A program made the position numbers and the translations under genes. The notes under the pieces are model-generated. The model was not told where the DNA came from, ran no database searches, and saw only the letters and a program-made list of their open reading frames with translations. 64,000 nucleotides of DNA from Cellulomonas gelida (lineage in GTDB: Bacteria > Actinomycetota > Actinomycetes > Actinomycetales > Cellulomonadaceae): positions 62,001 to 126,000 of the forward strand of contig NZ_BJLQ01000005.1 of NCBI RefSeq assembly GCF_006538725.1, given 5' to 3'. Position 1 is the first letter of the stretch. Each line of letters begins with the position of its first letter. Below, in pieces: positions 1-64,000 of this stretch.

Positions 1-164
1 CCGACCGGCCCGTCGTGTCGCTTTCGGGTGAAACGTGCCGGTCTGTACTGTGTGCGCCGACCGGTGGGCCGGCGACGGCCCGTCGGCGACCGACCGGACG
101 ACGACGGCGGCGGTGACCAGCAGCACCTGACCACGCGACGACGAGCCACCCGGAGGAGCCGACG

Positions 165-332
165 ATGCCGGCGAGAGCCAAGAACATCCTGATGTGGATC
201 GTCGTGATCTTCCTCATCTACGCCGTGGTGCAGAACCCGGACAAGGCCGCCGACGTCGTGCGGTCGATCTGGGACTTCATCTACGACGCGTTCGCGGGGT
301 TCGGGCGCTTCTTCAGCAACCTGGCGTCCTGA
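165..332 (+). CDS. Small single-pass membrane protein, 55 aa
   Basis: An ATG is preceded by a clear GGAGGAG ribosome binding site six bases upstream and opens a 55-residue frame. Residues about 8-23 form a hydrophobic segment (ILMWIVVIFLIYAVV) after a basic N-terminus, and the remainder is an amphipathic, Phe-rich tail. This suggests a small membrane protein with its tail outside or along the membrane. It lies 54 bases upstream of the PH-domain membrane protein, so the two may share a transcript. I do not recognise a family and give no function. Confidence 0.65.
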   Translation: MPARAKNILMWIVVIFLIYAVVQNPDKAADVVRSIWDFIYDAFAGFGRFFSNLAS

Positions 333-386
333 CGGGCGCGGCGCCGACGCCCGACGGCGGGCCTCACGCGGACGGGAGGTGACGAC

Positions 387-1409
387 GTGACGACGGACGA
401 CGCCACGCGCATCGTCATGACCCACCGGCTGCTGCGCCGGTACGTCCTGCCCGGCGAGCGCGTCGTGCTGGCGGCCCGCTGGCACTGGGCCAAGCTCGTC
501 GAGCCCGCGGTGACGGCGTCCGTCGTGTTCTGCGTGTGCGGGTGGCTGACCTACGTCCTGCAGTCGTCGCTCGGCGACCGGGCGCTCGTGGTGTGGTGGT
601 TGTGGGTGGCGGCGCTGCTGCGGTTCGGCTGGCTGCTGCTGGTGTGGCGCGTCGAGTGGTTCGTCGCGACCGACAAGCGGATGCTGCTGCTCACGGGCCT
701 CGTGACCCACCAGATCGGCATGATGCCGCTGATGAAGGTCACGGACATGCGGTACTCGCGGTCGGTGCTGGGCCAGGTGCTCGGCTACGGGCAGTTCCTG
801 CTGGAGTCCGCCGGGCAGGACCAGGCGCTGCGCCAGATCAACTGGGTCGCACGTCCCGACGCCACCTACCGCGACCTGTGCGCGCTGATCTTCACGCCAG
901 CGGACATGCCGCCGTCGGACGGCGAGGACGACGCGGGTCCGCCCACGCGACCGCGCCCGCGTCCCGATGGTTCGCGCCCGGACGGCCCACCCGGCTCGGT
1001 CCCACCCGGCTCAGCCCCACCCGGTTCGGTCCCGCCCGGCTCGGTCCCGCCCGCGGTCGTGCCGGCACGGCCGAGCGGTGGCGGACGGCTCGCGGTCACC
1101 GCCGACCGCTGGGCCGAGCCCCTCGTCGTGTGGCCGACGCGCGACCACCCGTTCGACCCGGACGACACCCAGCCGCTGCGGGTTTCGCGGCGTGCCACGA
1201 CCGACGCCGCACGCGTCGCACCCGTCGGACCCGTCGCCCCCGTCCCGCCCGGCACGGACGAGGACGAGTCGCACGAGCCGTCCTGGTACGTCTCGGAGCC
1301 GACCGCGCGGTTCGTCGACCTCCACGGTGCCCGGCACGACCCGGACACCGCAGACGACACCGACGACCGACAGGAGCCGCGCGAGCCGCGGGCGGATCAG
1401 CCGGGGTAG
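387..1409 (+). CDS. PH-domain (bPH2/YdbS-like) membrane protein
   Basis: 340 aa. Two hydrophobic segments at about residues 36-55 and 60-80 are followed by a bacterial PH-like domain at about 81-170. That domain includes EWFVATDKRMLLLTGL and a segment ending in GQFLLESAGQDQALRQI, typical of bPH2 proteins. The C-terminal half is disordered and Pro/Gly/Ser-rich, with a short PPGSV-type tandem repeat near residues 199-222. Bacterial PH-domain membrane proteins are widespread and mostly uncharacterised, so no role is assigned. The 3' end overlaps the convergent lpqB stop by 13 bases. The family is fairly secure and the function unknown. Confidence 0.8.
   Translation: MTTDDATRIVMTHRLLRRYVLPGERVVLAARWHWAKLVEPAVTASVVFCVCGWLTYVLQSSLGDRALVVWWLWVAALLRFGWLLLVWRVEWFVATDKRMLLLTGLVTHQIGMMPLMKVTDMRYSRSVLGQVLGYGQFLLESAGQDQALRQINWVARPDATYRDLCALIFTPADMPPSDGEDDAGPPTRPRPRPDGSRPDGPPGSVPPGSAPPGSVPPGSVPPAVVPARPSGGGRLAVTADRWAEPLVVWPTRDHPFDPDDTQPLRVSRRATTDAARVAPVGPVAPVPPGTDEDESHEPSWYVSEPTARFVDLHGARHDPDTADDTDDRQEPREPRADQPG
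985..1053 (+). repeat. In-frame 15-bp tandem repeat encoding PPGS(V/A)
   Basis: Four to five copies of a 15-base unit close to 'cacccggctcggtcc' lie head to tail with single-base differences. They sit in the disordered tail of the PH-domain protein. Copy-number change would keep the frame. Confidence 0.7.
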
Positions 1410-3085
1410 CTCGGGTCGCGCACGCCCTCGACGTCGGCCACCGTGGCCCACGTCGTGCCGACCAGCTTGTGCAGCACGCCGTCGGTGGTCGTGAGGTAGA
1501 CGACCCGACCGCCCGCGAGCGCCTCGACGTCCGGCACCTCGGGCTCGGCGGTCGTCGGACCGAACACGGGCACGCGGTGCACCAGGAGCGTCTCGCCGTC
1601 GCTGCGCCCGACCACGCCGAGCACGGACTCGTCGAGCCAGACGACCTCGGTCGCGTCCTCGAGGACCGCGCCGACGCGCACGGGCTCGCCGAGCTTCTGC
1701 GGCGTCCCCTGCGCGTCGCGCACGACCGGGAACACGTTGACCCACACGCCGTCGGCCCCGCGGGACACCACGGCGAGCCGGGTCGCGTCGCGGGCCATCC
1801 GCACGGCGACCGTCGTGCGGCCCTCGAGCCACTCGGCGGGCACCACGAGCGGGTCCTCGCCGTCCTTGACCGCGATCACGCCCTCACCCGCCCGTGCCGT
1901 CCACACCCAGCCGAGCCGGTCCACGGACGGCGCGACGAGCGCAGGCCCCGGCACGAGCACCCGGGACTCGGCGTCGACGCGCGGCACGGTCACGAGCGAG
2001 CCGCCCGCGTCGAGCATGACGCGCAGGTCACCCTTCTCGTCGCGCGCGAGCGCCCGCGAGCCCGCCGGTAGCGGCGCGATCCCGTCGACCGCCGTGAGGC
2101 CGTCCTCACCGAGCGCGACGAGCTGGTCGTCCTGGATCATCTCGACCGGGCCGTCGGGCAGGCCGCCGCGCGGGATCTCCCGCTGCTCGACGAGCGGCAC
2201 CGCACCGGCCGTGACCTTGACCCGGCGCACCCCGGCGACCTGGATCAGCGAGGCCTCGAACTGCGCGACGATGCTCGCCGTGTCGGCCTTGAGCAGGGTG
2301 TTGGCCGGGTCGAGCGGGACGAGCGCCGAGCCCGAGACGTCGATGACGACCGTCCCCGCCTGGAGCTGCACTCCCTCGGGGATCGCCGTCGTGACGGCGT
2401 CGCGCAACCACGGCGACGGGCCGACGAGCAGAGCGCGCGCGACCCAGGTCTGCAGGTTGTGCGCGGGGAACCAGCGGGTGTCGGGGACGAGCGACTCCCC
2501 GTCCGCGGACAGGAAGTACAGCGGCGTGGACCGGAACTGCTTGTCGAAGGACGCCGCGGACAGCACGAGCCCGTCGGGCGCCAGCGAGATGCGCCACTCA
2601 CCCTGGACGCGCACGAGGTCGTAGGTGACCGCCGTGTCCGCGCCCTGCGGGGCCTCGGTGTAGCGCCCGTCGGCGTCCACGCGGGCCGCCAGGGGGACGG
2701 TCGCGGTCACGGAACGGGACCTCGTGTCGACGACGACCGGCGCCTCCGCGACGAGGACCTCGGTCAGCGGCTCCCACGTGCGCTTCACCGGACCGGTGAG
2801 GAACTCCCGCGCGGTCGCGAACTCGCTGTCGAACCCGGCCGCGCCCGCGAGCTGGAAGCCCTCGACGATCTGCTGCGGCGTGGCGCCGGGGCGCGGGCCC
2901 TCGGCGAGCACGTCGATGTCGCCGTTCTCGGTCACCGTCCCGTCGCCCTCGCGTACCGCGCCGGACGTCGGGATCGAGGTGCACGCCGCGAGCGCGAGCA
3001 CGACGAGCGCGGCCAGCCCGGACGCCGCGAGGCGCGCCGGACGCCGCGAGCGTGCGGCCCGGCTGCCGGACCGGGGCGTGCTCAT
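1397..3085 (-). CDS. lpqB: Lipoprotein LpqB, partner of MtrAB
   Basis: 562 aa. The N-terminus is basic, followed by a hydrophobic stretch ending in the lipobox LAAC, with Cys35 as the lipidated residue; the mature protein would be anchored outside the cytoplasmic membrane. A GerMN-type domain lies in the first half (around the segment with FLSADGESLVPDTRWFPAHN), then a beta-propeller-like region. In mycobacteria LpqB interacts with the MtrB sensor and influences MtrA phosphorylation; that role is inferred here from family and position. The ATG overlaps the mtrB stop (ATGA), indicating translational coupling. Length and order mtrA-mtrB-lpqB match other actinobacteria. Confidence 0.95.
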   Translation of the reverse strand: MSTPRSGSRAARSRRPARLAASGLAALVVLALAACTSIPTSGAVREGDGTVTENGDIDVLAEGPRPGATPQQIVEGFQLAGAAGFDSEFATAREFLTGPVKRTWEPLTEVLVAEAPVVVDTRSRSVTATVPLAARVDADGRYTEAPQGADTAVTYDLVRVQGEWRISLAPDGLVLSAASFDKQFRSTPLYFLSADGESLVPDTRWFPAHNLQTWVARALLVGPSPWLRDAVTTAIPEGVQLQAGTVVIDVSGSALVPLDPANTLLKADTASIVAQFEASLIQVAGVRRVKVTAGAVPLVEQREIPRGGLPDGPVEMIQDDQLVALGEDGLTAVDGIAPLPAGSRALARDEKGDLRVMLDAGGSLVTVPRVDAESRVLVPGPALVAPSVDRLGWVWTARAGEGVIAVKDGEDPLVVPAEWLEGRTTVAVRMARDATRLAVVSRGADGVWVNVFPVVRDAQGTPQKLGEPVRVGAVLEDATEVVWLDESVLGVVGRSDGETLLVHRVPVFGPTTAEPEVPDVEALAGGRVVYLTTTDGVLHKLVGTTWATVADVEGVRDPSYPG

Positions 3086-4797
3086 CGGACCTCCTGGCGC
3101 TGGTGGGTGTCGGGAGGGTGCTGCTCGTCGACGAGGTCGGGCAGCGCCGCGGGGTCGGTGCGCGAGCGGGTGACGACCTGGGTCACGGGGTCGGGCGGCG
3201 CGGGCTCGTCGGGCACGAGGGGCAACGGCGAGTCCGTCAGCCGGATGCCCGCGCGGCGCGGCAGCGTGAGGCGGAAGCACGCGCCGCGACCGGGCCTGCC
3301 CCACGCCTCGAGCCAGCCGCCGTGCAGGTGGGCGTCCTCGAGCGAGATCGCCAGCCCTAGGCCCGTGCCGCCCGTGGTGCGCGCGCGTGCGGGGTCGGCG
3401 CGCCAGAAGCGGTCGAAGACGTGCAGCGCCTCCTCGGCGGTCATGCCGACGCCGTGGTCGCGGACCGTGACCGCGACGGCGTACCGGTCCGCACCGACCG
3501 TGACCTGCACGGTGCTGCCCTCGGCGTGCTCGATCGCGTTGACGAGCAGGTTGCGCAGGATGCGTTCGACGCGCCTCGGGTCGATGTCCGCGATGCACTC
3601 GGACTGCGCCAGCTCGACGCTCAGCCACGAGCCGCGACGCCCCGCGAGCGGGAACGTGTGCTCCACGGCGGCCAGCACCACGTCGCGCACGTCGCGCGAG
3701 TCGGCGTCCAGGACGGCGGCGCCCGCGTCGAACCGGCTGATCTCGAGCAGGTCGGCGAGCAGGTCCTCGAACCGGTCGAGCTGCGTGGCGAGGAGCTCGG
3801 CCGACCGCTTGACCGCGGGGTCGAAGTCGTCGCGCGACGCGTGGATGACCTCGCCGGCCATCCGGATCGTCGTCAGCGGCGTGCGCAGCTCGTGCGACAC
3901 GTCGGAGACGAACCGGCGCTGCAGCGCCGACAGCTCCTCCATGCGGCGGATCTGGTCCTGCAGGCTCGCGGCCATCTCGTTGAACGAGCTCGCGAGCGTG
4001 GCCATCTCGTCCTCGCCCCGCACCGGCATGCGTTCGGCGAGGTGACCGTCGGCGAGGCGCTCGGCGACCTCCGCGGCACGACGCACGGGGCGCACCGCCT
4101 GGCGCGTCACGAGCCACGTCATCCCGCCGAGCAGCGCGACGAGCGCGACGGCCGCCGCCGCGAGCGTGCGCAGCAGGAAGTCGAGCCGGTCCTGCTCGGC
4201 CTGCAGGCTGTAGAGGAAGAAGAGCTGGTAGGTCCCCGCGAACGGCACGTTGACGTCCTGGCCGACCATGACGGCGGGCTCGACGCGACCGTTCACCTCC
4301 CACGCGACGGACTGCCAGCGCTGGCCGCCCTCGGCCGTGGCCCGCTGCAGCTCGGGGCTGACCAACGGGATCAGCACGCGCGCGGACGCGGCGTTGCCGA
4401 CGGAGTCCGCCGACGACTCCCCCGGCGCGCGCAGCAGGAACACCTCGCGCTCGCCCGCACCGCCCGAGCCCTGCACCGTGGCGACGTCCTGCAGGAGGCG
4501 CTGGACGTCGGGCGCGGTCTGCGCGTTCGACGAGTCGAACGTCTTCTGCGCCTGGCTGGTGCCGCGCGCGCTCTCGAGCAGCAGCTGCTCGACGCGCCCG
4601 GTGAACAGGCCGTCCTTCATGCGGTCGCCGACGTACAGCCCGATCGCGCCGAGCGCGACGAGGCCCATCGCGAGCGTCGTCGTGATGACGCGGACCTGCA
4701 GCGACGAGCGCCACGCGTGCGCCCAGCGCCGCAACCGGCGCCCGGCTCGCGCCCGTACCAGGCGCCCGGTCCCCTTCAGCCGCGGCACCGCGGGCAC
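3082..4797 (-). CDS. mtrB: Sensor histidine kinase MtrB
   Basis: 571 aa. TM1 lies at about residues 37-56, an extracytoplasmic sensor region at 57-205, TM2 at about 209-230, and a HAMP linker at about 231-285. The dimerisation domain has its H-box at SDVSHELRTPLTT (His302), followed by an HATPase domain with N-box LRNLLVNAIEHA, DHGVGM and GTGLGLAI motifs. The protein would autophosphorylate on His302 and pass phosphate to MtrA. In Mycobacterium and Corynebacterium this pair controls cell-wall metabolism and division genes. It begins 22 bases after mtrA and overlaps lpqB by 4 bases, so the three genes form one operon. Confidence 0.96.
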   Translation of the reverse strand: MPAVPRLKGTGRLVRARAGRRLRRWAHAWRSSLQVRVITTTLAMGLVALGAIGLYVGDRMKDGLFTGRVEQLLLESARGTSQAQKTFDSSNAQTAPDVQRLLQDVATVQGSGGAGEREVFLLRAPGESSADSVGNAASARVLIPLVSPELQRATAEGGQRWQSVAWEVNGRVEPAVMVGQDVNVPFAGTYQLFFLYSLQAEQDRLDFLLRTLAAAAVALVALLGGMTWLVTRQAVRPVRRAAEVAERLADGHLAERMPVRGEDEMATLASSFNEMAASLQDQIRRMEELSALQRRFVSDVSHELRTPLTTIRMAGEVIHASRDDFDPAVKRSAELLATQLDRFEDLLADLLEISRFDAGAAVLDADSRDVRDVVLAAVEHTFPLAGRRGSWLSVELAQSECIADIDPRRVERILRNLLVNAIEHAEGSTVQVTVGADRYAVAVTVRDHGVGMTAEEALHVFDRFWRADPARARTTGGTGLGLAISLEDAHLHGGWLEAWGRPGRGACFRLTLPRRAGIRLTDSPLPLVPDEPAPPDPVTQVVTRSRTDPAALPDLVDEQHPPDTHQRQEVR

Positions 4798-4819
4798 CCC
4801 CCGGCGGGTACGACGAGCG

Positions 4820-5503
4820 TCACGTGGGCGTCACGCCCGCCTTGTAACCGACTCCGCGCACGGTCACGACGATCTCCGGCTGCTCCGGGTCGTTCTCGAT
4901 CTTGCTGCGCAGCCGCTGCACGTGGACGTTCACCAGCCGCGTGTCGGCGGCGTGCCGGTAGCCCCACACCTTCTCGAGCAGGACCTCGCGCGTGAACACC
5001 TGCCACGGCTTGCGCGCGAGCGCGACGAGCAGGTCGAACTCGAGCGGCGTGAGCGAGACCGGACGGCCGCCGCGCTCGACCCGGTGCCCCGGGACGTCGA
5101 TCGTGACGTCGCCGATCGTCAGGTGCTCGGGCGCGGGCTCGTCGGTCCGACGCAGGCGCGCACGGACGCGGGCGACGAGCTCCTTGGGCTTGAACGGCTT
5201 CGAGATGTAGTCGTCGGCGCCCGACTCGAGGCCGAGCACGACGTCCACGGTGTCGCTCTTGGCCGTGAGCATGACGATCGGGACCCCGGACTCGGCGCGG
5301 ATCAGTCGGCACACCTCGTTGCCGTCCTTGCCCGGCAGCATGAGGTCGAGCAGGACGAGGTCCGGCTGGGTCTGCCGGAACACGCCCAGCGCCTCGTCGC
5401 CGTCCTCGCAGAAGACCGGGTCGAACCCCTCCGACCGCAGCACGATGCCGATCATCTCGGCGAGCGCGATGTCGTCGTCGACCACCAGCACACGTCCCTT
5501 CAT
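4820..5503 (-). CDS. mtrA: Response regulator MtrA (OmpR family)
   Basis: 227 aa with start MKGRVLVVDDDIALAEM, the conserved MtrA N-terminus; an in-frame upstream start would add ten residues and is not favoured. The receiver domain has acidic residues D9-D11, phosphoacceptor Asp53 in LLDLMLPGKDG and Lys102 in SKPFKPKEL. A winged-helix DNA-binding domain follows from about residue 130 to the end. The usual length is about 228 aa. It is the first gene of mtrA-mtrB-lpqB and diverges from a membrane-protein block. A -10-like hexamer six bases before the ATG suggests a leaderless message. Confidence 0.96.
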   Translation of the reverse strand: MKGRVLVVDDDIALAEMIGIVLRSEGFDPVFCEDGDEALGVFRQTQPDLVLLDLMLPGKDGNEVCRLIRAESGVPIVMLTAKSDTVDVVLGLESGADDYISKPFKPKELVARVRARLRRTDEPAPEHLTIGDVTIDVPGHRVERGGRPVSLTPLEFDLLVALARKPWQVFTREVLLEKVWGYRHAADTRLVNVHVQRLRSKIENDPEQPEIVVTVRGVGYKAGVTPT

Positions 5504-5509
5504 GGCGGC

Positions 5510-5515
5510 ATTGTC
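5510..5515 (-). promoter_or_regulatory. Candidate -10 element of mtrA
   Basis: On the minus strand the hexamer GACAAT lies six bases before the chosen mtrA ATG. This is the spacing of leaderless actinobacterial transcripts, although the first base departs from TANNNT. No convincing -35 is visible. Confidence 0.4.
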
Positions 5516-5677
5516 GCACCGTCCGCCGTGCACTCCGGGCGAAGCCGCGCGCGCGACCGGGTGGAACTACCGGCCGACGACCTGCGGCGTGGCACGATGA
5601 GGGCGCGCTCGGCCCCGCCGGGTGCGCAGGCAGGCCCGGGCGCGCGCCCGGCCCGGACGCGAGGGAGCCACGCCACG

Positions 5678-6988
5678 ATGACGGGCCCGCAGGACGCCGA
5701 CCAGACGCCGACGTGGGCTGCGCCCGGCGCGGCCACGCCCCCCGCCCGCCCCGCGCAGCCGGACCAGCCGCTGGCCCCGGCCGACCAGCCGCCCGCGGCA
5801 CCGCCGGCGGCCCCGACCTCGTGGGGCACCGTCCCGACCCCGCCGTACGCGGGTCAGCAGCCGAGCGACCAGCCCGTCGACCGGCCCGTCGACCAGCCGC
5901 CGGCGCCGTACGGCCAGCAGCCGCCGTACCCGCAGCAGCCCTACCCCCAGCAGCCGTACGGAGAGCCCGCGTACGGGCAGGCGCCCTACCCGCCCGCCGG
6001 GTACGGGCCCGCGGCGCCCGGGTACGGCCCCGGGGCCTGGCAGGCCCCCGCGGCTCGGCCGGGGATCATCCCGCTGCGGCCGCTCAACCTGGGCGAGATC
6101 CTCGACGGCGCGTTCCGCGCGGTGCGAGCGAACCCGACCGTCATGTTCGGCCTCTCTCTGATGGTCATCGCGGTCGCCGTCCTGCTCAAGGCCGTGCTCA
6201 CGTGGTACATCGGCGGCCTGCTGTCCGGCGAGCTCACCACGTGGCTCGACGAGCAGTCGCTGCAGGGCGAAGGGTTCGACAGCGAGTCCTCGTCGCTCCT
6301 GGGTGCGAGCTTCGCGCAGCTCGTCGCGCTGCCCGTCTCCGCGCTCGCGTCGACCGTGCTCACGGGCCTGCTCATCGTGTCGGTCAGCCGCTCGGTGATC
6401 GGCCGCAAGGTCACGATCTCCGAGGTGCTCCGCTCGGGCCGCGTCTGGCACGTCGTCGGCTTCACGCTGCTCATCGGGGTGGCGAGCGCGCTCGCACTCG
6501 GCGCGCTCGTGACCGTGGGGGTGCTGATCGCCCGCACCGAGAGCTGGGGGCTGTTCGCGCTCTACGTCGTGGCCGCGGTCGTGGTGGTCGTCGTCGTCAG
6601 TGTGTGGGTCTCGGTCCGCACGCTGCTCGTCCCCGCCGCGCTCATGCTCGAGGAGCGCAGGTTCTGGCCGACCGTCGCGCGGGCATGGCGGCTGACGCGG
6701 GGCAGCTTCTGGCGCCTGTTCGGCATCTACCTGCTGCTGAGCGTGATCGTCGGCATCGTCGCGCAGATCATCCAGTACCCCGTGACGCTCGTGCTCATGT
6801 TCGTCGTGCCGAGCACCGACGTGCTGAGCTTCGGGGCGATCGCGGCGACGTCGGTCGGCGAGATCCTCGCGCTCACGCTGACGACCGTGTTCATGTCGTC
6901 GGTCGTCGCGCTGCTCTACATCGACACGCGCATGCGCCGCGAGGGCCTGGACATCGAGCTCGCGCGCGCCGCGGAGCAGACCAGGTGA
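5678..6988 (+). CDS. Multipass membrane protein with Pro/Gln-rich N-terminus (GPDP-membrane-domain-like)
   Basis: 436 aa. The first 125 residues are disordered and rich in Pro, Gln, Ala and Tyr (PYPQQPY-type repeats). From GIIPLRPLNLGEILDGAFR onward the protein has about six transmembrane segments. LRPLNLGEILDGAFR is typical of the actinobacterial family related to the membrane domain of glycerophosphodiester phosphodiesterase (and DUF7847). No catalytic phosphodiesterase domain is present, so enzymatic activity is not claimed. A GAGGGA sequence lies about 11 bases before the ATG; an in-frame ATG 81 bases further upstream is possible. The stop overlaps the GTG of the next gene. Confidence 0.75.
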   Translation: MTGPQDADQTPTWAAPGAATPPARPAQPDQPLAPADQPPAAPPAAPTSWGTVPTPPYAGQQPSDQPVDRPVDQPPAPYGQQPPYPQQPYPQQPYGEPAYGQAPYPPAGYGPAAPGYGPGAWQAPAARPGIIPLRPLNLGEILDGAFRAVRANPTVMFGLSLMVIAVAVLLKAVLTWYIGGLLSGELTTWLDEQSLQGEGFDSESSSLLGASFAQLVALPVSALASTVLTGLLIVSVSRSVIGRKVTISEVLRSGRVWHVVGFTLLIGVASALALGALVTVGVLIARTESWGLFALYVVAAVVVVVVVSVWVSVRTLLVPAALMLEERRFWPTVARAWRLTRGSFWRLFGIYLLLSVIVGIVAQIIQYPVTLVLMFVVPSTDVLSFGAIAATSVGEILALTLTTVFMSSVVALLYIDTRMRREGLDIELARAAEQTR

Positions 6989-7692
6989 CCTCTGCGGCAC
7001 TCGTCGCCCGCACGGTCACCGACGTCGTGCGGGCCGTCGTCGCGCGCGCCGAGCCGCCCGTGGCGCCCGATGCCGAGACGGCGCGGCGCTGGGCGCTCGA
7101 GGAGCTCTCGCGTCCCGAGTACTCCGATCAGCGCTCGATCCTGGAACGCCTGCTCGACTGGTTCCTGAGGCAGTTCCAGGACGTCCAGGGCCGCGTCCAC
7201 CTCGACGGCCCGATGATCGCCGTCGTGGTCGGCGGCGCGATCGTCATCGCGCTGCTCATCGCCTGGTGGGTGGCCGGTCCGGTGCGCAGCGGGCGCGCGT
7301 CCGCCGCGCGGGCCGTGCTCGCGCACGACGACGCGCGGACGGCCGCCCAGCTGCGTGCGGCAGCCGACGCCGCGGCACGCGCGGGCGACTGGGACACCGC
7401 GGTGCTCGAGCGGTTCCGGTCGGTCGTGCGCGACCTCGAGGAGCGGGCGGTGCTCGACGAGCGGCCCGGCCGGACGGCGCACGAGGCGACGCTCGAGGCC
7501 GGCGCGCGCCTGCCCGGCGTCGCCCCCGAGCTGGTCGCCGCGGGCGCGCTCTTCGACGACGTCGCCTACGGCGGCCGGTCCGCGAGCGAGGCGGACGACG
7601 CGCGCCTGCGCGAGCTGGTCGTCGCGCTCGGCGCCGCGCGGCCGAGCGACACGGCGGTGCGCCTCGAGCACGTCCAGGCGGTCCCGCGATGA
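6985..7692 (+). CDS. DUF4129 domain membrane protein
   Basis: 235 aa, GTG start overlapping the previous stop (GTGA). The N-terminal region includes ARRWALEELSRPEYSDQRS; one transmembrane helix lies at about residues 75-95. The cytoplasmic helical C-terminal domain carries GDWDTAVLERFRSVVRDLEER and RTAHE, the hallmark of DUF4129. In many actinobacteria this domain occurs in this same block with MoxR and DUF58 genes; its function is unknown. It is the second gene of a five-gene set of coupled or closely spaced genes. Confidence 0.85.
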   Translation: MTSAALVARTVTDVVRAVVARAEPPVAPDAETARRWALEELSRPEYSDQRSILERLLDWFLRQFQDVQGRVHLDGPMIAVVVGGAIVIALLIAWWVAGPVRSGRASAARAVLAHDDARTAAQLRAAADAAARAGDWDTAVLERFRSVVRDLEERAVLDERPGRTAHEATLEAGARLPGVAPELVAAGALFDDVAYGGRSASEADDARLRELVVALGAARPSDTAVRLEHVQAVPR

Positions 7693-8927
7693 CGACGACC
7701 ACCACGACGGGGCCCGTCGGGCGAGCGGCGACGCCCTTGCCCGACTCGCCCGACGGGCCGCCCGGCGTCGTCGGCGACGGCACCACGGCACGCTCGCGAG
7801 CCTCGCGGCGCTGGCGGCGCGCGCGGCTGCCGCTGGTCATCGGCGCGATCCTCGTCGTCATCGGCCTGCTCGCCGCGCTGCCCGAGCCGCGCACGTCGGT
7901 CACCCCGCTCGCACCGGACAACCCGCAGCCCACGGGTGCCCGTGCGGTGGCGCAGATCCTCGGCCGGAACGGCGTCGACGTCGAGTACACCCGCCGGTTC
8001 GCCGACGTGCTCGCGGCGGACGCTGCCGGGGTCACGGTCGCCGTGCTCGGCGACACCGCCCTCGGGGATCCCCAGATCGAGGCCCTGCGCGAGCTGGACG
8101 CCGACCTCGTGCTCGTCGACGCGCCGTGGGCGTCGTCCGCCGTCGCCGGGGTGGACGGCTCCGGCGGCGCCCCGGGCGACGAGCCTCGACCCGCCTCGTG
8201 CGCCGACCCGGACGCACGCGCGGCCGGCGAGATCGTCTCCCCCGGCACGCTGTCCGGCCCGCCCGGCGCGACCGTGTGCTTCCCGCCCGCGGACGGCGCC
8301 GACGGCACCGGCGCGTACGTCGTCACGCAGGTCGACGGCCGGCGCGTCGCGGTGCTCGCGAGCGCGCTGCCGCTCACCAACCACTCGCTCGCCGAGGCGG
8401 GCAACGCCGCTCTCGCGCTGCGTGTGCTCGGCCGCAGCGAGCACCTCGTCTGGTACATCCCGTCCTGGCAGGACCCGTGGAACGGCACGACGCCGGACGA
8501 CGAGTCGCTCTCCTCGACGATGCCGCCGTGGACCGGCCCGCTGATGCTGATGCTCGGGCTCGTCGGGCTCGTCGCGGCGGTGTGGCGCGGACGTCGGTTC
8601 GGACCGCTCGTGGTCGAGCCGCTGCCCGTCGTCGTCCGCTCGGGCGAGACCACGCGCGGCCGCGGGCGGCTCTACCGCCGGGCACGCGCGCACGGCCACG
8701 CCGCGGCGGCGCTGCGCGCGGCGGCCGCGGCCCGGTGCGCCTCGCGCCTCGGGCTGCCGCGATCCGCGGGCGCCACCGAGCTCGTCGACGCCATCGCCCA
8801 CGCGATCGGACGCGACCCGCGCGCCGTCGCCGACCTGCTGTACGGACCACCACCGCACGACGACCCCGGCCTGGCTCGCCTGGCCGCGTACCTGGACGAC
8901 CTGGAGAGCGAGGTTCACCGATCGTGA
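7689..8927 (+). CDS. DUF4350 domain membrane protein
   Basis: 412 aa, ATG overlapping the previous stop by 4 bases. A disordered N-terminus (first ~45 residues, Thr/Pro/Gly rich) leads to TM1 near residues 53-72. The extracytoplasmic DUF4350 domain contains NPQPTGARAVAQILGRNGVD and VTVAVLGDT. A second TM lies near residues 280-300, followed by a basic helical cytoplasmic tail. DUF4350 resembles a glutamine-amidotransferase-like Rossmann fold and usually sits between DUF4129 and MoxR genes. The role is unknown; the context suggests a membrane complex with the MoxR ATPase. Confidence 0.85.
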   Translation: MTTTTTTGPVGRAATPLPDSPDGPPGVVGDGTTARSRASRRWRRARLPLVIGAILVVIGLLAALPEPRTSVTPLAPDNPQPTGARAVAQILGRNGVDVEYTRRFADVLAADAAGVTVAVLGDTALGDPQIEALRELDADLVLVDAPWASSAVAGVDGSGGAPGDEPRPASCADPDARAAGEIVSPGTLSGPPGATVCFPPADGADGTGAYVVTQVDGRRVAVLASALPLTNHSLAEAGNAALALRVLGRSEHLVWYIPSWQDPWNGTTPDDESLSSTMPPWTGPLMLMLGLVGLVAAVWRGRRFGPLVVEPLPVVVRSGETTRGRGRLYRRARAHGHAAAALRAAAAARCASRLGLPRSAGATELVDAIAHAIGRDPRAVADLLYGPPPHDDPGLARLAAYLDDLESEVHRS

Positions 8928-10159
8928 CCGACGACGCCACCGTGCCCCCGAACCCGGCGGGTTCGCCACCGGCGCCCGCCCCGGTGCCGCCGGCCCCCGC
9001 ACCCGACGCCGCGCCCGCGGTGCAGGCGGCCGCGCCGGCGCCCGCGCCGGCGCCCGCGCCGGCGTCCGTCCCTGCGACGCCCGCGCCGGTCCCTCCGCCT
9101 GCACCCGTCCCTGCGCCGGTGGCCGGTGCGCAGGGTCCGACGCCGCCGGCTGCCGCGGCCGCACCGTCGCCCTATGGCACGCCCCCGGCGAGCGCCACAC
9201 CGACGCCCAGCGCCGAGCTGCGCCGCGCGCTCGCCGGCGTGCGCGCCGAGGTGGCCAAGGCCGTCGTCGGCCAGGACGCCGCCGTCTCCGGCCTGGTCAT
9301 CGCGTTGCTGTGCCGCGGCCACGTGCTCCTCGAGGGCGTCCCCGGCGTCGCGAAGACGCTGCTCGTGCGCACGCTCGCCGCGAGCCTCGACCTCGACACC
9401 AAGCGCGTGCAGTTCACGCCGGACCTCATGCCCGGCGACGTCACCGGCTCGCTCGTGTACGACGCGCGCACCGCGGAGTTCTCGTTCCGTGAGGGCCCGG
9501 TCTTCACGAACCTGCTGCTCGCGGACGAGATCAACCGCACGCCCCCGAAGACCCAGGCGTCGCTGCTCGAGGCCATGGAGGAGCGTCAGGTGTCGGTCGA
9601 CGGCCTCCCGCGGCCGCTGCCGGACCCGTTCCTCGTGATCGCGACGCAGAACCCTGTCGAGTACGAGGGCACGTACCCGCTGCCCGAGGCGCAGCTCGAC
9701 CGCTTCCTGCTCAAGCTCACGCTCCCGCTGCCGGAGCGTGAGGACGAGGTCGAGGTGCTCGCCCGGCACGCCTCCGGGTTCGACCCGCGCAACCTCGCCG
9801 CGGCGGGCGTGCGACCCGTGGCCGACCGCGCGATGCTCGAGCGCGCACGGGCCGAGGTCGCGCGCGTGCAGGTCGCGCGTGAGGTGCTCGGCTACGCCGT
9901 CGACGTGTGCCGCGGCACGCGCCAGTCCCCGTCGCTGTCGTTGGGCGTCTCGCCACGTGGGGCGACCGCGCTGCTCGCGACCGCGCGCGCCTGGGCCTGG
10001 CTCTCGGGCCGGGGATACGTGACGCCCGACGACGTCAAGGCGCTCGCGCACCCGACGTTGCGGCACCGCGTGCAGCTGCGCGCCGAGGCCGAGCTCGAGG
10101 GCGTCACGGCCGAGACGGTGCTGGACACGGTCCTCGCCTCGGTCCCCGTCCCCCGCTGA
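8924..10159 (+). CDS. MoxR-family AAA+ ATPase
   Basis: 411 aa, GTG start overlapping the previous stop. Residues 1-95 are a disordered Pro/Ala tract. The AAA core has Walker A GVPGVAKT (about 138-145), Walker B LLLADEIN (Glu202), sensor motif ATQNPVEYEGTYPLPEAQLDRF and a lid domain with SPRGATALL. MoxR ATPases act as chaperones that mature or activate partner complexes, often with von Willebrand-type or DUF58 proteins, and a DUF58 gene follows directly. The long low-complexity N-terminus is unusual beside typical MoxR proteins of about 320-350 aa, which start near the helix before VVGQDAAV. Confidence 0.93.
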   Translation: MTDDATVPPNPAGSPPAPAPVPPAPAPDAAPAVQAAAPAPAPAPAPASVPATPAPVPPPAPVPAPVAGAQGPTPPAAAAAPSPYGTPPASATPTPSAELRRALAGVRAEVAKAVVGQDAAVSGLVIALLCRGHVLLEGVPGVAKTLLVRTLAASLDLDTKRVQFTPDLMPGDVTGSLVYDARTAEFSFREGPVFTNLLLADEINRTPPKTQASLLEAMEERQVSVDGLPRPLPDPFLVIATQNPVEYEGTYPLPEAQLDRFLLKLTLPLPEREDEVEVLARHASGFDPRNLAAAGVRPVADRAMLERARAEVARVQVAREVLGYAVDVCRGTRQSPSLSLGVSPRGATALLATARAWAWLSGRGYVTPDDVKALAHPTLRHRVQLRAEAELEGVTAETVLDTVLASVPVPR

Positions 10160-10168
10160 CGGGCCGCC

Positions 10169-11509
10169 GTGGCGCTGACCTGGCGGGCCGTGCTGCTCGC
10201 CGCGCTCGGGATCCCCGTGGTCCTGCTCGTCCCGCTCACCGGGACCGTGATCGTGTGGGCGGTGTTCGTCGCGCTCGCGTGCGCTGTCGACGCGGCGTTG
10301 GCCGCCTCCCCGCGGCAGGTCGCCGTCGCACGCGCCGTGCCCGCGTCGGTGCGGCTGGACGAGCCCGCGACCTGCACGGTGACGCTCACGAACGTGGGCC
10401 GTCGTCGGCTGCGGGCGCGCGTGCGCGACGCGTGGCCGCCGTCGGCCGGAGTGCTGGCCGCCGCAGGGCTGACGCCCGGTACCGACGCCGCCGCGCGCAC
10501 GCATCCCGACCGCCACGACGTGACGCTCGCGCCGGGCGAGGCGCGGCGCGTCCGCACCGCGCTGCGGCCGACGCGCCGCGGGGACCTGCACGCGGACCGC
10601 GTGACGATCCGAGCGTTCGGGCCGCTGGGCCTCGCCGCACGCCAGGCGTCCGTGACGGTGCCCGCGCGCCTGCGCGTGCTGCCCCCGTTCCGGTCGCGGC
10701 GGCACCTGCCCTCGCGGCTGGCCCGGCTGCGCGAGCTCGACGGTCGCGCAGCGGTGCAGGTGCGTGGCGCGGGCACCGAGTTCGACTCGCTGCGGGAGTA
10801 CGTGATCGGTGACGACGTGCGCTCGATCGACTGGCGCGCGACGGCCCGGCGCGCCGACGTCGTGGTGCGCACGTGGCGGCCCGAGCGGGACCGGCGCGTG
10901 ATGATCGTGCTCGACACGGGCCGGACGTCAGCCGTACGGGTCCAGGACGAGCCGCGGCTCGACGCCGGGATCGAGGCGGCGCTGCTGCTCGCGGCGCTCG
11001 CGCAGCACGCGGGCGACCGCGTCGAGCTGCTCGCGTACGACCGGCGCGTGCGGGCGCGGGTCGCCGGCGCCTCCGGTCCCCGGCTCATGCCCGAGCTCGC
11101 CGACCAGCTCGCGGTGGCCCGGCCCGAGCTCGTCGAGACCGACTGGCCGGGAGTCGTGGCGCAGGTGCGCGCCCGGATGTCGCAGCGCGCGCTCGTCGTC
11201 CTGGTCACGGCGCTCGAGCCGGCGGTGGTCGAGCACGGGCTGCTCGACGTCGTCCCGGGGCTGGCCGATCGGCACCAGGTCGTCCTCGCCTCGGTGATCG
11301 ACCCCGAGGTCGCGGCGCTGGCCCGCCGACGCCAGGACGCGACCGAGGTGTTCGACGCGGCCGCTGCCGAGCGCGGCGCGCTCGAGCGCGCCGCCGTGGC
11401 CGCTCGCCTGCGGCAGCGCGGGGTCGAGGTGGTCGAAGGGCTGCCCGACGAGCTCGCACCCCGCCTCGCCGACACCTACCTCGCGCTCAAGGCCGCCGGA
11501 CGCCTCTGA
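10169..11509 (+). CDS. DUF58 domain protein
   Basis: 446 aa, GTG start 9 bases after the MoxR gene. Two hydrophobic N-terminal segments (about residues 5-45) are followed by a beta-rich region. The DUF58 core contains the signature segment GTEFDSLREYVIGDDVRSID, then a von Willebrand A-like fold beginning at RRVMIVLDTGR. DUF58 proteins are regular partners of MoxR ATPases. Here it closes the block that starts at 5678, and the function is inferred only as part of a MoxR-dependent membrane assembly. Confidence 0.9.
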   Translation: MALTWRAVLLAALGIPVVLLVPLTGTVIVWAVFVALACAVDAALAASPRQVAVARAVPASVRLDEPATCTVTLTNVGRRRLRARVRDAWPPSAGVLAAAGLTPGTDAAARTHPDRHDVTLAPGEARRVRTALRPTRRGDLHADRVTIRAFGPLGLAARQASVTVPARLRVLPPFRSRRHLPSRLARLRELDGRAAVQVRGAGTEFDSLREYVIGDDVRSIDWRATARRADVVVRTWRPERDRRVMIVLDTGRTSAVRVQDEPRLDAGIEAALLLAALAQHAGDRVELLAYDRRVRARVAGASGPRLMPELADQLAVARPELVETDWPGVVAQVRARMSQRALVVLVTALEPAVVEHGLLDVVPGLADRHQVVLASVIDPEVAALARRRQDATEVFDAAAAERGALERAAVAARLRQRGVEVVEGLPDELAPRLADTYLALKAAGRL

Positions 11510-11533
11510 CCCGTCGCGGCGGGGTGCTCGCCA

Positions 11534-11567
11534 GGGCGCGTGCTCACGCAGGGCGGGTGCTCACGCA
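11534..11567. repeat. Two tandem 17-bp copies between convergent genes
   Basis: The unit 'gggcgcgtgctcacgca' is followed directly by a copy with one mismatch, and then by more diverged partial copies up to about 11590. It fills the 82-base gap between the DUF58 and SpoIIM-like stops. No function is apparent. Confidence 0.6.
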
Positions 11568-11591
11568 GGGCGGGCTCAGCCGGGCGGGTGC

Positions 11592-12581
11592 TCAGCCGGC
11601 GGTGGCCAGGGCGTAGCCCGCGCGGTCGTCCTCCAGGTCGCCCGTCGCGCCCGCCCGCACCGCGCGGCCGCCGAGCACGAGGGTGTAGGCCCAGAACGCC
11701 GCGAGCGCGAGCGCGCCGATGACGATCTTGACCCACCACACCAGCCCGGACCCGGTGACGAACCCCTCGACGAGCCCCGACAGCGCGAGCACGCCCACGA
11801 GCCCGATCGCTGCGGTGAACAGTGCACGCGCCTCCTGGGCGAGCGCGCGGCCGCGCGTGCGCGGACCCGGCGCCAGCCACGCCCAGAAGACCTTGAGCCC
11901 GGCCGCACCCGCGACGAACACCGCCGTGAGCTCGAGCAGGCCGTGGGGCGCGATCAGCGTGAGGAACACGTCGAGCGCGTCGTGCGCCGCCATCATGCCG
12001 CCGATGTTCCCGATCGCGACCGCGTTGGACCACAGGAAGTACACCGGGCCGATCCCGGTCACGCCCGTCCCGACGCACAGCGCAGCGAGCAACGCGTTGT
12101 GCGTCCAGACGGTCGCGGCGAAGCCGATGCCGGGGTCGTAGTACGACGCGAACGCGTTGTCGACGTACTCGCGCTGCTCGGCGGGCGTGCCCATCGCGGC
12201 GAGCGCGTCGGGGTTCGTCGCGACCCAGACCCCGGCCACCACCGCCACCGCGAGGAACGCGACCATCACCGCGACCGTCCACCAGCGGAGCCGGTAGAAC
12301 GCCGCGGGAACGGTCACCACGACGAACCGGACGGCGTCGCGCCACGAGGGCTCGTGGGTCCCGGCGATCGCCGCACGCGCGCGTGCGACGAGCTGCGACA
12401 GGCGCGTCACGGTCTCAGGGTCGGGGGCGGCCGACCGGATGGTCGACAGGTCGGTCGCGGCGGCCTGGTAGAGGCGCACGAGCTCGTCGGCCTCGGCACC
12501 CGTGCGCCGCCGAGTACGGATCAGCTCGTCGAGGCGCTGCCACGACGCCGAGTGCACCGCCTGGTACGCGTCGAGGTCCAT
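11592..12581 (-). CDS. SpoIIM/DUF95-like integral membrane protein
   Basis: 329 aa. A soluble helical N-terminus (about residues 1-95) is followed by around five transmembrane segments. These include FYRLRWWTVAVMVAFLAVAV and a loop with FLWSNAVAIGNIGGMMAAHD and LIAPHGLLELTAVFVAGAAG; the PHG-E motif is typical of the SpoIIM/DUF95 family. Despite the name, the family is common in non-sporulating actinobacteria next to RDD and DUF58 genes. It diverges from the RDD gene 90 bases away. Function is unknown; membrane remodelling or complex assembly is a guess. Confidence 0.85.
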   Translation of the reverse strand: MDLDAYQAVHSASWQRLDELIRTRRRTGAEADELVRLYQAAATDLSTIRSAAPDPETVTRLSQLVARARAAIAGTHEPSWRDAVRFVVVTVPAAFYRLRWWTVAVMVAFLAVAVVAGVWVATNPDALAAMGTPAEQREYVDNAFASYYDPGIGFAATVWTHNALLAALCVGTGVTGIGPVYFLWSNAVAIGNIGGMMAAHDALDVFLTLIAPHGLLELTAVFVAGAAGLKVFWAWLAPGPRTRGRALAQEARALFTAAIGLVGVLALSGLVEGFVTGSGLVWWVKIVIGALALAAFWAYTLVLGGRAVRAGATGDLEDDRAGYALATAG

Positions 12582-12611
12582 GCGCTCAGCCTGCCATCCC
12601 CGCCGACCGGC

Positions 12612-12617
12612 TAGGGT
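12612..12617 (+). promoter_or_regulatory. Candidate -10 for the RDD gene
   Basis: TAGGGT lies 54 bases before the GTG start in the divergent intergenic region, predicting a short leader that contains the GAGGAGGA ribosome binding site. No clear -35 is visible. Confidence 0.35.
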
Positions 12618-12671
12618 GCGGTCGCGGCGTCGCCACGCCGCGCGAGCACCGGACGGACGACGAGGAGGACC

Positions 12672-13490
12672 GTGGACACCATCGTCATCGGTGAGGGCGT
12701 CGAGCTCGACGCCCGGCCGGCGTCGGCGATCTCGCGGATGCTGGGCGCGCTGATCGACCTGGCGGTGCTCGTGGCCGTGCTGCTGCTCGTGGCCATCCTG
12801 CTCACCAACGTCGCGCGGATCGGCGTGCCCGAGGCCGTCGCCGACGTGGGAGGCACCGTCGCGATCGCGTTCGTGCTGATCGTGCTGCCCACGACCGTGG
12901 ACACCCTGACGCGCGGCCGCACGCTCGGCAAGCTCGCTGTCGGTATCCGCGTGGTGCGCGACGACGGCGGACCGATCGTGTTCCGCCAGGCGTTCGTGCG
13001 CGCGCTCGTCGGCGTGGTCGAGCTGTGGCTCACGTTCGGGTCGGTCGCGCTGATCTGCTCGCTCGTGCACCCCCAGGGCAAGCGCGTGGGCGACATCCTC
13101 GCCGGGACGTACGCCGTGCGGGTGCGCGGCGGGGCGGGGGGACGGGCGCCGCTCGTCATGCCGCCGCACCTCGCCGTCTGGGCGCGCACGGCGGACATCG
13201 CGCGTCTGCCCGACGGCCTGGCGCTGTCCGTGCGGCAGTTCCTGGGACGGGCGACGCGCCTGCACCCCGGCTCGCGCGTCGAGCTCGGGACGCGCCTGAC
13301 CCACGAGGTCCAGCGCTACGTCCGGCCGCTGCCGGCCCCCGGCACGCACCCCGAGGCGTTCCTCGCCGCGGTGCTCGCCGAGCGCCGCGACCGTGAGCTC
13401 GTCGCCGAGCAGCGCGCGAGCGTGCGCCGCGACCAGGAGGCCGTGCTGCTGCACCGCCTCCCGCACGGAGTCCTCGACCCGCCGTCGTGA
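12672..13490 (+). CDS. RDD family membrane protein
   Basis: 272 aa, GTG start with a strong GAGGAGGA ribosome binding site. The RDD domain occupies about residues 1-155: RP..AISRMLGALIDLAVL at the first helix, a second hydrophobic segment with VLIVLPTTVDTLTRGRTLGKL, and VGDILAGTYAVRVR at its end. A soluble, Arg-rich C-terminal extension of about 110 residues includes EVQRYVRPLPAPGTHPEAFL. RDD proteins are small membrane proteins, some linked to transport or ion exchange, but this subgroup has no known function. It pairs divergently with the SpoIIM-like gene, a conserved actinobacterial arrangement. Confidence 0.88.
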   Translation: MDTIVIGEGVELDARPASAISRMLGALIDLAVLVAVLLLVAILLTNVARIGVPEAVADVGGTVAIAFVLIVLPTTVDTLTRGRTLGKLAVGIRVVRDDGGPIVFRQAFVRALVGVVELWLTFGSVALICSLVHPQGKRVGDILAGTYAVRVRGGAGGRAPLVMPPHLAVWARTADIARLPDGLALSVRQFLGRATRLHPGSRVELGTRLTHEVQRYVRPLPAPGTHPEAFLAAVLAERRDRELVAEQRASVRRDQEAVLLHRLPHGVLDPPS

Positions 13491-13521
13491 GTCGCGCGGC
13501 TCGTCCGACGGGCGTGACGCC

Positions 13522-14433
13522 CTACTCGCGCCGCAGGTCGGGTTCGAGGTAGATCACGGTCGCGCTCGGCTCGGCCGCGCGCACGCGCGCCTCGGCGTCG
13601 TCGATCGCCCGGGCGACGTCGGCCGCGGAGACCGCGGCGGGCACCTCGATCTTCGCCGCGACGAGGATCTCCTCCGGGCCCAGGTGCAGCGTGCGCAGGT
13701 GGATGACGGACGCGACGCCCTCCCCGACCAGCGCGCCGCGGATCCGGCCCACGGACTCCTTGGTCGCCGACTCCCCGAGGAGCAGCGACCGCGTCTCCAT
13801 GGCGAGCACGACCGCGATCACGACGAGCAGCACGCCGATGCCCGCGGTGCCGACCGCGTCCCAGCGCCCGTCGTCGGTCGCCAGGGTCAGGCTCACGCCG
13901 AACAGCGCGAGCACGAGGCCGATCAGCGCGCCGAAGTCCTCGAGCAGCACCACGGGCAGCTCGGGTGCCTTGGCCGTCCGGATGAACTGCACCCACGACT
14001 GCGTGCCGCGCACCTGGTTCGACTCGTGGATCGCGGTGCGGAACGAGAAGGACTCGAGCCCGATCGCGACGACCAGCACCACGACGGGCACCCAGTGCCA
14101 CGACTCGATCGGGTGCGGGTCGGCCCACTTGTGCCACGCCTCGTACAGCGCGAACAACCCACCGAGCGAGAACAGCACGATCGAGACGATGAACGCGTAC
14201 AGGTAGCGCTCACGTCCGTACCCGAAGGGGTGCTCCTCGTCAGCCGCGCGGCGGGCGCGCTTGCCGCCGACCAGCAGCAGGACCTGGTTGCCCGAGTCGG
14301 CCAGGGAGTGCACCGCCTCCGCGAGCATCGAGCTCGAGTGCGTCAGCAGGTATGCGATGAACTTCGTGACCGCGATGCCCAGGTTGGCCGCGAGTGCCGC
14401 GACGATCGCCTTGTTGCCGCCCGAGTGCGCCAT
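13522..14433 (-). CDS. Cation diffusion facilitator (CDF) transporter
   Basis: 303 aa with start MAHSGGNKAIVAALAAN, chosen because GAGAGGGGA lies just upstream; an upstream in-frame start adds 11 residues. Six transmembrane segments are expected. The TM2 metal site is HSLAD (His42, Asp46), followed by a charged loop with DEEHPFGYGRERYLYAF, the signature of this CDF/ZitB-like subgroup. The short C-terminal cytoplasmic domain is ferredoxin-like (IRGALVGEGVASVIHLRTLH). It probably exports a divalent cation such as zinc, iron or manganese against protons; specificity cannot be read from the sequence. Confidence 0.92.
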   Translation of the reverse strand: MAHSGGNKAIVAALAANLGIAVTKFIAYLLTHSSSMLAEAVHSLADSGNQVLLLVGGKRARRAADEEHPFGYGRERYLYAFIVSIVLFSLGGLFALYEAWHKWADPHPIESWHWVPVVVLVVAIGLESFSFRTAIHESNQVRGTQSWVQFIRTAKAPELPVVLLEDFGALIGLVLALFGVSLTLATDDGRWDAVGTAGIGVLLVVIAVVLAMETRSLLLGESATKESVGRIRGALVGEGVASVIHLRTLHLGPEEILVAAKIEVPAAVSAADVARAIDDAEARVRAAEPSATVIYLEPDLRRE

Positions 14434-14479
14434 GCGCCCGATCCCCTCTCCGTCAGGTCCGCGCACACCCTAGCGGCGC

Positions 14480-14689
14480 TCAGGCGGGTGTGGCCGCCGA
14501 CTCCAGGAGCACCGGGATGCCGTCGCGCACGGGGTAGCGCAGCGGACGCTCGGGGTCGGTCGAGACGAGGACCGGGTTGCCCTCGTCGTCGGTCCCGTCG
14601 ACCAGGGTCGCACCCGTCACCGGGCAGCGCAGCAGCTCGCGCGCCCAGGACTCGAGGCCGCCGGGGACCGCCGTCAGGTCGTCGCTCAT
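14480..14689 (-). CDS. Trm112-like (UPF0434) small protein
   Basis: 69 aa. It carries LLRCPVTGATLV and YPVRDGIPVLLESAA, the conserved start and end of the bacterial Trm112/YcaR-like fold. Only one Cys (Cys22) is present, so a full zinc site is missing, as in many bacterial members. The ATG overlaps the manB stop by 4 bases. Position beside phosphomannomutase is conserved in actinobacteria; the role is unknown, possibly a partner for a methyltransferase or mutase. Confidence 0.85.
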   Translation of the reverse strand: MSDDLTAVPGGLESWARELLRCPVTGATLVDGTDDEGNPVLVSTDPERPLRYPVRDGIPVLLESAATPA

Positions 14690-16182
14690 GCCGTGGCTCC
14701 CGCCTCGTCGGACGCGCTCGCGTACTCCGGCTCGCCCTGGCGGACCAGCGACAGCACGTCGTCGCGCACCTTGATCATGATGTCCTCGTCGGCCGCCTCG
14801 ACGTTGAGCCGCAGCAGCGGCTCGGTGTTCGACGCACGCAGGTTGAACCACCACTGCGGGTGGGAGTCCCAGTGCGAGACCGTCAGGCCGTCGAGCTCGT
14901 CGACCTCGACGGGACCCGCGCCCTGCTGCGTCACGTACGCCTCGACGACGCGTCCGCGCGCGTCGGGGACCGATGAGACGCGCGAGTTGATCTCGCCCGA
15001 GGCCACGTACGGCTGGTACGCGTCGGACAGTGCCGACAGCGGGTGCGGCTGACCGCCGAGCGCCGCCAGGACGTGCAGCGCCGCCAGCATGCCCGTGTCG
15101 GCGAAGAAGAAGTCCCGGAAGTAGTAGTGCGCGCTGTGCTCGCCGCCGAACACCGCGTCGTGCTCGGCCATCTGGTCCTTGATGAACGAGTGCCCGACGC
15201 GCGTGCGGACGGTCCGCGCACCCGCGGCCTGCAGCAGGTCCGGCACGACGCGCGACGAGATGAGGTTGTGGATCACGGTCGGGGTGCGTCCGGCCGCCTG
15301 CTCACGCGCGGCCTCGCGGAGCCCGACGAGCGCGGTGATGGCCGACGGGGAGACCGGGTCGCCGTTCTCGTCGACGACGAAGCAGCGATCCGCGTCGCCG
15401 TCGAACGCCAGGCCGATGTCGGCCCCGTGCTCGACGACCGCGCGCTGCAGGTCGACGAGGTTCGCGGGCTCGAGCGGGTTGGCCTCGTGGTTCGGGAACG
15501 TGCCGTCGAGCTCGAAGTACAGCGGCACCACCTCGAGCGGCAGCGCGGGCAGGCCCGCGCCCGTGCCGAGCACCGCGGGCGCCGTGAAGCCGCCCATGCC
15601 GTTGCCCGCGTCGACGACGACCTTCAGGGGGCGGATCGCCGACAGGTCGACGAGCGAGCGCAGGAACTGCGCGTACTCCGTCAGCATGTCGCGCGACGTG
15701 ACGGTGCCGCGCTCGTCGTCGGCGACCTGCGGCACCTCGCCGCCCAGGTAGTCGCCCGCGAGGTCACGCACCGCGGCGAGGCCCGAGTCCTGCCCCACCG
15801 GGCGGGCGCCCGCGCGGCACAGCTTGATGCCGTTGTACTGCGCGGGGTTGTGGCTCGCGGTGAACATGGCGCCCGGGATGGCGAGCTTGCCCGAGGCGAA
15901 GTAGAGCCCGTCGGTGGACGCCAGCCCGATCGTCACGACGTCGACGCCGCGCGCGGTCAGACCGTCGGCGAAGCCCGCGACGAGCTCGGGGCCGGACGGG
16001 CGCATGTCGTTGCCGATCACCACGGTCGGGCGGCTGCCCGCGGGCGTCTCGGGGATCACCACGACGTCGGCGAACGCGGCACCGATCGCTCGCGTGACGC
16101 GCGCGTCGAGCTCCTCGGGGACGAGCCCTCGCACGTCGTAGGCCTTGATGAACGCGGACAGGTCGACTCGCTCGGCACTCAC
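14686..16182 (-). CDS. manB: Phosphomannomutase/phosphoglucomutase
   Basis: 498 aa, GTG start. The alpha-D-phosphohexomutase fold has the phosphoserine loop TASHNP (Ser110), metal loop AFDGDADRC (Asp261, 263, 265) and sugar-binding loop GGEHSAHYYFRD near residue 345. The enzyme interconverts mannose-6-phosphate and mannose-1-phosphate, feeding GDP-mannose for mannosylated lipids and wall glycans. Next to a DUF3499 gene and whiB2, this is the usual actinobacterial manB location. The 6-base distance from a TACGAT box to the GTG suggests a leaderless transcript. Substrate preference between mannose and glucose cannot be decided here. Confidence 0.94.
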   Translation of the reverse strand: MSAERVDLSAFIKAYDVRGLVPEELDARVTRAIGAAFADVVVIPETPAGSRPTVVIGNDMRPSGPELVAGFADGLTARGVDVVTIGLASTDGLYFASGKLAIPGAMFTASHNPAQYNGIKLCRAGARPVGQDSGLAAVRDLAGDYLGGEVPQVADDERGTVTSRDMLTEYAQFLRSLVDLSAIRPLKVVVDAGNGMGGFTAPAVLGTGAGLPALPLEVVPLYFELDGTFPNHEANPLEPANLVDLQRAVVEHGADIGLAFDGDADRCFVVDENGDPVSPSAITALVGLREAAREQAAGRTPTVIHNLISSRVVPDLLQAAGARTVRTRVGHSFIKDQMAEHDAVFGGEHSAHYYFRDFFFADTGMLAALHVLAALGGQPHPLSALSDAYQPYVASGEINSRVSSVPDARGRVVEAYVTQQGAGPVEVDELDGLTVSHWDSHPQWWFNLRASNTEPLLRLNVEAADEDIMIKVRDDVLSLVRQGEPEYASASDEAGATA

Positions 16183-16188
16183 TGCGGC

Positions 16189-16194
16189 ATCGTA
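16189..16194 (-). promoter_or_regulatory. Candidate leaderless -10 of manB
   Basis: Minus-strand TACGAT is followed by six bases and then the GTG start of manB, leaving no room for a Shine-Dalgarno sequence in a transcript starting at the usual distance. Confidence 0.5.
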
Positions 16195-16275
16195 TCCGCA
16201 CCGCGCGCACCTGCCGTCGTCGGGCGGCGCGCGCTCCGTGGGCCGTCGCGGCAGAGCCGGGCCGCGCCGCGCTCG

Positions 16276-16548
16276 TCAGCCGGTGCCGGTGACCTCGCCG
16301 CGGGTGAGCGGGGTGCCGTCACCGTCGAGCGCGAACCAGTTCGTGATCTCGCACGCCGGGCACGAGACGAACGTCGCCGCCCGCCCGTCGGGCAGCGACA
16401 TGCGAATGCGCGTCAGCCGGACCTCGCCGCAGCCCTGGCACGCCTCGGTGCCCGGCGGCAACGGCCCCTGCGGCTGGCTGATCGACCCCAACGACTCCTG
16501 CTGAGCAGCGGCCCGTGCCCGGGCCGCATCCCCCCTGCGACGTGCCAC
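16276..16548 (-). CDS. Small zinc-ribbon-like protein, 90 aa
   Basis: The first 30 residues are basic and disordered. Two CxxC pairs follow, Cys37/Cys40 in ACQGCGEVRLTRIRM and Cys63/Cys66 in SCPACEITNWF, the pattern of a zinc ribbon. The protein lies 3 bases downstream of the DUF3499 gene, which also has a Cys/His metal-binding pattern. I do not recognise a named family. A nucleic-acid or protein-binding zinc ribbon is the simplest reading. Confidence 0.8.
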   Translation of the reverse strand: MARRRGDAARARAAAQQESLGSISQPQGPLPPGTEACQGCGEVRLTRIRMSLPDGRAATFVSCPACEITNWFALDGDGTPLTRGEVTGTG

Positions 16549-16551
16549 GGC

Positions 16552-16962
16552 CTAGACGGCCCCGTCAGGCGAGGTCACGTCGGGGCCCGTGCCGCGCAGC
16601 ACCCGGAGGTGGCCGCGACGGGGGGCGTCCGCGAGTGCGGCGGGCTCCGGGACCACGGCGGTCGCGGACGTGACCGCGACCGGCTCCGGGGTGCGCCCGG
16701 CCTCACGGACCGCGTCGGCCAGTGCGAGCAGGTCGTCGCGGCTCGGGGCGAGCGGCTCGAACTCGGGCAGCAGCCGGACGACCTCCCAGCCGCGCGGCGC
16801 GGTGAGCCGCTCGGCGTGCGGGACGCACAGGTCGTAGGAGTGCGGCTCGGCGTGCTGGGCCAGCGGGCCGAGCACCGCGGTCGAGTCCGCGTACACGTAG
16901 GTCAGCGTCGCGACGGCTGGACGGCCGCACGCGGTGCGCGAGCACTGCCGGACGGATCTCAC
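16552..16962 (-). CDS. DUF3499 family protein
   Basis: 136 aa. The N-terminal domain has SVRQCSRTACGRPAVATLTY (Cys7, Cys12) and YDLCVPHAERLTAPRGWE (Cys46, His49), a conserved CC-CH metal-binding pattern. The C-terminal half is Pro/Ala rich and variable. DUF3499 genes are found almost only in actinobacteria, near manB and whiB2, as here. The function is unknown. It reads in the same direction as the zinc-ribbon gene and probably shares its transcript. Confidence 0.9.
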   Translation of the reverse strand: MRSVRQCSRTACGRPAVATLTYVYADSTAVLGPLAQHAEPHSYDLCVPHAERLTAPRGWEVVRLLPEFEPLAPSRDDLLALADAVREAGRTPEPVAVTSATAVVPEPAALADAPRRGHLRVLRGTGPDVTSPDGAV

Positions 16963-17038
16963 GGGGCGAACCTACCCCGAGTCGGCGACACCGGCTGCCG
17001 TCCACGCCGTGCACGGTCCCACGCGCCGCCCCAGCGGA

Positions 17039-17044
17039 TATCGT
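17039..17044 (+). promoter_or_regulatory. Candidate leaderless -10 of the metallopeptidase-like gene
   Basis: TATCGT is followed by seven bases and then GTG at 17052, the spacing expected for a leaderless message. This also supports 17052 over an alternative GTG at 17043. Confidence 0.45.
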
Positions 17045-17051
17045 GCACCGG

Positions 17052-17537
17052 GTGAGCGCAGGCCTCCCCGACCGCCGTGGGTTCGACCCGGCCCCGCACG
17101 AGGGCCACGGGTCCGTACGACCCGTCCGCCGCCGTGACCGGCGCGGCCGGGGGCCTCGCGGACCGCTCATGCCGACCACGATGCCCGCGTTCCGCACGCG
17201 TGCGCAGCGGTTCGACGACCTCGTGCTCGACGCGGTCGAGCACCTCGAGCGGCGGTGGGCCCGCCAGCTCGAGGGGACCGAGTTCGCGGTCGAGGACGTC
17301 CCGCCGTCCAACCCCGCGCCGTGGGAGCGCGGCGGCGTCCCGCTGGGCCGGTACTTCCCGGCCGACGCGGGTCTGCCCGCCCGGATCGTCGTCTACCGGC
17401 GGCCCGTCGAGGCGCGCGCGCACGACACGCTCGACCTCGCGGACCTCGTGCGCGACGTCGTCGTCGAGCAGGTCGCCCACATGCTCGGCCGCTCCCCCGA
17501 GGACATCGACCCGACGTACCGCGACGACGGACGCTGA
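17052..17537 (+). CDS. Minimal metallopeptidase-family (DUF1025) protein with altered active site
   Basis: 161 aa from the GTG at 17052 (a GTG nine bases earlier is possible). The RRRDRRGRGPRGPL segment and FDDLVLDAVEHLERRW are conserved in the actinobacterial branch of this family. The C-terminal helix, where relatives have HExxH followed by hFG, reads VVVEQVAHMLG, so the first His and catalytic Glu appear replaced by Glu-Gln. Peptidase activity is therefore doubtful. It stands alone between the DUF3499 and DUF5719 genes, and its role is unknown. Confidence 0.8.
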   Translation: MSAGLPDRRGFDPAPHEGHGSVRPVRRRDRRGRGPRGPLMPTTMPAFRTRAQRFDDLVLDAVEHLERRWARQLEGTEFAVEDVPPSNPAPWERGGVPLGRYFPADAGLPARIVVYRRPVEARAHDTLDLADLVRDVVVEQVAHMLGRSPEDIDPTYRDDGR

Positions 17538-17558
17538 CGCCCGACCACGCGACTGCGC

Positions 17559-19121
17559 TCAGCGCGTCCCGAGCCGCGGGTCGGCGCGCACGGTCGTCGC
17601 GGTCGTCCCGGCCTCGCCGGGCACCGGGACCAGCACCGAGAGCAGCGTGCCGTCACCGCGCTCGACCTGCGCCACGAGCCCCGCCGCGAACCACGCGGCG
17701 CCGTCGTCCGGCACCACCTGCACGCCGGTCACGCGCGTGTCGGACCCCGCGAGGTCCGCGAGCGTGAGCGCGACCGTGCGACCGACGGGGACCTCGACGC
17801 GTTCGGCGACGACGACCTGCCCGTCCGAGCCGAGCACCCGCACCTCGGCCGCGAGCACGGCCTTGCGGTCGAGGGCACCCGTGCTCGCGACGGCGCCGAG
17901 GACGAGCGTGCCCCGGGCGCGGTCCGGCAGCGCGACGACCGACTCGTGCGACCGGCCACCCTGGGTCGGGGCGACCGACGCGACCCACGCCCGCTCCCGC
18001 GTCGGGCTGCCCGGGTCCTGCGCGGTGGGCTCGCCCGGGCGGGCGAGCATCGCGCTCGCGACGACCGCGTGGTCCGCATCGACGACGAGGGTGTACGCGC
18101 CCTGCGGCAGCCCGCCGAGCGGGACGTCGGTCACGACACCCGGCTCGAGCGCGAGCGACTCCGCTCCGGGCAGGTCCTCCACGCCGTCGGGGCCGAGCAG
18201 CCGCACGCGCGCGGTCGTGGCCGCGCGTCCCGTCACGAGCAGCCGCAGCACGCCCGCGTCGGTGTCGTCCACGTCCGTCGCGAGCAGCGCGACACCGGGG
18301 ATCACCTGGCGGCGAGCCGGTGCCGCCCCGGCCACGACGAGGTCCGTGCCCGTGGGCGTGAATCCGTCAAGCGTCGAGTCCTGGACGAACGCGCTCACGC
18401 GACCGCCCGTCGCGGACACGTGCACGGCGATCCGGCGTTCCTCGGGCGCGAGCCCGCCCAGCACGACGACGCGCTCGGCGCCGGGAGCTACGAGGTACTG
18501 CTCGGTGTCGAGGTCGACCTCGCCCGTGGCCCCGAAGACGTCGAGGTGCACCACGGCCGGCGTCGAGCCGGCGTTCTGCAGCACGAGCAGCGCGGTGGCA
18601 CCGAGCTCGGTGGAGCCGCCGACGAGCCACGCATCGGTCGTCGGCGCCTGGCACGACGCCGCGGCCAGGCCCCGCAGGTCGCCCGCGGTGACGAGCGCGG
18701 AGCTCGCCGCACCGACCACGGCGGGCTCGTCGGTGGGCTCGGCCTCGACGACGGCCGCTCCACCGGCCTCGCGCACGAGGCTCGTGTCCACGCCCTCGGT
18801 CAGCCGCGCGACGGTCACGGCGCCCGCGAGGTCGAGGACCGCGCCACCACCGCTCGAGGTCGCGACGGCGACGAGCGAGGTCAGCGGGTCGACCGGCACG
18901 GGGTCGAAGTCGGCGTCCGACTCACGCTGCTCGGGCAGCACCAGCGGGCCGGGGCACACGAGCCGCGTCGGCGACGGTGGGACGTCGACCACGGCGCCGG
19001 CGGACAGCACGTCGTCCGTCGCGGGCGACGGGAGCTGCAGGCCGAGGCCCACGACGCCGACGACGAGCGCGCCGACCGCCACGCCCGAGACCAGCCGGAC
19101 CACGCTCGTCGTGCGGCTCAT
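17559..19121 (-). CDS. DUF5719 family membrane-anchored protein
   Basis: 520 aa. A single N-terminal transmembrane segment (about residues 8-30, VVRLVSGVAVGALVVGVVGL) precedes a large extracytoplasmic beta-rich region. The region includes VHLDVFGATGEVDL and PGVVTDVPLGGLPQGAYTLV, matching the actinobacterial DUF5719 family. Its ATG overlaps the stop of the 1,212-aa glycosyltransferase, and this pairing upstream of whiB2 and manB is conserved in related genera. It may assist the glycosyltransferase at the outer membrane face; this is inferred from coupling only. Confidence 0.85.
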   Translation of the reverse strand: MSRTTSVVRLVSGVAVGALVVGVVGLGLQLPSPATDDVLSAGAVVDVPPSPTRLVCPGPLVLPEQRESDADFDPVPVDPLTSLVAVATSSGGGAVLDLAGAVTVARLTEGVDTSLVREAGGAAVVEAEPTDEPAVVGAASSALVTAGDLRGLAAASCQAPTTDAWLVGGSTELGATALLVLQNAGSTPAVVHLDVFGATGEVDLDTEQYLVAPGAERVVVLGGLAPEERRIAVHVSATGGRVSAFVQDSTLDGFTPTGTDLVVAGAAPARRQVIPGVALLATDVDDTDAGVLRLLVTGRAATTARVRLLGPDGVEDLPGAESLALEPGVVTDVPLGGLPQGAYTLVVDADHAVVASAMLARPGEPTAQDPGSPTRERAWVASVAPTQGGRSHESVVALPDRARGTLVLGAVASTGALDRKAVLAAEVRVLGSDGQVVVAERVEVPVGRTVALTLADLAGSDTRVTGVQVVPDDGAAWFAAGLVAQVERGDGTLLSVLVPVPGEAGTTATTVRADPRLGTR

Positions 19122-22100
19122 CGCCCTGCCCTCCGTCGACGTACCGGCATCGCCAGGAGCACCGTCAGCCCGAGCACGACCGCCTGCACGACGAGCCACG
19201 TCGTGCGCTCCGGTGCGTCGTGACGGACGATCAGGTGACCGCCGGACGACCCGAGCTCGAACGTCTGGCGCCAGCCGTTCGACACGGCCCGCAGCGGCTT
19301 GCCGCCCAGCGTGGCCGTCCAGTGCGCGTCCGCCCGCTCCGCGAGGACGAGCAGCCGCCGGTCCTCGCCGCCGGTCGCGTCCGGGATCCGGGTGTCCACC
19401 GAGCGCCCGAGTGCCTCGACCGCGACCGCCGCCGACGCCGGGTCGGTGACGTCGCCGCCCGACGCGACCAGCCGCGCCCACGCGGGGTCGACCGGCACGG
19501 GCTCGCCGCCGCCAGTCGGCGCGGCGGGCTGGACGCGCCACAGGATGCCGGACGCGTTCTGCGTGACGCGCTCCAGGCCCGCCGTCGCGTCGAGCTCGCC
19601 GACGAGCGCGTCGCGCGCACGGTCGGCCGCAGCCTCGTCGTCGTCGGACAGGTGGGTGGGCAGCACCGGGACGAGCACGTCGCCCACCGCGAGCGCGGCG
19701 AGCGGACCCGCGACGTCACCGCTCGCACCCGTCGCGAGGCGGGCGACCAGCGTGTCGATCTCCTGGGTGGCCGCGTCGGGCTCCGCGACGCGCGGCTCGT
19801 CTCCGGTCCCCGTCAGCTCGAGCGTCGCGACGGTCGCCGCGAGGTCGACGAGCTGCGGTCCGTCCGCGCGCAGCAGCTGCCAGGTCACGGCGTCGTCGCC
19901 GGGGTCGCTCGCCAGCGCGAGGATGCGCGACGCGTTCGACGAGCCCTGCGCCTGGCGCCCGACCGCGGGCACCACGGTGCGCTCGAGCGCCCGTGCCGTC
20001 AGCGCGGTGCCGTCGCGCGCCTGCACGCTCCAGCCCCCGAGCCACGCGACGGGCACGACGACGGCGGCGAGCGTCACCACGCCCACGACGAGCTGCCGCC
20101 AGCCGAACGAGTGGCGCGCGAGACGCGTGAGCACCCCGTCCGCGCCGAGCAGCGCCGCCACGAGCAGCCCGAGCATCGCGAGCGACAGCGCGGGCCCGGT
20201 CCAGCCGTACGCGGCGACGCCGTCGTCGAGCCCGACCGGGACGCGCGCGACCACGGTCGCGGTCGCGAGGCCGAGCGCGGCCACCGCCCAGCCGAGCCGG
20301 ACCGCTCGGGCCACGCTCCCCCGCAGCAGCGCGAGCGCGGCGACCACGAGCACGACTGCGCCGAGCGCGAGTGGCCACGCGCGGACGAGGCCGTCGGGCA
20401 CGGACTCCGGCACGAGCGCCGCCGCGGCGGACGGCAGCCCGAGCAGGCGCGCGAGCGGCCCCTCCGGCACGGTGGCGACCGCGAGGCCCGGGTCGGCCAC
20501 GAGCAGGCGCAGCCCGGCCGTCCCGCGGGACGCCGCCTCGACGAGCAGCGGCCCGGCGACGACCAGTGCGGGGACGAGCATCAGGAGGAGCCGACGTCGG
20601 TTGCGCCGCGCGCACGCGGCCGCGCCGAGCACCGCGAGCATGCAGGGCACGAGCAACGACGGTGCGCCCGCGACGACGCCCGCGAGCGCGAGCGCGCCTG
20701 CGGCGGCGGCCGTGAGCGACCCGGTCGGGCGTGCGGCGCCGACCCAGTCGGAGGCAGCCGGCCCGGTCTCCTCCGCGGTGGACCCCTCGTCCGTCGACCC
20801 GCCGTTCGTCGACCCGCTGTTCGTCGACCCGCTGTTCGTCGACCCGTCGGCGGAGGGCCTGTCGTCGGTCGACCCGTCGTCGTCGCGCCCGTCGTGGGCC
20901 GGCCGGTCGTCGGTCGTCGCGTCGTGGCCCGTGTCGGACGGCGCGGAGGCGTGGGTGGGTGGTGCGTCGCCGACCGCCGCGCGCTCGTCGTGCTCCGCGC
21001 GGGCCTCGCGGCGGGCGGTGGCGACGCCGGACAGGACGAGGTCGACGCGCTGGACGCCGACGGCCCGCGCGAGGCCCAACGCGACCCAGGGCAGCAGCAC
21101 GTGCGCGAGCACGGGGCCGATCCGGCCGTCGCCAACCCCGAGCAGCAGCGCGGGGGCACCCGCCCAGACAACCGCGGCCCACGCACGCAGCGTCACCGAC
21201 CGCGTCGCGGCGCCCGCGGCCACCCAGGCGCCGAGCCCCGCGAGCAGCACCGAGCCGAGCACGACGAGCGCGACGCCGAGGTCGGGCCGGCCGCCCGCGA
21301 GCGTCGCGGGCACGACGAGCACGCCGAGCAGCGCGTCCGCAGGACCCGGCGCACCGACCCCACCCGAGACCCAGCTGGACGTGGCCGCCGCCCACAGGTC
21401 GCCGACCGTCTCGGCGAGCGGCAGCAGCGCGCCGCCGACGAGCCGCGCACCGCGTCCCACCGCAGCCACGAGCGGACCGAACGCGACCGTCGAGATCGCG
21501 ACGAGCGCGACCGTCACCGCAGCCAGGGTTGCGCGCCGTCGCGTGGCCAGCGCCGCGAGCTCGCGCAGCTCGAGCTCGGACGGCGCGACGACGACGCGCC
21601 GCTCCTCACGTCGGGCCAGGCGCCGGTCACGTCCCTGGCGCCACACCTCGCGCCAGGTGGCCTGCAGCGGCCGCAGCGCACGTCGGGGCAGGCGGCGGGT
21701 GGCACGCGCGCGACGCCGAGCCGCGACCACCGCGCCCGGCCGGGCGAGCGCCGCGAGCGGGCCACGCAGCTCGTCGACCGCGAGCCCCGGCTGCTTGGCC
21801 GCGACCTGGACGAGCGAACGGACGACGGCGCTCACGAGCGCCAGCACGACCACGACGGGCAGGAGCACCCACGGCCCGGTGACGAGCCGCAGGTGCGTCA
21901 GCGCGCGGCGGCGCGCGGCGAACGAGCGGCGCGGGTCGGCGCTGTCGTCCTCGCCGTCGCCGTCGTCGTCCACGCCCGACGGGGAGACCGAGCGCAGCCC
22001 GAGGTACCCCGCCTGCGCGTGCCGCACGACCGCGGCGGGGACCACGACCACGCGGTGGCCCGCGAGGCGCGCACGGCGCGACAGGTCGAGCCCGTCGCCG

Positions 22101-22756
22101 TAGGGGCCGAGCACGGGGTCCGGGCCGCCGAGCTCGTCCCACACGTCGCGACGGACGAGCGCACCCGCGAGACCGACGCCGAGCACGTCCTCACGCGCGT
22201 CGTGCTGGCCCTGGTCCAGCTCGCCCGGCTCGACGTCCGTCATCCGGCGTCCCGACCGCGCGGTGCGGATGCCGACCTCGATGAGGCGCACCGGCTCGGT
22301 CCAGGTGTGCTGCTTGACGCCCGCGACGACCACGGACGGCGCGCGCGCGACCGCGCGCGAGAGCTCGGCGAGCGCGGTCGGCTCGGGTGCGCTGTCGTCG
22401 TGCAGGAGCCACAGCCAGGCGGTGGTGGGGCCGTCGTCGGACGCGAGCGCGGCCCGCACGGCCTGGCCGAAGGTGCGCGCTCCCGGGGCCTCGACGACGC
22501 GCAGGTCGGGCGTCCCGCCCCCCACGACCGCGAACGCGCGCTCGACGACAAGCGGCAGCGGGTCGGCCGTGGCGTGGCGCTCGGCGACGTCGACGACGAT
22601 GACGCGTGCCGGTCGGCGCGCCTGGCCGGCGAGCGCCGCGAGCGTCGTCGCGAGGTACGGGGTGGTCCCGCGGGTCACGAGGACGGCGGTCACCGACGTC
22701 GTCGTCGGGATCGCCGCGGTCGTCGGGTGGTCCACGGGCGGGAGGGTCGCATTCAT
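19118..22756 (-). CDS. Large membrane glycosyltransferase, GT2 plus multipass domain
   Basis: 1,212 aa. The N-terminal GT2 catalytic domain (about residues 15-265) contains VTAVLVTRGTTPYLATTLAAL, WLLHDDSAP in the DxD position and DGLDLSRRARLAGHR. A first transmembrane helix near residue 300 is followed by a basic loop and then a polytopic domain of ten or more helices with large extracytoplasmic loops (GGDVTDPASAAVAVEALGRS). Architecture and place beside whiB2/DUF5719 resemble actinobacterial wall glycan GT2 enzymes. Residues about 590-660 are a low-complexity Asp/Gly/Ser/Thr insertion built on tandem repeats. Donor and acceptor are unknown. Confidence 0.88.
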   Translation of the reverse strand: MNATLPPVDHPTTAAIPTTTSVTAVLVTRGTTPYLATTLAALAGQARRPARVIVVDVAERHATADPLPLVVERAFAVVGGGTPDLRVVEAPGARTFGQAVRAALASDDGPTTAWLWLLHDDSAPEPTALAELSRAVARAPSVVVAGVKQHTWTEPVRLIEVGIRTARSGRRMTDVEPGELDQGQHDAREDVLGVGLAGALVRRDVWDELGGPDPVLGPYGDGLDLSRRARLAGHRVVVVPAAVVRHAQAGYLGLRSVSPSGVDDDGDGEDDSADPRRSFAARRRALTHLRLVTGPWVLLPVVVVLALVSAVVRSLVQVAAKQPGLAVDELRGPLAALARPGAVVAARRRARATRRLPRRALRPLQATWREVWRQGRDRRLARREERRVVVAPSELELRELAALATRRRATLAAVTVALVAISTVAFGPLVAAVGRGARLVGGALLPLAETVGDLWAAATSSWVSGGVGAPGPADALLGVLVVPATLAGGRPDLGVALVVLGSVLLAGLGAWVAAGAATRSVTLRAWAAVVWAGAPALLLGVGDGRIGPVLAHVLLPWVALGLARAVGVQRVDLVLSGVATARREARAEHDERAAVGDAPPTHASAPSDTGHDATTDDRPAHDGRDDDGSTDDRPSADGSTNSGSTNSGSTNGGSTDEGSTAEETGPAASDWVGAARPTGSLTAAAAGALALAGVVAGAPSLLVPCMLAVLGAAACARRNRRRLLLMLVPALVVAGPLLVEAASRGTAGLRLLVADPGLAVATVPEGPLARLLGLPSAAAALVPESVPDGLVRAWPLALGAVVLVVAALALLRGSVARAVRLGWAVAALGLATATVVARVPVGLDDGVAAYGWTGPALSLAMLGLLVAALLGADGVLTRLARHSFGWRQLVVGVVTLAAVVVPVAWLGGWSVQARDGTALTARALERTVVPAVGRQAQGSSNASRILALASDPGDDAVTWQLLRADGPQLVDLAATVATLELTGTGDEPRVAEPDAATQEIDTLVARLATGASGDVAGPLAALAVGDVLVPVLPTHLSDDDEAAADRARDALVGELDATAGLERVTQNASGILWRVQPAAPTGGGEPVPVDPAWARLVASGGDVTDPASAAVAVEALGRSVDTRIPDATGGEDRRLLVLAERADAHWTATLGGKPLRAVSNGWRQTFELGSSGGHLIVRHDAPERTTWLVVQAVVLGLTVLLAMPVRRRRAGR
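20788..20850. repeat. 15-bp in-frame tandem repeat in the glycosyltransferase gene
   Basis: Three near-identical copies of 'gttcgtcgacccgct' plus flanking diverged copies encode GSTN/GSTD-type repeats on the minus strand. The unit length is a multiple of three, so slippage would lengthen or shorten the loop without a frameshift. Confidence 0.7.
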
Positions 22757-22839
22757 GCTCGAGCCATGATGCACGCCCGGCCGCGCCGCGCGGGGAGCGA
22801 CTCGCCACGCCGCCCCGACCGGACGTGAGGGTCGGGCGA

Positions 22840-22869
22840 CGGAGCCGTCACGTCGTCGTGACGGCTCCG
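22840..22869 (-). terminator. Perfect 13-bp hairpin after whiB2
   Basis: CGGAGCCGTCACG pairs perfectly with CGTGACGGCTCCG across the four-base loop TCGT, 30 bases downstream of the whiB2 stop. There is no strong T-run, as is common for actinobacterial terminators. It would separate whiB2 from the glycosyltransferase gene. Confidence 0.75.
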
Positions 22870-22898
22870 CGGACGATCGACCCTGGGACGACGAACGC

Positions 22899-23246
22899 TC
22901 AGACGACGCGACGCTTGAGCTTGCGACGCTCGCGCTCGGACAGACCGCCCCAGATGCCGAACCGCTCGTCGTTCGCGAGCGCGTACTCGAGGCACTCGCT
23001 GCGGACGTCGCAGCCCGTGCAGACCTTCTTGGCCTCGCGCGTCGAGCCGCCCTTCTCGGGGAAGAACGCCTCGGGGTCGGTCTGGGCGCACAGCGCGCGC
23101 TCCTGCCACCCCATGGGCCCGTCGTCGTCCGGGGTGCCGAACAGCGACAGGACGTTCGAAGGAGTCTGGGAGACGGGCGCCGCCTGGCGGTGCGCGTCAG
23201 AGGGGAACTCGGAGGTGGCCCCGTCACCGTCGAGCAGGTTCCACAT
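22899..23246 (-). CDS. whiB2: WhiB-family iron-sulfur transcription factor (WhiB2/WhmD type)
   Basis: 115 aa. Four cluster-binding Cys are present: Cys53 in ALCAQTDPEAFFPEKGG, then Cys76, Cys79 and Cys85 in CTGCDVRSEC. The beta-turn is FGIWGGLSERERRKL, followed by the basic C-terminus KRRVV. The long, poorly conserved N-terminus, the short tail after the turn and the chromosomal neighbourhood fit WhiB2/WhmD, which in mycobacteria is needed for septation and cell division. The protein would bind a [4Fe-4S] cluster and the primary sigma factor. GGAGG five bases before the ATG supports the start. Confidence 0.93.
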   Translation of the reverse strand: MWNLLDGDGATSEFPSDAHRQAAPVSQTPSNVLSLFGTPDDDGPMGWQERALCAQTDPEAFFPEKGGSTREAKKVCTGCDVRSECLEYALANDERFGIWGGLSERERRKLKRRVV

Positions 23247-23483
23247 GCGTGCCTCCGGCAGATGCTGGTTCTCGGTCAAGGCTCGACCTGAGCGACTGCC
23301 CCGTTCGGTACCGTCATGGGACGGTCGGGGCGGCCGCGCCGTGGTGCTCGCGCTCGGATGTCTTCGGACAATCTGAATTACACGCGTGTCGTTCGCGCCC
23401 GTCAACCGGAGCCGTGGTAGTTGTCCCGATTTGTCGGGTGAACTTCTGTCGATCGGACCGCCGAAGCGTGTCGACGTGGCGCT

Positions 23484-23489
23484 TAGGGT
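23484..23489 (+). promoter_or_regulatory. Candidate leaderless -10 of the TIGR03089 gene
   Basis: TAGGGT is followed by seven bases and then the ATG at 23497, leaving no space for a Shine-Dalgarno sequence if transcription starts at the A of the ATG. Confidence 0.5.
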
Positions 23490-23496
23490 GGCGCGC

Positions 23497-24264
23497 ATGA
23501 CCTCGACGCGTCCGTCCGCGCCTTCCGACGTCGACACGCTCCTGCGCCTGCTGACCGCCGATCCGGGCCGTCCGCGGCTCACCTGGTACGGCGACGACGG
23601 CGAGCGGGTCGAGCTCTCCGGGGCCGTGCTGGAGAACTGGGTGAACAAGACGACGAACCTCCTCGTCGAGGAGCTCGACGTCGGCCCCGGGACCCGGGTC
23701 GCGCTCGACCTGCCGGCGCACTGGCGGACCGTGCTGTGGACGCTCGCGACGTGGCGCGCGGGCGCGAGCGCGGTCGTCGGGACCGACGAGGTCGAGCCGG
23801 ACGTCGTCGTGACGTCCCGGCCCGACCCGTCCGCCGCGACCGGTCGCGGTCCCGCGCTCGTCGTCGTGACCCTCGCGGCGCTCGCACGCCGCGCGCCGGA
23901 CCCGGTGCCACCCGGCGCGATCGACGCCGCCGCAGCGGTCATGACCTACGGCGACCGCCTCGGCTGGGTCCCGCCCGCCGAGGCGGCGCAGACCGCGCTC
24001 GGCACGTCGGGCACTCCTGTCGCGCACGCCGAGCTGGCCGCGTGGTGGGCGCCGGACGACGAGCGCGAGCGCGTCCTGCTCGGCGCCTCACCCGACGTCG
24101 CGGGCTGGCTGCGCGACGTGTGCCGCACGCTCGCCGGCGACGGCTCGCTCGTCCTGCTCTCCCCCGCACGCGCCACGCACCTCGCGCAGCCCGGGTCCGG
24201 GGACGAGCTCGCACGCCTCGTGGCCGGCGAGCGCATCACGCGCACCGTGCTCGGCACGACGTGA
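23497..24264 (+). CDS. TIGR03089 family protein
   Basis: 255 aa. It contains RLTWYGDDGERVELSGAVL, NWVNKTTNLLVEELDVGPG and LPAHWRTVLWTLATWRAGA, which resemble the start of an acyl-AMP ligase adenylation fold, but the protein ends before any AMP-binding core. That truncated-ligase pattern is characteristic of TIGR03089, an actinobacterial family of unknown function. The ATG directly follows a candidate leaderless promoter. Enzymatic activity is unlikely without the missing motifs. Confidence 0.85.
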   Translation: MTSTRPSAPSDVDTLLRLLTADPGRPRLTWYGDDGERVELSGAVLENWVNKTTNLLVEELDVGPGTRVALDLPAHWRTVLWTLATWRAGASAVVGTDEVEPDVVVTSRPDPSAATGRGPALVVVTLAALARRAPDPVPPGAIDAAAAVMTYGDRLGWVPPAEAAQTALGTSGTPVAHAELAAWWAPDDERERVLLGASPDVAGWLRDVCRTLAGDGSLVLLSPARATHLAQPGSGDELARLVAGERITRTVLGTT

Positions 24265-24329
24265 CGAATCCGACTTCCGTCGGTCGCAGCGCCTGGGACT
24301 CCCGTCCCCGTGGGCCCCTGCGCCGTCGG

Positions 24330-24335
24330 TAGGCT
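24330..24335 (+). promoter_or_regulatory. Candidate -10 for the WbpD/E/B-like operon
   Basis: TAGGCT lies 50 bases before the GTG of the acetyltransferase gene, which would leave a short leader carrying the GGAGAG ribosome binding site. No clear -35 is seen. Confidence 0.35.
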
Positions 24336-24384
24336 GTGCCAGGTCCGGCCGTCGCCGGAGCACCCCCGAGCGGAGAGCTGGCTG

Positions 24385-25002
24385 GTGAACGTACGCATCA
24401 TGGCGTCCGCGGACGTCGACCCGACGGCGACCGTCGGTGACGGGTCCTCGGTCTGGCACCTGGCGCAGGTGCGCGACGGGGCCACGATCGGCGAGTCCTG
24501 CGTGATCGGTCGCGGCGCCTACATCGGCTCCGGCGTGAGCGTCGGCGACAACTGCAAGGTGCAGAACTACGCGCTGGTGTACGAGCCCGCCGTGCTGGAG
24601 CCCGGCGTGTTCGTCGGACCGGCCGCGGTGCTCACGAACGACGAGTTCCCGCGCGCGGTGAACCCGGACGGCACGCCCAAGAGCGCGCACGACTGGCAGG
24701 CCGTCGGCGTGACGCTGCGCGAGGGCGCCTCCGTGGGCGCGCGGGCCGTGTGCATCGCGCCCGTGACCGTCGGGCGGTGGGCGACGGTGGCCGCGGGAGC
24801 GGTCGTCACGAAGGACGTCCCGGACTACGCGCTGGTCGCAGGGGTGCCGGCACGTCGGCTCAAGTGGGTCGGCCGCGCCGGCGTCCCGCTGCAGGACCAA
24901 GGAGATGGCACGTACCTCTGCCCCGCCACGGGCGAGCGGTACGACGAGCACGAGGGTGTGCTGACGCGTCGCGCGTCGGCGGACGAGGAGCTGCACGCAT
25001 GA
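24385..25002 (+). CDS. UDP-amino-sugar N-acetyltransferase, left-handed beta-helix (WbpD/WlbB-like)
   Basis: 205 aa. The GTG start is chosen because GGAGAG lies about seven bases upstream; an ATG five codons later is possible. Hexapeptide repeats run through the protein, including SVWHLAQVRDGATIGESCVI, VQNYALVYEPAVLEPGVFVG and GRWATVAAGAVVTKDVPDYA. In WbpD/WlbB this trimeric fold acetylates the 3-amino group of UDP-2-acetamido-3-amino-glucuronate. A zinc-binding-like C-terminal segment (YLCPATGERYDEHEG) follows. The gene overlaps the aminotransferase by 4 bases, matching the wbpB-E-D set; substrate is inferred from that context. Confidence 0.85.
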   Translation: MNVRIMASADVDPTATVGDGSSVWHLAQVRDGATIGESCVIGRGAYIGSGVSVGDNCKVQNYALVYEPAVLEPGVFVGPAAVLTNDEFPRAVNPDGTPKSAHDWQAVGVTLREGASVGARAVCIAPVTVGRWATVAAGAVVTKDVPDYALVAGVPARRLKWVGRAGVPLQDQGDGTYLCPATGERYDEHEGVLTRRASADEELHA

Positions 25003-26090
25003 GCGGAACGACTATCCCCGCGGCCAAGCCGCTGATCGGCGACGAGGAGCGCGCGGCGGTCGACCGCGTGCTGCGCTCCGGGATGATCGCGCAGGGCCCG
25101 GAGGTCGCGGCGTTCGAGCGCGAGTTCGGTGAGCAGCTCGTCGGCGGACGCGCGTGCGTCGCCGTGAGCTCGGGCACGACGGGCCTGCACCTCGGCCTGC
25201 TCGCGGCCGGCATCGGCCCGGGCGACGAGGTGATCGTCCCGTCGTTCACGTTCGCCGCGACGGCCAACTCGGTCGCCCTGACGGGTGCGACTCCCGTGTT
25301 CGCGGACATCGACCCGGACACCTACTGCCTGGACGCCTCCTCGGTCGAGGCCGCGATCACCGAGCGCACCGCGGCGATCATGCCGGTGCACCTGTACGGC
25401 CACCCGGCCGACATGACCGCGCTCGGCGCGCTGGCCGCCGCCCGGGGCGTGCAGCTCTTCGAGGACGCCGCGCAGGCGCACGGCGCGACCTGGAACGGCG
25501 CACCCGTCGGCTCGTTCGGCACGTTCGGCATGTTCTCGCTGTACCCGACCAAGAACATGACGTCGGGCGAGGGCGGCATGGTCTCGTGCGCCACGCCCGA
25601 GGTCGTCCGCCAGGTCCAGCTCCTGCGCAACCAGGGCATGGAGAAGCGGTACGAGAACGAGGTCGTCGGCTTCAACGCGCGCATGACCGACGTGCACGCC
25701 GCGATCGGCCGCGTCCAGCTCGGCAAGCTCCCCGCCTGGACGCAGCAGCGTCAGGCGAACGCCGAGTTCCTGTCCGCGAACTTGCAGGGCGTCGGCGTCC
25801 CGCACGTCGCCGACGGCGCGACGCACGTGTGGCACCAGTACACGATCCGCGTCCCCCAGGACCGAGACGGCTTCGCGAAGGCCCTGCTCGAGGAGCACGG
25901 CGTCGGGTCGGGCGTCTACTACCCGATCCCGAACCACCAGCTCCCCTCGTTCGGCCTGGAGTTCGACCTCCCGGTCACGCGCGAGGCGTGCGCGCAGGTC
26001 CTGTCGCTGCCCGTCCACCCGTCGCTGAGCCAGGACGACCTCGAGCGCATCGTCGCCGGGGTCAACGCGGTCGCGAAGGCGGGTGCCTGA
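24999..26090 (+). CDS. DegT/DnrJ/EryC1/StrS PLP aminotransferase (WbpE-like)
   Basis: 363 aa. The start PAAKPLIGDEERAAVDRVLRSG is the typical DegT/StrS N-terminus. PLP contacts include SSGTTGLHLGL and FEDAAQAHGA, and the internal aldimine Lys lies in SLYPTKNMTSGEGG. FNARMTDVHAAIGRVQL and YYPIPNHQLPSF are also family motifs. The enzyme would transfer an amino group, usually from glutamate, to a 3-keto nucleotide sugar produced by the adjacent oxidoreductase. It overlaps the acetyltransferase gene by 4 bases and the next gene by one base. Confidence 0.9.
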   Translation: MSGTTIPAAKPLIGDEERAAVDRVLRSGMIAQGPEVAAFEREFGEQLVGGRACVAVSSGTTGLHLGLLAAGIGPGDEVIVPSFTFAATANSVALTGATPVFADIDPDTYCLDASSVEAAITERTAAIMPVHLYGHPADMTALGALAAARGVQLFEDAAQAHGATWNGAPVGSFGTFGMFSLYPTKNMTSGEGGMVSCATPEVVRQVQLLRNQGMEKRYENEVVGFNARMTDVHAAIGRVQLGKLPAWTQQRQANAEFLSANLQGVGVPHVADGATHVWHQYTIRVPQDRDGFAKALLEEHGVGSGVYYPIPNHQLPSFGLEFDLPVTREACAQVLSLPVHPSLSQDDLERIVAGVNAVAKAGA

Positions 26091-27079
26091 TGGCCGACCT
26101 GCGCGCCGGGCTCATCGGCCTGGGGATGATGGGGCGCCACCACGCGCGCGTGCTGCGCTCGCTGCCGGGCGTCCAGCTCGTCGCCGTCGCGGACCCCGCG
26201 GGCGACCCGCACGGCGTCGCCAACGGCCTGCCGGTCGGCAGCTCGGTCGAGGACCTCATCGCGGCCGGCGTCGACTACGTGACGGTCGCGGTGCCCACGA
26301 CCTACCACGAGCAGATCGCGATCACGCTCGCGGAGGCGGGCGTGCACGCGCTCGTCGAGAAGCCGCTGGCACCCGACACCCCGTCCGCGCAGCGCGTCGC
26401 CGACGCGTTCGCGTCGCGCGGGCTCGTCGGGGCCGTCGGCCACATCGAGCGCTACAACCCGGCCCTGCAGAACCTGCGCGAGCGGCTCGCGGCGGGCGAC
26501 CTCGGTGACGTCTACCAGGTCGTCACGCGCCGCCAGGGGCCGTTCCCGGCCCGGATCGCCGACGTCGGCGTGGTCAAGGACCTCGCGACCCACGACATCG
26601 ACCTGACCGCGTGGGTCACCCAGTCGCCGTTCGTGTCCGTCGCCGCGCAGACGTCGCTGCAGAGCGGGCGCCAGCACGAGGACATGGTCGCGGTCGTCGG
26701 CAAGCTCGCCGACGGCACCGTGACCAGCCACCTGGTGAACTGGCTGTCGCCGTTCAAGGAGCGCGTGACGGTCGTGACCGGTGAGCGCGGAGCGTTCGTC
26801 GCGGACACCCTCACCGCCGACCTGACGTTCTACGCGAACGGCACGGTCCCCACGACGTGGGAGTCGATCGCGAAGTTCCGTGGCGTGAGCGAGGGCGACG
26901 TGGTCCGCTTCGCGATCCCGAAGCCCGAGCCGCTGCGCACCGAGCACGAGGCGTTCCGTGACGCGGTGCTCGGCAAGGAGGTCGACATCGTCACGATGCA
27001 GGACGGCCTCGCGACCGTGCGCGTCGCGGAGGCCGTGCTCGCCTCGGCCGCGTCGGGCACCACGCAGCAGCTCGTCTGA
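26090..27079 (+). CDS. Gfo/Idh/MocA oxidoreductase (WbpB/WlbA-like)
   Basis: 329 aa. The N-terminal Rossmann fold has GLIGLGMMGRHHARVL, and the catalytic-site motif is VEKPLAPD, with Lys in the EKP signature. A C-terminal alpha/beta domain includes KDLATHDIDLTAWV. WbpB/WlbA oxidises C3 of UDP-GlcNAcA with NAD, giving the keto substrate for the aminotransferase. Linkage to the WbpE/D-like genes supports this role, though related oxidoreductases act on other sugars. A strong hairpin follows the stop. Confidence 0.87.
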   Translation: MADLRAGLIGLGMMGRHHARVLRSLPGVQLVAVADPAGDPHGVANGLPVGSSVEDLIAAGVDYVTVAVPTTYHEQIAITLAEAGVHALVEKPLAPDTPSAQRVADAFASRGLVGAVGHIERYNPALQNLRERLAAGDLGDVYQVVTRRQGPFPARIADVGVVKDLATHDIDLTAWVTQSPFVSVAAQTSLQSGRQHEDMVAVVGKLADGTVTSHLVNWLSPFKERVTVVTGERGAFVADTLTADLTFYANGTVPTTWESIAKFRGVSEGDVVRFAIPKPEPLRTEHEAFRDAVLGKEVDIVTMQDGLATVRVAEAVLASAASGTTQQLV

Positions 27080-27085
27080 GCATCC

Positions 27086-27132
27086 GTACGGCGAACGCCC
27101 GGTCCCCCCGCGGGGCCGGGCGTTCGTCGTAC
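27086..27132. terminator. Bidirectional hairpin terminator
   Basis: CGAACGCCCGG (27092-27102) pairs with CCGGGCGTTCG (27116-27126). The stem can extend outward with GTACG/CGTAC across a G-T mismatch, and the loop can fold further. It sits between the convergent oxidoreductase and SpoIID genes and could serve both. Confidence 0.8.
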
Positions 27133-27153
27133 GGGCGTTCGTCGTGCGGGTGG

Positions 27154-28503
27154 TCAGCGCTGGACGGTCACCGTGAACAGGGTCGACCGCAGGCCGAGCG
27201 CGATCCGGAACGCGTCGCCGCTCACGGTCGTCGTGCCGCCCGTGCCCGTGAGCTTCACCGACGTCGCGCGGCCGCCGTAGGCACCCTTGCCGTCCCGCGT
27301 GATGCTGACCGAGGTCACCGTGCCGACCGACGGGTATGCCGCGGCCAGCGTCGCCTTGCTGACCGTGAGGTTCCACGTGAACGCGTCGTACGGGTCCGGC
27401 TTGGCCTTGAGGTACGGCTGGGAGCCGGCGACCGAGTAGCCGCCGTTCGACGCGCTGAACTGCGTGAACGCGGGCTTGCCCCCGTAGGTGCGGATGAGTC
27501 CGGCGGTCGCCTTCACGGCCGCGTCCGTGGCGGCCGTCGTGTGCGTCGCCGTCCGGCGGCCCTTGAGGTCGTACGACGCGGCGCCCTTGAACACCTGGCA
27601 GGACGTCGTGTCGCACGTGTCCCACCACCACGGCCGGTAGCCGCCTGACTGCTCGTAGGACGCGTACGTGCGTGCGGCGATCGCCTGCGCACCGAGCGCC
27701 TGGGCGTGCCAGTAGGACGGCATCTCGGCGGGCACCACCGAGCGCAGGTAGGACCGGTAGCTCGACGTCAGCGTCACGCTGACCGCGCGCGTCGCGGGGT
27801 CCGTGAGGTCCGCGTTGAGCGACCCCAGGTACTCGTTCGCGGTGCTGCCGACGACGTTGCGGACCGTCAGGTCGGAGTCGGAGACGGTGACCCGCTTCGC
27901 GTTCGCGAGCGTGCGTGCGATCGCGGTGCTCGTCACGGTGGTCCACTTGCCGCCCGCACTGGCCTGCAGCCGCCAGCCGGAGCTGAGCCGGCTCACGCGC
28001 CACCGCGCGGGCGTGACGGTGCGGGTCCCGCTCTTCACCGTGGTCGGCAGCGCGATGAGCGATCCTGCGGTGCCCTTCGTCGGGTCGGAGCCGCGCAGAC
28101 GCAGGCCCGACTCGGCGACGACGTCGAGCTTGCCGTCGGTGTCACCGCGCAGCCACACGTCGATCGAGCGCGTGTCCGACAGCCGCGCGGGCGAGGTGCC
28201 CGGGTAGTAGATCGCGGCGATCTTCTGCGCGGACTGGCCCTTCTCGGCCCGGCCCTTGGCGCCGTACTGCGAGAGCCCGATGCCGTGCCCGAACCCCCGT
28301 CCCGCGATGACGAGGTCCCCCGCCGCGGCCGGCACCGCACCGCGGGGCGTGGCAGCCAGGGCCGCGACCGCGGAGTCCGGCCCTGCGCCGTCCGGTCCTG
28401 CTCCGTCCGGCGACGTCGGGGCGGCCGCCGCCGGGGCGACGAGCCCCGCGACCACGAGCGCGGCGAGCGCGCCGGCACCGAGGAACCGCCTGCGCGCGGT
28501 CAC
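27154..28503 (-). CDS. Secreted SpoIID/LytB-domain protein
   Basis: 449 aa, GTG start. A signal peptide is present (basic MTARRR, hydrophobic core, cleavage probably after APAAAA near residue 28). The SpoIID domain begins at VIAGRGFGHGIGLSQYGAKG and continues through VVPAEMPSYWHAQALGAQAI, ARTYASYEQSGG and YSVAGSQPYLKAKPDPYD. SpoIID of Bacillus is a lytic transglycosylase that cleaves denuded glycan strands; this actinobacterial version would act on the wall, but activity is not shown. The start overlaps the epimerase stop (GTGA), so it is the last gene of a coupled four-gene operon. Confidence 0.88.
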   Translation of the reverse strand: MTARRRFLGAGALAALVVAGLVAPAAAAPTSPDGAGPDGAGPDSAVAALAATPRGAVPAAAGDLVIAGRGFGHGIGLSQYGAKGRAEKGQSAQKIAAIYYPGTSPARLSDTRSIDVWLRGDTDGKLDVVAESGLRLRGSDPTKGTAGSLIALPTTVKSGTRTVTPARWRVSRLSSGWRLQASAGGKWTTVTSTAIARTLANAKRVTVSDSDLTVRNVVGSTANEYLGSLNADLTDPATRAVSVTLTSSYRSYLRSVVPAEMPSYWHAQALGAQAIAARTYASYEQSGGYRPWWWDTCDTTSCQVFKGAASYDLKGRRTATHTTAATDAAVKATAGLIRTYGGKPAFTQFSASNGGYSVAGSQPYLKAKPDPYDAFTWNLTVSKATLAAAYPSVGTVTSVSITRDGKGAYGGRATSVKLTGTGGTTTVSGDAFRIALGLRSTLFTVTVQR

Positions 28504-29567
28504 GGTCGACGCTCCTGCAGCACGGCGGCGACCCGCCGGGCGGCGTCACCCGTCCCGTACGGCGTCGCCTGCGGCAGCGCACCGGCTCCGCGCAGGACGA
28601 CCTCGTCCAGCCGCGCGAGCTCCGCGATGGTCGGCACGAGCATGTTCCAGCCCCCTTCGAGCGTCTCGACCCACTCGGTCTCGGTGCGCAGCGTGGTGCA
28701 CGGTCGCCCGAGGAGGTAGGCCTCCTTCTGCAGTCCCCCTGAGTCTGTCACCACGGCGCTCGCTCCGAGGACGGCCGCGACCATCTCGTGGTACGGCAGC
28801 GGGTCCGCCACGACGATCGAGCCCTGGTCCAGCGCGATCCCCTGGGCTGCGGCCTTCGCCCGCAACCGGGGGTGCGCCAGGAGCAGCACCGGCACGCGCA
28901 GCCGGGCGAGCGCGCCGACGATCGCCGCGAGCCGCACGGGGTCGTCGGTGTTCTCCGCGCGGTGGATGGTCGCGACGACGTGCTCCCCCACGGGCGCGCC
29001 TGCCACCCGCGTCCCGGCCGCGAGGACCGCGTCCCGCACGCGGAAGCACACGTCGGTCATGACGTCGCCGACGAGCTCCGTGCGCGCCGCGAGCCCCTCG
29101 GCGGAGAGGTGGTCGACCGCGACCTGGGTCGGTGCGAGCAGCAGGTCCGCGGCGTGGTCCGTGAGCACGCGGTTGTGCTCCTCGGGCATGCGGCGGTTGA
29201 ACGAGCGCAGCCCTGCCTCGAGGTGGGCGAGCGGGAGGTGGATCTTGACCGCGGCGAGCGCGGCCGCGAGCGTCGAGTTCGTGTCGCCGTAGACGAGCAC
29301 CCAGTCGGGCCGCTGCTCGTCCATGACCGACTCGAGCGGGCCGAGCATCGCGCCGGTCTGCGCGCCGTGCGAGCCCGACCCGACCGCGAGGTGCACGTCG
29401 GGCGCCGGGATCCGCAGGTCCGCGAAGAACACGTCGGACAGCTCGGGGTCGTAGTGCTGCCCCGTGTGGACGATCACGTGCTCGATCCCCGAGTCGTCGA
29501 ACGCCGCCGCGACGGGCGCGAGCTTGACGAACTGGGGGCGCGCGCCGACGACGCTCAGCACCCTCAC
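28500..29567 (-). CDS. UDP-HexNAc 2-epimerase (WecB/WbpI-like)
   Basis: 355 aa from a GTG that overlaps the upstream stop; VRVLSVVGARPQFVKLAP is the standard family start. Family motifs are VHTGQHYDPELSD, VYGDTNSTLAAALAA, HLEAGLRSFNRRMPEE, IHRAENTDDP and VVTDSGGLQKEAYLLG. It inverts C2 of UDP-GlcNAc, or of UDP-GlcNAc3NAcA in the WbpI/WlbD subgroup. Given the WbpB/E/D-like set 1.4 kb away, the latter is attractive, but the subgroup cannot be settled by eye. It is oddly placed inside a wall-hydrolase operon with 4-base overlaps on both sides. Confidence 0.9.
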   Translation of the reverse strand: MRVLSVVGARPQFVKLAPVAAAFDDSGIEHVIVHTGQHYDPELSDVFFADLRIPAPDVHLAVGSGSHGAQTGAMLGPLESVMDEQRPDWVLVYGDTNSTLAAALAAVKIHLPLAHLEAGLRSFNRRMPEEHNRVLTDHAADLLLAPTQVAVDHLSAEGLAARTELVGDVMTDVCFRVRDAVLAAGTRVAGAPVGEHVVATIHRAENTDDPVRLAAIVGALARLRVPVLLLAHPRLRAKAAAQGIALDQGSIVVADPLPYHEMVAAVLGASAVVTDSGGLQKEAYLLGRPCTTLRTETEWVETLEGGWNMLVPTIAELARLDEVVLRGAGALPQATPYGTGDAARRVAAVLQERRP

Positions 29568-31780
29568 CGCAGGACCTGGACCACGGCGTCGGGCACCGCG
29601 CCCACTCCTCCCGCGACGAACAGCTGGGGCACCTGCCGCGCCGCGAGCCACGCGACCGTGGGCGGTGGCGCGCTCGAACCCGCGGTGAGCAGCGTGAGTC
29701 GTCCGAGCACACCGCCCGTGAGCGAGTCGACGAGGTTGGCGTCCTTGCCGGAGGCGATCAGCACGGCCCCCGTCCCGACACGCGACTCGTAGGCCGTCGC
29801 GACCGCGGCGGCCGTCGCGTAGCGGTCGTCGCCCGCGAGCCGCGAGAACGTCAGGCCCGCGGCCCCGAGCGCGGCCGTGACGTCGCCCGTCACGACGCCC
29901 GTGCCGCCCACGACGACCGCCGACCTCGCCCCGAGCGCGGTCAGCGCGTCCTGGGTGACGGCGGGCACCGCGTTGCGGGGCACCAGCAGGATCGGCTGCC
30001 CGGTCGCCGCGGCCGGTCCCCCGGCGGCGGCGGCGTCGACGAGGTTCGCCGCGACACCGGACGCGACGACGACGTTCGTCGCCTTGCCGAAGGCCCGCGC
30101 CACCGCGGCGGCCGTCGCGTAGCGGTCGTCGCCCGCGAGGCGCGTGACCTCCAGGCCTGCCTTGCGCAGCGTGGTGACGACCTTCGAGCCGAGCACGCCC
30201 GTGCCGCCGACGAGAGTCGCGTGCGTCGCGCCCCTGCGGGCGAGCTCGTCGAGCGTGGCCTGCGGCACCGTCGTGCTCGTCGCGAGGAGCACCGGCGCCT
30301 TGAGCGTGCGGGCGTACGGTGCGGCGACGAGCCCGTCGACGAGCGACTTCTGCTCACCCGAGACGATCACGACCTCGGTCCCGCTCGGGTACGCGGCGCG
30401 TCCGATCGCGGCGGCCGTGGCGTAGCGGTCGTCCCCCGCCAGGCGCTGGACCGCCGACAACGAGCCCACCGAGAAGTAGGCGGACCGCAGGCCCATCCTG
30501 GTCCGCACGCCGTCGGTCGTCGTCTTCGTGAGCAGGTTCGCGCTCTTACCGCTCGACGACGTCGCCCGCAGCTGCATCACCGCGCCCGAGCTCGCGCGCT
30601 GGGTCACCTTCAGCGTGGCGACGTCAGGCAGCGTCGGGAACTTCGCGCGGACCTGCGCCTGGGTGAACGTCGCCTGCCAGCTCGCGTACGGGTTGCGCAC
30701 GCGCGAGTCGACGGACCACTTGTCGTCGCGGGTCCGCAGGTAGGGCAGGGTCGCGCTGCCCCACACGTCCTCGGAGTTCGTGGTGCGGCCGCCTGTGGAC
30801 GACGAGTAGTACGTCTCCGCGAGCTTGCCCCCGGGCGCCACGACGACCTGGGCACCGTCCTTGGTGCGCGTCGCGTTCACCGCCGCGACCCAGTACTTGC
30901 CGTAGCCCGGCTCGTTCTCCTTGTTCCAGCCGGTGAACTTCTGGTCCGTCGTCTCGTCGGTCAGGTGGGCGTTGAGCCCCGAGCGCACGCCCGCCTCGAC
31001 CTTGCGGTAGGCGTACGTGCGCGCGGCGATCGCCTGGGCCTGCAGCGCCGCGGACGGCCACGACGCGGGCATCTCCGCGATGCCGTAGAGGTACTCGCTG
31101 TTGAGCCGGAGCGTGTTGACGACGTTCGTCCCGCCACCCAGCGGCCCGAACGACAGCATGCCGCGCGCGTACCGGACCGCGCCGCTGCCCGCATTGGCCC
31201 ACGGCACGCTCACCACGCCACCCGACCAGCTCAGCCGCAGCTCGGACCACGTGGTCGGGTTCGTGCGGTACTCGACGCCGTCGGCGACCACCACCACGCG
31301 GCCCGTCCCGCTCGCGTTGGAGTACGTGAAGGTCAGCGAGCTCGCCGTGATCGAGCGGGTCGTGCTCGGAGCCGTGCCGAGCGTCCACGTGGTCGCGGAG
31401 TCACGCGAGACCGTGACCGAGCGGACGCCCGTGAGCACCTGGACGCGGATCTGCGGGTCGTCGGCGCGGCGCGCGACCGTCGCGGGCTCGTAGTAGTGCT
31501 CGAGGATGCCCGCACCCGAGTACCCGTCGAGCGCCATGCCGTAGGCGCCGTACTGGGACATGCCCAGGCCGTGGCCCCAGCCGCTCCCGGAGAACGTGAA
31601 CGTCGACGGGACGGCCGCCGCCCGCGCGCGGGGCGCCTCGGCGGGGACGGCCGCCGCTGCCGCCGGGGCCGCGGCGAGGCCGACGACGAGAGCGCCGATC
31701 GCCCACGCGGCGACGCACCCGAGCGCGCCCCGCAGTCCGCGGCGACCGCGTCCGGTCGTCGGCTGGTGCGTTGGGGTCAT
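29564..31780 (-). CDS. Secreted SpoIID-domain protein with three cell-wall-binding (CWB2) repeats
   Basis: 738 aa. The signal peptide (ALGCVAAWAIGALVVGLAAA, cleavage near residue 43) is followed by the SpoIID domain from about residue 57 (SGSGWGHGLGMSQYGAYGM) to about 435, including AEMPASWPSAALQAQAIAAR. Three CWB2 repeats fill residues about 440-738, each starting RLAGDDRYATAAA and carrying a VVVGGTGVV-like core. CWB2 triplets anchor proteins non-covalently to an anionic wall polysaccharide in Clostridioides difficile. This protein is probably a wall-anchored glycan-strand hydrolase; the enzymatic role is inferred. Confidence 0.9.
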   Translation of the reverse strand: MTPTHQPTTGRGRRGLRGALGCVAAWAIGALVVGLAAAPAAAAAVPAEAPRARAAAVPSTFTFSGSGWGHGLGMSQYGAYGMALDGYSGAGILEHYYEPATVARRADDPQIRVQVLTGVRSVTVSRDSATTWTLGTAPSTTRSITASSLTFTYSNASGTGRVVVVADGVEYRTNPTTWSELRLSWSGGVVSVPWANAGSGAVRYARGMLSFGPLGGGTNVVNTLRLNSEYLYGIAEMPASWPSAALQAQAIAARTYAYRKVEAGVRSGLNAHLTDETTDQKFTGWNKENEPGYGKYWVAAVNATRTKDGAQVVVAPGGKLAETYYSSSTGGRTTNSEDVWGSATLPYLRTRDDKWSVDSRVRNPYASWQATFTQAQVRAKFPTLPDVATLKVTQRASSGAVMQLRATSSSGKSANLLTKTTTDGVRTRMGLRSAYFSVGSLSAVQRLAGDDRYATAAAIGRAAYPSGTEVVIVSGEQKSLVDGLVAAPYARTLKAPVLLATSTTVPQATLDELARRGATHATLVGGTGVLGSKVVTTLRKAGLEVTRLAGDDRYATAAAVARAFGKATNVVVASGVAANLVDAAAAGGPAAATGQPILLVPRNAVPAVTQDALTALGARSAVVVGGTGVVTGDVTAALGAAGLTFSRLAGDDRYATAAAVATAYESRVGTGAVLIASGKDANLVDSLTGGVLGRLTLLTAGSSAPPPTVAWLAARQVPQLFVAGGVGAVPDAVVQVLR
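29802..29839. repeat. 38-bp direct repeat, copy 1, in CWB2 coding sequence
   Basis: This stretch is identical to 30102-30139, exactly 300 bases away, and encodes LAGDDRYATAAAV on the minus strand. A near-identical copy with one mismatch lies at about 32331-32368 in the neighbouring amidase gene, a potential recombination point. Confidence 0.75.
30102..30139. repeat. 38-bp direct repeat, copy 2, in CWB2 coding sequence
   Basis: Identical to 29802-29839. Recombination between the copies would remove one whole CWB2 repeat (100 codons) in frame. Confidence 0.75.
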
Positions 31781-34302
31781 CTCACCGCGCCGATCAGGAG
31801 TCGTGCCGTCGCGGGGGTGATCGCCCCCGGGCCGCCGGCGAGGTCAAGGGTTGTCGTCCCGACCGAGGTCAGCCAGGACTGCACCGCGGTGTGGCTGCTC
31901 GCACCGGGCACGAGCACGACGAGCCGGCCGAGCGCACCGGCTGTCACGGAGTCGATCAGGTGCGCGTCCTTGCCCGCCGCGACGACCACGCGGCGCGTGC
32001 CGACGCGGTCGGCGAAGCCCTTCGCGGTCGCGAGCGCGGTGCCGTACCGGTCGTCGCCCGCGTAGCGCACGACCGTGCCCTTGGTGACGAACTCGACCTG
32101 CTCGGCCGTCGCGCCGGAGACCGCGCCGGTCCCACCGACGATCGTCGTGCGCGTGACCTTGCGGGCGATGATCGCGCTGCGCGTCGCGGTCGGGAGCTTC
32201 TTGCGCGTCGTGAGCAGCACGGGCTGGTCGGTCGCGGCGGCGGCGCCACCCGCGGCGGCCGCGTCGACCAGGTGCGCCTGCTCGCCCGAGGCGAGCACGG
32301 CCTGCGACGACGCCGGCATCGCGCGCGCCACCGCGGCGGCCGTGGCGTAGCGGTCGTCGCCCGCGAGGCGCTGCACGTCGTCGACGCCCAGGCGGCGCAG
32401 CTCACGCGACAGCGCCGTCCCCAGCACACCCGTCCCACCCACGAGCCACACGCGTGACGGCGCTCGCGCGATGATCTCGGCCCGGGTCGCCGCCGGGAGC
32501 GCGTCGCGCGCCGAGAGCAGCACGGGTGCCTTGCGGGACGCGGCGAACGGACCCGCGACCAGGCCGTCCACGATCGACGCCTGCGTCCCGGCGACCAGCA
32601 CGACCTCGTCCGAGCTCGACGAGCCCGCACCGCCGAGCGCGACAGCCGTCGCCCACCGGTCGGACCCGCCCCAGCGCGACAGCCCGCACGTCTCCTTGCC
32701 GTACCCGCCCGAGGGCAGCCGCTCGACCCACACGGTGTCGGTCAGCCCGTGCCTGGTCGTCGTGATCCGGTAGATGCCCGCGGGTGCGCGCGCGCCACTG
32801 TCGCGGTTGCCGTCCCACGCGACGTCGACCCAGCCGCGGCCGCTGCCGGACAGCCGCCGCACGACCGTCCCGGAGCACGCCGAGCGCACGGTCGCCGACC
32901 AGCTCGTCGTCGACGCGTTGTAGGCCTGGGCGACGACGGGGTCCCCCGGCGACGCCCACGTGGTCCGGCCGCGCGACTCGACGCGCTGCACCTGGTCAGC
33001 GGCGTAGGAGCGGATCGTGCCCAGCCGGTCGTACGTCCGCTGGCCCGGGCACGCGGTCGAGGCGACGTCCCGGTGGCCCATGATCACGGGCAGCGAACCG
33101 GTCCAGCCGGGCTTGCGCACGGGGTGCGTGCTGCCCTCGCGCGCCGTGAGCACGGTCGTGCCGAGGGGGTCGCGCGCGAACGTCGCGAGCTTCCACGCCG
33201 CGACCTGGGCGACCGAGCGCAGCGCTGCGTCGGGCGGCGTGGTGCCGGTGAAGTCGCCGATGATCGCGATGCCGATGGTGTTCGTGTTGAAGCCGCCCGA
33301 GTGCACGCCCAGCGGGATCTGGTCGATCGAGCCCTTGCGCCCCTCGTACACGGTGCCGAACCGGTCGACGAGGAAGTGGTACCCGACGTCGCTCCAGCCG
33401 CGACCCTTCACGTGGTACTCGTAGATGCCGCGCACGAGCGCGGGAGCCTGGGCCCGCGAGTAGCCGTTGGCGTTGACCGTGTGGTGCACGACCGCTGCCT
33501 GGATGGTCGAGCTCCAGTCGATCGGCTTGCGGATCGACTCGTCCGCGTGCCACTGCGCACGCGTCACGAGCGCGGGCCGCAGCCGCGACGGGCTCACGCC
33601 GGCGCTCGCGGCCTCGACACCTTCCTCGGTGCCGTCCTCGACCTCGGTGCCGTCCTCGACCCCGGCGTCGGCGCGCGCCGCGCTGTCGGGCACCGAGGAG
33701 ACCGTGGCGTCGGCCAGGTCCTCGACGCCCGCGTCGACGAGCGTCGCGGCGAGCCCGGTGGGCGCGATGCCGCTGGCGGTCTCGACGCGCACCTGGAGCC
33801 CGTCGGCGCCGGTGCGGACGTACGGCGTGGTGCCGGGACGCGCGTGCGCGGCCTCGGCGGTGCCCGCGTCGGGCGCCTCGGGGTCGATCTCGAGCTCGGC
33901 CCAGCTCGACCACGAGTCGTCGTGCCGCGTGCGCACCAGCACGCGCTCGACGTCCGCACCCGTCGCCCACGTCACCCCGACGACGTCGAAGTCCGTGGTG
34001 GCGCGGGCCGGGGTCAGCACGGCGAGCCTGCCGGCGTGGCCCGCGTGCTCCTCGTCGATCTCGACGGGTAGCGCGAGCGAGGCCCGGCTCGTGGCGTCGA
34101 CGCCGGCGGCGAGCGGCACGGTGGTCGTCGAGACGGGCGCGTCGGGTGCGAGCGGGACGAACGAGGTGGCCGCGTCCGCCGTCGAGGCAGGGGGTGCGGC
34201 GGACACCGCGGGCGCGAGGGTCACGACGAGCGCGGTCGCGACCGCACCGGCGAGCAGGGGCCGGCCGACCGCCTGCGGTACGCGTGCTCGGCGAGGTCGC
34301 AT
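31777..34302 (-). CDS. N-acetylmuramoyl-L-alanine amidase (PGRP/Amidase_2) with three CWB2 repeats
   Basis: 841 aa from ATG MRPRRARVPQ; an upstream in-frame start adds 22 residues before the signal peptide and is not favoured. The signal peptide spans about residues 1-36. An N-terminal beta domain (about 45-200) is followed by the PGRP-type amidase at about 245-430, with zinc ligands in AAVVHHTVN and GHRDVASTACPG and the motif DVGYHFLVDRFGTVYEGR. After a linker, three CWB2 repeats span about 535-841. It would cut the bond between muramic acid and the stem peptide. It is the first gene of the coupled minus-strand operon. Confidence 0.93.
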   Translation of the reverse strand: MRPRRARVPQAVGRPLLAGAVATALVVTLAPAVSAAPPASTADAATSFVPLAPDAPVSTTTVPLAAGVDATSRASLALPVEIDEEHAGHAGRLAVLTPARATTDFDVVGVTWATGADVERVLVRTRHDDSWSSWAELEIDPEAPDAGTAEAAHARPGTTPYVRTGADGLQVRVETASGIAPTGLAATLVDAGVEDLADATVSSVPDSAARADAGVEDGTEVEDGTEEGVEAASAGVSPSRLRPALVTRAQWHADESIRKPIDWSSTIQAAVVHHTVNANGYSRAQAPALVRGIYEYHVKGRGWSDVGYHFLVDRFGTVYEGRKGSIDQIPLGVHSGGFNTNTIGIAIIGDFTGTTPPDAALRSVAQVAAWKLATFARDPLGTTVLTAREGSTHPVRKPGWTGSLPVIMGHRDVASTACPGQRTYDRLGTIRSYAADQVQRVESRGRTTWASPGDPVVAQAYNASTTSWSATVRSACSGTVVRRLSGSGRGWVDVAWDGNRDSGARAPAGIYRITTTRHGLTDTVWVERLPSGGYGKETCGLSRWGGSDRWATAVALGGAGSSSSDEVVLVAGTQASIVDGLVAGPFAASRKAPVLLSARDALPAATRAEIIARAPSRVWLVGGTGVLGTALSRELRRLGVDDVQRLAGDDRYATAAAVARAMPASSQAVLASGEQAHLVDAAAAGGAAAATDQPVLLTTRKKLPTATRSAIIARKVTRTTIVGGTGAVSGATAEQVEFVTKGTVVRYAGDDRYGTALATAKGFADRVGTRRVVVAAGKDAHLIDSVTAGALGRLVVLVPGASSHTAVQSWLTSVGTTTLDLAGGPGAITPATARLLIGAVR

Positions 34303-34435
34303 CGAGGTGCCCTTCACTGCCGACGTCGGGTGATCCGGGCATGGAGGAAGGGCCCGAACCGCCGTCACAGTAATTCACACCTGTCACACGTGCACGTTTC
34401 GCGGACCGTCGGCGCGCCGCGTCGTGGAGCGGGTC

Positions 34436-36178
34436 TCAGGCCCGCTGGACCACCCGCGAGACGACCTCGAGGTCGGCGTCCTGCACCACCACCGCGCCGG
34501 GGCTGCCCGCGGCGATGCGCTCCGCCAGCGGCCTCCCCCGCACGTGTCCCCAGGTCACGAGCGCCGCACCCGCCACGAGCGGGCCGGCCTCCCTCGTCAC
34601 GACGCGGGCGAGCGCGCCCGGGTCGATCCGCGCGTGCCCGGGGCCACCCACGGCCGTCTTCCAGCGCGTGCTGAGTCGCTGCTGGCGCTGGAGAGCGGCA
34701 TCGACCACCCGTTCGCGCCCCGCGCGGCGGGCGAGGGGGCGCGTCGCTCCGATCAGCGCGCGCGGCACGCCGTCCAGGACCCACCCCTCGAGCCGGTGGC
34801 TGAGCAGGCCCGCACGGATCGGCGCGACGTCCAGCCGCTGCACGCGACGGTCCAGCTCCAGACGGTCGGCCCCGTCGGCGATCAGCACCGCGCGCGCACC
34901 GCGGCGCACCGCGTCACGCACGACGCGCACCGCGCCGGGCAGCGCCGAGCCGTGCAGCGCGACCGCGACGACGAGCGGGGCGTCGGGGTCGGGCTCGTCG
35001 ACGGGCTCGCCGCGCAGGGCCGCCGCCAGCACGTCGCCGACCGGCCGGGTGCCGAACCGCACGGCGAGGTCGGCGCGCACGAGGCCCGGGCGCGCGCTCG
35101 CCCGCCGCTCCTCGAGCTCGCGCACCGCGGCGATCACGTCCTCGACGCCGTCCCCGACGGGCACGAGCCGCGCCATGTCCTCGTCCTGCGCGACGTCGAG
35201 CGTGCGCGTGCCGCCGCGCGTCGCGGTCGCGACGACGGGCAACTCGCTCGCGAGCGCCTCGACGGCCGTGAGCCCGAACGTCTCGGAGACCGACAGGTGC
35301 ACGAGCACGTCCGCGTCCTGGTAGAGCGCGCCGACCTGCGCGGGCGCGACCCGGCCGACGAGCCGCACCGCGGCACCGACCCCGAGCTCGTCCGCGAGCG
35401 CCCTCACCCGGTCGGCGTCGACCCCGCCGCCCGCCACGGTCAGCGTCGCGGTCGGCCGCTGCGCGTGCCACGCCGCGAACGCGCGCACGAGCCGCAGCAC
35501 GCCCTTGGCCTCGAGCAGGTTGCCGACGTACAGCCAGCGGTGCAGGTTCGTCGGTGGCAGCTCGCGCGGGGCGAACCGCTCGACGTCGACGGGGTTGGGC
35601 ACCGTGTGGACCTTGTCCGCGACCTCGGGGTAGCGCTGCTGGACGGCACGCGTCGTGTCCTCGCCGACCGCGGTGACGAGCGCCGCGCCACGCACGGTCC
35701 GCGCGTACATCGCCTCGGACTGCGGCACGGACCACAGCTTGTTCAGGTACGACGCGTGCTCGCTCACGACGACGCGCGTGCGGTCGCCGACGAGGTCGAG
35801 GACCGCCCAGCCGGTCGGCATCCCGACGTGCACGTGCAGCACAGCGGCCGCCGCGAGCACCGGGGCGTACGGCGCGAGGGCGTCGCGCACGAGCTCGGCG
35901 ACGCGGTGCCGCGGGGTCATCGGGTCCATCGGGGCCGTCAGGTGGAACACCTCGAGGCCGTCGACGACGCCGAGCGACGGCTCGACGGGGGCCGCGTCGA
36001 GCGCGCGCACCTCGACGTGCACGACGAGCGGGTCGGGGAACGCGCCGAGCAGCGCGCGCGTCGTCTCGCGCACGAACGCGCCGCCGTACGGGTTCTCGGC
36101 CGTCGGGTACCACGGCGTCACCACGACGAGCCGCCCGTCGACGTCCGCGGGTGTGAGCGCTGGCCGGGCCTGGACCAC
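34436..36178 (-). CDS. GT4 glycosyltransferase with C-terminal half-GT module
   Basis: 580 aa. The GTG at 36178 is chosen because a perfect AGGAGGAGG lies just upstream; an ATG nine codons earlier would bury that site. The GT-B fold occupies about 1-390: VVVTPWYPTAENPYGGAFVR, HVHVGMPTGWAV, VSEHASYLNKLW, YVGNLLEAKGVLRLVRAF and SVSETFGLTAVEALASELPV (EX7E donor-site motif). Residues 395-580 form an extra domain (VVAVALHGSALPGAVRVV, LVTWGHVRGRPLAERIAAGS) similar to the end of the glycosyltransferase at 38997. It is a paralogue of that enzyme; donor and acceptor are unknown. Confidence 0.88.
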   Translation of the reverse strand: MVQARPALTPADVDGRLVVVTPWYPTAENPYGGAFVRETTRALLGAFPDPLVVHVEVRALDAAPVEPSLGVVDGLEVFHLTAPMDPMTPRHRVAELVRDALAPYAPVLAAAAVLHVHVGMPTGWAVLDLVGDRTRVVVSEHASYLNKLWSVPQSEAMYARTVRGAALVTAVGEDTTRAVQQRYPEVADKVHTVPNPVDVERFAPRELPPTNLHRWLYVGNLLEAKGVLRLVRAFAAWHAQRPTATLTVAGGGVDADRVRALADELGVGAAVRLVGRVAPAQVGALYQDADVLVHLSVSETFGLTAVEALASELPVVATATRGGTRTLDVAQDEDMARLVPVGDGVEDVIAAVRELEERRASARPGLVRADLAVRFGTRPVGDVLAAALRGEPVDEPDPDAPLVVAVALHGSALPGAVRVVRDAVRRGARAVLIADGADRLELDRRVQRLDVAPIRAGLLSHRLEGWVLDGVPRALIGATRPLARRAGRERVVDAALQRQQRLSTRWKTAVGGPGHARIDPGALARVVTREAGPLVAGAALVTWGHVRGRPLAERIAAGSPGAVVVQDADLEVVSRVVQRA

Positions 36179-36334
36179 TCGACCTCCTCCTGGGGCACAC
36201 GACATCGCTGCTGCTGCAGGGGGACATTCGATCCCATGACCGGGGCGAAGCCGTCGTTAGTATAGGGAGGCCGTTCGCCCGGGTTGCCGGGATCCGCACG
36301 GCCCCCACCGCTGTCTCCACCCCTTGAGGATGCT

Positions 36335-37636
36335 GTGAAGATCGCTGTCGTCGCCCTTGGCAAGATCGGCCTCCCGCTGGCCGTCCAGTTCGCGTCGAAG
36401 GGTCACGACGTCGTCGGGGTCGACGTGAACCCGCAGGTCGTGGAGCTGGTGAACGCCGCGACCGAGCCCTTCCCGGGCGAGGCCCACCTGCAGGACAAGC
36501 TCACCGAGCTCGTGCCCGCTGGCCGGCTGCGCGCGACCACCGACTACGCCGACGCCATCCCCGGCGCGGACGCCGTCGTGCTCGTCGTGCCGCTGTTCGT
36601 GGACGACGCGACGTGGCAGCCCGACTTCGGCTGGATGGACGACGCGACGCGCTCGCTCGCCGCGCACCTGACGCCCGGCACGCTCGTCTCCTACGAGACG
36701 ACGCTCCCGGTCGGCACGACGCGCACGCGGTGGAAGCCCCTCCTCGAGGAGGTCTCAGGCCTGACCGAGGGCGTCGACTTCGACCTCGTCTTCTCCCCCG
36801 AGCGCGTGCTGACCGGTCGCGTGTTCGCCGACCTGCGTCGCTACCCCAAGCTCGTCGGCGGCCTGTCCGAGCGCGGTGCGCAGCGCGCGACCGAGTTCTA
36901 CGAGGCCGTGCTCGACTTCGACGAGCGTCCCGACCTCACGCGGGAGAACGGCGTCTGGGACCTGGGCTCGGCCGAGGCCGCCGAGCTCGCGAAGCTCGCG
37001 GAGACCACCTACCGCGACGTCAACATCGGCCTGGCGAACCAGTTCGCGCGGTTCGCCGAGCGCGAGGGCATCGACGTCCAGGCCGTGATCGACGCGTCCA
37101 ACTCCCAGCCGTACAGCCACATCCACCGGCCGGGGATCGCGGTGGGCGGGCACTGCATCCCCGTGTACCCGCGCCTGTACCTGTTCAACGACCCCGACGC
37201 GACGGTCGTGCGCGCGGCGCGTGAGGCGAACGCCGCGATGCCCGCGCACGCGGTCGCGCTGCTCGAGGCCGCGGCGGGCCCGCTCACCGGCCTGCGCGTC
37301 GTCGTGCTGGGCGCCGCCTACCGTGGCGGCGTCAAGGAGACGGCGTTCTCGGGCGTGTTCCCCACGGTCGAGGCGCTGCGCGCGGCCGGTGCGACGCCGC
37401 TCGTGCACGACCCGCTCTACTCGGACGGGGAGCTCGCCACGCTCGGCCTGGACGCGTACCACGTGGGCGAGAGCGTGGACGCGGCGGTCGTGCAGGCGGA
37501 CCACGCGGAGTACCGCACCCTGGGCGAGGCCGACCTGCCGGGCGTGCGCGCGCTCGTCGACGGACGAGGCGTGACCGACGCCGCGCTGTGGCCCACGGTC
37601 ACCCGTACGGTGATCGGGCGGGCGTCTCGCGTCTGA
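36335..37636 (+). CDS. UDP-N-acetyl-sugar dehydrogenase (WbpA/WecC-like)
   Basis: 433 aa. The GTG is chosen because TGAGGA lies four bases upstream and VKIAVVALGKIGLPLAVQF is the true start of the Rossmann fold. Key motifs are SYETTLPVGTTR, FSPERVLTGRVFADL, the catalytic Cys (about residue 274) in GGHCIPVYPRL, and the C-terminal Rossmann domain with VLGAAYRGGVKETAFS. The enzyme performs the two-step NAD-dependent oxidation of C6 to a carboxylate, giving UDP-GlcNAcA or UDP-ManNAcA. With the WbpB/E/D-like genes it would supply the first step of a diacetamido uronic acid pathway. Confidence 0.92.
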   Translation: MKIAVVALGKIGLPLAVQFASKGHDVVGVDVNPQVVELVNAATEPFPGEAHLQDKLTELVPAGRLRATTDYADAIPGADAVVLVVPLFVDDATWQPDFGWMDDATRSLAAHLTPGTLVSYETTLPVGTTRTRWKPLLEEVSGLTEGVDFDLVFSPERVLTGRVFADLRRYPKLVGGLSERGAQRATEFYEAVLDFDERPDLTRENGVWDLGSAEAAELAKLAETTYRDVNIGLANQFARFAEREGIDVQAVIDASNSQPYSHIHRPGIAVGGHCIPVYPRLYLFNDPDATVVRAAREANAAMPAHAVALLEAAAGPLTGLRVVVLGAAYRGGVKETAFSGVFPTVEALRAAGATPLVHDPLYSDGELATLGLDAYHVGESVDAAVVQADHAEYRTLGEADLPGVRALVDGRGVTDAALWPTVTRTVIGRASRV

Positions 37637-37675
37637 CGCCCGACCGCACGCAGCCTCACGGATGACGGGACACGA

Positions 37676-39004
37676 GTGACCTCCACGATCGACTCCGGCG
37701 CACGTCCGCACATCGCGATCGTCGCGATGTTCTTCCCGCCCTCGCGTGCGAGCGGCGTGTACCGACCGCTCGCGACCGCGAACCTGCTCGTCGAGATGGG
37801 GTGGGACGTCACGGTCGTAACGGCCGACCCGACGTTCTTCGACGACATCACGGGCTCGCGGGACGACAGCCTGCTGGCCGCGATCGACCCCCGCGTGCGG
37901 GTCGAGCGCGTCGCGGTGCCGTCGCAGCACCTGCAGCGCGACGTGCGCAAGATGTCGCGCCTGCGTGCCGACATGCCGCTGATCGCGACGGCGGGTGCGC
38001 GGATCGGCCAGAAGGTGTTCCCCGACAAGTACGTGACGTGGCTGCCCGGGGTCGTGCGGCGCCTGCTGGGCGTGCACCGCCGCAACCGGATCGACGTGGT
38101 CCTCGCGACGGGCAACCCGTGGACCGCGTTCAAGGCGGCGCACGACTTCGGCCGCCTCGCCCGCGTCCCGTACGTCATGGACTACCGCGACTCGTGGACG
38201 CTGGACCAGTTCAACGAGCGTCCGGCCTTCCCCGACGACTCGCGCGAGGTCGCCGCCGAGCGCACGCTCATCGAGGCGGCGGCGCGCGTGGTGCACGTCA
38301 ACGAGCCGATGCGCGCGTGGCACGCCGACCGCTACCCGCGCGCGGCCGAGCGCATGCTCGTCGTCGAGAACGGCTTCGACCCCGAGCTGCTCGGCGACGT
38401 CACGCAGGAGGTCCCGCCCGCGGACCGGCCCCTGCGGTTCGGGTACCTGGGGACGATCACGAGCCACCTGCCCCACGCGGCGACGTGGCAGGGCTGGAAC
38501 CTCGCGCTCGGCACGCACCCGGAGCTCGCAGGCGCGACCGCCCACCTGTACGGCCACCTCGGGTTCTTCCCGCGTGACGCGCAGGTGCTGCGCGCGATGA
38601 TCCCCGGGCCCGAGGCGGGCGTCTTCCTCGAGGGACCCGTCGCGAAGGCGGAGGTGCGCGCGGCGTACGAGTCGCTCGACGTGCTGCTCATGATGATCCC
38701 GTCGTCACGCTTCGTGACCGCGGGCAAGACGTACGAGTGCCTCGCGACGGGCAAGCCGGTCGTCGCGATCCACACGCCCGAGACCGCGGCGACCGAGCCC
38801 ATGCGCGGGTACCCGCTGTGGTTCCCGGTGCGCTCGGTCGACGGCCCGGCGGTCGCGGACGCGCTCGTCGAGGCCGCGCGCGCCGCGCGCAGCGCGACCC
38901 CGCAGGTGTACGCCGCCGCGCGCGCCCATGCGGACACCTATCGACGCGAGAACCAGGTGCGTGTGCTCGACGCCGCACTGCGGGAGGTCATCAGCGGTGC
39001 TTGA
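37676..39004 (+). CDS. GT4-type glycosyltransferase
   Basis: 442 aa, GTG start. The GT-B fold starts at HIAIVAMFFPPSRASGVYRP, with WDVTVVTADPTFFD, VPYVMDYRDSWTLDQF, VVENGFDPELLG and RFGYLGTITSHLP. The C-terminal lobe has KTYECLATGKPVVAI in the donor-binding region. It closely resembles the protein at 42239 (same FPPSRA-GVYR start, PYVMDYRD-WTLD motif), so the two are local paralogues. It overlaps the next glycosyltransferase by 8 bases. The sugar added cannot be read from the sequence. Confidence 0.87.
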   Translation: MTSTIDSGARPHIAIVAMFFPPSRASGVYRPLATANLLVEMGWDVTVVTADPTFFDDITGSRDDSLLAAIDPRVRVERVAVPSQHLQRDVRKMSRLRADMPLIATAGARIGQKVFPDKYVTWLPGVVRRLLGVHRRNRIDVVLATGNPWTAFKAAHDFGRLARVPYVMDYRDSWTLDQFNERPAFPDDSREVAAERTLIEAAARVVHVNEPMRAWHADRYPRAAERMLVVENGFDPELLGDVTQEVPPADRPLRFGYLGTITSHLPHAATWQGWNLALGTHPELAGATAHLYGHLGFFPRDAQVLRAMIPGPEAGVFLEGPVAKAEVRAAYESLDVLLMMIPSSRFVTAGKTYECLATGKPVVAIHTPETAATEPMRGYPLWFPVRSVDGPAVADALVEAARAARSATPQVYAAARAHADTYRRENQVRVLDAALREVISGA

Positions 39005-40802
39005 GGGCAAGCGAGTCGTCGTCACCACACCGTGGTACCCGGTCGAGGGCCGGCCGTACGACGGCATCTTCGTCCAGGAGTCGGTGGCCGCGCTCGGCCA
39101 CCCGGCCGAGCTCACGACCATCGTGCACGTGCGCAACGTGCCACCGGACGCGGAGCCGGGAGTCACGCGCACGACGACGCCGCTCGGCGAGCTCGTGCGT
39201 ATCGACATGCCGGTCGACTCGATGAGCCCGCGCGTCGACACCGCCCGGGCGCAGCGGGAGGCGCTGCGCCGCGCGGACCTGCCCGAGCTGCGGGACGCGG
39301 ACGTCGTCCACGCGCACGTGGGCATGCCGACGGGCTGGGCGGTCAGCGGGCTGCTGCGCCCCGACCAGCAGCTCGTCGTGACCGAGCACGCGACCTACCT
39401 GCGCACCGTGCTGCGCCTGCCCGAGGGCGCCCGGCTGTACGCCGAGCTGCTGCGCCGTGCGCAGTGGTACCTCGCGGTGTCCGAGCTCGAGGCGCGCCGC
39501 GTGCGCGGTCAGTTCCCCGACCTCGCCCAGCGCGTGCGCGTGATCGCGAACCCGGTCGACGACGAGCGCTTCACGCTGCGCGAGCGCACGCCGACGAGCC
39601 TGGACCACTGGGTGTTCGTCGGGAACTTCATCGAGCGCAAGGGCGTGCTGACCCTGGTGCGGGCGTTCGCGCTGTGGGCGCAGGAGCGACCGGAGACGGC
39701 GCACCTGACGCTCGTCGGCGGCGGCCCGGACCGCGACGAGCTCGTCGCGCTGGTCGCCGAGCTCGGGCTCGGGGACAAGGTCACGTTCCACGGGCAGGCC
39801 AGCCCCGACGACCTGCCGGGCATCTTCGCCCGGGCCGACGTGCTCGTGCACCTGTCCGCGTTCGAGACGTTCGGCCTGACCGTGGTCGAGGCGGCCATGT
39901 CCGGGCTGCCGGTCGTGGTGACGACGAGCAGCGGGCCGCAGGAGACGCTCTCGGACGCAGCAGCCTCCGGCATGGCCGAGTACGTCGGCCTGCCGGCCAC
40001 CGCGCAGAGCACGGTCACCGCGGTGCACCGCCTCGAGGACGCGCTCGCGACGGCCGACGCCGCGACCGTGCGCGAGGTGCTCGTCGAGCGCTACGGCGCG
40101 CGCCGCTACGGCGAGCGCCTGCGCCGCGCGCTCGCGGGCCGTCCCCCGGTGCCCGCGCCCCCGCCAGAGGCGCCGCTCGTGCTGTGCCTCGCGACCACGC
40201 AGCTCGCGGCGCGGCGCCTCGTGCGCGTGCAGTCCGAGGCCCTGCGCGCGGGGGCGCGCGTCGCGCTCGTCACCGCCGCCGAGGGCAACGGTCCGCAGAC
40301 CGAGCCGAACGTCGACGTGCTCGACCTCGGCCCGCACGTCCACCGAGGCCCGGCCCACCTGGTCCCGCACGTGCTCGTGGACGTCGTCCCGTCGACCCTC
40401 GTGCGCGGCGTGCGGCGCGGCTGCACGCTCGTCGCCGGCACCTCCACACCGCTGAAGGCCCCGGCCCAGCGCGGCGTGAACCTCACGAGCAAGGTCCTGT
40501 CGAAGCACTACCAGCTCGCGCGCCGCGTCGAGACCGTGCTCGACCGCCGCGTGTACTCGCACATCGGCCCGGCGCGGATCGCGCACTACGTCTTCGACGA
40601 GCACGCCGCATGGCTCGACGCGCACGCGCCCGACGTCGTGGTCATGGGCGACGAGGCGTCGCTCCCCCTGGCCTGGCGGCTCGCGCAGCGCTTCCCCGAC
40701 GCCGAGATCGTCGGGGCCGTCTCCGACGCCGTGGTCCGCGACCTCGTCGCGACCGCCCACGAGCGTCGCGCCGCGCCCGCGCCCGCGGCTCTGCGGGACT
40801 GA
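38997..40802 (+). CDS. GT4 glycosyltransferase with C-terminal half-GT module
   Basis: 601 aa from GTG 38997, which follows GGGAGG and overlaps the previous stop; the frame is open further upstream, but that part lies inside the preceding gene. GT-B domain: VVVTTPWYPVEGRPYDGIFV, HAHVGMPTGWAV, VTEHATYLRTVL, FVGNFIERKGVLTLVRAF and SAFETFGLTVVEAAMSGLPV. Residues about 400-601 form the extra module (VLCLATTQLAARRLVRV, DVVVMGDEASLPLAWRLAQR). It is a paralogue of the enzyme at 34436. A stand-alone form of the module is encoded at 43546. Confidence 0.88.
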   Translation: MLEGKRVVVTTPWYPVEGRPYDGIFVQESVAALGHPAELTTIVHVRNVPPDAEPGVTRTTTPLGELVRIDMPVDSMSPRVDTARAQREALRRADLPELRDADVVHAHVGMPTGWAVSGLLRPDQQLVVTEHATYLRTVLRLPEGARLYAELLRRAQWYLAVSELEARRVRGQFPDLAQRVRVIANPVDDERFTLRERTPTSLDHWVFVGNFIERKGVLTLVRAFALWAQERPETAHLTLVGGGPDRDELVALVAELGLGDKVTFHGQASPDDLPGIFARADVLVHLSAFETFGLTVVEAAMSGLPVVVTTSSGPQETLSDAAASGMAEYVGLPATAQSTVTAVHRLEDALATADAATVREVLVERYGARRYGERLRRALAGRPPVPAPPPEAPLVLCLATTQLAARRLVRVQSEALRAGARVALVTAAEGNGPQTEPNVDVLDLGPHVHRGPAHLVPHVLVDVVPSTLVRGVRRGCTLVAGTSTPLKAPAQRGVNLTSKVLSKHYQLARRVETVLDRRVYSHIGPARIAHYVFDEHAAWLDAHAPDVVVMGDEASLPLAWRLAQRFPDAEIVGAVSDAVVRDLVATAHERRAAPAPAALRD

Positions 40803-40821
40803 CGCCGCAGCGTCCCGCCGG

Positions 40822-42057
40822 TCAGTCGCCTGACGGCTCGTCGAGACGCAGCGCCTCCCGCAGCACGGAGGCGCTGCGTCGGCCGTCGTGCAGCTCACGC
40901 ACGAACGCGGGCCCCTGGGCCGCGAGCGCGCGCGCGGCGTCCCGGTCGGCCAGGACGGCACGCAGGGTGGACTCGAGCTGGTCCGCCGTGGCCTCCCGCA
41001 CGGGCAGCTCCGGCCCGAGCGCCGCGACCGCGGAGCGGACCTGGGCGTCGACCTGGCTCACGACGAGCCGTCCCGCGGCCATGGCTTCGCACGCCGCGAC
41101 GCCGTAGATGCCGAGCCGGAACTGGTCGAGCACGACGTCCGCACCGCGGTACAGGCCGCGGACCTCGTCGGCGGGCACCCCCGCGACCGCGCGGTAGGTG
41201 ACGAGCTCGTCGGCCTCGAGCGCACGCACCGCGCGCTCGACGAGGTCCGTGCCCTTGAGCGCGCGGTTGCTCGGCGCGTGCACGACGAGCGGTGCGGTGC
41301 GGGCGAGCAGGGGCGCGTCGCTCGCCCACGCGTCGGCGTCGACGGCCACGGGGCACCACAGCGCCCCGGGCCAGCCGGGCAGCAGGTCGGGCGTCGAGAC
41401 GAGCACGGGGCCGTCGAACGCGGCAGCGCGGCGACGGTTGCGCAGCGCGACCGCCTCGAGCGCACGCGTGCGGGCGTCGGGTGGTGCGAACGGCGAGTCG
41501 GGGTGCGTGGCGGCGTGCGCGCTCGGCACCCGGATGTCGGTGCCGTGCCACAGCAACGCGACGCGCACGCCGTGCGCCTGCAACGCTCGGGCCTCGGCCA
41601 CCGGGTCGTAGCCGTGCAGCCGGCCGAACAACGGGCGGCCCGCCTCGATGACGACGGCCTCCACCGTCGCCACGACGTGCGCGAAGACCCGGCGCTGGTA
41701 CGCACGCGACGCACGGTGCACCTGCGTCAGGGGTGCGCTGTGGTCGGCGCCGAAGCCGAACCGCGGGTCGGCGGAGAACGCCCAGCTCACCGCCGGCACG
41801 CCGGACCGGTCGAGCGCGGACGCCCACGCGAGGCCCTGACCGGCGAAGTTCGCGGGACCGATGAGCACACGGGCGGTGCGTCCCGAGCGCGGCGAGACGA
41901 GCGTCGGGACGTCGGCCGGATCGGCCGTCCAGGGCGTGCGCGCCCACTTCGCCGCGTCCAGCGCACGGTCGAGCGCGGGCGGCAGCCGGTGCCGTCGCGC
42001 GGCGAGCGTCCCCGCCGCGCCTGCGGCCAGCCCGCGCGCTCGTCGTGCCACGCCCAC
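40822..42057 (-). CDS. Putative glycosyltransferase, GT-B like
   Basis: 411 aa, GTG start with GGAGG seven bases upstream. A basic N-terminus is followed by RVLIGPANFAGQGLAWASAL, VALLWHGTDIRVPSAHA, LVSTPDLLPGWPGALWCPVA, VVHAPSNRALKGTDLVERAV and GIYGVAACEAMAAGRLVVSQ, the last resembling the donor-binding helix of GT4 enzymes. It stands alone on the minus strand between two plus-strand glycosyltransferase pairs. The family is recognisable only at fold level and the substrate is unknown. Confidence 0.78.
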   Translation of the reverse strand: MGVARRARGLAAGAAGTLAARRHRLPPALDRALDAAKWARTPWTADPADVPTLVSPRSGRTARVLIGPANFAGQGLAWASALDRSGVPAVSWAFSADPRFGFGADHSAPLTQVHRASRAYQRRVFAHVVATVEAVVIEAGRPLFGRLHGYDPVAEARALQAHGVRVALLWHGTDIRVPSAHAATHPDSPFAPPDARTRALEAVALRNRRRAAAFDGPVLVSTPDLLPGWPGALWCPVAVDADAWASDAPLLARTAPLVVHAPSNRALKGTDLVERAVRALEADELVTYRAVAGVPADEVRGLYRGADVVLDQFRLGIYGVAACEAMAAGRLVVSQVDAQVRSAVAALGPELPVREATADQLESTLRAVLADRDAARALAAQGPAFVRELHDGRRSASVLREALRLDEPSGD

Positions 42058-42238
42058 GGCGTCCTCCGCTCCTCAGCCCGCCCGGTCGCTGGCTCGTCGT
42101 CGCGCCCGTCGGTCGCGGGCCCGGCGACCATCCTCCCCGATCCTCGGGCACGGGACGGCGCCGTCGAACGACCCGTCCCGCCGCACCTCAGGTCGCGTAA
42201 CCTCGTGGGCGGCCCGACCGCGCGCACCACGAGGGATG

Positions 42239-43549
42239 ATGACCAGACCGCCGCACCTGCTCTACCTCGCGTGGGGCTTCCCGCCCTCGCGGGCCGGGGG
42301 CGTGTACCGCGCGCTCGCGACCGTCAACGCCTTCGCCGCTGCGGGCTGGGACGTCACGGTCGTCACCGCGTCGCGCGAGACGTTCGAGCGCTACACGGGC
42401 GCCGACGCGTCGCTCGAGGAGCGGGTCGACCCGCGTGTCGTCGTGCGGCGCATCCCGTTCGCCTGGCCCGCGCAGGACACCGACGTGCGCCGGTACGGCG
42501 CGCTGCGCGTCGCGCTCCCCCCGGTCTGGGCCCGCCTGCGACGCCTCGCCGACGAGCGGCCGTTCCCCGAGCCGTCCTACGGCCCGTGGCGCCGCCCGCT
42601 CGCGGCGGCCGCGCGCGCCGTGCACGACGACACGCCCGTGGACCTCACGCTCGCGACGGCCAACCCGCACGTGACCTTCGCGGCCGCGCACGACCTGTGG
42701 CGCGCCACGGGCGTGCCGTACGTCATGGACTACCGCGACGCCTGGACGCTCGACGTGTTCTCGGGCCGCACGACGACGCGCCCTCGCTCACGGGTCGCGC
42801 GCTGGCAGGCCACGCTCCTGGCCGACGCGCGCGAGGTCTGGTTCGTCAACCGCCCGCTGCGCGACTGGCACGCGGAGCGCTTCCCCGCCGTCGCCGAGCG
42901 CATGGTCGTCGTCGAGAACGGCTGGGACCCGGCGCTGCTCCCGCCGGTGCCGCCCGCCACGCCGCACGCGGGCGCGCTGCGGTTCGCCTACCTCGGGACG
43001 GTCACCCCCAAGGTGCCGCTCGCCGAGCTGCTCGAGGGCTGGCGCACGGCGATGTCCGACGGGCGACTCCCGGCCGGCTCGACGCTCACGCTCGGTGGTC
43101 ACCTCGGCTACTTCGCGGTGCCGCAGGGACCGCTCGCCGAGATCCTCGCCGACGCCGCGAGCTACGGGGTCCGGTACGCCGGGCCGGTCGCCAAGGCGCA
43201 GGTCGCGGACTTCTACGCCGACGCCGACGTGCTCGTCCTCGCGCTCGGCACCGGCCGGTACGTGACGAGCGGGAAGGTCTACGAGTACGTCGCGACCAAG
43301 CGCCCGATCGTCGCGGTGCACGACCCGGCGAACGCGACGACCGACGTGCTCGCCGAGCACCCGCTCGTCGCCCGGGTCCGCGAGGTCACGCCCGACGAGG
43401 TCGCGCGAGCCCTCGCGGAGAGCGCCACGCTCGCGGCGCGGCAGGACGAGACCACGCACGCCGCGCTCGACGAGCTCGCCGACCGGCTGCGCCGCGACCG
43501 CCAGCTCGCGCCGCGCGTCGCCGCGCTGCGCCCCCGGGAGGACTCATGA
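42239..43549 (+). CDS. GT4-type glycosyltransferase, paralogue of 37676
   Basis: 436 aa; the second of two adjacent ATGs is used, since GAGGG abuts the first. Motifs are LAWGFPPSRAGGVYRALATV, WDVTVVTASRETF, VPYVMDYRDAWTLDVFSG, VVENGWDPALLPP and FAYLGTVTPKVPL, with KVYEYVATKRPIVAVHDPAN in the C-terminal lobe. It has the same layout as the 442-aa enzyme at 37676. It overlaps the 119-aa half-GT gene by 4 bases, just as its paralogue overlaps a full glycosyltransferase, pointing to duplication of a two-gene unit. Confidence 0.87.
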   Translation: MTRPPHLLYLAWGFPPSRAGGVYRALATVNAFAAAGWDVTVVTASRETFERYTGADASLEERVDPRVVVRRIPFAWPAQDTDVRRYGALRVALPPVWARLRRLADERPFPEPSYGPWRRPLAAAARAVHDDTPVDLTLATANPHVTFAAAHDLWRATGVPYVMDYRDAWTLDVFSGRTTTRPRSRVARWQATLLADAREVWFVNRPLRDWHAERFPAVAERMVVVENGWDPALLPPVPPATPHAGALRFAYLGTVTPKVPLAELLEGWRTAMSDGRLPAGSTLTLGGHLGYFAVPQGPLAEILADAASYGVRYAGPVAKAQVADFYADADVLVLALGTGRYVTSGKVYEYVATKRPIVAVHDPANATTDVLAEHPLVARVREVTPDEVARALAESATLAARQDETTHAALDELADRLRRDRQLAPRVAALRPREDS

Positions 43550-43905
43550 GCAGCACGACGGTCCTCGTCGTCGCGGCGCGCCACGCGTCCGACGACGCGA
43601 TCGAGGCGCACGCGGCCGCCCTGCGCGCTGCCGGTGCCGACGTGACGATCGTCGACCTGCGGCCGGCCGGGCTCGCCGCGCGCGGCGAGCGGTCCGCCCT
43701 GCGAGCGGTGCGGGAGACGACCGACTCGTGGGCCGCCGCGCGCCGGGTGACGCGCGCGCACCGACGCATGCTCGCCCAGGCCGAGCTCGTCGTCGCGGCC
43801 GACCGGGCCGCGGTCCCCGCGGTCTGGCGCGCGCGGCGCTGGAACCCGCGCGCCGACCTCGTCAACGGCGTGCCGGGCGCGTTGCAGCTCCTCGCTGCGC
43901 GCTGA
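43546..43905 (+). CDS. Stand-alone half-glycosyltransferase (Rossmann-like) module
   Basis: 119 aa, ATG overlapping the previous stop. A beta strand and helix (TTVLVVAARHASDDAIEAHA, AALRAAGADVTIVDL) are followed by AELVVAADRAAVPAVWRARR and ADLVNGVPGAL. The pattern matches the C-terminal module of the glycosyltransferase at 38997 (DVVVMGDEASLPLAWRLAQR) and resembles the N-terminal lobe of GT4 enzymes without the donor-binding lobe. It may be the remnant of a third GT4 gene or a small accessory protein. Catalysis on its own is unlikely. Confidence 0.75.
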   Translation: MSSTTVLVVAARHASDDAIEAHAAALRAAGADVTIVDLRPAGLAARGERSALRAVRETTDSWAAARRVTRAHRRMLAQAELVVAADRAAVPAVWRARRWNPRADLVNGVPGALQLLAAR

Positions 43906-43909
43906 GGCA

Positions 43910-43941
43910 CCTCGCGCCGGGCACGCCCGCGCCAGGCGAGG
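43910..43941. terminator. Possible bidirectional hairpin between convergent genes
   Basis: CCTCGC and GCGAGG flank an inner GGGC-AC-GCCC stem in the 39-base gap between two convergent stops. The pairing is interrupted and there is no T-run. Confidence 0.35.
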
Positions 43942-43944
43942 GGG

Positions 43945-45060
43945 TCAGGCCCCGGCGTCCGCGCTCGCGGCGGGCTGCGGGACCAGGCGTGCGACCGCGT
44001 CCGCGAACGACGCGAGGTCCTCGCCCGCGACGTAGGAGTCGGCCGCGGCGAGCGCCGCAGTCCTCAGGCGCTCGAGCTCGGCGGGGTCAGCCGCCCACGC
44101 GCGCAACGCCTGTGCGGCCTGCCCCGTGTCGGCCACGACGACCCCGGCCCGCGTCTCGCGGACCACGGCCGCGCTGCGCGGCAGGTCGGTCGCGATGACC
44201 GCGAGCCCGCACGCGAGGTACTCGTAGAGCTTGGAGGGGATCGCGTCGCGGAACGCGGGCGTCGCGTCCAGCATGAGGAAGCCGACCCAGGCACCGCTCG
44301 CGAACGTCCACGCCTCACGCGGCGGCTGCCGCCCGTGCCAGCGCACCACGCCGGACAGCTCGGGCGACGCGAGCCGCTCGAGGAACTCCTCACGATCGGC
44401 CGGCGCGATGGGACCGACGAGGTCGAGCTCCCAGCCGCCCGCCGCCTCGATCGCGTCGAGCATCGCGAACAGGCCGCGGCTGCGCCGCAGGTCACCGATG
44501 TACACCGCGCGCGGCGTCGCGCCCGGCGGGGTCGGCGCGGGCAGCATCGACGTGTCCGCGAGGTTGCGCACGACGAGCCGGTGCGCGGCGTCGGGCATCA
44601 AGTGGTCGTCAGCCACGACGAGCAGGTCGGCGCGCCGCGCGGCACGTGAGCCGAGCCGCGCGGAGATCGCCGCGCCCCCGCCCCGCAGCCCGGACGCCCA
44701 CGCCCGGTCCTTGAGCAGCAGCTCGTAGTCCTCGTGGACGTCCGTCACGAGCGCCGTGCGCCGTCCGACGACCCGGCGCAGTCGTTGCGCGACCCGCGCA
44801 CCCGCCGCCGAGTCGGGGTCGAGCGCGACGACCACGTCACCGCTCGTGCGCAGAGGCAGCGTGAGCGCGTACCAGGCACGGCGCAGCGCGCCCCGGCGGG
44901 GCCACGTGCGCGTCGTCGCGCCGGGCGGGCCCGAGCTCGCAGCGCCGAGGCCCAGGACCTCCACCCGCAGACCGGCGCGCTGCAGCGCAGCGGCCTCGCG
45001 GTGCAGGCGCGCGTCGGCGACATCGTGACCGGAGGTCACGATGCTCACCTGCGGCCTCAC
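43945..45060 (-). CDS. GT4-type glycosyltransferase
   Basis: 371 aa from a GTG 14 bases after the ABC ATPase gene, with GGAGA about seven bases upstream; the frame runs further up but overlaps the ATPase. It begins VRPQVSIVTSGHDVADARLH and has GDVVVALDPDSAAGARVAQR, TALVTDVHEDYELLLKD, RAVYIGDLRRSRGLFAML and AIPSKLYEYLACGLAVIATD (donor-site helix). The last motif and the DVHE sequence are typical of GT4 enzymes in polysaccharide clusters. It is the final gene of an operon with the exporter and a GT2 enzyme. Confidence 0.87.
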   Translation of the reverse strand: MRPQVSIVTSGHDVADARLHREAAALQRAGLRVEVLGLGAASSGPPGATTRTWPRRGALRRAWYALTLPLRTSGDVVVALDPDSAAGARVAQRLRRVVGRRTALVTDVHEDYELLLKDRAWASGLRGGGAAISARLGSRAARRADLLVVADDHLMPDAAHRLVVRNLADTSMLPAPTPPGATPRAVYIGDLRRSRGLFAMLDAIEAAGGWELDLVGPIAPADREEFLERLASPELSGVVRWHGRQPPREAWTFASGAWVGFLMLDATPAFRDAIPSKLYEYLACGLAVIATDLPRSAAVVRETRAGVVVADTGQAAQALRAWAADPAELERLRTAALAAADSYVAGEDLASFADAVARLVPQPAASADAGA

Positions 45061-45074
45061 CGCGCGGTCTCCAT

Positions 45075-46154
45075 TCAGAGGTCTTCGAGGGTGAAGGCGT
45101 TCTCGCCGACCTCGAGGAAGCGCGTGTAGGCGTCGCCGCAGGCCTGCGGCGTGCCGCGCATCATGAGTCGGCCTTCGTGGATCCAGATCGCCTCGTTGCA
45201 CAGCTCGCGGATCGACGCGAGCGAGTGGCTGACGAGGAACATGGCGCGCGCCGAGGACATGAGCTCGTCCATCTTCGCGGCGGCCTTGTTCTTGAACCGG
45301 GCGTCACCGGCGGACAGCGCCTCGTCGATGAGCAGGATGTCCGGCTCCATGTGCACCGAGACCGCGAACGCGAGGCGCTGGGCCATGCCCGCGGAGTAGG
45401 TGCGCAGCGGCAGGTCCATGAAGTCGCCGAGCTCGGCGAACTCCGCGATCTCCTCGGCTCGCTCCGCGACCTGCGCGCGCGTCAGGCCCTGCGCGAGTCC
45501 GCCGAGCATGACGTTCTCGCGACCCGAGAGCGCGCCGTTGAAGCCGACACCCAACGAGAGCAGGGAGCTGATCTCCCCGCGGACCTCGATGCGCCCGCTC
45601 GTCGGCGGCAGCACCCCGGCCAGCGCACGCATGAGCGTCGACTTGCCGGCGCCGTTCGCGCCGATGATGCCGAGCGCCGTGCCCTCCATGACGTCGAACG
45701 ACAGGTTCTGCAGCGCGTGCACCTCGCGCACCGCTCGCTCGCCGCGGCCCAGGCGCACGATCGCGCTCTTGATCGTCGGGATCTTCTCGAACGTCGTGCG
45801 GTACGTGATCGACAGGTCCTGGACGCTCACCGCGGGCGGCGCGTCCGGGTCGACCGGGTACTTGCGCTCGATCCGCGGCTGAGCGACGGCGGGAGCCGGT
45901 GCAGGCTCGGGCGTCTCGGCGTCGGCCACCGGCGCATCCGCAGGAGGCTCGTCGCCGGGCTGAGCGGCGGCCGGCTGAGCGGCGACCGCCTGGCCCTCGG
46001 CGTCAGTGCCCTGAGCGGGCTGGTCGTCCACGACCTTGGCGTCGATCGCCTCGGTGTCCGTGGGCACAGCATCCCCCTGGTCGGCGGCAGCGGGCTGCAC
46101 CTCGGGGTGCGCGTTCTCGTCGGACCGGCGGGAACCGCCCTGGGTCAGGTCCAT
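45075..46154 (-). CDS. Polysaccharide ABC exporter, ATPase subunit (Wzt/TagH type)
   Basis: 359 aa. The first ~105 residues are a disordered Pro/Ala/Asp-rich extension. The nucleotide-binding domain has Walker A GANGAGKST (165-173), signature TYSAGMAQRLAF, Walker B ILLIDEALSAGD and the switch His in FLVSHSLASI. It ends soon after the ABC domain, so the carbohydrate-binding C-terminal domain of long Wzt proteins is absent; the long N-terminal extension is unusual. With the permease one base upstream it would export an undecaprenol-linked polysaccharide or teichoic-acid-like polymer. Confidence 0.93.
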   Translation of the reverse strand: MDLTQGGSRRSDENAHPEVQPAAADQGDAVPTDTEAIDAKVVDDQPAQGTDAEGQAVAAQPAAAQPGDEPPADAPVADAETPEPAPAPAVAQPRIERKYPVDPDAPPAVSVQDLSITYRTTFEKIPTIKSAIVRLGRGERAVREVHALQNLSFDVMEGTALGIIGANGAGKSTLMRALAGVLPPTSGRIEVRGEISSLLSLGVGFNGALSGRENVMLGGLAQGLTRAQVAERAEEIAEFAELGDFMDLPLRTYSAGMAQRLAFAVSVHMEPDILLIDEALSAGDARFKNKAAAKMDELMSSARAMFLVSHSLASIRELCNEAIWIHEGRLMMRGTPQACGDAYTRFLEVGENAFTLEDL

Positions 46155-46155
46155 G

Positions 46156-47025
46156 TCAGAGGCGGACAGCGAACTCACGCTCCCTCGACATGAAGAGCAG
46201 CGACCCGGCGACCGCGGCGACCACGGCCCAGATCGCACCGGCGAGCCACACCTTGGGCTCGGGGACCTCGTTGAGCAGGGCGAGCTGCGTCCACCCGCCG
46301 ATCAGCGAGAACAGCGGGTTGCCGATGAGCATGAGGTGCGCGAATCGCTGTCCGTGGCCGCCCAGGTCGTCGATGGTCCACAGCACGGGCGACAGGTACA
46401 GCCAGATGCGCGTGAAGAACGGCAGGAAGCTCGACGTGTCCCGGAAGTAGACCTGCAAGGTGGCCATGATCGCCGCCAGGCCGAAGCTGAACACGGTGAT
46501 CATCAGCAGGAACACGACCGAGAGGAGCATCTGCAACCCCCACGGCTCGTCCGTGAACGCCTTGATCACCAGGAAGACGGGGACCGTCGGCAGGAACCGG
46601 AAGAACGCCGTGCGCACGGCAGCCAGGGGCATGAGCAGGCGCGGGAACGCCATGTTCATAATGAGTCGCCCGCCGCCGGTCACAGAGGTCGCGCCCTGCT
46701 GGAGGCCACCGGCCACGAGCTGGAACACGAACAAGCCACAGACGATGTGCGCGAGGCGGTCCACGCCGCCGCCGTTCGAGCTCAGGATCGCGACGAGCAG
46801 GTAGTAGACGAGCGCCATGAGCAGCGGGTTCAGCACAAGCCAGAGCTGGCCGAAGACGGTCTGCGTGTGCGCGGCACGGATGCCCGACCGCGAGAACTCC
46901 GCGGCGAACGGGAGCCGGTGGCGCAGGTCGCTGAAGTACGGACCGAACTTGGGCAGGCCGGCGCGGTGGGGCTCGTAGACGCGAAGCTCTCCCCTACGCG
47001 GGCGCACGGCTTCCTGGGTGGGCAT
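46156..47025 (-). CDS. Polysaccharide ABC exporter, permease subunit (Wzm/TagG type)
   Basis: 289 aa; the ATG at 47025 is used because MPTQEAVRPRRGELRVYEPH gives the normal length and upstream residues overlap the next gene. After an amphipathic N-terminus (FSDLRHRLPFAAEFSRSGIR) the segment QTVFGQLWLVLNPLLMALVY begins six transmembrane helices of the ABC-2 type. The motif QVYFRDTSSFLPFFTRIWLY is typical of Wzm/TagG. One base separates it from the ATPase gene, so they form one transporter. Confidence 0.93.
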   Translation of the reverse strand: MPTQEAVRPRRGELRVYEPHRAGLPKFGPYFSDLRHRLPFAAEFSRSGIRAAHTQTVFGQLWLVLNPLLMALVYYLLVAILSSNGGGVDRLAHIVCGLFVFQLVAGGLQQGATSVTGGGRLIMNMAFPRLLMPLAAVRTAFFRFLPTVPVFLVIKAFTDEPWGLQMLLSVVFLLMITVFSFGLAAIMATLQVYFRDTSSFLPFFTRIWLYLSPVLWTIDDLGGHGQRFAHLMLIGNPLFSLIGGWTQLALLNEVPEPKVWLAGAIWAVVAAVAGSLLFMSREREFAVRL

Positions 47026-47032
47026 GGCTGGC

Positions 47033-48160
47033 TCAGTCCTCCGCCGGGTGACGGTCGATTCCCTCGCCCGCGGCGGATCGGGGCTGTCGGGACGCATTGG
47101 CCGGATCAGGATAGAGGACGCGAGCCTGCGTGCCGCCAGCCTCCGCCCCCACGCCGCGCAGGAACCCCGAGCCCCAGGCGACATGCATCGTCGCGATCGC
47201 GGCGGGCAGGCGCAGGCGGGCCGCGGGACTCATCCCCCGGCCCACGACGACCGACCCCGCGAGCACGCCGACGGCGTACGCAGCGGGAACGACGGCACCG
47301 GCGACGAGCCACGTCGGGCCGACGGTCGCGCCGACGAGCCCGAGGACGGCCCCGCCCGCGATGCCGACCACGGCCGCTGGGGGTGTGAGGTAGCGCACAC
47401 CCGCGGTCTCCGGGTGGTGCCGCATGACCTGCCGGCGCCACTGCCCGCTGCGGAAGAACTGCCGGGCGAGCGAGCGCACGTCGCCGCGCGGCCGGTAGGT
47501 CACCGCCAGGCGCGGGTCGAACCACACGACGTCGCCGTTCTCCCGCAGCCGGTGGTTGAGCTCCCAGTCCTGCGCCCGCACGAAGTGCTCGTCGTACCCG
47601 CCGACGCGCTCGAGCGCGTCCCGGCGGAACACCCCGAGGTAGACGGTCGGCGCCGGTCCGGCCTGACCGCCCGTGTGGAACGACGCGGCGCCGATGCCGA
47701 GTCGGCTGCTCATCGCGCGCGCGACGGCCTCCTCGAACGGCGTGGTGCCCACGGGGACCATGAGCCCACCGACGTTGGCGGCGCCCGTCTCGAGCAGCGC
47801 CTCGACCGCCACGCGCACGTAGTCGCGCTCGATCTCGCTGTGCCCGTCGACGCGGACCAGCACGTCGTGCCGCGCCGCGGCGACCGCGATGTTCAACCCG
47901 GCCGGCGTCAGACCCGTGGGGTTGTCCAGGACGCGCACCCGGGCGTCGCCGGCAGCGAGATCGTCGGCGATCTCGCGCGTCCGGTCGTGGCTGGGGCCCA
48001 CCGCGACGACGATCTCGAGCTCGCCCGGGTAGTCCTGGTCGAGCACCTGCTCGATCGCGGCCGTGAGGTGCCGTTCCTCCTCGCGGACCGTGAGGAACAC
48101 CGAGACCGGAGGCAGGCTGCTGGTGCCGTCGGGCTCCGACGGGCTGGTCGAGGGGGACAT
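47033..48160 (-). CDS. GT2 glycosyltransferase with C-terminal membrane helices
   Basis: 375 aa from the ATG at 48160. Motifs are VSVFLTVREEERHLTAAIEQ, DNPTGLTPAGLNIAVAAARH, VRVDGHSEI (DxD-like DGH), FRRDALERVGGYDEHFVRAQ and QDWELNHRLRENG. These resemble the succinoglycan/ExoA-like GT2 group. Two or three hydrophobic segments follow after residue 270 (VVGIAGGAVLGLVGATVG). It is the first gene of the exporter operon; a TAGCCT box eight bases before the ATG suggests a leaderless start. Likely cytoplasmic-face sugar transfer to a lipid-linked chain. Confidence 0.9.
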   Translation of the reverse strand: MSPSTSPSEPDGTSSLPPVSVFLTVREEERHLTAAIEQVLDQDYPGELEIVVAVGPSHDRTREIADDLAAGDARVRVLDNPTGLTPAGLNIAVAAARHDVLVRVDGHSEIERDYVRVAVEALLETGAANVGGLMVPVGTTPFEEAVARAMSSRLGIGAASFHTGGQAGPAPTVYLGVFRRDALERVGGYDEHFVRAQDWELNHRLRENGDVVWFDPRLAVTYRPRGDVRSLARQFFRSGQWRRQVMRHHPETAGVRYLTPPAAVVGIAGGAVLGLVGATVGPTWLVAGAVVPAAYAVGVLAGSVVVGRGMSPAARLRLPAAIATMHVAWGSGFLRGVGAEAGGTQARVLYPDPANASRQPRSAAGEGIDRHPAED

Positions 48161-48168
48161 CGCGGACC

Positions 48169-48174
48169 AGGCTA
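48169..48174 (-). promoter_or_regulatory. Candidate leaderless -10 of the exporter operon
   Basis: Minus-strand TAGCCT followed by eight bases and the ATG of the GT2 gene. It lies in the divergent region shared with the first LCP gene. Confidence 0.4.
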
Positions 48175-48320
48175 GCCCAGCCGACCACCCCGCCGGTCCT
48201 CGCCTGGGGACGAACGGCGCACGGACACCCGGACGGGTCGCGTGGGCCCGTGTGCGCGGATCTTCACGACCCCTCCACCGTGCCGTCGCACGAGTCCCCA
48301 CGGCGACGACCGGACGCTCG

Positions 48321-48326
48321 TAGCGT
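48321..48326 (+). promoter_or_regulatory. Candidate leaderless -10 of the first LCP gene
   Basis: TAGCGT, then seven bases, then GTG at 48334. The same layout recurs before the second LCP gene. Confidence 0.5.
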
Positions 48327-48333
48327 CGGCCGC

Positions 48334-49572
48334 GTGCCGCTCACCGCCCAGCCCGCCGCCCCGACGAGCAGGCACGCGCGCGGTCGGCGCGAGCGACGCG
48401 CGCTGCGTGTGGTCGCGCTCACCGCGCTCGCCGCCATGACGTTCACGGGCACGGCCGCGCTCACGTTCGTCGTGCGGCTCGACGACAACATCCACCACCT
48501 CGACCTCGACCCGCTGCTCGGCCCGCGCCCCACGGCCGCGGCGCAGGCGCAGGACCCGGCAGAGGGCCGTGCGCTCACGCTGCTGCTGCTCGGGTCGGAC
48601 TCGCGGGCCGGCAAGAACGGCACGATCGGCGGCACGGTGGCCGACAGCATGCGGTCCGACACGACGATCGTGCTGCACGTCTCCGCGGACCGCTCGCGCG
48701 TCGAGCTCGTCTCCATCCCGCGGGACTCGATGGTCGCGATCCCGCAGTGCACGACGACGAGCGGCGAGACGATCGCCGCGAGCGAGTACTCGAGGTTCAA
48801 CAAGGCGTTCGCCCTCGGCTGGGACCACGGTCAGGACCTCGAGTCGGCCGCCGCGTGCGCGTGGCGCACGGTCGAGGCGACCACGGGGGTCCTCGTCGAC
48901 GACTTCCTGCTCGTCGACTTCGTGGGGTTCCGCGACATGGTGGACGCGGTCGACGGGGTGTGGATCTGCGTCCCGCGCGACATGGACGACCGCAAGGCCA
49001 AGCTGCACGTCAAGGCCGGCTACCAGCGGTTCACAGGCCCGACCGCCCTGGCGTTCGCGCGCTCGCGCGGGTTCCAGGGCAACTACGGCATGGACACCGG
49101 GCGGATCGGCAACCAGCAGCGGCTGCTCGCCGCACTCGCCGACAAGGCGCTGTCGAGCGAGGTCCTGACGGACCTGCCCGCTCTGATGCGCCTGCTCGAC
49201 GCGGTGACGCGCTCGCTCACCACCTCGATGAGCACGACCGACCTCGCGGGGCTCGCGCGCAGCCTGCGCGACGTCCGGACCGGCGACGTCACGTTCCTGA
49301 CCATCCCCACGCTCCCGGACCCGCGTGACCCCGACAACACGCTCGTCTGGGCGGACGACGCCGCGACCGTGTGGGCCAACCTCGCGCGGGACGCACCCGC
49401 TCTGACCGGCACGGCGCAGGACCCGCAGACGCGTGACGAGCCCGGCACGAGTGCGACGTCCCGGCCGACCGGGCCAGCAGGCTCGTCGGGCACGGCGCGG
49501 CCCTCGCACGGGTCGACGAAGAAGGCGGGGCGTGAGGCGTTCACACTCGACGACGAGACCGCGTCGTGCTGA
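48334..49572 (+). CDS. LytR-CpsA-Psr (LCP) family wall-polymer ligase 1
   Basis: 412 aa, GTG start. A basic N-terminus and one transmembrane helix (about residues 27-50) place the LCP domain outside the membrane. Core motifs are LLLGSDSRAGKNG, MRSDTTIVLHVSADR, VSIPRDSMVAIP, FVGFRDMVDAVDGVWICVP, LAFARSR and RIGNQQRLLAAL; the conserved Asp and Arg residues that bind the pyrophosphate lipid are present. LCP proteins transfer undecaprenol-linked glycopolymers to peptidoglycan. A Ser/Thr/Pro-rich tail ends in KKAGREAFTLDDETASC, almost repeated in the next gene. Confidence 0.93.
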   Translation: MPLTAQPAAPTSRHARGRRERRALRVVALTALAAMTFTGTAALTFVVRLDDNIHHLDLDPLLGPRPTAAAQAQDPAEGRALTLLLLGSDSRAGKNGTIGGTVADSMRSDTTIVLHVSADRSRVELVSIPRDSMVAIPQCTTTSGETIAASEYSRFNKAFALGWDHGQDLESAAACAWRTVEATTGVLVDDFLLVDFVGFRDMVDAVDGVWICVPRDMDDRKAKLHVKAGYQRFTGPTALAFARSRGFQGNYGMDTGRIGNQQRLLAALADKALSSEVLTDLPALMRLLDAVTRSLTTSMSTTDLAGLARSLRDVRTGDVTFLTIPTLPDPRDPDNTLVWADDAATVWANLARDAPALTGTAQDPQTRDEPGTSATSRPTGPAGSSGTARPSHGSTKKAGREAFTLDDETASC

Positions 49573-49691
49573 CCCGCGGGCTCACCCGATGCGTGCCCGG
49601 CTGTCCGGATCGCCCGCTGACCTGCATCGATCTGCACAACTTCTCCACCGGGCTCCTCCTGTCGCTCCCTCGCTCGTCCAGCCCCCGTCCC

Positions 49692-49697
49692 TAGGAT
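49692..49697 (+). promoter_or_regulatory. Candidate leaderless -10 of the second LCP gene
   Basis: TAGGAT, then seven bases, then GTG at 49705, matching the arrangement upstream of the first LCP gene. Confidence 0.5.
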
Positions 49698-49704
49698 CGA
49701 CGCC

Positions 49705-50946
49705 GTGCCTGTCCGCCACATGTCTGCCGAGCGCCCAGCCAACGCGCGCCACGCCCGCCACCACCGCAGCGGGCGGATCCTGCAGAGCGTCGCGCTGGTG
49801 ACGGTCGCGATCCTCGCCTTCGGCGGGACCGCGGCCTACTCGGTGTACGCGCGGCTCAACGGCAACATCGACCACGTCGACGTCTCCGGCCTGCTCGGCC
49901 CGCGGCCGACGCAGACGCCCCAGGCGGGAGCCGACCCCAACGCCGGCAAGGCCGTCAACATCCTGCTGCTCGGCTCCGACTCCCGCGAGGGCGAGAACGG
50001 CGCGATCGGCGGCCGGGTCGCGGGCGGGATGCGCTCCGACACCGCGATCGTCATGCACATCTCGGCGGACCGGTCGCGCGTCGAGATGGTCTCGATCCCG
50101 CGTGACTCGCTCGTCGAGATCCCGACGTGCAAGACCACCAACGGCGACACGAGCTCCAGCGGCCGCGCGATGTTCAACGAGGCGTTCGCGCGCGGCTGGG
50201 ACAAGGGTCTCGACCTCGCCTCAGCGGCCGCCTGCACGTGGCGCACGGTCGAGGCCACGACGGGCGTCACGATCCACGACTTCGTGCTCGTCGACTTCGC
50301 GGGCTTCCAGACGATGGTCGACGCGATCGGCGGGGTGGACATGTGCATCCCGACCGACATGGACGACAAGAAGGCCCGCCTGCACGTCGAGGCCGGCAAC
50401 CGGCACCTCGACGGCAAGACCGCGCTGGCGTACGCCCGCTCGCGGCACAGCCAGGCGGGCGACGGCTCGGACATCGCGCGCATCGGCAACCAGCAGCGGC
50501 TGCTCGCCGCGATGGCGTCCCAGACGCTGTCGAAGAACGTCCTGACGGACTGGACGGACCTGCTCGGGCTGCTCAACGCCGCGACCAAGTCGGTCACGAC
50601 GTCGATGTCGACATCCGACCTCGCCGGGCTCGCCTACAGCGCTCGCGGCATCCGCACTGGCAACATCACGTTCATGACGATCCCGTGGGGCGCGGCACCC
50701 GAGAACAAGAACCGGGTCGTGTGGACGTCCGAGGCGGACGTCATCTGGTCGAACATCGCCGGCGACATCCCGATGCTCCGAGGCACCGACGACGACCGCG
50801 GCACCCAGCCGACCAAGGAACCGACGAAGGCGGCGACCAAGGGCCCGACGGCGACCGCGGACCCGTCCAAGGAGCCCACCGCCAAGGCGACCCGCAAGGC
50901 CGGTCGCGAGTCCTTCACGCTCGACGACGACACCGGCAAGTGCTGA
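49705..50946 (+). CDS. LytR-CpsA-Psr (LCP) family wall-polymer ligase 2
   Basis: 413 aa, GTG start. One transmembrane helix lies at about residues 27-50, then the LCP domain with LLLGSDSREGENG, VSIPRDSLVEIP, FAGFQTMVDAIGGVDMCIP, LAYARSR and RIGNQQRLLAAM. It is a tandem duplicate of the previous gene, with similarity through the disordered tail to RKAGRESFTLDDDTGKC at the C-terminus. Both would act at the outer membrane face in attaching polymer to the wall. The third LCP gene follows after 2 bases, so those two are co-transcribed. Confidence 0.93.
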   Translation: MPVRHMSAERPANARHARHHRSGRILQSVALVTVAILAFGGTAAYSVYARLNGNIDHVDVSGLLGPRPTQTPQAGADPNAGKAVNILLLGSDSREGENGAIGGRVAGGMRSDTAIVMHISADRSRVEMVSIPRDSLVEIPTCKTTNGDTSSSGRAMFNEAFARGWDKGLDLASAAACTWRTVEATTGVTIHDFVLVDFAGFQTMVDAIGGVDMCIPTDMDDKKARLHVEAGNRHLDGKTALAYARSRHSQAGDGSDIARIGNQQRLLAAMASQTLSKNVLTDWTDLLGLLNAATKSVTTSMSTSDLAGLAYSARGIRTGNITFMTIPWGAAPENKNRVVWTSEADVIWSNIAGDIPMLRGTDDDRGTQPTKEPTKAATKGPTATADPSKEPTAKATRKAGRESFTLDDDTGKC

Positions 50947-50948
50947 GC

Positions 50949-52409
50949 ATGGCTCGCGACGAGCCCGGCACGCCGCCCAGCTTCACCCCCGGTGGCGGCG
51001 CGTCCCGCCCCGCCGCGCGTGACGCCGTGGCCGTGGGCCGCGACGAGGCCCGCGCACCGGGCAAGCCGGCCCGTCCGGCCGGCCAGCGCACGCCCGACTC
51101 GCCGGCAGCCGAGGCGCGCACGCAGCGCGCGGCAGCCCCCGGCGCGCCGCGCCGCACGTCGTCGCCCTCGTCGTCCCGGCAGCCCACGCCGCCGCGCGCA
51201 GGGGCGACCCCGCCGTCGTTCTCCCCGGGCAGCGCGCAGCCCGCCGTGGGCGGCTCCGCACGCTCTGGCACCGCACGCTCTGGCACCGCACCTTCTGACG
51301 CTGCACGTCCCGCCACCGCACGTCCTGCCGGTCGGCCGGCCGCGGGCGCGCGCTCGGCGAGCGGGCACCCCGCCACCGGTCGCGCGGCCGGCGCTCCCCC
51401 GTCCCGCCCCGGCACCGGTCGCGGCGGACCGACGGGTCAGGGCCCCCAGGCACCCGGTGGCGCACCCCGGCGCAGGCGGCGTCTGCGAGTCACCCTCGCG
51501 GTGGTCGCGCTGCTCCTGGTCCTGGCGCTCGCGTGGCCCATCGGGCTCGTGATGTGGGCGAACGGCAAGATCCAGCACACCGAGGCACTCTCGGGCGCCG
51601 ACGGGACGCCGGGCACCACCTACCTCATCACCGGCTCGGACTCGCGCTCGGACGGCGGGGTCAAGGACGACGGCACCTCGGGCCAGCGCAGCGACACCAT
51701 CCTGCTGCTGCACGTCCCCGAAAGCGGGCCGACGGCCCTCATCTCGCTCCCCCGCGACACCTACGTCGAGATCCCCGGCAAGGGTCCCGGCAAGATCAAC
51801 GCGGCGTTCGCGTACGGCGGGGCACCGCTGCTGGTCGCGACGGTCGAGCAGCTCTCGGGCCTGACGGTGGACCATTACGCCGAGATCGGCATGGCCGGCG
51901 TCAAGCAGGTCGTCGACGCCGTCGGCGGTGTGCGTCTGTGCTACGACCACGACGTCGACGACCGCGACTCGAAGCTCAAGTGGAAGTCCGGCTGCCACAC
52001 GGTGGGCGGCACGCGGGCCCTGCAGTTCGCGCGGATGCGCAAGTCCGACCCGCTGGGCGACATCGGCCGCGCCGAGCGGCAGCGCCAGCTCGTCAAGGCG
52101 GTCCTCGCGAACGTCGACCCGCGCCAGCTCGCGCTGCACCCGAGCCGACAGGTCGCACTCGTCGACGCCGCGACCGCGACGCTCACGGTTGACGAGTCGA
52201 GCGACATCATCGACCTGGGCCGGCTCGCGCTCGCCTTCCGCGCCGCCAACAGCGACGCCGGGATCACGGGGACCCCGCCGATCGCGAGCATGGACTACCG
52301 TCCGGGCGGCGTCGGGTCGACGGTCCTGCTGGACCCCGACGAGACGCCGACGTTCTTCCGTCAGATCCGCGACGGCAAGCTCGAGCCGGGCAAGGTCGGC
52401 GGGGTCTAG
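50949..52409 (+). CDS. LytR-CpsA-Psr (LCP) family wall-polymer ligase 3
   Basis: 486 aa. The first ~180 residues are a cytoplasmic disordered region rich in Pro, Ala, Gly and Arg with imperfect RSGTA-type repeats. One transmembrane helix lies at about 181-203. The LCP domain has YLITGSDSRSDGG, QRSDTILLLHV, ISLPRDTYVEIPGKGPGKIN, AGVKQVVDAVGGVRLCYD and LQFARMRKSDPLGDIGRAER. It is of a different LCP subtype from the two upstream copies. Its stop directly abuts the stop of the convergent 190-aa gene with no gap. Confidence 0.93.
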   Translation: MARDEPGTPPSFTPGGGASRPAARDAVAVGRDEARAPGKPARPAGQRTPDSPAAEARTQRAAAPGAPRRTSSPSSSRQPTPPRAGATPPSFSPGSAQPAVGGSARSGTARSGTAPSDAARPATARPAGRPAAGARSASGHPATGRAAGAPPSRPGTGRGGPTGQGPQAPGGAPRRRRRLRVTLAVVALLLVLALAWPIGLVMWANGKIQHTEALSGADGTPGTTYLITGSDSRSDGGVKDDGTSGQRSDTILLLHVPESGPTALISLPRDTYVEIPGKGPGKINAAFAYGGAPLLVATVEQLSGLTVDHYAEIGMAGVKQVVDAVGGVRLCYDHDVDDRDSKLKWKSGCHTVGGTRALQFARMRKSDPLGDIGRAERQRQLVKAVLANVDPRQLALHPSRQVALVDAATATLTVDESSDIIDLGRLALAFRAANSDAGITGTPPIASMDYRPGGVGSTVLLDPDETPTFFRQIRDGKLEPGKVGGV

Positions 52410-52982
52410 CTAGAGCTCGAGCTGTCCCAGCAGCCGTAGCTCGTCGGGCCTGACGCCCTCGCGCAGCGCGGCGACGGATACCGGCACCACCGAGCGCACG
52501 CCGTACGCCGTGACGATCGACAGCGTCCGGTCGGCCAGGTAGTCGCCGTAGGAGTCCTGCGGGTTCACCCGCGCGTACATCGCGCGCGGCATGACGGTCT
52601 CCACGGCGTACGAGCGCGAGCGGAACGGGCCGAGCTGACCCGAGTCCACCAGGAACAGCGGCCGGAAGCGGCCGGTCGTGAGCTGGACGCGCTCGATCGC
52701 GTCGGCGACCACCTCGGTGTCGCCCGGCTCGAGACCGAGCGCGACGACGAGCACGATCGGCCAGCGCCGCCCCTGGTGCGGCAGCAGCATGTGCCCGCCG
52801 CGGATGTCGACGCGCGGCTTGCCGTGCAGGTGGCGCGACCCGCCGGCCTCGATGCCGAGCAGGGCGCGGCCGGCCTCCTTGACGCGCGGCGCGCGCCTGC
52901 CGACGGCGACGACGAGGCGCCGCGTCGCGGGAAACGCGAGCAGGCGGCGGGCGGCGCGCTGGGCGCGGCGACCGGCGCTCAT
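52410..52982 (-). CDS. Hypothetical protein coupled to a bifunctional glycosyltransferase
   Basis: 190 aa; the ATG overlaps the glycosyltransferase stop by 4 bases. A basic N-terminus ([20 protein letters not shown]) is followed by an alpha/beta region: [60 protein letters not shown] and [21 protein letters not shown] do not recognise a family. The alternating strands and helices look Rossmann-like, and coupling suggests it works with the upstream enzyme. No signal peptide or membrane segment is evident. Confidence 0.75.
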
Positions 52983-55159
52983 CGCTCGACCCCGATCAGG
53001 CGCTCGACGTGCCGGATGGCCTCGCCCGCACCGTTGGCCGGGTAGGCCGCGAGCGCCTTCGCGGAGGCCGCCGCGGACCACACGGGGTCGGTGACCCGGC
53101 GCAGCGCGTCTGCGGCGGACTGCGCGGTCACCTCGGCGACCGCGACGCTCCAGCCCTGCGCGTCGGCGTAGGTCGCGCGCGCCCCCTGGTCGTCGGTCGT
53201 CGTCGCGAGGTTCGGCACGACGACGGACGGCACACCGGCCATGAGCACCTCGTGGAAGCTGTTGTAGCCCGCCGCGACGACCGCGGCGTCGAACGCGCGC
53301 AGGTAGCGGGCGAGCGGGTAGACGGACAGCGGCTTCACGTGCTCGCGCATGGGCTCGCCGCGCCGCTGGATCGGCGGCTTGGTCGCGTAGGTCACCCAGC
53401 CGCCGGGCAGTGCCGCGGCGGCGTCCGCGAACAGGTCGAGGTCGGACGTGATGTCGTTGATGTTGCCGGCACCCAGGCTCAGCAGCAGCGCCGGCGCGTC
53501 GGGGTCCATGCCGAGCTCGGCGCGGGCCGTGGCCCGGTCGAGCAGGTCGTCCGCGTCGAGCAGGGTGATCGGGCCGACGTGCGTGCTGTCGCCACGGCCG
53601 ACGAGCGGCCCGCGGTCGGCCGCCGCGGCCACCTCGCCGGGCTCGAGGACGAGGTCGAAGATCTCGCCGCGGGCGAGGAACTTGGTCGTCGTGCCCTCGC
53701 GCCACATGCCGCGACGCGACCAGACGAACGCGATGTCCGGGAACGCGGCGCGCGTGGACACCATGCCGACGTACGGCATGGTGCCGTCGAACACGACCGC
53801 ACGCGGCCGGTACCGCCGCAGCACCTCGGCGAACCGCACCGGGAAGAGCTCGTTCCACTCCTCGACCGTGCAGCCCAGGTCCCCCCGCGACGGGCAGTAC
53901 TCCCAGGGGTGCCCGTACTGCTCGACCACGCCGACCGCCTGCGAGAGCGAGAAGAACATCGGCTCGATCCGCTCGTCGGCGCGGTTCGCCATGGCCAGCA
54001 GGCGGGTGAGGTGACCCATCCCGGCGCCGTTGCTGCTGACGAACATGACACGTTCGCGGCCGACGGGGCGCTGCCGCGACACCACCGTGCGGGGCTCGCC
54101 CGAGGGCGGCCCGATGAGCGCGGCGAGGCGCGCGGCGTGCGACTCGTGGCCGTGCGTCGAGCGGACGAACTGCTGGCCCCGCGCGGACTGCGCGAGGTAG
54201 GCGTCCGGGTCGGCCGCGAGGCGCGCCACGAGTCCCTGCACGCCCTCGGGAGCGGTGTAGAGCGCCGCGTCGCCGAACACGGAGCGGAAGTGCTCGGGCA
54301 GGATCGCCACGGCACCGCTCGCGAGCGCCTCCATGATCGTGCGGCCGTACGCCTCGACGAGGTCGCTGCGGTGGAAGTAGACGAAGAAGTCGAGCCCGGC
54401 GACGAAGTCGCGCGGGTCGCGCGCACCGAACTCCTCGACGGACCAGGACGCGGGGACGTGGCCGATCACGTCGGCCACCGCGTCGGCGCCGCCGAGCACG
54501 CGCACGCGGACCGAGCCGTCGTCGGGGTAGGCGGCGAGCAGGTCGGCGGCGCGCTCGGGCCACTTGGCCGCCGACGAGCGCGAGTGCCGGCCGATGACCG
54601 GGACGGTGCCGGGGGCGACGCCCGTGCGCGGCACCGCCCACTCGTCGACGTCGAGCAGGTTGAGCCAGTCCGTGTCGGCGAGGTCGATCTGGTCGCGCAC
54701 CGCCTCGAGCCCGGGCCGCACGGCGGGGCCGATCGGGTACCAGGTGGGCCGCACGCCGAGCCAGTCGGTCACGGCCCGGTCCGTGACAGCCACGTCGTAG
54801 TGCTGGACCCGCGCCGCGTCGACGCGCACGTGGTTGGCCAGCACGAGGGCACGGTCCGCGGTCACCGGCAGGTTCGCGGGCACGGCGTCGAACACGGTCG
54901 CGTTGCGCAGCACCGCGAGCGTCGCGTGCACGGGCGTCCCGGCGACGACGAGGTCGGCGAGGCCGTCGTCGAGGCAGCGGCGCAGGCGCGGCTCGATGCC
55001 CAGACCCCGGTTGGCCAGGCTGCTCGGCACGTGCAGGAGAGCGGTGCGGTAACCCGCCGCGGCCTGCGCGCGCAGCTCCTCGGCCATGCTGGCCGTGGTG
55101 CCGCCGGGCAGGCGCAGGTCGGACGCCAGAAGGACGTCGTAGTGCTGGGCTGTGCTCAC
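52979..55159 (-). CDS. Bifunctional glycosyltransferase: GT4-like module fused to MurG/GT28-like module
   Basis: 726 aa, GTG start after GAGAGGAC. The N-terminal module (1-365) has [54 protein letters not shown] and [18 protein letters not shown]. It matches C-terminal modules of the proteins at 56205 and 61435. The C-terminal module (370-726) starts [20 protein letters not shown], with [12 protein letters not shown] and [20 protein letters not shown], the nucleotide-sugar site typical of MurG/UgtP-like GT-B enzymes. It probably adds two sugars or couples two steps; substrates are unknown. Confidence 0.85.
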
Positions 55160-55214
55160 GACGTCCTCTCGTCGGGTCGAGGTCGCCGACGCGGCGCCCT
55201 CCGTGTGCCCGCTG

Positions 55215-55220
55215 ATTGTA
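55215..55220 (-). promoter_or_regulatory. Candidate -10 of the bifunctional glycosyltransferase operon
   Basis: Minus-strand TACAAT lies 56 bases upstream of the GTG at 55159 in the divergent region. A GACAAT on the plus strand at 55267-55272 could serve the opposite gene. Neither has a clear -35. Confidence 0.35.
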
Positions 55221-55306
55221 CGGTGGGCTGGCCTGCGCAGATTTGCCGCCCACGGGGCTGGGTACGGACAATCGCTGCGTACCCGCCCATCCGAGGAGGA
55301 CCTCCT

Positions 55307-56053
55307 GTGACGCTGCCATCCGGCGACGGGACAGCGCCCGTCGAGCTCTCGAGCACCGGGGCGACGATGACCGGCGACCTGTACCTGCGGACGCCGCCGA
55401 CGAAGCACGCGGGAGGCCAGAGCACGCGGTCGAGCAGGCTCGTGCTGGAGTCGTACACGCGCTCCAACACCGCGAACAACCGCTCGGGCGACGTCATGGA
55501 GCTGCGCTGGCGGCACCCCGCCGCGAAGGCGTTCATCGGCTGGTGGGACTACACCGACCCGGACAACCCCGTCATGAAGGCGTGGATGGGCGCGCACGAC
55601 GAGGCGAACGACGGCGGCCGGCCGCACCGCCACTTCTCCATCGAGGTGGCCAACGCCGCGGGGCTCATGAAGACGCGGCTCGCGATCCCGTACGGCGAGG
55701 ACCACGTCAACATCGCGACGTCGAGCGCCGACTTCACGGTGCATCGCGGCACGCTGCGCGTGGCGCGTTCGCGCCTCGAGTTCGCGGTCGACCGGGCCGG
55801 GGCGCCCGCGGACCAGCGTTGGTCCGTCGAGATGACCAACGCGCCGACGAACGACCTCGTCGTCTCGGCGCACGCCGACGAGACGGGCGAGCCCCGCCGG
55901 GTGCTGCGGATCAGCCGCCGCACGGCCGAGGTGCGGTTCGAGGGCGACGCGCGCTTCGCGGCGGGCCGCGGTCCGGTGCTCAAGGACAAGGTGTCCGGTG
56001 ACCTGCATCGGCTGTCCGTCGTGCGCGGCAAGCTCAGGCTGGAGAAGATCTAG
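55307..56053 (+). CDS. Phage tail-fibre-like protein of unknown function
   Basis: 248 aa, GTG start with GAGGAGGA seven bases upstream. It begins [20 protein letters not shown], a motif common at the start of phage tail-fibre or minor tail proteins. A beta-rich body follows ([47 protein letters not shown]-like strands), ending [19 protein letters not shown], reminiscent of tail-fibre C-terminal strands. No signal peptide is seen. Its stop overlaps the next GTG by one base. The assignment is motif-based and tentative. Confidence 0.65.
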
Positions 56054-56208
56054 TGGACGTCGACGCCAACGTGGTGATCACCCACCTCACGCAGAAGCTC
56101 GCCCAGCAGGAGGTCGAGCTCGCGATGCTGCGGGCCGCGCTCGACGAGGCGCTCGACCGGGCCGAGGCGGCCGAGGCGCGCCTCGCCGAGCAGGGACCGC
56201 ACGCGTGA
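56053..56208 (+). CDS. Small coiled-coil protein, 51 aa
   Basis: The GTG uses the last base of the preceding TAG stop, and the TGA overlaps the following GTG, so it is coupled on both sides. After [17 protein letters not shown] the protein is one long amphipathic helix rich in Leu, Ala and Glu ([20 protein letters not shown]) with heptad spacing. Short helical proteins of this type often follow tail genes in actinobacterial phages. It could be an oligomerisation or adaptor peptide for the neighbours. Confidence 0.65.
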
Positions 56209-58682
56209 CGGTCCCGACCCACCCGCCCGACGAGGACGTCTACCCCCGGGACTTCACGCTCCTGGACTCCCTCGACCAGCTCGCGCCGGGCTCGCGCGCC
56301 GTCGAGGCCCACGCGCTGCGCACGCGCTCGCGCTCGATGCGCGCCGTCCTGGCGCACCGCGCGACGCGCGGCCGGCTCCGCTACGAGGACCTGGTGCGCC
56401 GCCTGCGCACCGCCCCGGGCGCGCTGCCCGACGACCTCAGCCCCGGCGGCCTCGTCGCGCTCGCGCGCGTGCTCGCGCTGCAGACCGGCGAGCCGTACGA
56501 CATGGAGACCGCGCGCCTGCTGTTCGCCCAGGTCCCCGCGGGCCGCCTCAAGCCCGCCGACCGGCTCTTCTACGCCCGCCTCCTGGAGACGCTCGGCGAC
56601 GCCGCGGCCGCGTCCGAGCAGCTCGCCCTGATCCCGGCGAGCACCCCCGGACGCCAGTACCTCGAGCTCGACCTCGCCAACCCCTTCACCGGCGGCGTGC
56701 ACGCGGACGCCGCGAGGTGGCAGGCGGGCTGGGCTGAGCTGTTCACGCGCTACGGGCTCGAGGTCCCGGTCGTCGGGCCGGGCGACGACGAGCCGCTCGA
56801 CCGCCTGGTGGTCGACGCTCCCCCGGCGATCACCGACGGCCCCCTCGTCACGATCACCGTCACCACCTGGCGCCCGGGCCCCAAGCTGCTGGGGGCGCTG
56901 CGCTCGCTGGCCGACCAGTCCTGGCGCAACCTCGAGATCCTCGTGGTCGACGACTGCTCGGGCCCGGAGTACGAGGACGTGCTCGTGCGGGCCGAGTCGC
57001 TCGACCCGCGCATCCGGGTGCTGCGGCAGCCGGTCAACGGCGGCACGTACCTCGCGCGCAACGCCGCGCTCGCGGTCGCGAACGGCGAGCTCGTGACCGG
57101 GAACGACGACGACGACTGGTCCCACCCGCGGCGCATCGAGCATCAGGTCCGCGCGTTCCTCGACGACCCGACGGTCACGGCGACACGCGTCCTGGCGTAC
57201 ATGGTCACCGCCGACCTCGAGATCGACCGCATCGGCCAGCCCGTCTCGGGCCGCCATGCGGCCACGTACATGGCGCGTCGGGACACCCTGCGGCGCTGCG
57301 GCGGGTTCGTCCAGGCGCGCAAGGGTGCTGACACCGAGCTGATGCGACGGGTCGAGGCGTTCACCGGGCAGCCGGTGCGCGACATCAACGTGCCCCTGGC
57401 GCTGTACCGGCTCGACATCGCCTCGCTCTCGCGCGGCGAGTTCGGGCCGGGCTGGCACCACCCCGCGCGCGCGGCGTTCTGGGCGTCCGCGGCCCGCGCC
57501 CACGAGGTCATGGTGCGCGACGGTCTCGACCCCGCCGAGGCCGGCCGGGCCGTCGTCGTGCCCCGTCGGTACGAGCCCGTCAGGATCCGTCCCGACCGCT
57601 ACGACGTCGCGATCGCCGCGGACTGGCGCGCCAGCGACGCCGAGCGTCACCCCGTGCTCGACGAGGTCGACGCGTTGCTCGGCGCCGGCCTGCGCGTGGG
57701 GCTCGTGCACCTGCCGGACAACCGCTACCCCGTGCGGCGGCGCCTCGAGATGCACCCGACGGTGCAGGACCTCATCAACGCGCGCACCGTGGATCGTCTG
57801 CTGCTGGACGAGGACGACGTCGAGGTCGGCACGCTCGTCGTCGCCGAGGCGGGGCTCCTGCAGCTCCCGCCCGCCGAGACCTCGCTGATGACCGTGCACC
57901 GCGTCCTCGTGCTGGCGGACCAGGAGCCCGTCGACCCGGCGCACCACGTGGCGGCCTACTCGGTGCGCGACTGCACGCGCAACGCCGAGCGCATCGTCGG
58001 CCGCACGCCCGTGTGGGTGCCGCGCGACGCGCTCGTGCGCTGCTCGCTCGAGGCGCAGTCGTGGCCCGGCCTGCAGCTCGCGCCGCACGACGTCCCGATG
58101 CTCGCCGACCCGACGCGCTTCGCGGTCCCGCGTGCGCTGCCGCGCTCGTCGACCCCGGTCGTCGGTCAGCGAGCCGACGACCGTCGGGACTGGCCAGCGG
58201 AGGACGACGAGGTCCGGCGGCTCTACCCCGCGGACGGCTCGATCGACGTGCGCCTGCTCGGCTCGCCCCAGCGCGTGCGCGCCATGCTCGGGCGACGCTC
58301 CGTGCCGCCCGGGTGGCTCGTCTACGTGCGCGACGACCTGTCCGCACGCGAGTACCTCGGTCAGCTCGAGTTCTTCGTCGACCAGTCGGGGCCGCTGACG
58401 CGCATGCGCACGACCCACGCCGCCGCGCTCGCGTCGGGGGCGGTGCTCGTCGTGCCGGAGGTCTACCGGCCGGTCTATGGCGACGCGGCGGTGTACGCCG
58501 CGACGCTCGAGGTCACCGACGTGGTGCGCGGCCTGCACGCCGACCCGCAGGCGTGGCTGCTGCAGTCCCGACGCGGTCAGGCGTTCGCGCGCGAGCGGTT
58601 CTCGGTCGAGTCGTTCCTCGCGGCGCTGCGGCCGCTGCTCGACTCGAGCGTGGTGGCCGGGACGGTCGGTCAGCCGGCCTGA
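56205..58682 (+). CDS. Large GT2 glycosyltransferase with degenerate C-terminal GT4-like module
   Basis: 825 aa, GTG start overlapping the coiled-coil gene. An N-terminal helical domain spans about 1-200 (RTRSRSMRAVLAHRATRG). The GT2 domain at about 210-430 has VTITVTTWRPGPKLLGALRS, ILVVDDCSGPEYEDVL, NGGTYLARNAALAVANGELV and the metal-binding NDDDDWSHP. The C-terminal module (about 460-825) starts DVAIAADWRASDAERHPVLD and matches those at 52979 and 61435. There the GRHSR and GR-hhEALA motifs are altered to GQRADDRR and MRTTHAAALASG, so that half is probably inactive. Confidence 0.87.
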   Translation: MTVPTHPPDEDVYPRDFTLLDSLDQLAPGSRAVEAHALRTRSRSMRAVLAHRATRGRLRYEDLVRRLRTAPGALPDDLSPGGLVALARVLALQTGEPYDMETARLLFAQVPAGRLKPADRLFYARLLETLGDAAAASEQLALIPASTPGRQYLELDLANPFTGGVHADAARWQAGWAELFTRYGLEVPVVGPGDDEPLDRLVVDAPPAITDGPLVTITVTTWRPGPKLLGALRSLADQSWRNLEILVVDDCSGPEYEDVLVRAESLDPRIRVLRQPVNGGTYLARNAALAVANGELVTGNDDDDWSHPRRIEHQVRAFLDDPTVTATRVLAYMVTADLEIDRIGQPVSGRHAATYMARRDTLRRCGGFVQARKGADTELMRRVEAFTGQPVRDINVPLALYRLDIASLSRGEFGPGWHHPARAAFWASAARAHEVMVRDGLDPAEAGRAVVVPRRYEPVRIRPDRYDVAIAADWRASDAERHPVLDEVDALLGAGLRVGLVHLPDNRYPVRRRLEMHPTVQDLINARTVDRLLLDEDDVEVGTLVVAEAGLLQLPPAETSLMTVHRVLVLADQEPVDPAHHVAAYSVRDCTRNAERIVGRTPVWVPRDALVRCSLEAQSWPGLQLAPHDVPMLADPTRFAVPRALPRSSTPVVGQRADDRRDWPAEDDEVRRLYPADGSIDVRLLGSPQRVRAMLGRRSVPPGWLVYVRDDLSAREYLGQLEFFVDQSGPLTRMRTTHAAALASGAVLVVPEVYRPVYGDAAVYAATLEVTDVVRGLHADPQAWLLQSRRGQAFARERFSVESFLAALRPLLDSSVVAGTVGQPA

Positions 58683-59095
58683 CGCGTCGCGTCGCGGATC
58701 TCTGCGACCTCGGCCAGCAGCTCGGCGCGCTCGTCGGCCGAGCGCAGCCGCTCGGACTCGAGCGCGGCGACCACCCGGCGCTCGATCGCCTCGAGCCGGT
58801 GCACGAGGTTGTTCCCGGTGCGCTCCACACCGTCGGAGTCGAGGCTCTCGTCGTCGAGGAAGGCGCCCAGGCGCCCGGCGATCGCGTGCTGACGCTCCGC
58901 GGCCAGGCGCTGCATGTGCTGAGAGTCACGCGTGCGGTGCCACACGTCGACGGCGACGACCGCCACGAGCGTGACCAGCAGCGCGACCAGGGCGAGCGCC
59001 GCCTCCTCCTGCCCGACGAGGGCGAGCACGGCCGCGACGACCCCGAGCACCCCGGCCGCCGCGATGGGAAGGAGGGCCTTGACTCGTGCTCGCAC
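58670..59095 (-). CDS. Small membrane protein with coiled-coil tail
   Basis: 141 aa, GTG start. Two hydrophobic segments lie at about residues 8-27 and 31-50 (AAAGVLGVVAAVLALVGQEE, ALALVALLVTLVAVVAVDVW). A charged helical tail follows, with GNNLVHRLEAIERRVVAALE and ERAELLAEVAEIRDATRQ. The 3' end overlaps the convergent glycosyltransferase gene by 13 bases. I do not recognise a family. It could organise the glycosyltransferases at the membrane, but nothing shows this. Confidence 0.7.
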   Translation of the reverse strand: MRARVKALLPIAAAGVLGVVAAVLALVGQEEAALALVALLVTLVAVVAVDVWHRTRDSQHMQRLAAERQHAIAGRLGAFLDDESLDSDGVERTGNNLVHRLEAIERRVVAALESERLRSADERAELLAEVAEIRDATRQAG

Positions 59096-59188
59096 CGTAC
59101 TGTTCCTCTCGTCATGGGACGCGGCCCGCCGCAGGTCCGGCCGCCCGCGTCGAGGCTACCCGCCCGCGGGGCACCGGCCCGCGCCACG

Positions 59189-59194
59189 TAGAAT
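59189..59194 (+). promoter_or_regulatory. Candidate -10 of the acyltransferase gene
   Basis: TAGAAT lies 27 bases before the ATG, giving a short leader that contains the GAGGAG ribosome binding site. Confidence 0.45.
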
Positions 59195-59221
59195 GCCGCG
59201 GTCACCCGAACGAGGAGCTGC

Positions 59222-61354
59222 ATGACCGCCACGTCGACCGCCCACGTCGAGCCCCTGACCCCGCAGGGGTCCGAGGTGACGCCGGGCAAGCACCGCTCGA
59301 CCGCGTTCCGGCCCGACATCGAGGGTCTGCGCGCCGTGGCGATCGGCCTGGTGCTGATCTACCACGCAGGCGTGGACTGGGTCCCCGGCGGCTTCGTCGG
59401 CGTCGACGTGTTCTTCGTGATCTCCGGGTTCCTCATCACCTCGCTCCTGGTGCGCGAGATCGAGCGCACCGGCAAGGTCGCCCTCGCCCAGTTCTACGCG
59501 CGCCGCGCCAGGCGCCTGCTGCCCGCCGCGGCGCTCGTGCTCGTCGCGGCCGCGGTCCTGACCTGGTGGCTGCTGCCCCTGACCCAGCGACGCGTGTTCG
59601 GGCTCGACATCGTCTCGGCCGCGTTCTACGTCGTGAACTGGCGCCTGGCCGACAGGTCCGTCGACTACCTGGCCGAGGACGTCGCCGCCTCTCCCGTGCA
59701 GCACTTCTGGTCGCTCGCGGTCGAGGAGCAGTTCTACATCGTCTGGCCGCTGCTGATCATCGTCGGCCTGCTCGTGGCCCGCCGGTTCCGCCTCCCGCTG
59801 CGCCCCACGCTCGGCGTCGCGCTCGGGCTCGTCGTCGTGCCCACCCTCGGCTGGTCGATCCACCAGACCGCCACCTCGCCCACGACCGCGTTCTTCGTGA
59901 CGACCACGCGCCTGTGGGAGCTCGGGATCGGCGCGGCCGTCGCGGTCGCCTCGTTGTGGTGGAAGACGCTGTCCCGCCGCGTCGCGGCCGCGCTCGGGGT
60001 GCTCGGCGCGCTCGGGCTGGCCTACTCCGGCTTCCTGATCGACGCAGGCGACCCGTGGCCGGGTTCGCTCGCGCTCGTCCCGGTGCTGTCCACGGCGGCC
60101 TTGATCGTGGCGGGCGTGAGCGCCGCCGACACGGGCGTGAGCCGTGTGCTCGCCTGGCGCCCGTTCGTCTGGGTCGGCGGGATCTCCTACTCGCTGTACC
60201 TGTGGCACTGGCTGTTCGTCGTCGGCGGCACCGCCTACTACGGCGAGCTCGGCGCCAAGCGCGGGCTCGTGCTCGTCGCGCTGTCGTTCATCCCCGCGTG
60301 GCTCTCGCACCGGTTCGTCGAGAACCCCGTGCGCTTCTCCCCCCGCCTGACGCGCTCCAACGGGCTGTCCTTGTCACTGGGCGGGAACCTGTCGCTCGCC
60401 GCCGCGATCGCCGGCCTGGTGCTCTGCCTTCCGCTCGTGACCACGAACCCGGGCCCGAGCGCGAGCACGGACCCGACGAAGCCGTTCGGCGCGGCCGCGA
60501 TCCTCGCGGACCCCGCAGGCGCCAAGGAGCTGTGGAAGGTCGACACCGCCGCGTCGATCACCCCCAGCCCCGACCAGGCCACCGCGGACGTCCCGGACGC
60601 CTACGACAAGGGCTGCCAGGTCTCGCAGGACTCGAGCACGCCCGTCGAGTGCGTCTACGGGGACGAGAACGGCACCGAGACCGTCGCCCTCGTCGGCGAC
60701 TCCAAGGCGCTGCAGTGGATCACCGCGCTCGACGCCATCGGCAAGGACCGCGGCTGGCGGATCATCACGCACACGAAGTCGGCGTGCGCGTTCACCGCGG
60801 CCGACGTCCTCAAGGACGGCAAGCCGTACGACGCGTGCAACGAGTGGAACGACGCGGTGACCTCGATCCTGCTCGAGGAGAAGCCCTCGCTCGTCGTCAC
60901 CTCCCAGAACGCCTCCAAGGCCGCGCCCGCCGGTTCGGGCAGCAGCTCGGGCACGTCGGACGGGATGCTGTCCGGGCTCGAGGAGCGCTGGACGCAGCTG
61001 CAGGACGCCGGCATCACGGTGGCCGCGCTGACGAACAACGCCTCGCCCGGCGACGAGGTCTACGAGTGCGTCGCGCAGCACCCGGACCAGCTCTCGACCT
61101 GCGCGTTCGAGGCCGCCTACCCGACGGGTAAGGTCCAGCGGGCCGCCGCGGAGTCCGTCGGCGCGGCCGTGCTCGACCTCTCGGACGTGATCTGCCCGGG
61201 CGGGATGTGCCCGGCCGTGATCGGTGACGTCCTGGTCTACCGGCAGGGCTCGCACCTGACCCAGACCTACGTCTCGACCCTGACGGGGACGCTCGACGCG
61301 CGGCTCGTGGAGGCGGTCGCGGCGACGCCCGCCGCCGCGCTGGTCGCCGGCTGA
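59222..61354 (+). CDS. Acyltransferase-3 (OafA/YrhL-like) fused to an SGNH domain
   Basis: 710 aa. The membrane acyltransferase domain (about 28-400) begins FRPDIEGLRAVAIGLVLIYH (catalytic His in IYH) and has GGFVGVDVFFVISGFLIT, FYARRARRLLPAA and FWSLAVEEQFYIVWPLL; about ten helices are expected. An extracytoplasmic SGNH-like domain (about 455-710) has VALVGDSKALQW with the nucleophile Ser and YRQGSHLTQTYV with the His. Such proteins O-acetylate surface sugars. In the final motif the usual Asp of DxxH appears replaced by Gln. Confidence 0.92.
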   Translation: MTATSTAHVEPLTPQGSEVTPGKHRSTAFRPDIEGLRAVAIGLVLIYHAGVDWVPGGFVGVDVFFVISGFLITSLLVREIERTGKVALAQFYARRARRLLPAAALVLVAAAVLTWWLLPLTQRRVFGLDIVSAAFYVVNWRLADRSVDYLAEDVAASPVQHFWSLAVEEQFYIVWPLLIIVGLLVARRFRLPLRPTLGVALGLVVVPTLGWSIHQTATSPTTAFFVTTTRLWELGIGAAVAVASLWWKTLSRRVAAALGVLGALGLAYSGFLIDAGDPWPGSLALVPVLSTAALIVAGVSAADTGVSRVLAWRPFVWVGGISYSLYLWHWLFVVGGTAYYGELGAKRGLVLVALSFIPAWLSHRFVENPVRFSPRLTRSNGLSLSLGGNLSLAAAIAGLVLCLPLVTTNPGPSASTDPTKPFGAAAILADPAGAKELWKVDTAASITPSPDQATADVPDAYDKGCQVSQDSSTPVECVYGDENGTETVALVGDSKALQWITALDAIGKDRGWRIITHTKSACAFTAADVLKDGKPYDACNEWNDAVTSILLEEKPSLVVTSQNASKAAPAGSGSSSGTSDGMLSGLEERWTQLQDAGITVAALTNNASPGDEVYECVAQHPDQLSTCAFEAAYPTGKVQRAAAESVGAAVLDLSDVICPGGMCPAVIGDVLVYRQGSHLTQTYVSTLTGTLDARLVEAVAATPAAALVAG

Positions 61355-61434
61355 AGGAACCGGGGACCAGGCTCATGGCAGTAGATTCGCCACGTCCCGG
61401 AACTGCTCCGGGGCGATCGTTGCAGGGGGACGTC

Positions 61435-63858
61435 GTGAGCGAGGCCGGGTTCGACCGAGCAATCCTCGAGGACTACGCCGTGATCGCCCGCCGCCGCGGG
61501 CCGGCGGCGCTGGCCCGGACCGCGATGCGCACGCGGTCGCGCGCGCTGCGCGAGCTGCTGGCCTACGTCGCGAGCGAGGGCGAGCTGGACTACCGCGCGC
61601 TCGCCGACGGGCAGGAGCCCTCGGACTGGCGCTACATCTGGCTCGGTGCGCTGGCGAGGACCGTCGCGCTGCAAGAGCTCGACGACGACGACGCGACGGT
61701 GGCCGTCGCGCTGCTGCGGCGCACGCTGAAGAAGGCGCCGCGCGAGCGCAAACCCGCCTACGTCGACCTGCTCGCCGCTCTCCTGTTCGACGCGGGCGAC
61801 TACGCGGGGGCCGCGGACGCGCTGGCGTCGTACCCGATGTCCGAGGGCCACGCACGCGCCCTGCGGACCGACCTCGCCAACCCGTACGTCGGTTCGCCCT
61901 TCGCCGACGAGCACGCCTGGCGCGAGCTCTTCGACAGCTACTTCACCGAAGGCGAGATCCCCGCTCCGGCCATCCGCCCCGGCGCCCCGACACCGTTCGA
62001 CGGCCTGGCTCTCGACGTGCCCGCGGTCGACGGCACGCAGCCGCTCGTGTCCGTCATCATGACGACCTTCCAGCCCGACGCGGTGACGCTGCGGACGAGC
62101 GTCGAGTCGATCCTGCGGCAGAGCTGGCGCAACCTTGAGCTGGTCATCGTCGACGACTGCTCGCCTGGCGACGGCTGGTCCGTCGTCGAGAGCATCGCCG
62201 CGCTCGACGACCGCATCCGCGCGGTCCGGATGCCGCAGAACGGTGGCACGTACGTCGCGCGCAACGCCGCGCTCGACCTGGTGCGCGGCGAGTTCCTCAC
62301 CGGTCAGGACGACGACGACTGGTCGCACCCGCAGCGGATCGCGCTCCAGATGCAGCCGATGCTGGACGACCCGACGCTCGCGGCGTCGCAGAGCAAGTGC
62401 CTGCGCCTGCAGGAGAACTTCAGGCTCCAGAAGCCCGAGTACGACCCGTCGCGCCTCAACGAGTCCTCGATCCTCCTCCGTCGCACCGTCGCCGAGCGGC
62501 TCGGCTACTACGCCGCGTCGCGCAGAGGTGCCGACAGCGAGTACCGCCACCGTCTGATCGCCATGACCGGCGAACCGGTGCACCTCGTCGAGAAGCACCT
62601 CTCGCTCGTCCGCTGGCGGGGCTCGTCCCTCTCCCGGACGGACTTCAAGCCCAACTGGCGGCACCCCTCGCGACACGAGTGGATCGGCGAGTTCCGGCAC
62701 TGGCACGCGACGGCCACACCCGACGAGCTGCGCCTCGGCCGCGACCAGACCGACGAGCGGCTCGCCCTGCCCGAGCGCTTCGCGGTGAACCCCCGTGCGC
62801 GCGAGCTCGACGTCGTGATCGCCGGCGACTGGCGGGCGTACGGCGGCCCGCAGAGGTCGATGATCGAGGAGATCATGGCGCTCACGGCCGCGGGGCGCGC
62901 AGTCGGGGTCATGCACCTCGAGGCCGCCCGGTTCATGACCGCGCGGGACATGCCGCTGTGCGGGCCGGTCCGTGACCTGATCCACCGTCAGGTGGTCGCC
63001 CGGGTGCTCGAGACCGACGAGGATCACGCGAGGCTGCTCTCGTTGCGCTACCCCCCGATCCTGCAGTTCCCGCCGGTGGACCCGGTGGCTCTTCGGGCCG
63101 ACCGCGTGATCCTCATGGCGAACCAGGCGCCGTCCGAGCGTGACGGGAGCGACATCCGGTATCGCGTCGCGGACGTCACGCGGCACGCGCGCCTCATGTT
63201 CGGTCGCGAGCCCCTGTGGGTCCCGCAGGGTCCGACGGTGCGCCAGGCGATCGAGGGCGACGTCGAACCCGGTCAGCTCGCCGACTTCGACCTTCCCGGC
63301 ACGCTGGACCTGCCCGAGTGGGAGACGGAGCGCAGCACGTTCCGCTCCACCCGACCCGTCGTCGGCCGGCACTCGCGCGACGACCTCATGAAGTGGCCGG
63401 TCGACAGCCGCGCGCTCAAGGCCGCGTACCCGTTCGACGGCGAGGTCGAGGTCCGCGTCATGGGAGGCACGCGCGCCGTGCAGGAGATCCTCGGGGCGCC
63501 CGCGCCGACGTCCTGGCTCACGTTCGCGGCCGACGAGCTCCCGGTCCGGACGTTCCTCAACTCGATCGACTTCTTCGTCTACCACCAGCACCCGCAGGCG
63601 TACGACGCCTTCGGCCGTGCGGTGCTCGAGGCGCTCGCCACCGGCTGCGTCGCGATCCTGCCGAAGGTCATGCAGGCGACCTTCGGCGACGCAGCCCTCT
63701 ACGCGACGCCCGAGCAGACGATGCCGCTCGTCCGCCGGTACTACGCCGACCCGGCTCGCTACCGTGCGCAGTCGGCGCTGGCGGTGCGACGGGTGCGCGA
63801 GCGGTTCAGCCGCGAGAGCTACGCGGCGCAGGTCGCCGCGCTGCTCGGCGAGTCCTGA
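61435..63858 (+). CDS. Large GT2 glycosyltransferase with C-terminal GT4-like module
   Basis: 807 aa from the GTG at 61435, preceded by AGGGGGAC; an ATG 60 bases earlier is possible but lacks a clear ribosome binding site. An N-terminal helical domain spans about 1-190. The GT2 domain (about 200-430) has LVSVIMTTFQPDAVTLRTSV, LVIVDDCSPGDGWSVV, NGGTYVARNAALDLVRGEFL and QDDDDWSHP. The C-terminal module (about 457-807) has DVVIAGDWRAYGGPQRSMIE, VVGRHSRDDLMKWP, SIDFFVYHQHPQAYDAFGRA and VLEALATGCVAILPK. Unlike its paralogue at 56205, the second module keeps the expected motifs, so two active sites are possible. Confidence 0.88.
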   Translation: MSEAGFDRAILEDYAVIARRRGPAALARTAMRTRSRALRELLAYVASEGELDYRALADGQEPSDWRYIWLGALARTVALQELDDDDATVAVALLRRTLKKAPRERKPAYVDLLAALLFDAGDYAGAADALASYPMSEGHARALRTDLANPYVGSPFADEHAWRELFDSYFTEGEIPAPAIRPGAPTPFDGLALDVPAVDGTQPLVSVIMTTFQPDAVTLRTSVESILRQSWRNLELVIVDDCSPGDGWSVVESIAALDDRIRAVRMPQNGGTYVARNAALDLVRGEFLTGQDDDDWSHPQRIALQMQPMLDDPTLAASQSKCLRLQENFRLQKPEYDPSRLNESSILLRRTVAERLGYYAASRRGADSEYRHRLIAMTGEPVHLVEKHLSLVRWRGSSLSRTDFKPNWRHPSRHEWIGEFRHWHATATPDELRLGRDQTDERLALPERFAVNPRARELDVVIAGDWRAYGGPQRSMIEEIMALTAAGRAVGVMHLEAARFMTARDMPLCGPVRDLIHRQVVARVLETDEDHARLLSLRYPPILQFPPVDPVALRADRVILMANQAPSERDGSDIRYRVADVTRHARLMFGREPLWVPQGPTVRQAIEGDVEPGQLADFDLPGTLDLPEWETERSTFRSTRPVVGRHSRDDLMKWPVDSRALKAAYPFDGEVEVRVMGGTRAVQEILGAPAPTSWLTFAADELPVRTFLNSIDFFVYHQHPQAYDAFGRAVLEALATGCVAILPKVMQATFGDAALYATPEQTMPLVRRYYADPARYRAQSALAVRRVRERFSRESYAAQVAALLGES

Positions 63859-63867
63859 CGCGCGGAC

Positions 63868-64000
63868 CTACCGGGCCGGTCGGCGCAGGACGGCGAGCCG
63901 CGACACACCGGTCTCGATCCGCTCCAGGCCGAACTCCTCGGCCCACTCCTGCGCGATCGCGGCCTCGTCCGGTCGATCCGAGTCGTCGAGCAGCACGAGG
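63868..64000 (-). CDS. C-terminal end of a gene cut by the window edge
   Basis: The last 43 codons of a minus-strand gene are visible, ending LERIETGVSRLAVLRRPAR before TAG. The visible part begins LVLLDDSDRPDEAAIAQEW, which is compatible with the end of a class I SAM-dependent methyltransferase, but too little is present for a firm assignment. It converges with the 807-aa glycosyltransferase, 9 bases apart. Confidence 0.55.
   Translation of the reverse strand, partial: LVLLDDSDRPDEAAIAQEWAEEFGLERIETGVSRLAVLRRPAR

Follow-up and report, generated by a model that had tools for sequence, protein, structure and literature searches.

What do three related glycosyltransferases encoded close together in Cellulomonas gelida make, and why do they share a module? 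The window analysed here is a stretch of 64,000 nucleotides, in which the original prediction saw one glycosyltransferase module shuffled into three giant enzymes. The three genes lie where it placed them and have the sizes it gave, and codon-position G+C backs their being coding; by the same measure, an in-frame start candidate 15 bases further 5' scores best for P0003.

52979..55159, reverse strand: P0001, 726 aa; GT4-like module at about 4-350 and GT1/GT28-like GT-B domain at about 366-726; architecture MU (module plus GT1/MurG-like domain)
56205..58682, forward strand: P0002, 825 aa; helical N-terminus, GT2 domain (Pfam 219-339), module at about 466-812; architecture GM (GT2 plus module)
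61435..63858, forward strand: P0003, 807 aa; helical N-terminus, GT2 domain (Pfam 206-334), module at about 455-805; architecture GM

At 726-825 aa the enzymes are not giant. The shared module is there as described, about 355 residues long in our alignments, N-terminal in P0001 and C-terminal in P0002 and P0003, and containing the segments quoted in the prediction. BLASTP aligns P0001 with P0003 at 38% identity over 353 aa (E 1e-57) and with P0002 at 34% over 351 aa (E 5e-35), and the family alignment gives pairwise identities of 38, 34 and 33% among the modules. Instead of being merely as close to each other as to any GT4 protein, the aligned modules form a family of their own. In its own genome the module profile matches three of 39 scored candidate frames, all three within the window; the GT4 profile PF00534 has 14 matching places there. 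In the class, sampled with 394 genomes, no family member falls below 171 bits; next come a single match at 64 bits (in genome G217, with an internal stop) and then nothing above 46, among the candidates scored (at most five per genome). Generic GT4 similarity is ruled out by the own-genome matches and by this gap. In fold, the AlphaFold model of the P0002 module resembles the solved GT4 structures TarM (Z 23.0 over 321 residues) and BshA (Z 22.7 over 313). Pfam models of GT4 type give nothing over cut-off for the window proteins (top scores: 16.0 bits for P0001, cut-off 25, and 15.4 for P0003, cut-off 27), and none is among the matches listed for P0002. A profile of intact modules aligns with BshA at its E-x-F-G-x4-E stretch (E 0.002), and this E-x7-E motif, together with an R/K pair, we take to be the GT4 donor site. 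By sequence comparison, the module is a discrete GT-B family of GT4-like type, and it is found unfused or differently fused in other loci.

The prediction's "shuffled into three" was too strong. P0002 and P0003 align at 36% identity over 798 aa (E 1e-136), a paralogy it had not mentioned; on this alignment they are full-length paralogues, and the window therefore holds two architectures, the second in P0001 only. Three separate shufflings are ruled out by the same alignment. In a first tree the MU modules fall on one side of a branch (one change, SH-aLRT 83), whereas a denser tree requires three, since modules carrying a different tail of 400 residues (L125, L130, L131, L133 and L134) nest among them. 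None of these tails matches a one-sequence profile of the P0001 tail, and a domain scan of those of L125 and L134 is empty at E<=0.05.

As for the partner domains, GT2 in two proteins is borne out: PF00535 scores 80.7 bits in P0002 and 84.2 in P0003 (cut-off 23.3), with DD and DxD motifs present. The GT2 half of P0002 matches heparosan synthase 2 (PmHS2) in a structure search (Z 23.8, 261 residues, rmsd 2.4), and a sequence search of the PDB with P0003 likewise puts PmHS2 first (E 3.6e-20). The likeness covers the GT2 part only; the second PmHS2 domain (GT45) has no match to the module among the matches listed. The third partner is indeed a MurG/GT1-like GT-B domain, but it is not MurG itself: TIGR01133 scores 15.7 bits where 250.25 are required, and the structure search ranks the GT1 enzyme GtfD first (Z 30.0 over 329 residues), ahead of MurG (Z 25.8 over 310). 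The GT28 C-terminal domain profile PF04101 is borderline, at 22.0 bits with a cut-off of 22.0. The matches listed in the fold search of P0001 are dominated by this GT1-like half, so that its module is barely probed by fold.

The prediction overlooked that all four GT4 catalytic letters (R, K, E, E) are gone from the P0002 module; the modules of P0001 and P0003 have these letters and E-x7-E. Among 158 distinct modules (173 minus copies, near-copies remaining), both catalytic motifs are present in 105 and both absent from 53, and none has one alone. Nearly all lost modules (52 of 53) belong to GT2 fusions: 43 of 43 MU modules and 22 of 23 in other settings are intact, and 40 of 92 in GM proteins. 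After thinning to below 85% identity (116 rows), GM modules number 43 lost and 28 intact, the others one lost and 44 intact. Modules below 100 bits or 200 profile positions were left out of the counts, among them L069_15202, L030_7706, L068_5589, L020 and fragments in L087 and L091; L069_15202 is an MU protein with a lost module. The state of the L017 module differs between two alignments. Of the 89 GM proteins that could be evaluated for GT2, 83 retain its motifs; three others (L094, L117_2 and L118_2565) are cut at locus ends. On the trees, parsimony requires only two to three changes for module loss, so that the high number of lost modules reflects few events, although long branches may distort this. 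Not every genome has an intact partner module, since the family-level matches examined in G051, G074 and G285 (two, two and three) are all lost.

The lost modules are under purifying selection, with dN/dS of 0.148-0.389 in nine pairs, overlapping the 0.085-0.442 of intact modules. The comparison of P0003 with C. persica was not taken as selection, because the two differ at 0.49 of four-fold sites, as much as the paralogues P0002 and P0003 do (0.45); the corresponding values against C. persica are 0.35 for P0001 and 0.39 for P0002. It is highly improbable that the lost modules are decaying, functionless relics. In seven of nine pairs, not all of them independent, they do change at a higher rate than the GT2 half to which they are fused, but dN/dS is well below 1 in all nine, several families contain lost modules of full length, and AlphaFold folds P0002 confidently, lost module included (mean pLDDT 92.7, pTM 0.92; input of 68 of 72 listed sequences, four near relatives omitted by hand). 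We also consider it improbable that these modules are changed and not dead, acting on another donor or acceptor through other residues, which would make GM proteins two working enzymes throughout. Such a change would agree with the persisting selection and with the 19 of 52 lost GM modules that keep both glutamate positions; against it, P0002 lacks all four letters and the two motifs are lost jointly in 53 of 53 cases, a pattern that would be better explained by loss of the site than by retuning. The preferred reading is that the P0002 module would be a non-catalytic, still folded scaffold beside the GT2 domain, which would be the constant catalyst in both P0002 and P0003. In the Isoptericola loci L038 and L039, where neighbouring paralogues have lost opposite domains, the lost domain is always the faster evolving; in L039 the pair lies at 8675-11068 and 11031-13664. 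A comparison of dN/dS between both halves of a protein may reveal which half still works.

The genes around the three enzymes place them in a surface-glycan setting.

45075-46154, reverse strand: ABC exporter ATPase, paired with the permease
46156-47025, reverse strand: ABC-2-type permease, just under the Pfam cut-off
48409-49572, 49705-50946 and 51501-52409, forward strand: three LytR-CpsA-Psr (LCP) genes, PF03816 well over cut-off in each
52410..52982, reverse strand: P0004-type gene, sharing 4 bases with the end of P0001
58670..59050, reverse strand: 126-aa membrane gene, running towards P0002 and overlapping its end by 13 bases
59222..61354, forward strand: AT3 plus SGNH acyltransferase, flanked by P0002 and P0003, with relatives in 26 other loci
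63868..64000, reverse strand: 3' end of a methyltransferase partner gene of 381 aa (whole gene C5:125868-127013), convergent with P0003, 9 bases between

The surface-glycan context consists of LCP genes, ABC exporters, UDP-sugar dehydrogenases and a 2-epimerase. The P0004-type gene has no Pfam match, and relatives at E<=1e-8 in two other loci. The methyltransferase partner has two N-terminal transmembrane (TM) segments, a coil-like middle and a C-terminal Methyltransf_24 domain (45.1 bits), the sole domain listed at E<=0.5, with no kinase domain. This match comes from the whole gene; the partial copy cut at the end of locus L011 gives none. Support for the coil is weak: compared with 500 shuffles, it gives 3/500 and 0/500 in two proteins and 18-229/500 in the other seven tested. 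Partner-like genes occur in 39 of 123 module-bearing loci, counting loci of one genome apart, and 36 of them cover at least 200 model positions. The 126-aa membrane gene has no Pfam match; it shares homology with the partner's TM/coil part (E 3.9e-11). More generally, a short TM-led gene follows 55 of 81 GM genes; among genes of these loci the figure is 206 of 942. Glycomyces has an ABC ATPase downstream of GM, separated from it by one small membrane gene.

The closest studied system is the gsf cluster of Actinoplanes missouriensis (AMIS_70380-70480), whose deletion yields small sporangia (PMC13390465). In the parts of that paper available to us, its authors name GT2 and GT28_C only, count three cytoplasmic transferases as three sugars and do not mention the module (PMC13390465). 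Going by the paper's description of the A. missouriensis cluster, locus L035 of A. rectilineatus has the same gene types in the same order: its GT2 domains lie at 205-322 and 215-338, compared with 205-317 and 214-324 in gsf, and it has the GT28_C domain too (PMC13390465). Its 11-TM and domain-free genes were matched to gsf by place only, and hydropathy counts eight segments in the former. So far as the paper describes it, gsf shares with the window an MU gene, two GM genes, AT3 and the two-TM methyltransferase gene, a conserved set that stands side by side across the window plus L142. With this gene set and the LCP and ABC-exporter genes, the multi-sugar assembly proposed in the original prediction is the likeliest role, and the three enzymes probably build a cell-surface sugar chain.

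The gsf cluster could also point to a different product. Its authors, in the parts seen, propose decoration, in which a short lipid-linked oligosaccharide would be added to another polymer by a GtrA-type flippase system (PMC13390465). We regard this as rather unlikely for the window, while recognizing that the A. missouriensis cluster, as described, combines GtrA with a membrane GT2 and an 11-TM protein (PMC13390465), that L035 has the same order, and that a GtrA gene lies about 11 kb past the window end (L011:11075-11656). A gsf-type cluster would hold Stealth as well as GtrA and 11-TM genes; of this trio the own-genome search covered GtrA. However, ABC exporters lie near GM genes in both Cellulomonas and Glycomyces, an observation that in the 20 Glycomyces-type loci covers the exporter and not GtrA, and the gsf authors themselves call their model hypothetical (PMC13390465). 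As far as described, gsf has GtrA in place of an ABC exporter, which could mean a different route of export. Within the Cellulomonas window itself, no GtrA is known.

On balance, we lean towards cytoplasmic glycan assembly in which the GT2 domains would be the catalysts and the GT4-like domain often a scaffold, with a membrane methyltransferase as partner, ABC export and LCP attachment. P0001, P0002 and P0003 would be the cytoplasmic assembly enzymes of the cell-surface glycan. The P0003 module is predicted to be a second transferase, and P0001 to contribute one more GT4-like and a GT1/GT28-like activity. The two-TM, coil-like methyltransferase probably holds a GM protein at the membrane; it may also cap the chain and could act as its ruler. 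The product, presumably a polymer and not a short oligosaccharide, would leave through the nearby ABC transporter and be attached by the LCP ligases. Multi-domain cytoplasmic transferases with an ABC exporter and an adjoining membrane-linked methyltransferase are also described, in the parts consulted, for WbdA/WbdD and WbbM (PMC11231755). Unlike the coiled-coil terminators of ABC-dependent O-antigen systems such as WbdD, as far as these are described there, the partner has its TM segments N-terminal and its methyltransferase C-terminal, and a kinase was not found.

Kept but inactive domains are familiar from animals. According to the parts of the source consulted, EXTL3 and the exostosins, like GM proteins with a lost module, keep a GT-B domain judged inactive beside a working GT-A-type domain (PMC9178029); they are GT47/GT64 enzymes whereas the window module is GT4-like, and the likeness drawn here is one of architecture. 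CHSY and CHPF are likewise described as paralogous two-domain proteins, one without catalytic residues but with a structural role (PMC12748766), although CHPF lacks both sites and P0002 retains its GT2 motifs. The original prediction allowed for a processive machine; for animal two-domain polymerases with lost domains, the available text proposes a distributive mechanism (PMC12748766, PMC9178029). No bacterial precedent for kept inactive domains was seen among the open-access papers listed. We put forward, tentatively, that bacterial polysaccharide polymerases may have arisen independently of those of animals from paralogous two-domain transferases whose sites were selectively switched off, extending to the reciprocal loss in Isoptericola and, in a Lysobacteraceae bacterium, to a lost/intact tandem within a single reading frame, and that the GT4-like domain may be an obligate scaffold coupling GT2 to its partners and to a length-limiting methyltransferase.

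These findings bear on how such clusters are read. In the single functional study found, as far as its text was available, the model of gsf-type clusters takes in no more than their GT2 and GT28 parts; an intact module would be an extra transferase and a lost copy a non-catalytic part, so that the predicted sugar unit changes. In addition, intact, lost and reciprocally lost copies offer a bacterial system in which to test what makes two-domain polymerases retain dead domains; the same question is posed, in the parts consulted, for animal EXTL3 (PMC9178029). Its proteins have 700-830 residues and come from soil bacteria, those of the window being without TM segments.

All three genes and the motifs quoted for them in the original prediction were found where it had placed them, and the sharing of one glycosyltransferase module, a GT4-like GT-B domain of ~355 residues, is borne out by 33-38% pairwise identity in the module alignment and by BLASTP matches. 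The proteins and the gene that follows them on the contig (C5, NZ_BJLQ01000005.1) are:

52979-55159, minus strand: P0001, 726 aa; module, then a GT1/GT28-like domain (MU architecture)
56205-58682, plus strand: P0002, 825 aa; helical N-terminus, GT2, module (GM architecture)
61435-63858, plus strand: P0003, 807 aa; helical N-terminus, GT2, module (GM architecture)
C5:125868-127013, convergent with P0003 and 9 bases apart: 381-aa gene; two N-terminal TM segments, C-terminal Methyltransf_24

However, P0002 and P0003 are also similar beyond the module (36% identity over 798 residues by BLASTP), so the window holds two architectures rather than three separate combinations; the observation is confirmed, while the interpretation put on it is supported in part. 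Other loci show further arrangements. A third architecture, with an intact module C-terminal behind membrane or other N-terminal parts, occurs at L040, L064, L065, L113, L115 and L116 (Glycomyces, Nocardiopsis and others). A single 1723-codon frame in a Lysobacteraceae bacterium (L042:5912-11080) carries tandem GM units, the first module lost and the second intact. GM frames of the Nesterenkonia group (L063:6968-11056, L071:6971-11059, L088:7532-11062, L086:3524-7048) reach 1175-1363 codons, with 340-550 extra codons ahead of the GT2 region, in which no Pfam domain was found in the two frames scanned.

Generic GT4 similarity as an explanation of the shared module is ruled out. In its own genome the module profile matches only the copies in P0001, P0002 and P0003 among 39 candidates scored, whereas PF00534 matches 14 places. 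Across 394 genomes of the class, 28 have matches of at least 171 bits (counted from the profile-search match list), and the next-best match below the family scores 64 bits, followed by values of at most 46; given this gap, the 236/394 genomes matched at E<=0.001 are mostly generic GT4. Within the genus, 4/40 genomes have a match, one of them only at E 3.7e-4, and thus the locus has a patchy distribution. When species genomes were scanned, 71 module loci were obtained, including Cellulomonas persica, Actinoplanes and relatives, Jiangella, Glycomyces, Nocardiopsis, Nesterenkonia, Isoptericola, Oerskovia, Corynebacterium and a few Proteobacteria. A profile built from intact modules only reaches BshA (E 0.002), aligning the E-x-F-G-x4-E stretch, the GT4 signature.

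A stronger finding than the shared module is that, judged from sequence, its predicted active site (catalytic letters R, K, E, E) is selectively lost in the GT2 fusions. The P0002 module reads GQRADDRRDWP in place of the GRHSRxxxxKWP of intact modules, and RMRTTHAAA in place of the EAYGRTIME of P0001. In alignment-free pattern searches of 158 distinct modules, 105 have both catalytic motifs, 53 neither and 0 a single one. Modules are intact in 43/43 MU, 40/92 GM and 22/23 other proteins; the sole loss among the last (L141_18773) is truncated by the locus end, and a further MU protein with a lost module (L069_15202) scores below the cut and so lies outside the 43. Loss is associated with architecture (Fisher's test, p 5e-15; 1e-11 after thinning), but the rows are related: two trees require only 3 and 2 changes of state, a count open to false grouping by long branches. 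Of the 52 GM modules classed as lost, 8 lack all four letters and 19 keep both glutamate positions, which makes inactivity less certain for some of them than for the module of P0002.

Lost modules are still under selection and, as modelled, still folded: dN/dS is 0.148-0.389 in nine lost-module pairs and 0.085-0.442 in eight intact-module pairs (pairs share members). The whole-chain model of P0002 (mean pLDDT 92.7, pTM 0.92) suggests that GT2 and lost module pack into one body; its module resembles TarM (Z 23.0) and BshA (Z 22.7), and its GT2 part heparosan synthase 2 (Z 23.8). In the P0001 model (pLDDT 88.8, pTM 0.61) the halves are loosely placed relative to each other; MurG is among the matches of the domain originally called MurG-like (Z 25.8), but GtfD scores higher (Z 30.0).

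All three GT2 motifs are retained in 83/89 evaluable GM proteins. Three others have lost GT2 motifs and retained the module (L038_8504, L039_8675, L048), and three have lost both (L069_7755, L083_9137, L087_11321). In Isoptericola, two adjoining GM genes are reciprocal in the lost domain, and the rates agree, being higher in the lost domain: dN/dS is 0.330 in the lost GT2 vs 0.085 in the intact module of one, and 0.216 in the lost module vs 0.065 in the intact GT2 of the other. Complementation as a general rule is argued against by three genomes in which every family-level match read is lost (two in G051, two in G074, three in G285); a fourth, G021, has one lost module and one too diverged for scoring.

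By inference, the system is alike in working principle to animal EXTL3, reported to retain a lost GT47 domain in which no UDP is bound (PMC9178029), and to CHPF, reported to retain lost domains in a structural role (PMC12748766); the sequence tests run here do not place it there. The same likeness extends to polymerases of Klebsiella and E. coli that have several domains, are coupled to ABC export and use a methyltransferase as terminator (PMC11231755); these sequence tests do not assign the system to that group either. No bacterial precedent for retained inactive domains was among the papers listed by searches of open-access literature.

The gsf cluster of Actinoplanes missouriensis, as listed in PMC13390465, comprises Stealth, UDP-sugar dehydrogenase, GtrA, GT2, an 11-TM protein and a domain-free protein, then GT28_C, GT2 (205-317), acyltransferase 3, a two-TM methyltransferase and GT2 (214-324). 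The A. rectilineatus locus L035 has the same order, with GT2 at 205-322 and 215-338 and two genes matched by place only. Whole-gsf deletion was reported to give smaller sporangia and immature spores, complementation was not possible, and the authors inferred three sugars from three cytoplasmic transferases (PMC13390465). For L035, four transferases would be expected (two GT2, one GT4-like, one predicted GT28-like), and it additionally carries two lost GT4-like modules.

The Cellulomonas gelida locus also encodes an ABC exporter pair, three LCP proteins, a UDP-GlcNAc 2-epimerase and a UDP-sugar dehydrogenase. Past the window end, at L011:3016-9232, a further UDP-sugar dehydrogenase is encoded together with a second ABC-2 permease and ABC ATPase; next come a GT-like gene and one related to the AT3/SGNH gene of the window. 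Relatives of the 381-aa gene occur in 39/123 module-bearing loci, many too short to show one, and in 28/61 GM and 15/20 MU loci over 15 kb. A 126-aa protein gene adjoining P0002 is related to its TM/coil part, and a coil in this TM/methyltransferase partner is tentatively suggested. In Glycomyces the order is GM, ~110-aa TM protein, ABC ATPase. A short TM-led gene comes next after GM in 55/81 cases vs 206/942 genes of the same loci, a background that includes those followers, and one neighbour can serve two GM genes. Since such neighbours are frequent while hydropathy gives no TM segment in P0001, P0002 or P0003, membrane recruitment of GM proteins can reasonably be inferred.

The window is 84-86% identical to C. 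persica DNA up to 61335, shortly before P0003. At the protein level P0003 itself is 54% identical to its C. persica counterpart (N-terminal and GT2 half 44%, module 68%), the following gene is 59% identical, and divergence at four-fold sites of P0003 equals that between old paralogues. Beside so similar a block, P0003 and its neighbour look like a divergent allele, perhaps exchanged, and this allele may set the glycan type.

Two other features of the window were noted. P0005 (55307-56053, 248 aa), between the MU and GM genes, has no Pfam match, and its relatives at E<=1e-8 are confined to C. persica among the other loci. SpoIID and amidase proteins carrying CWB2 cell-wall-binding repeats are encoded at 29564-34224, next to a UDP-GlcNAc 2-epimerase gene.
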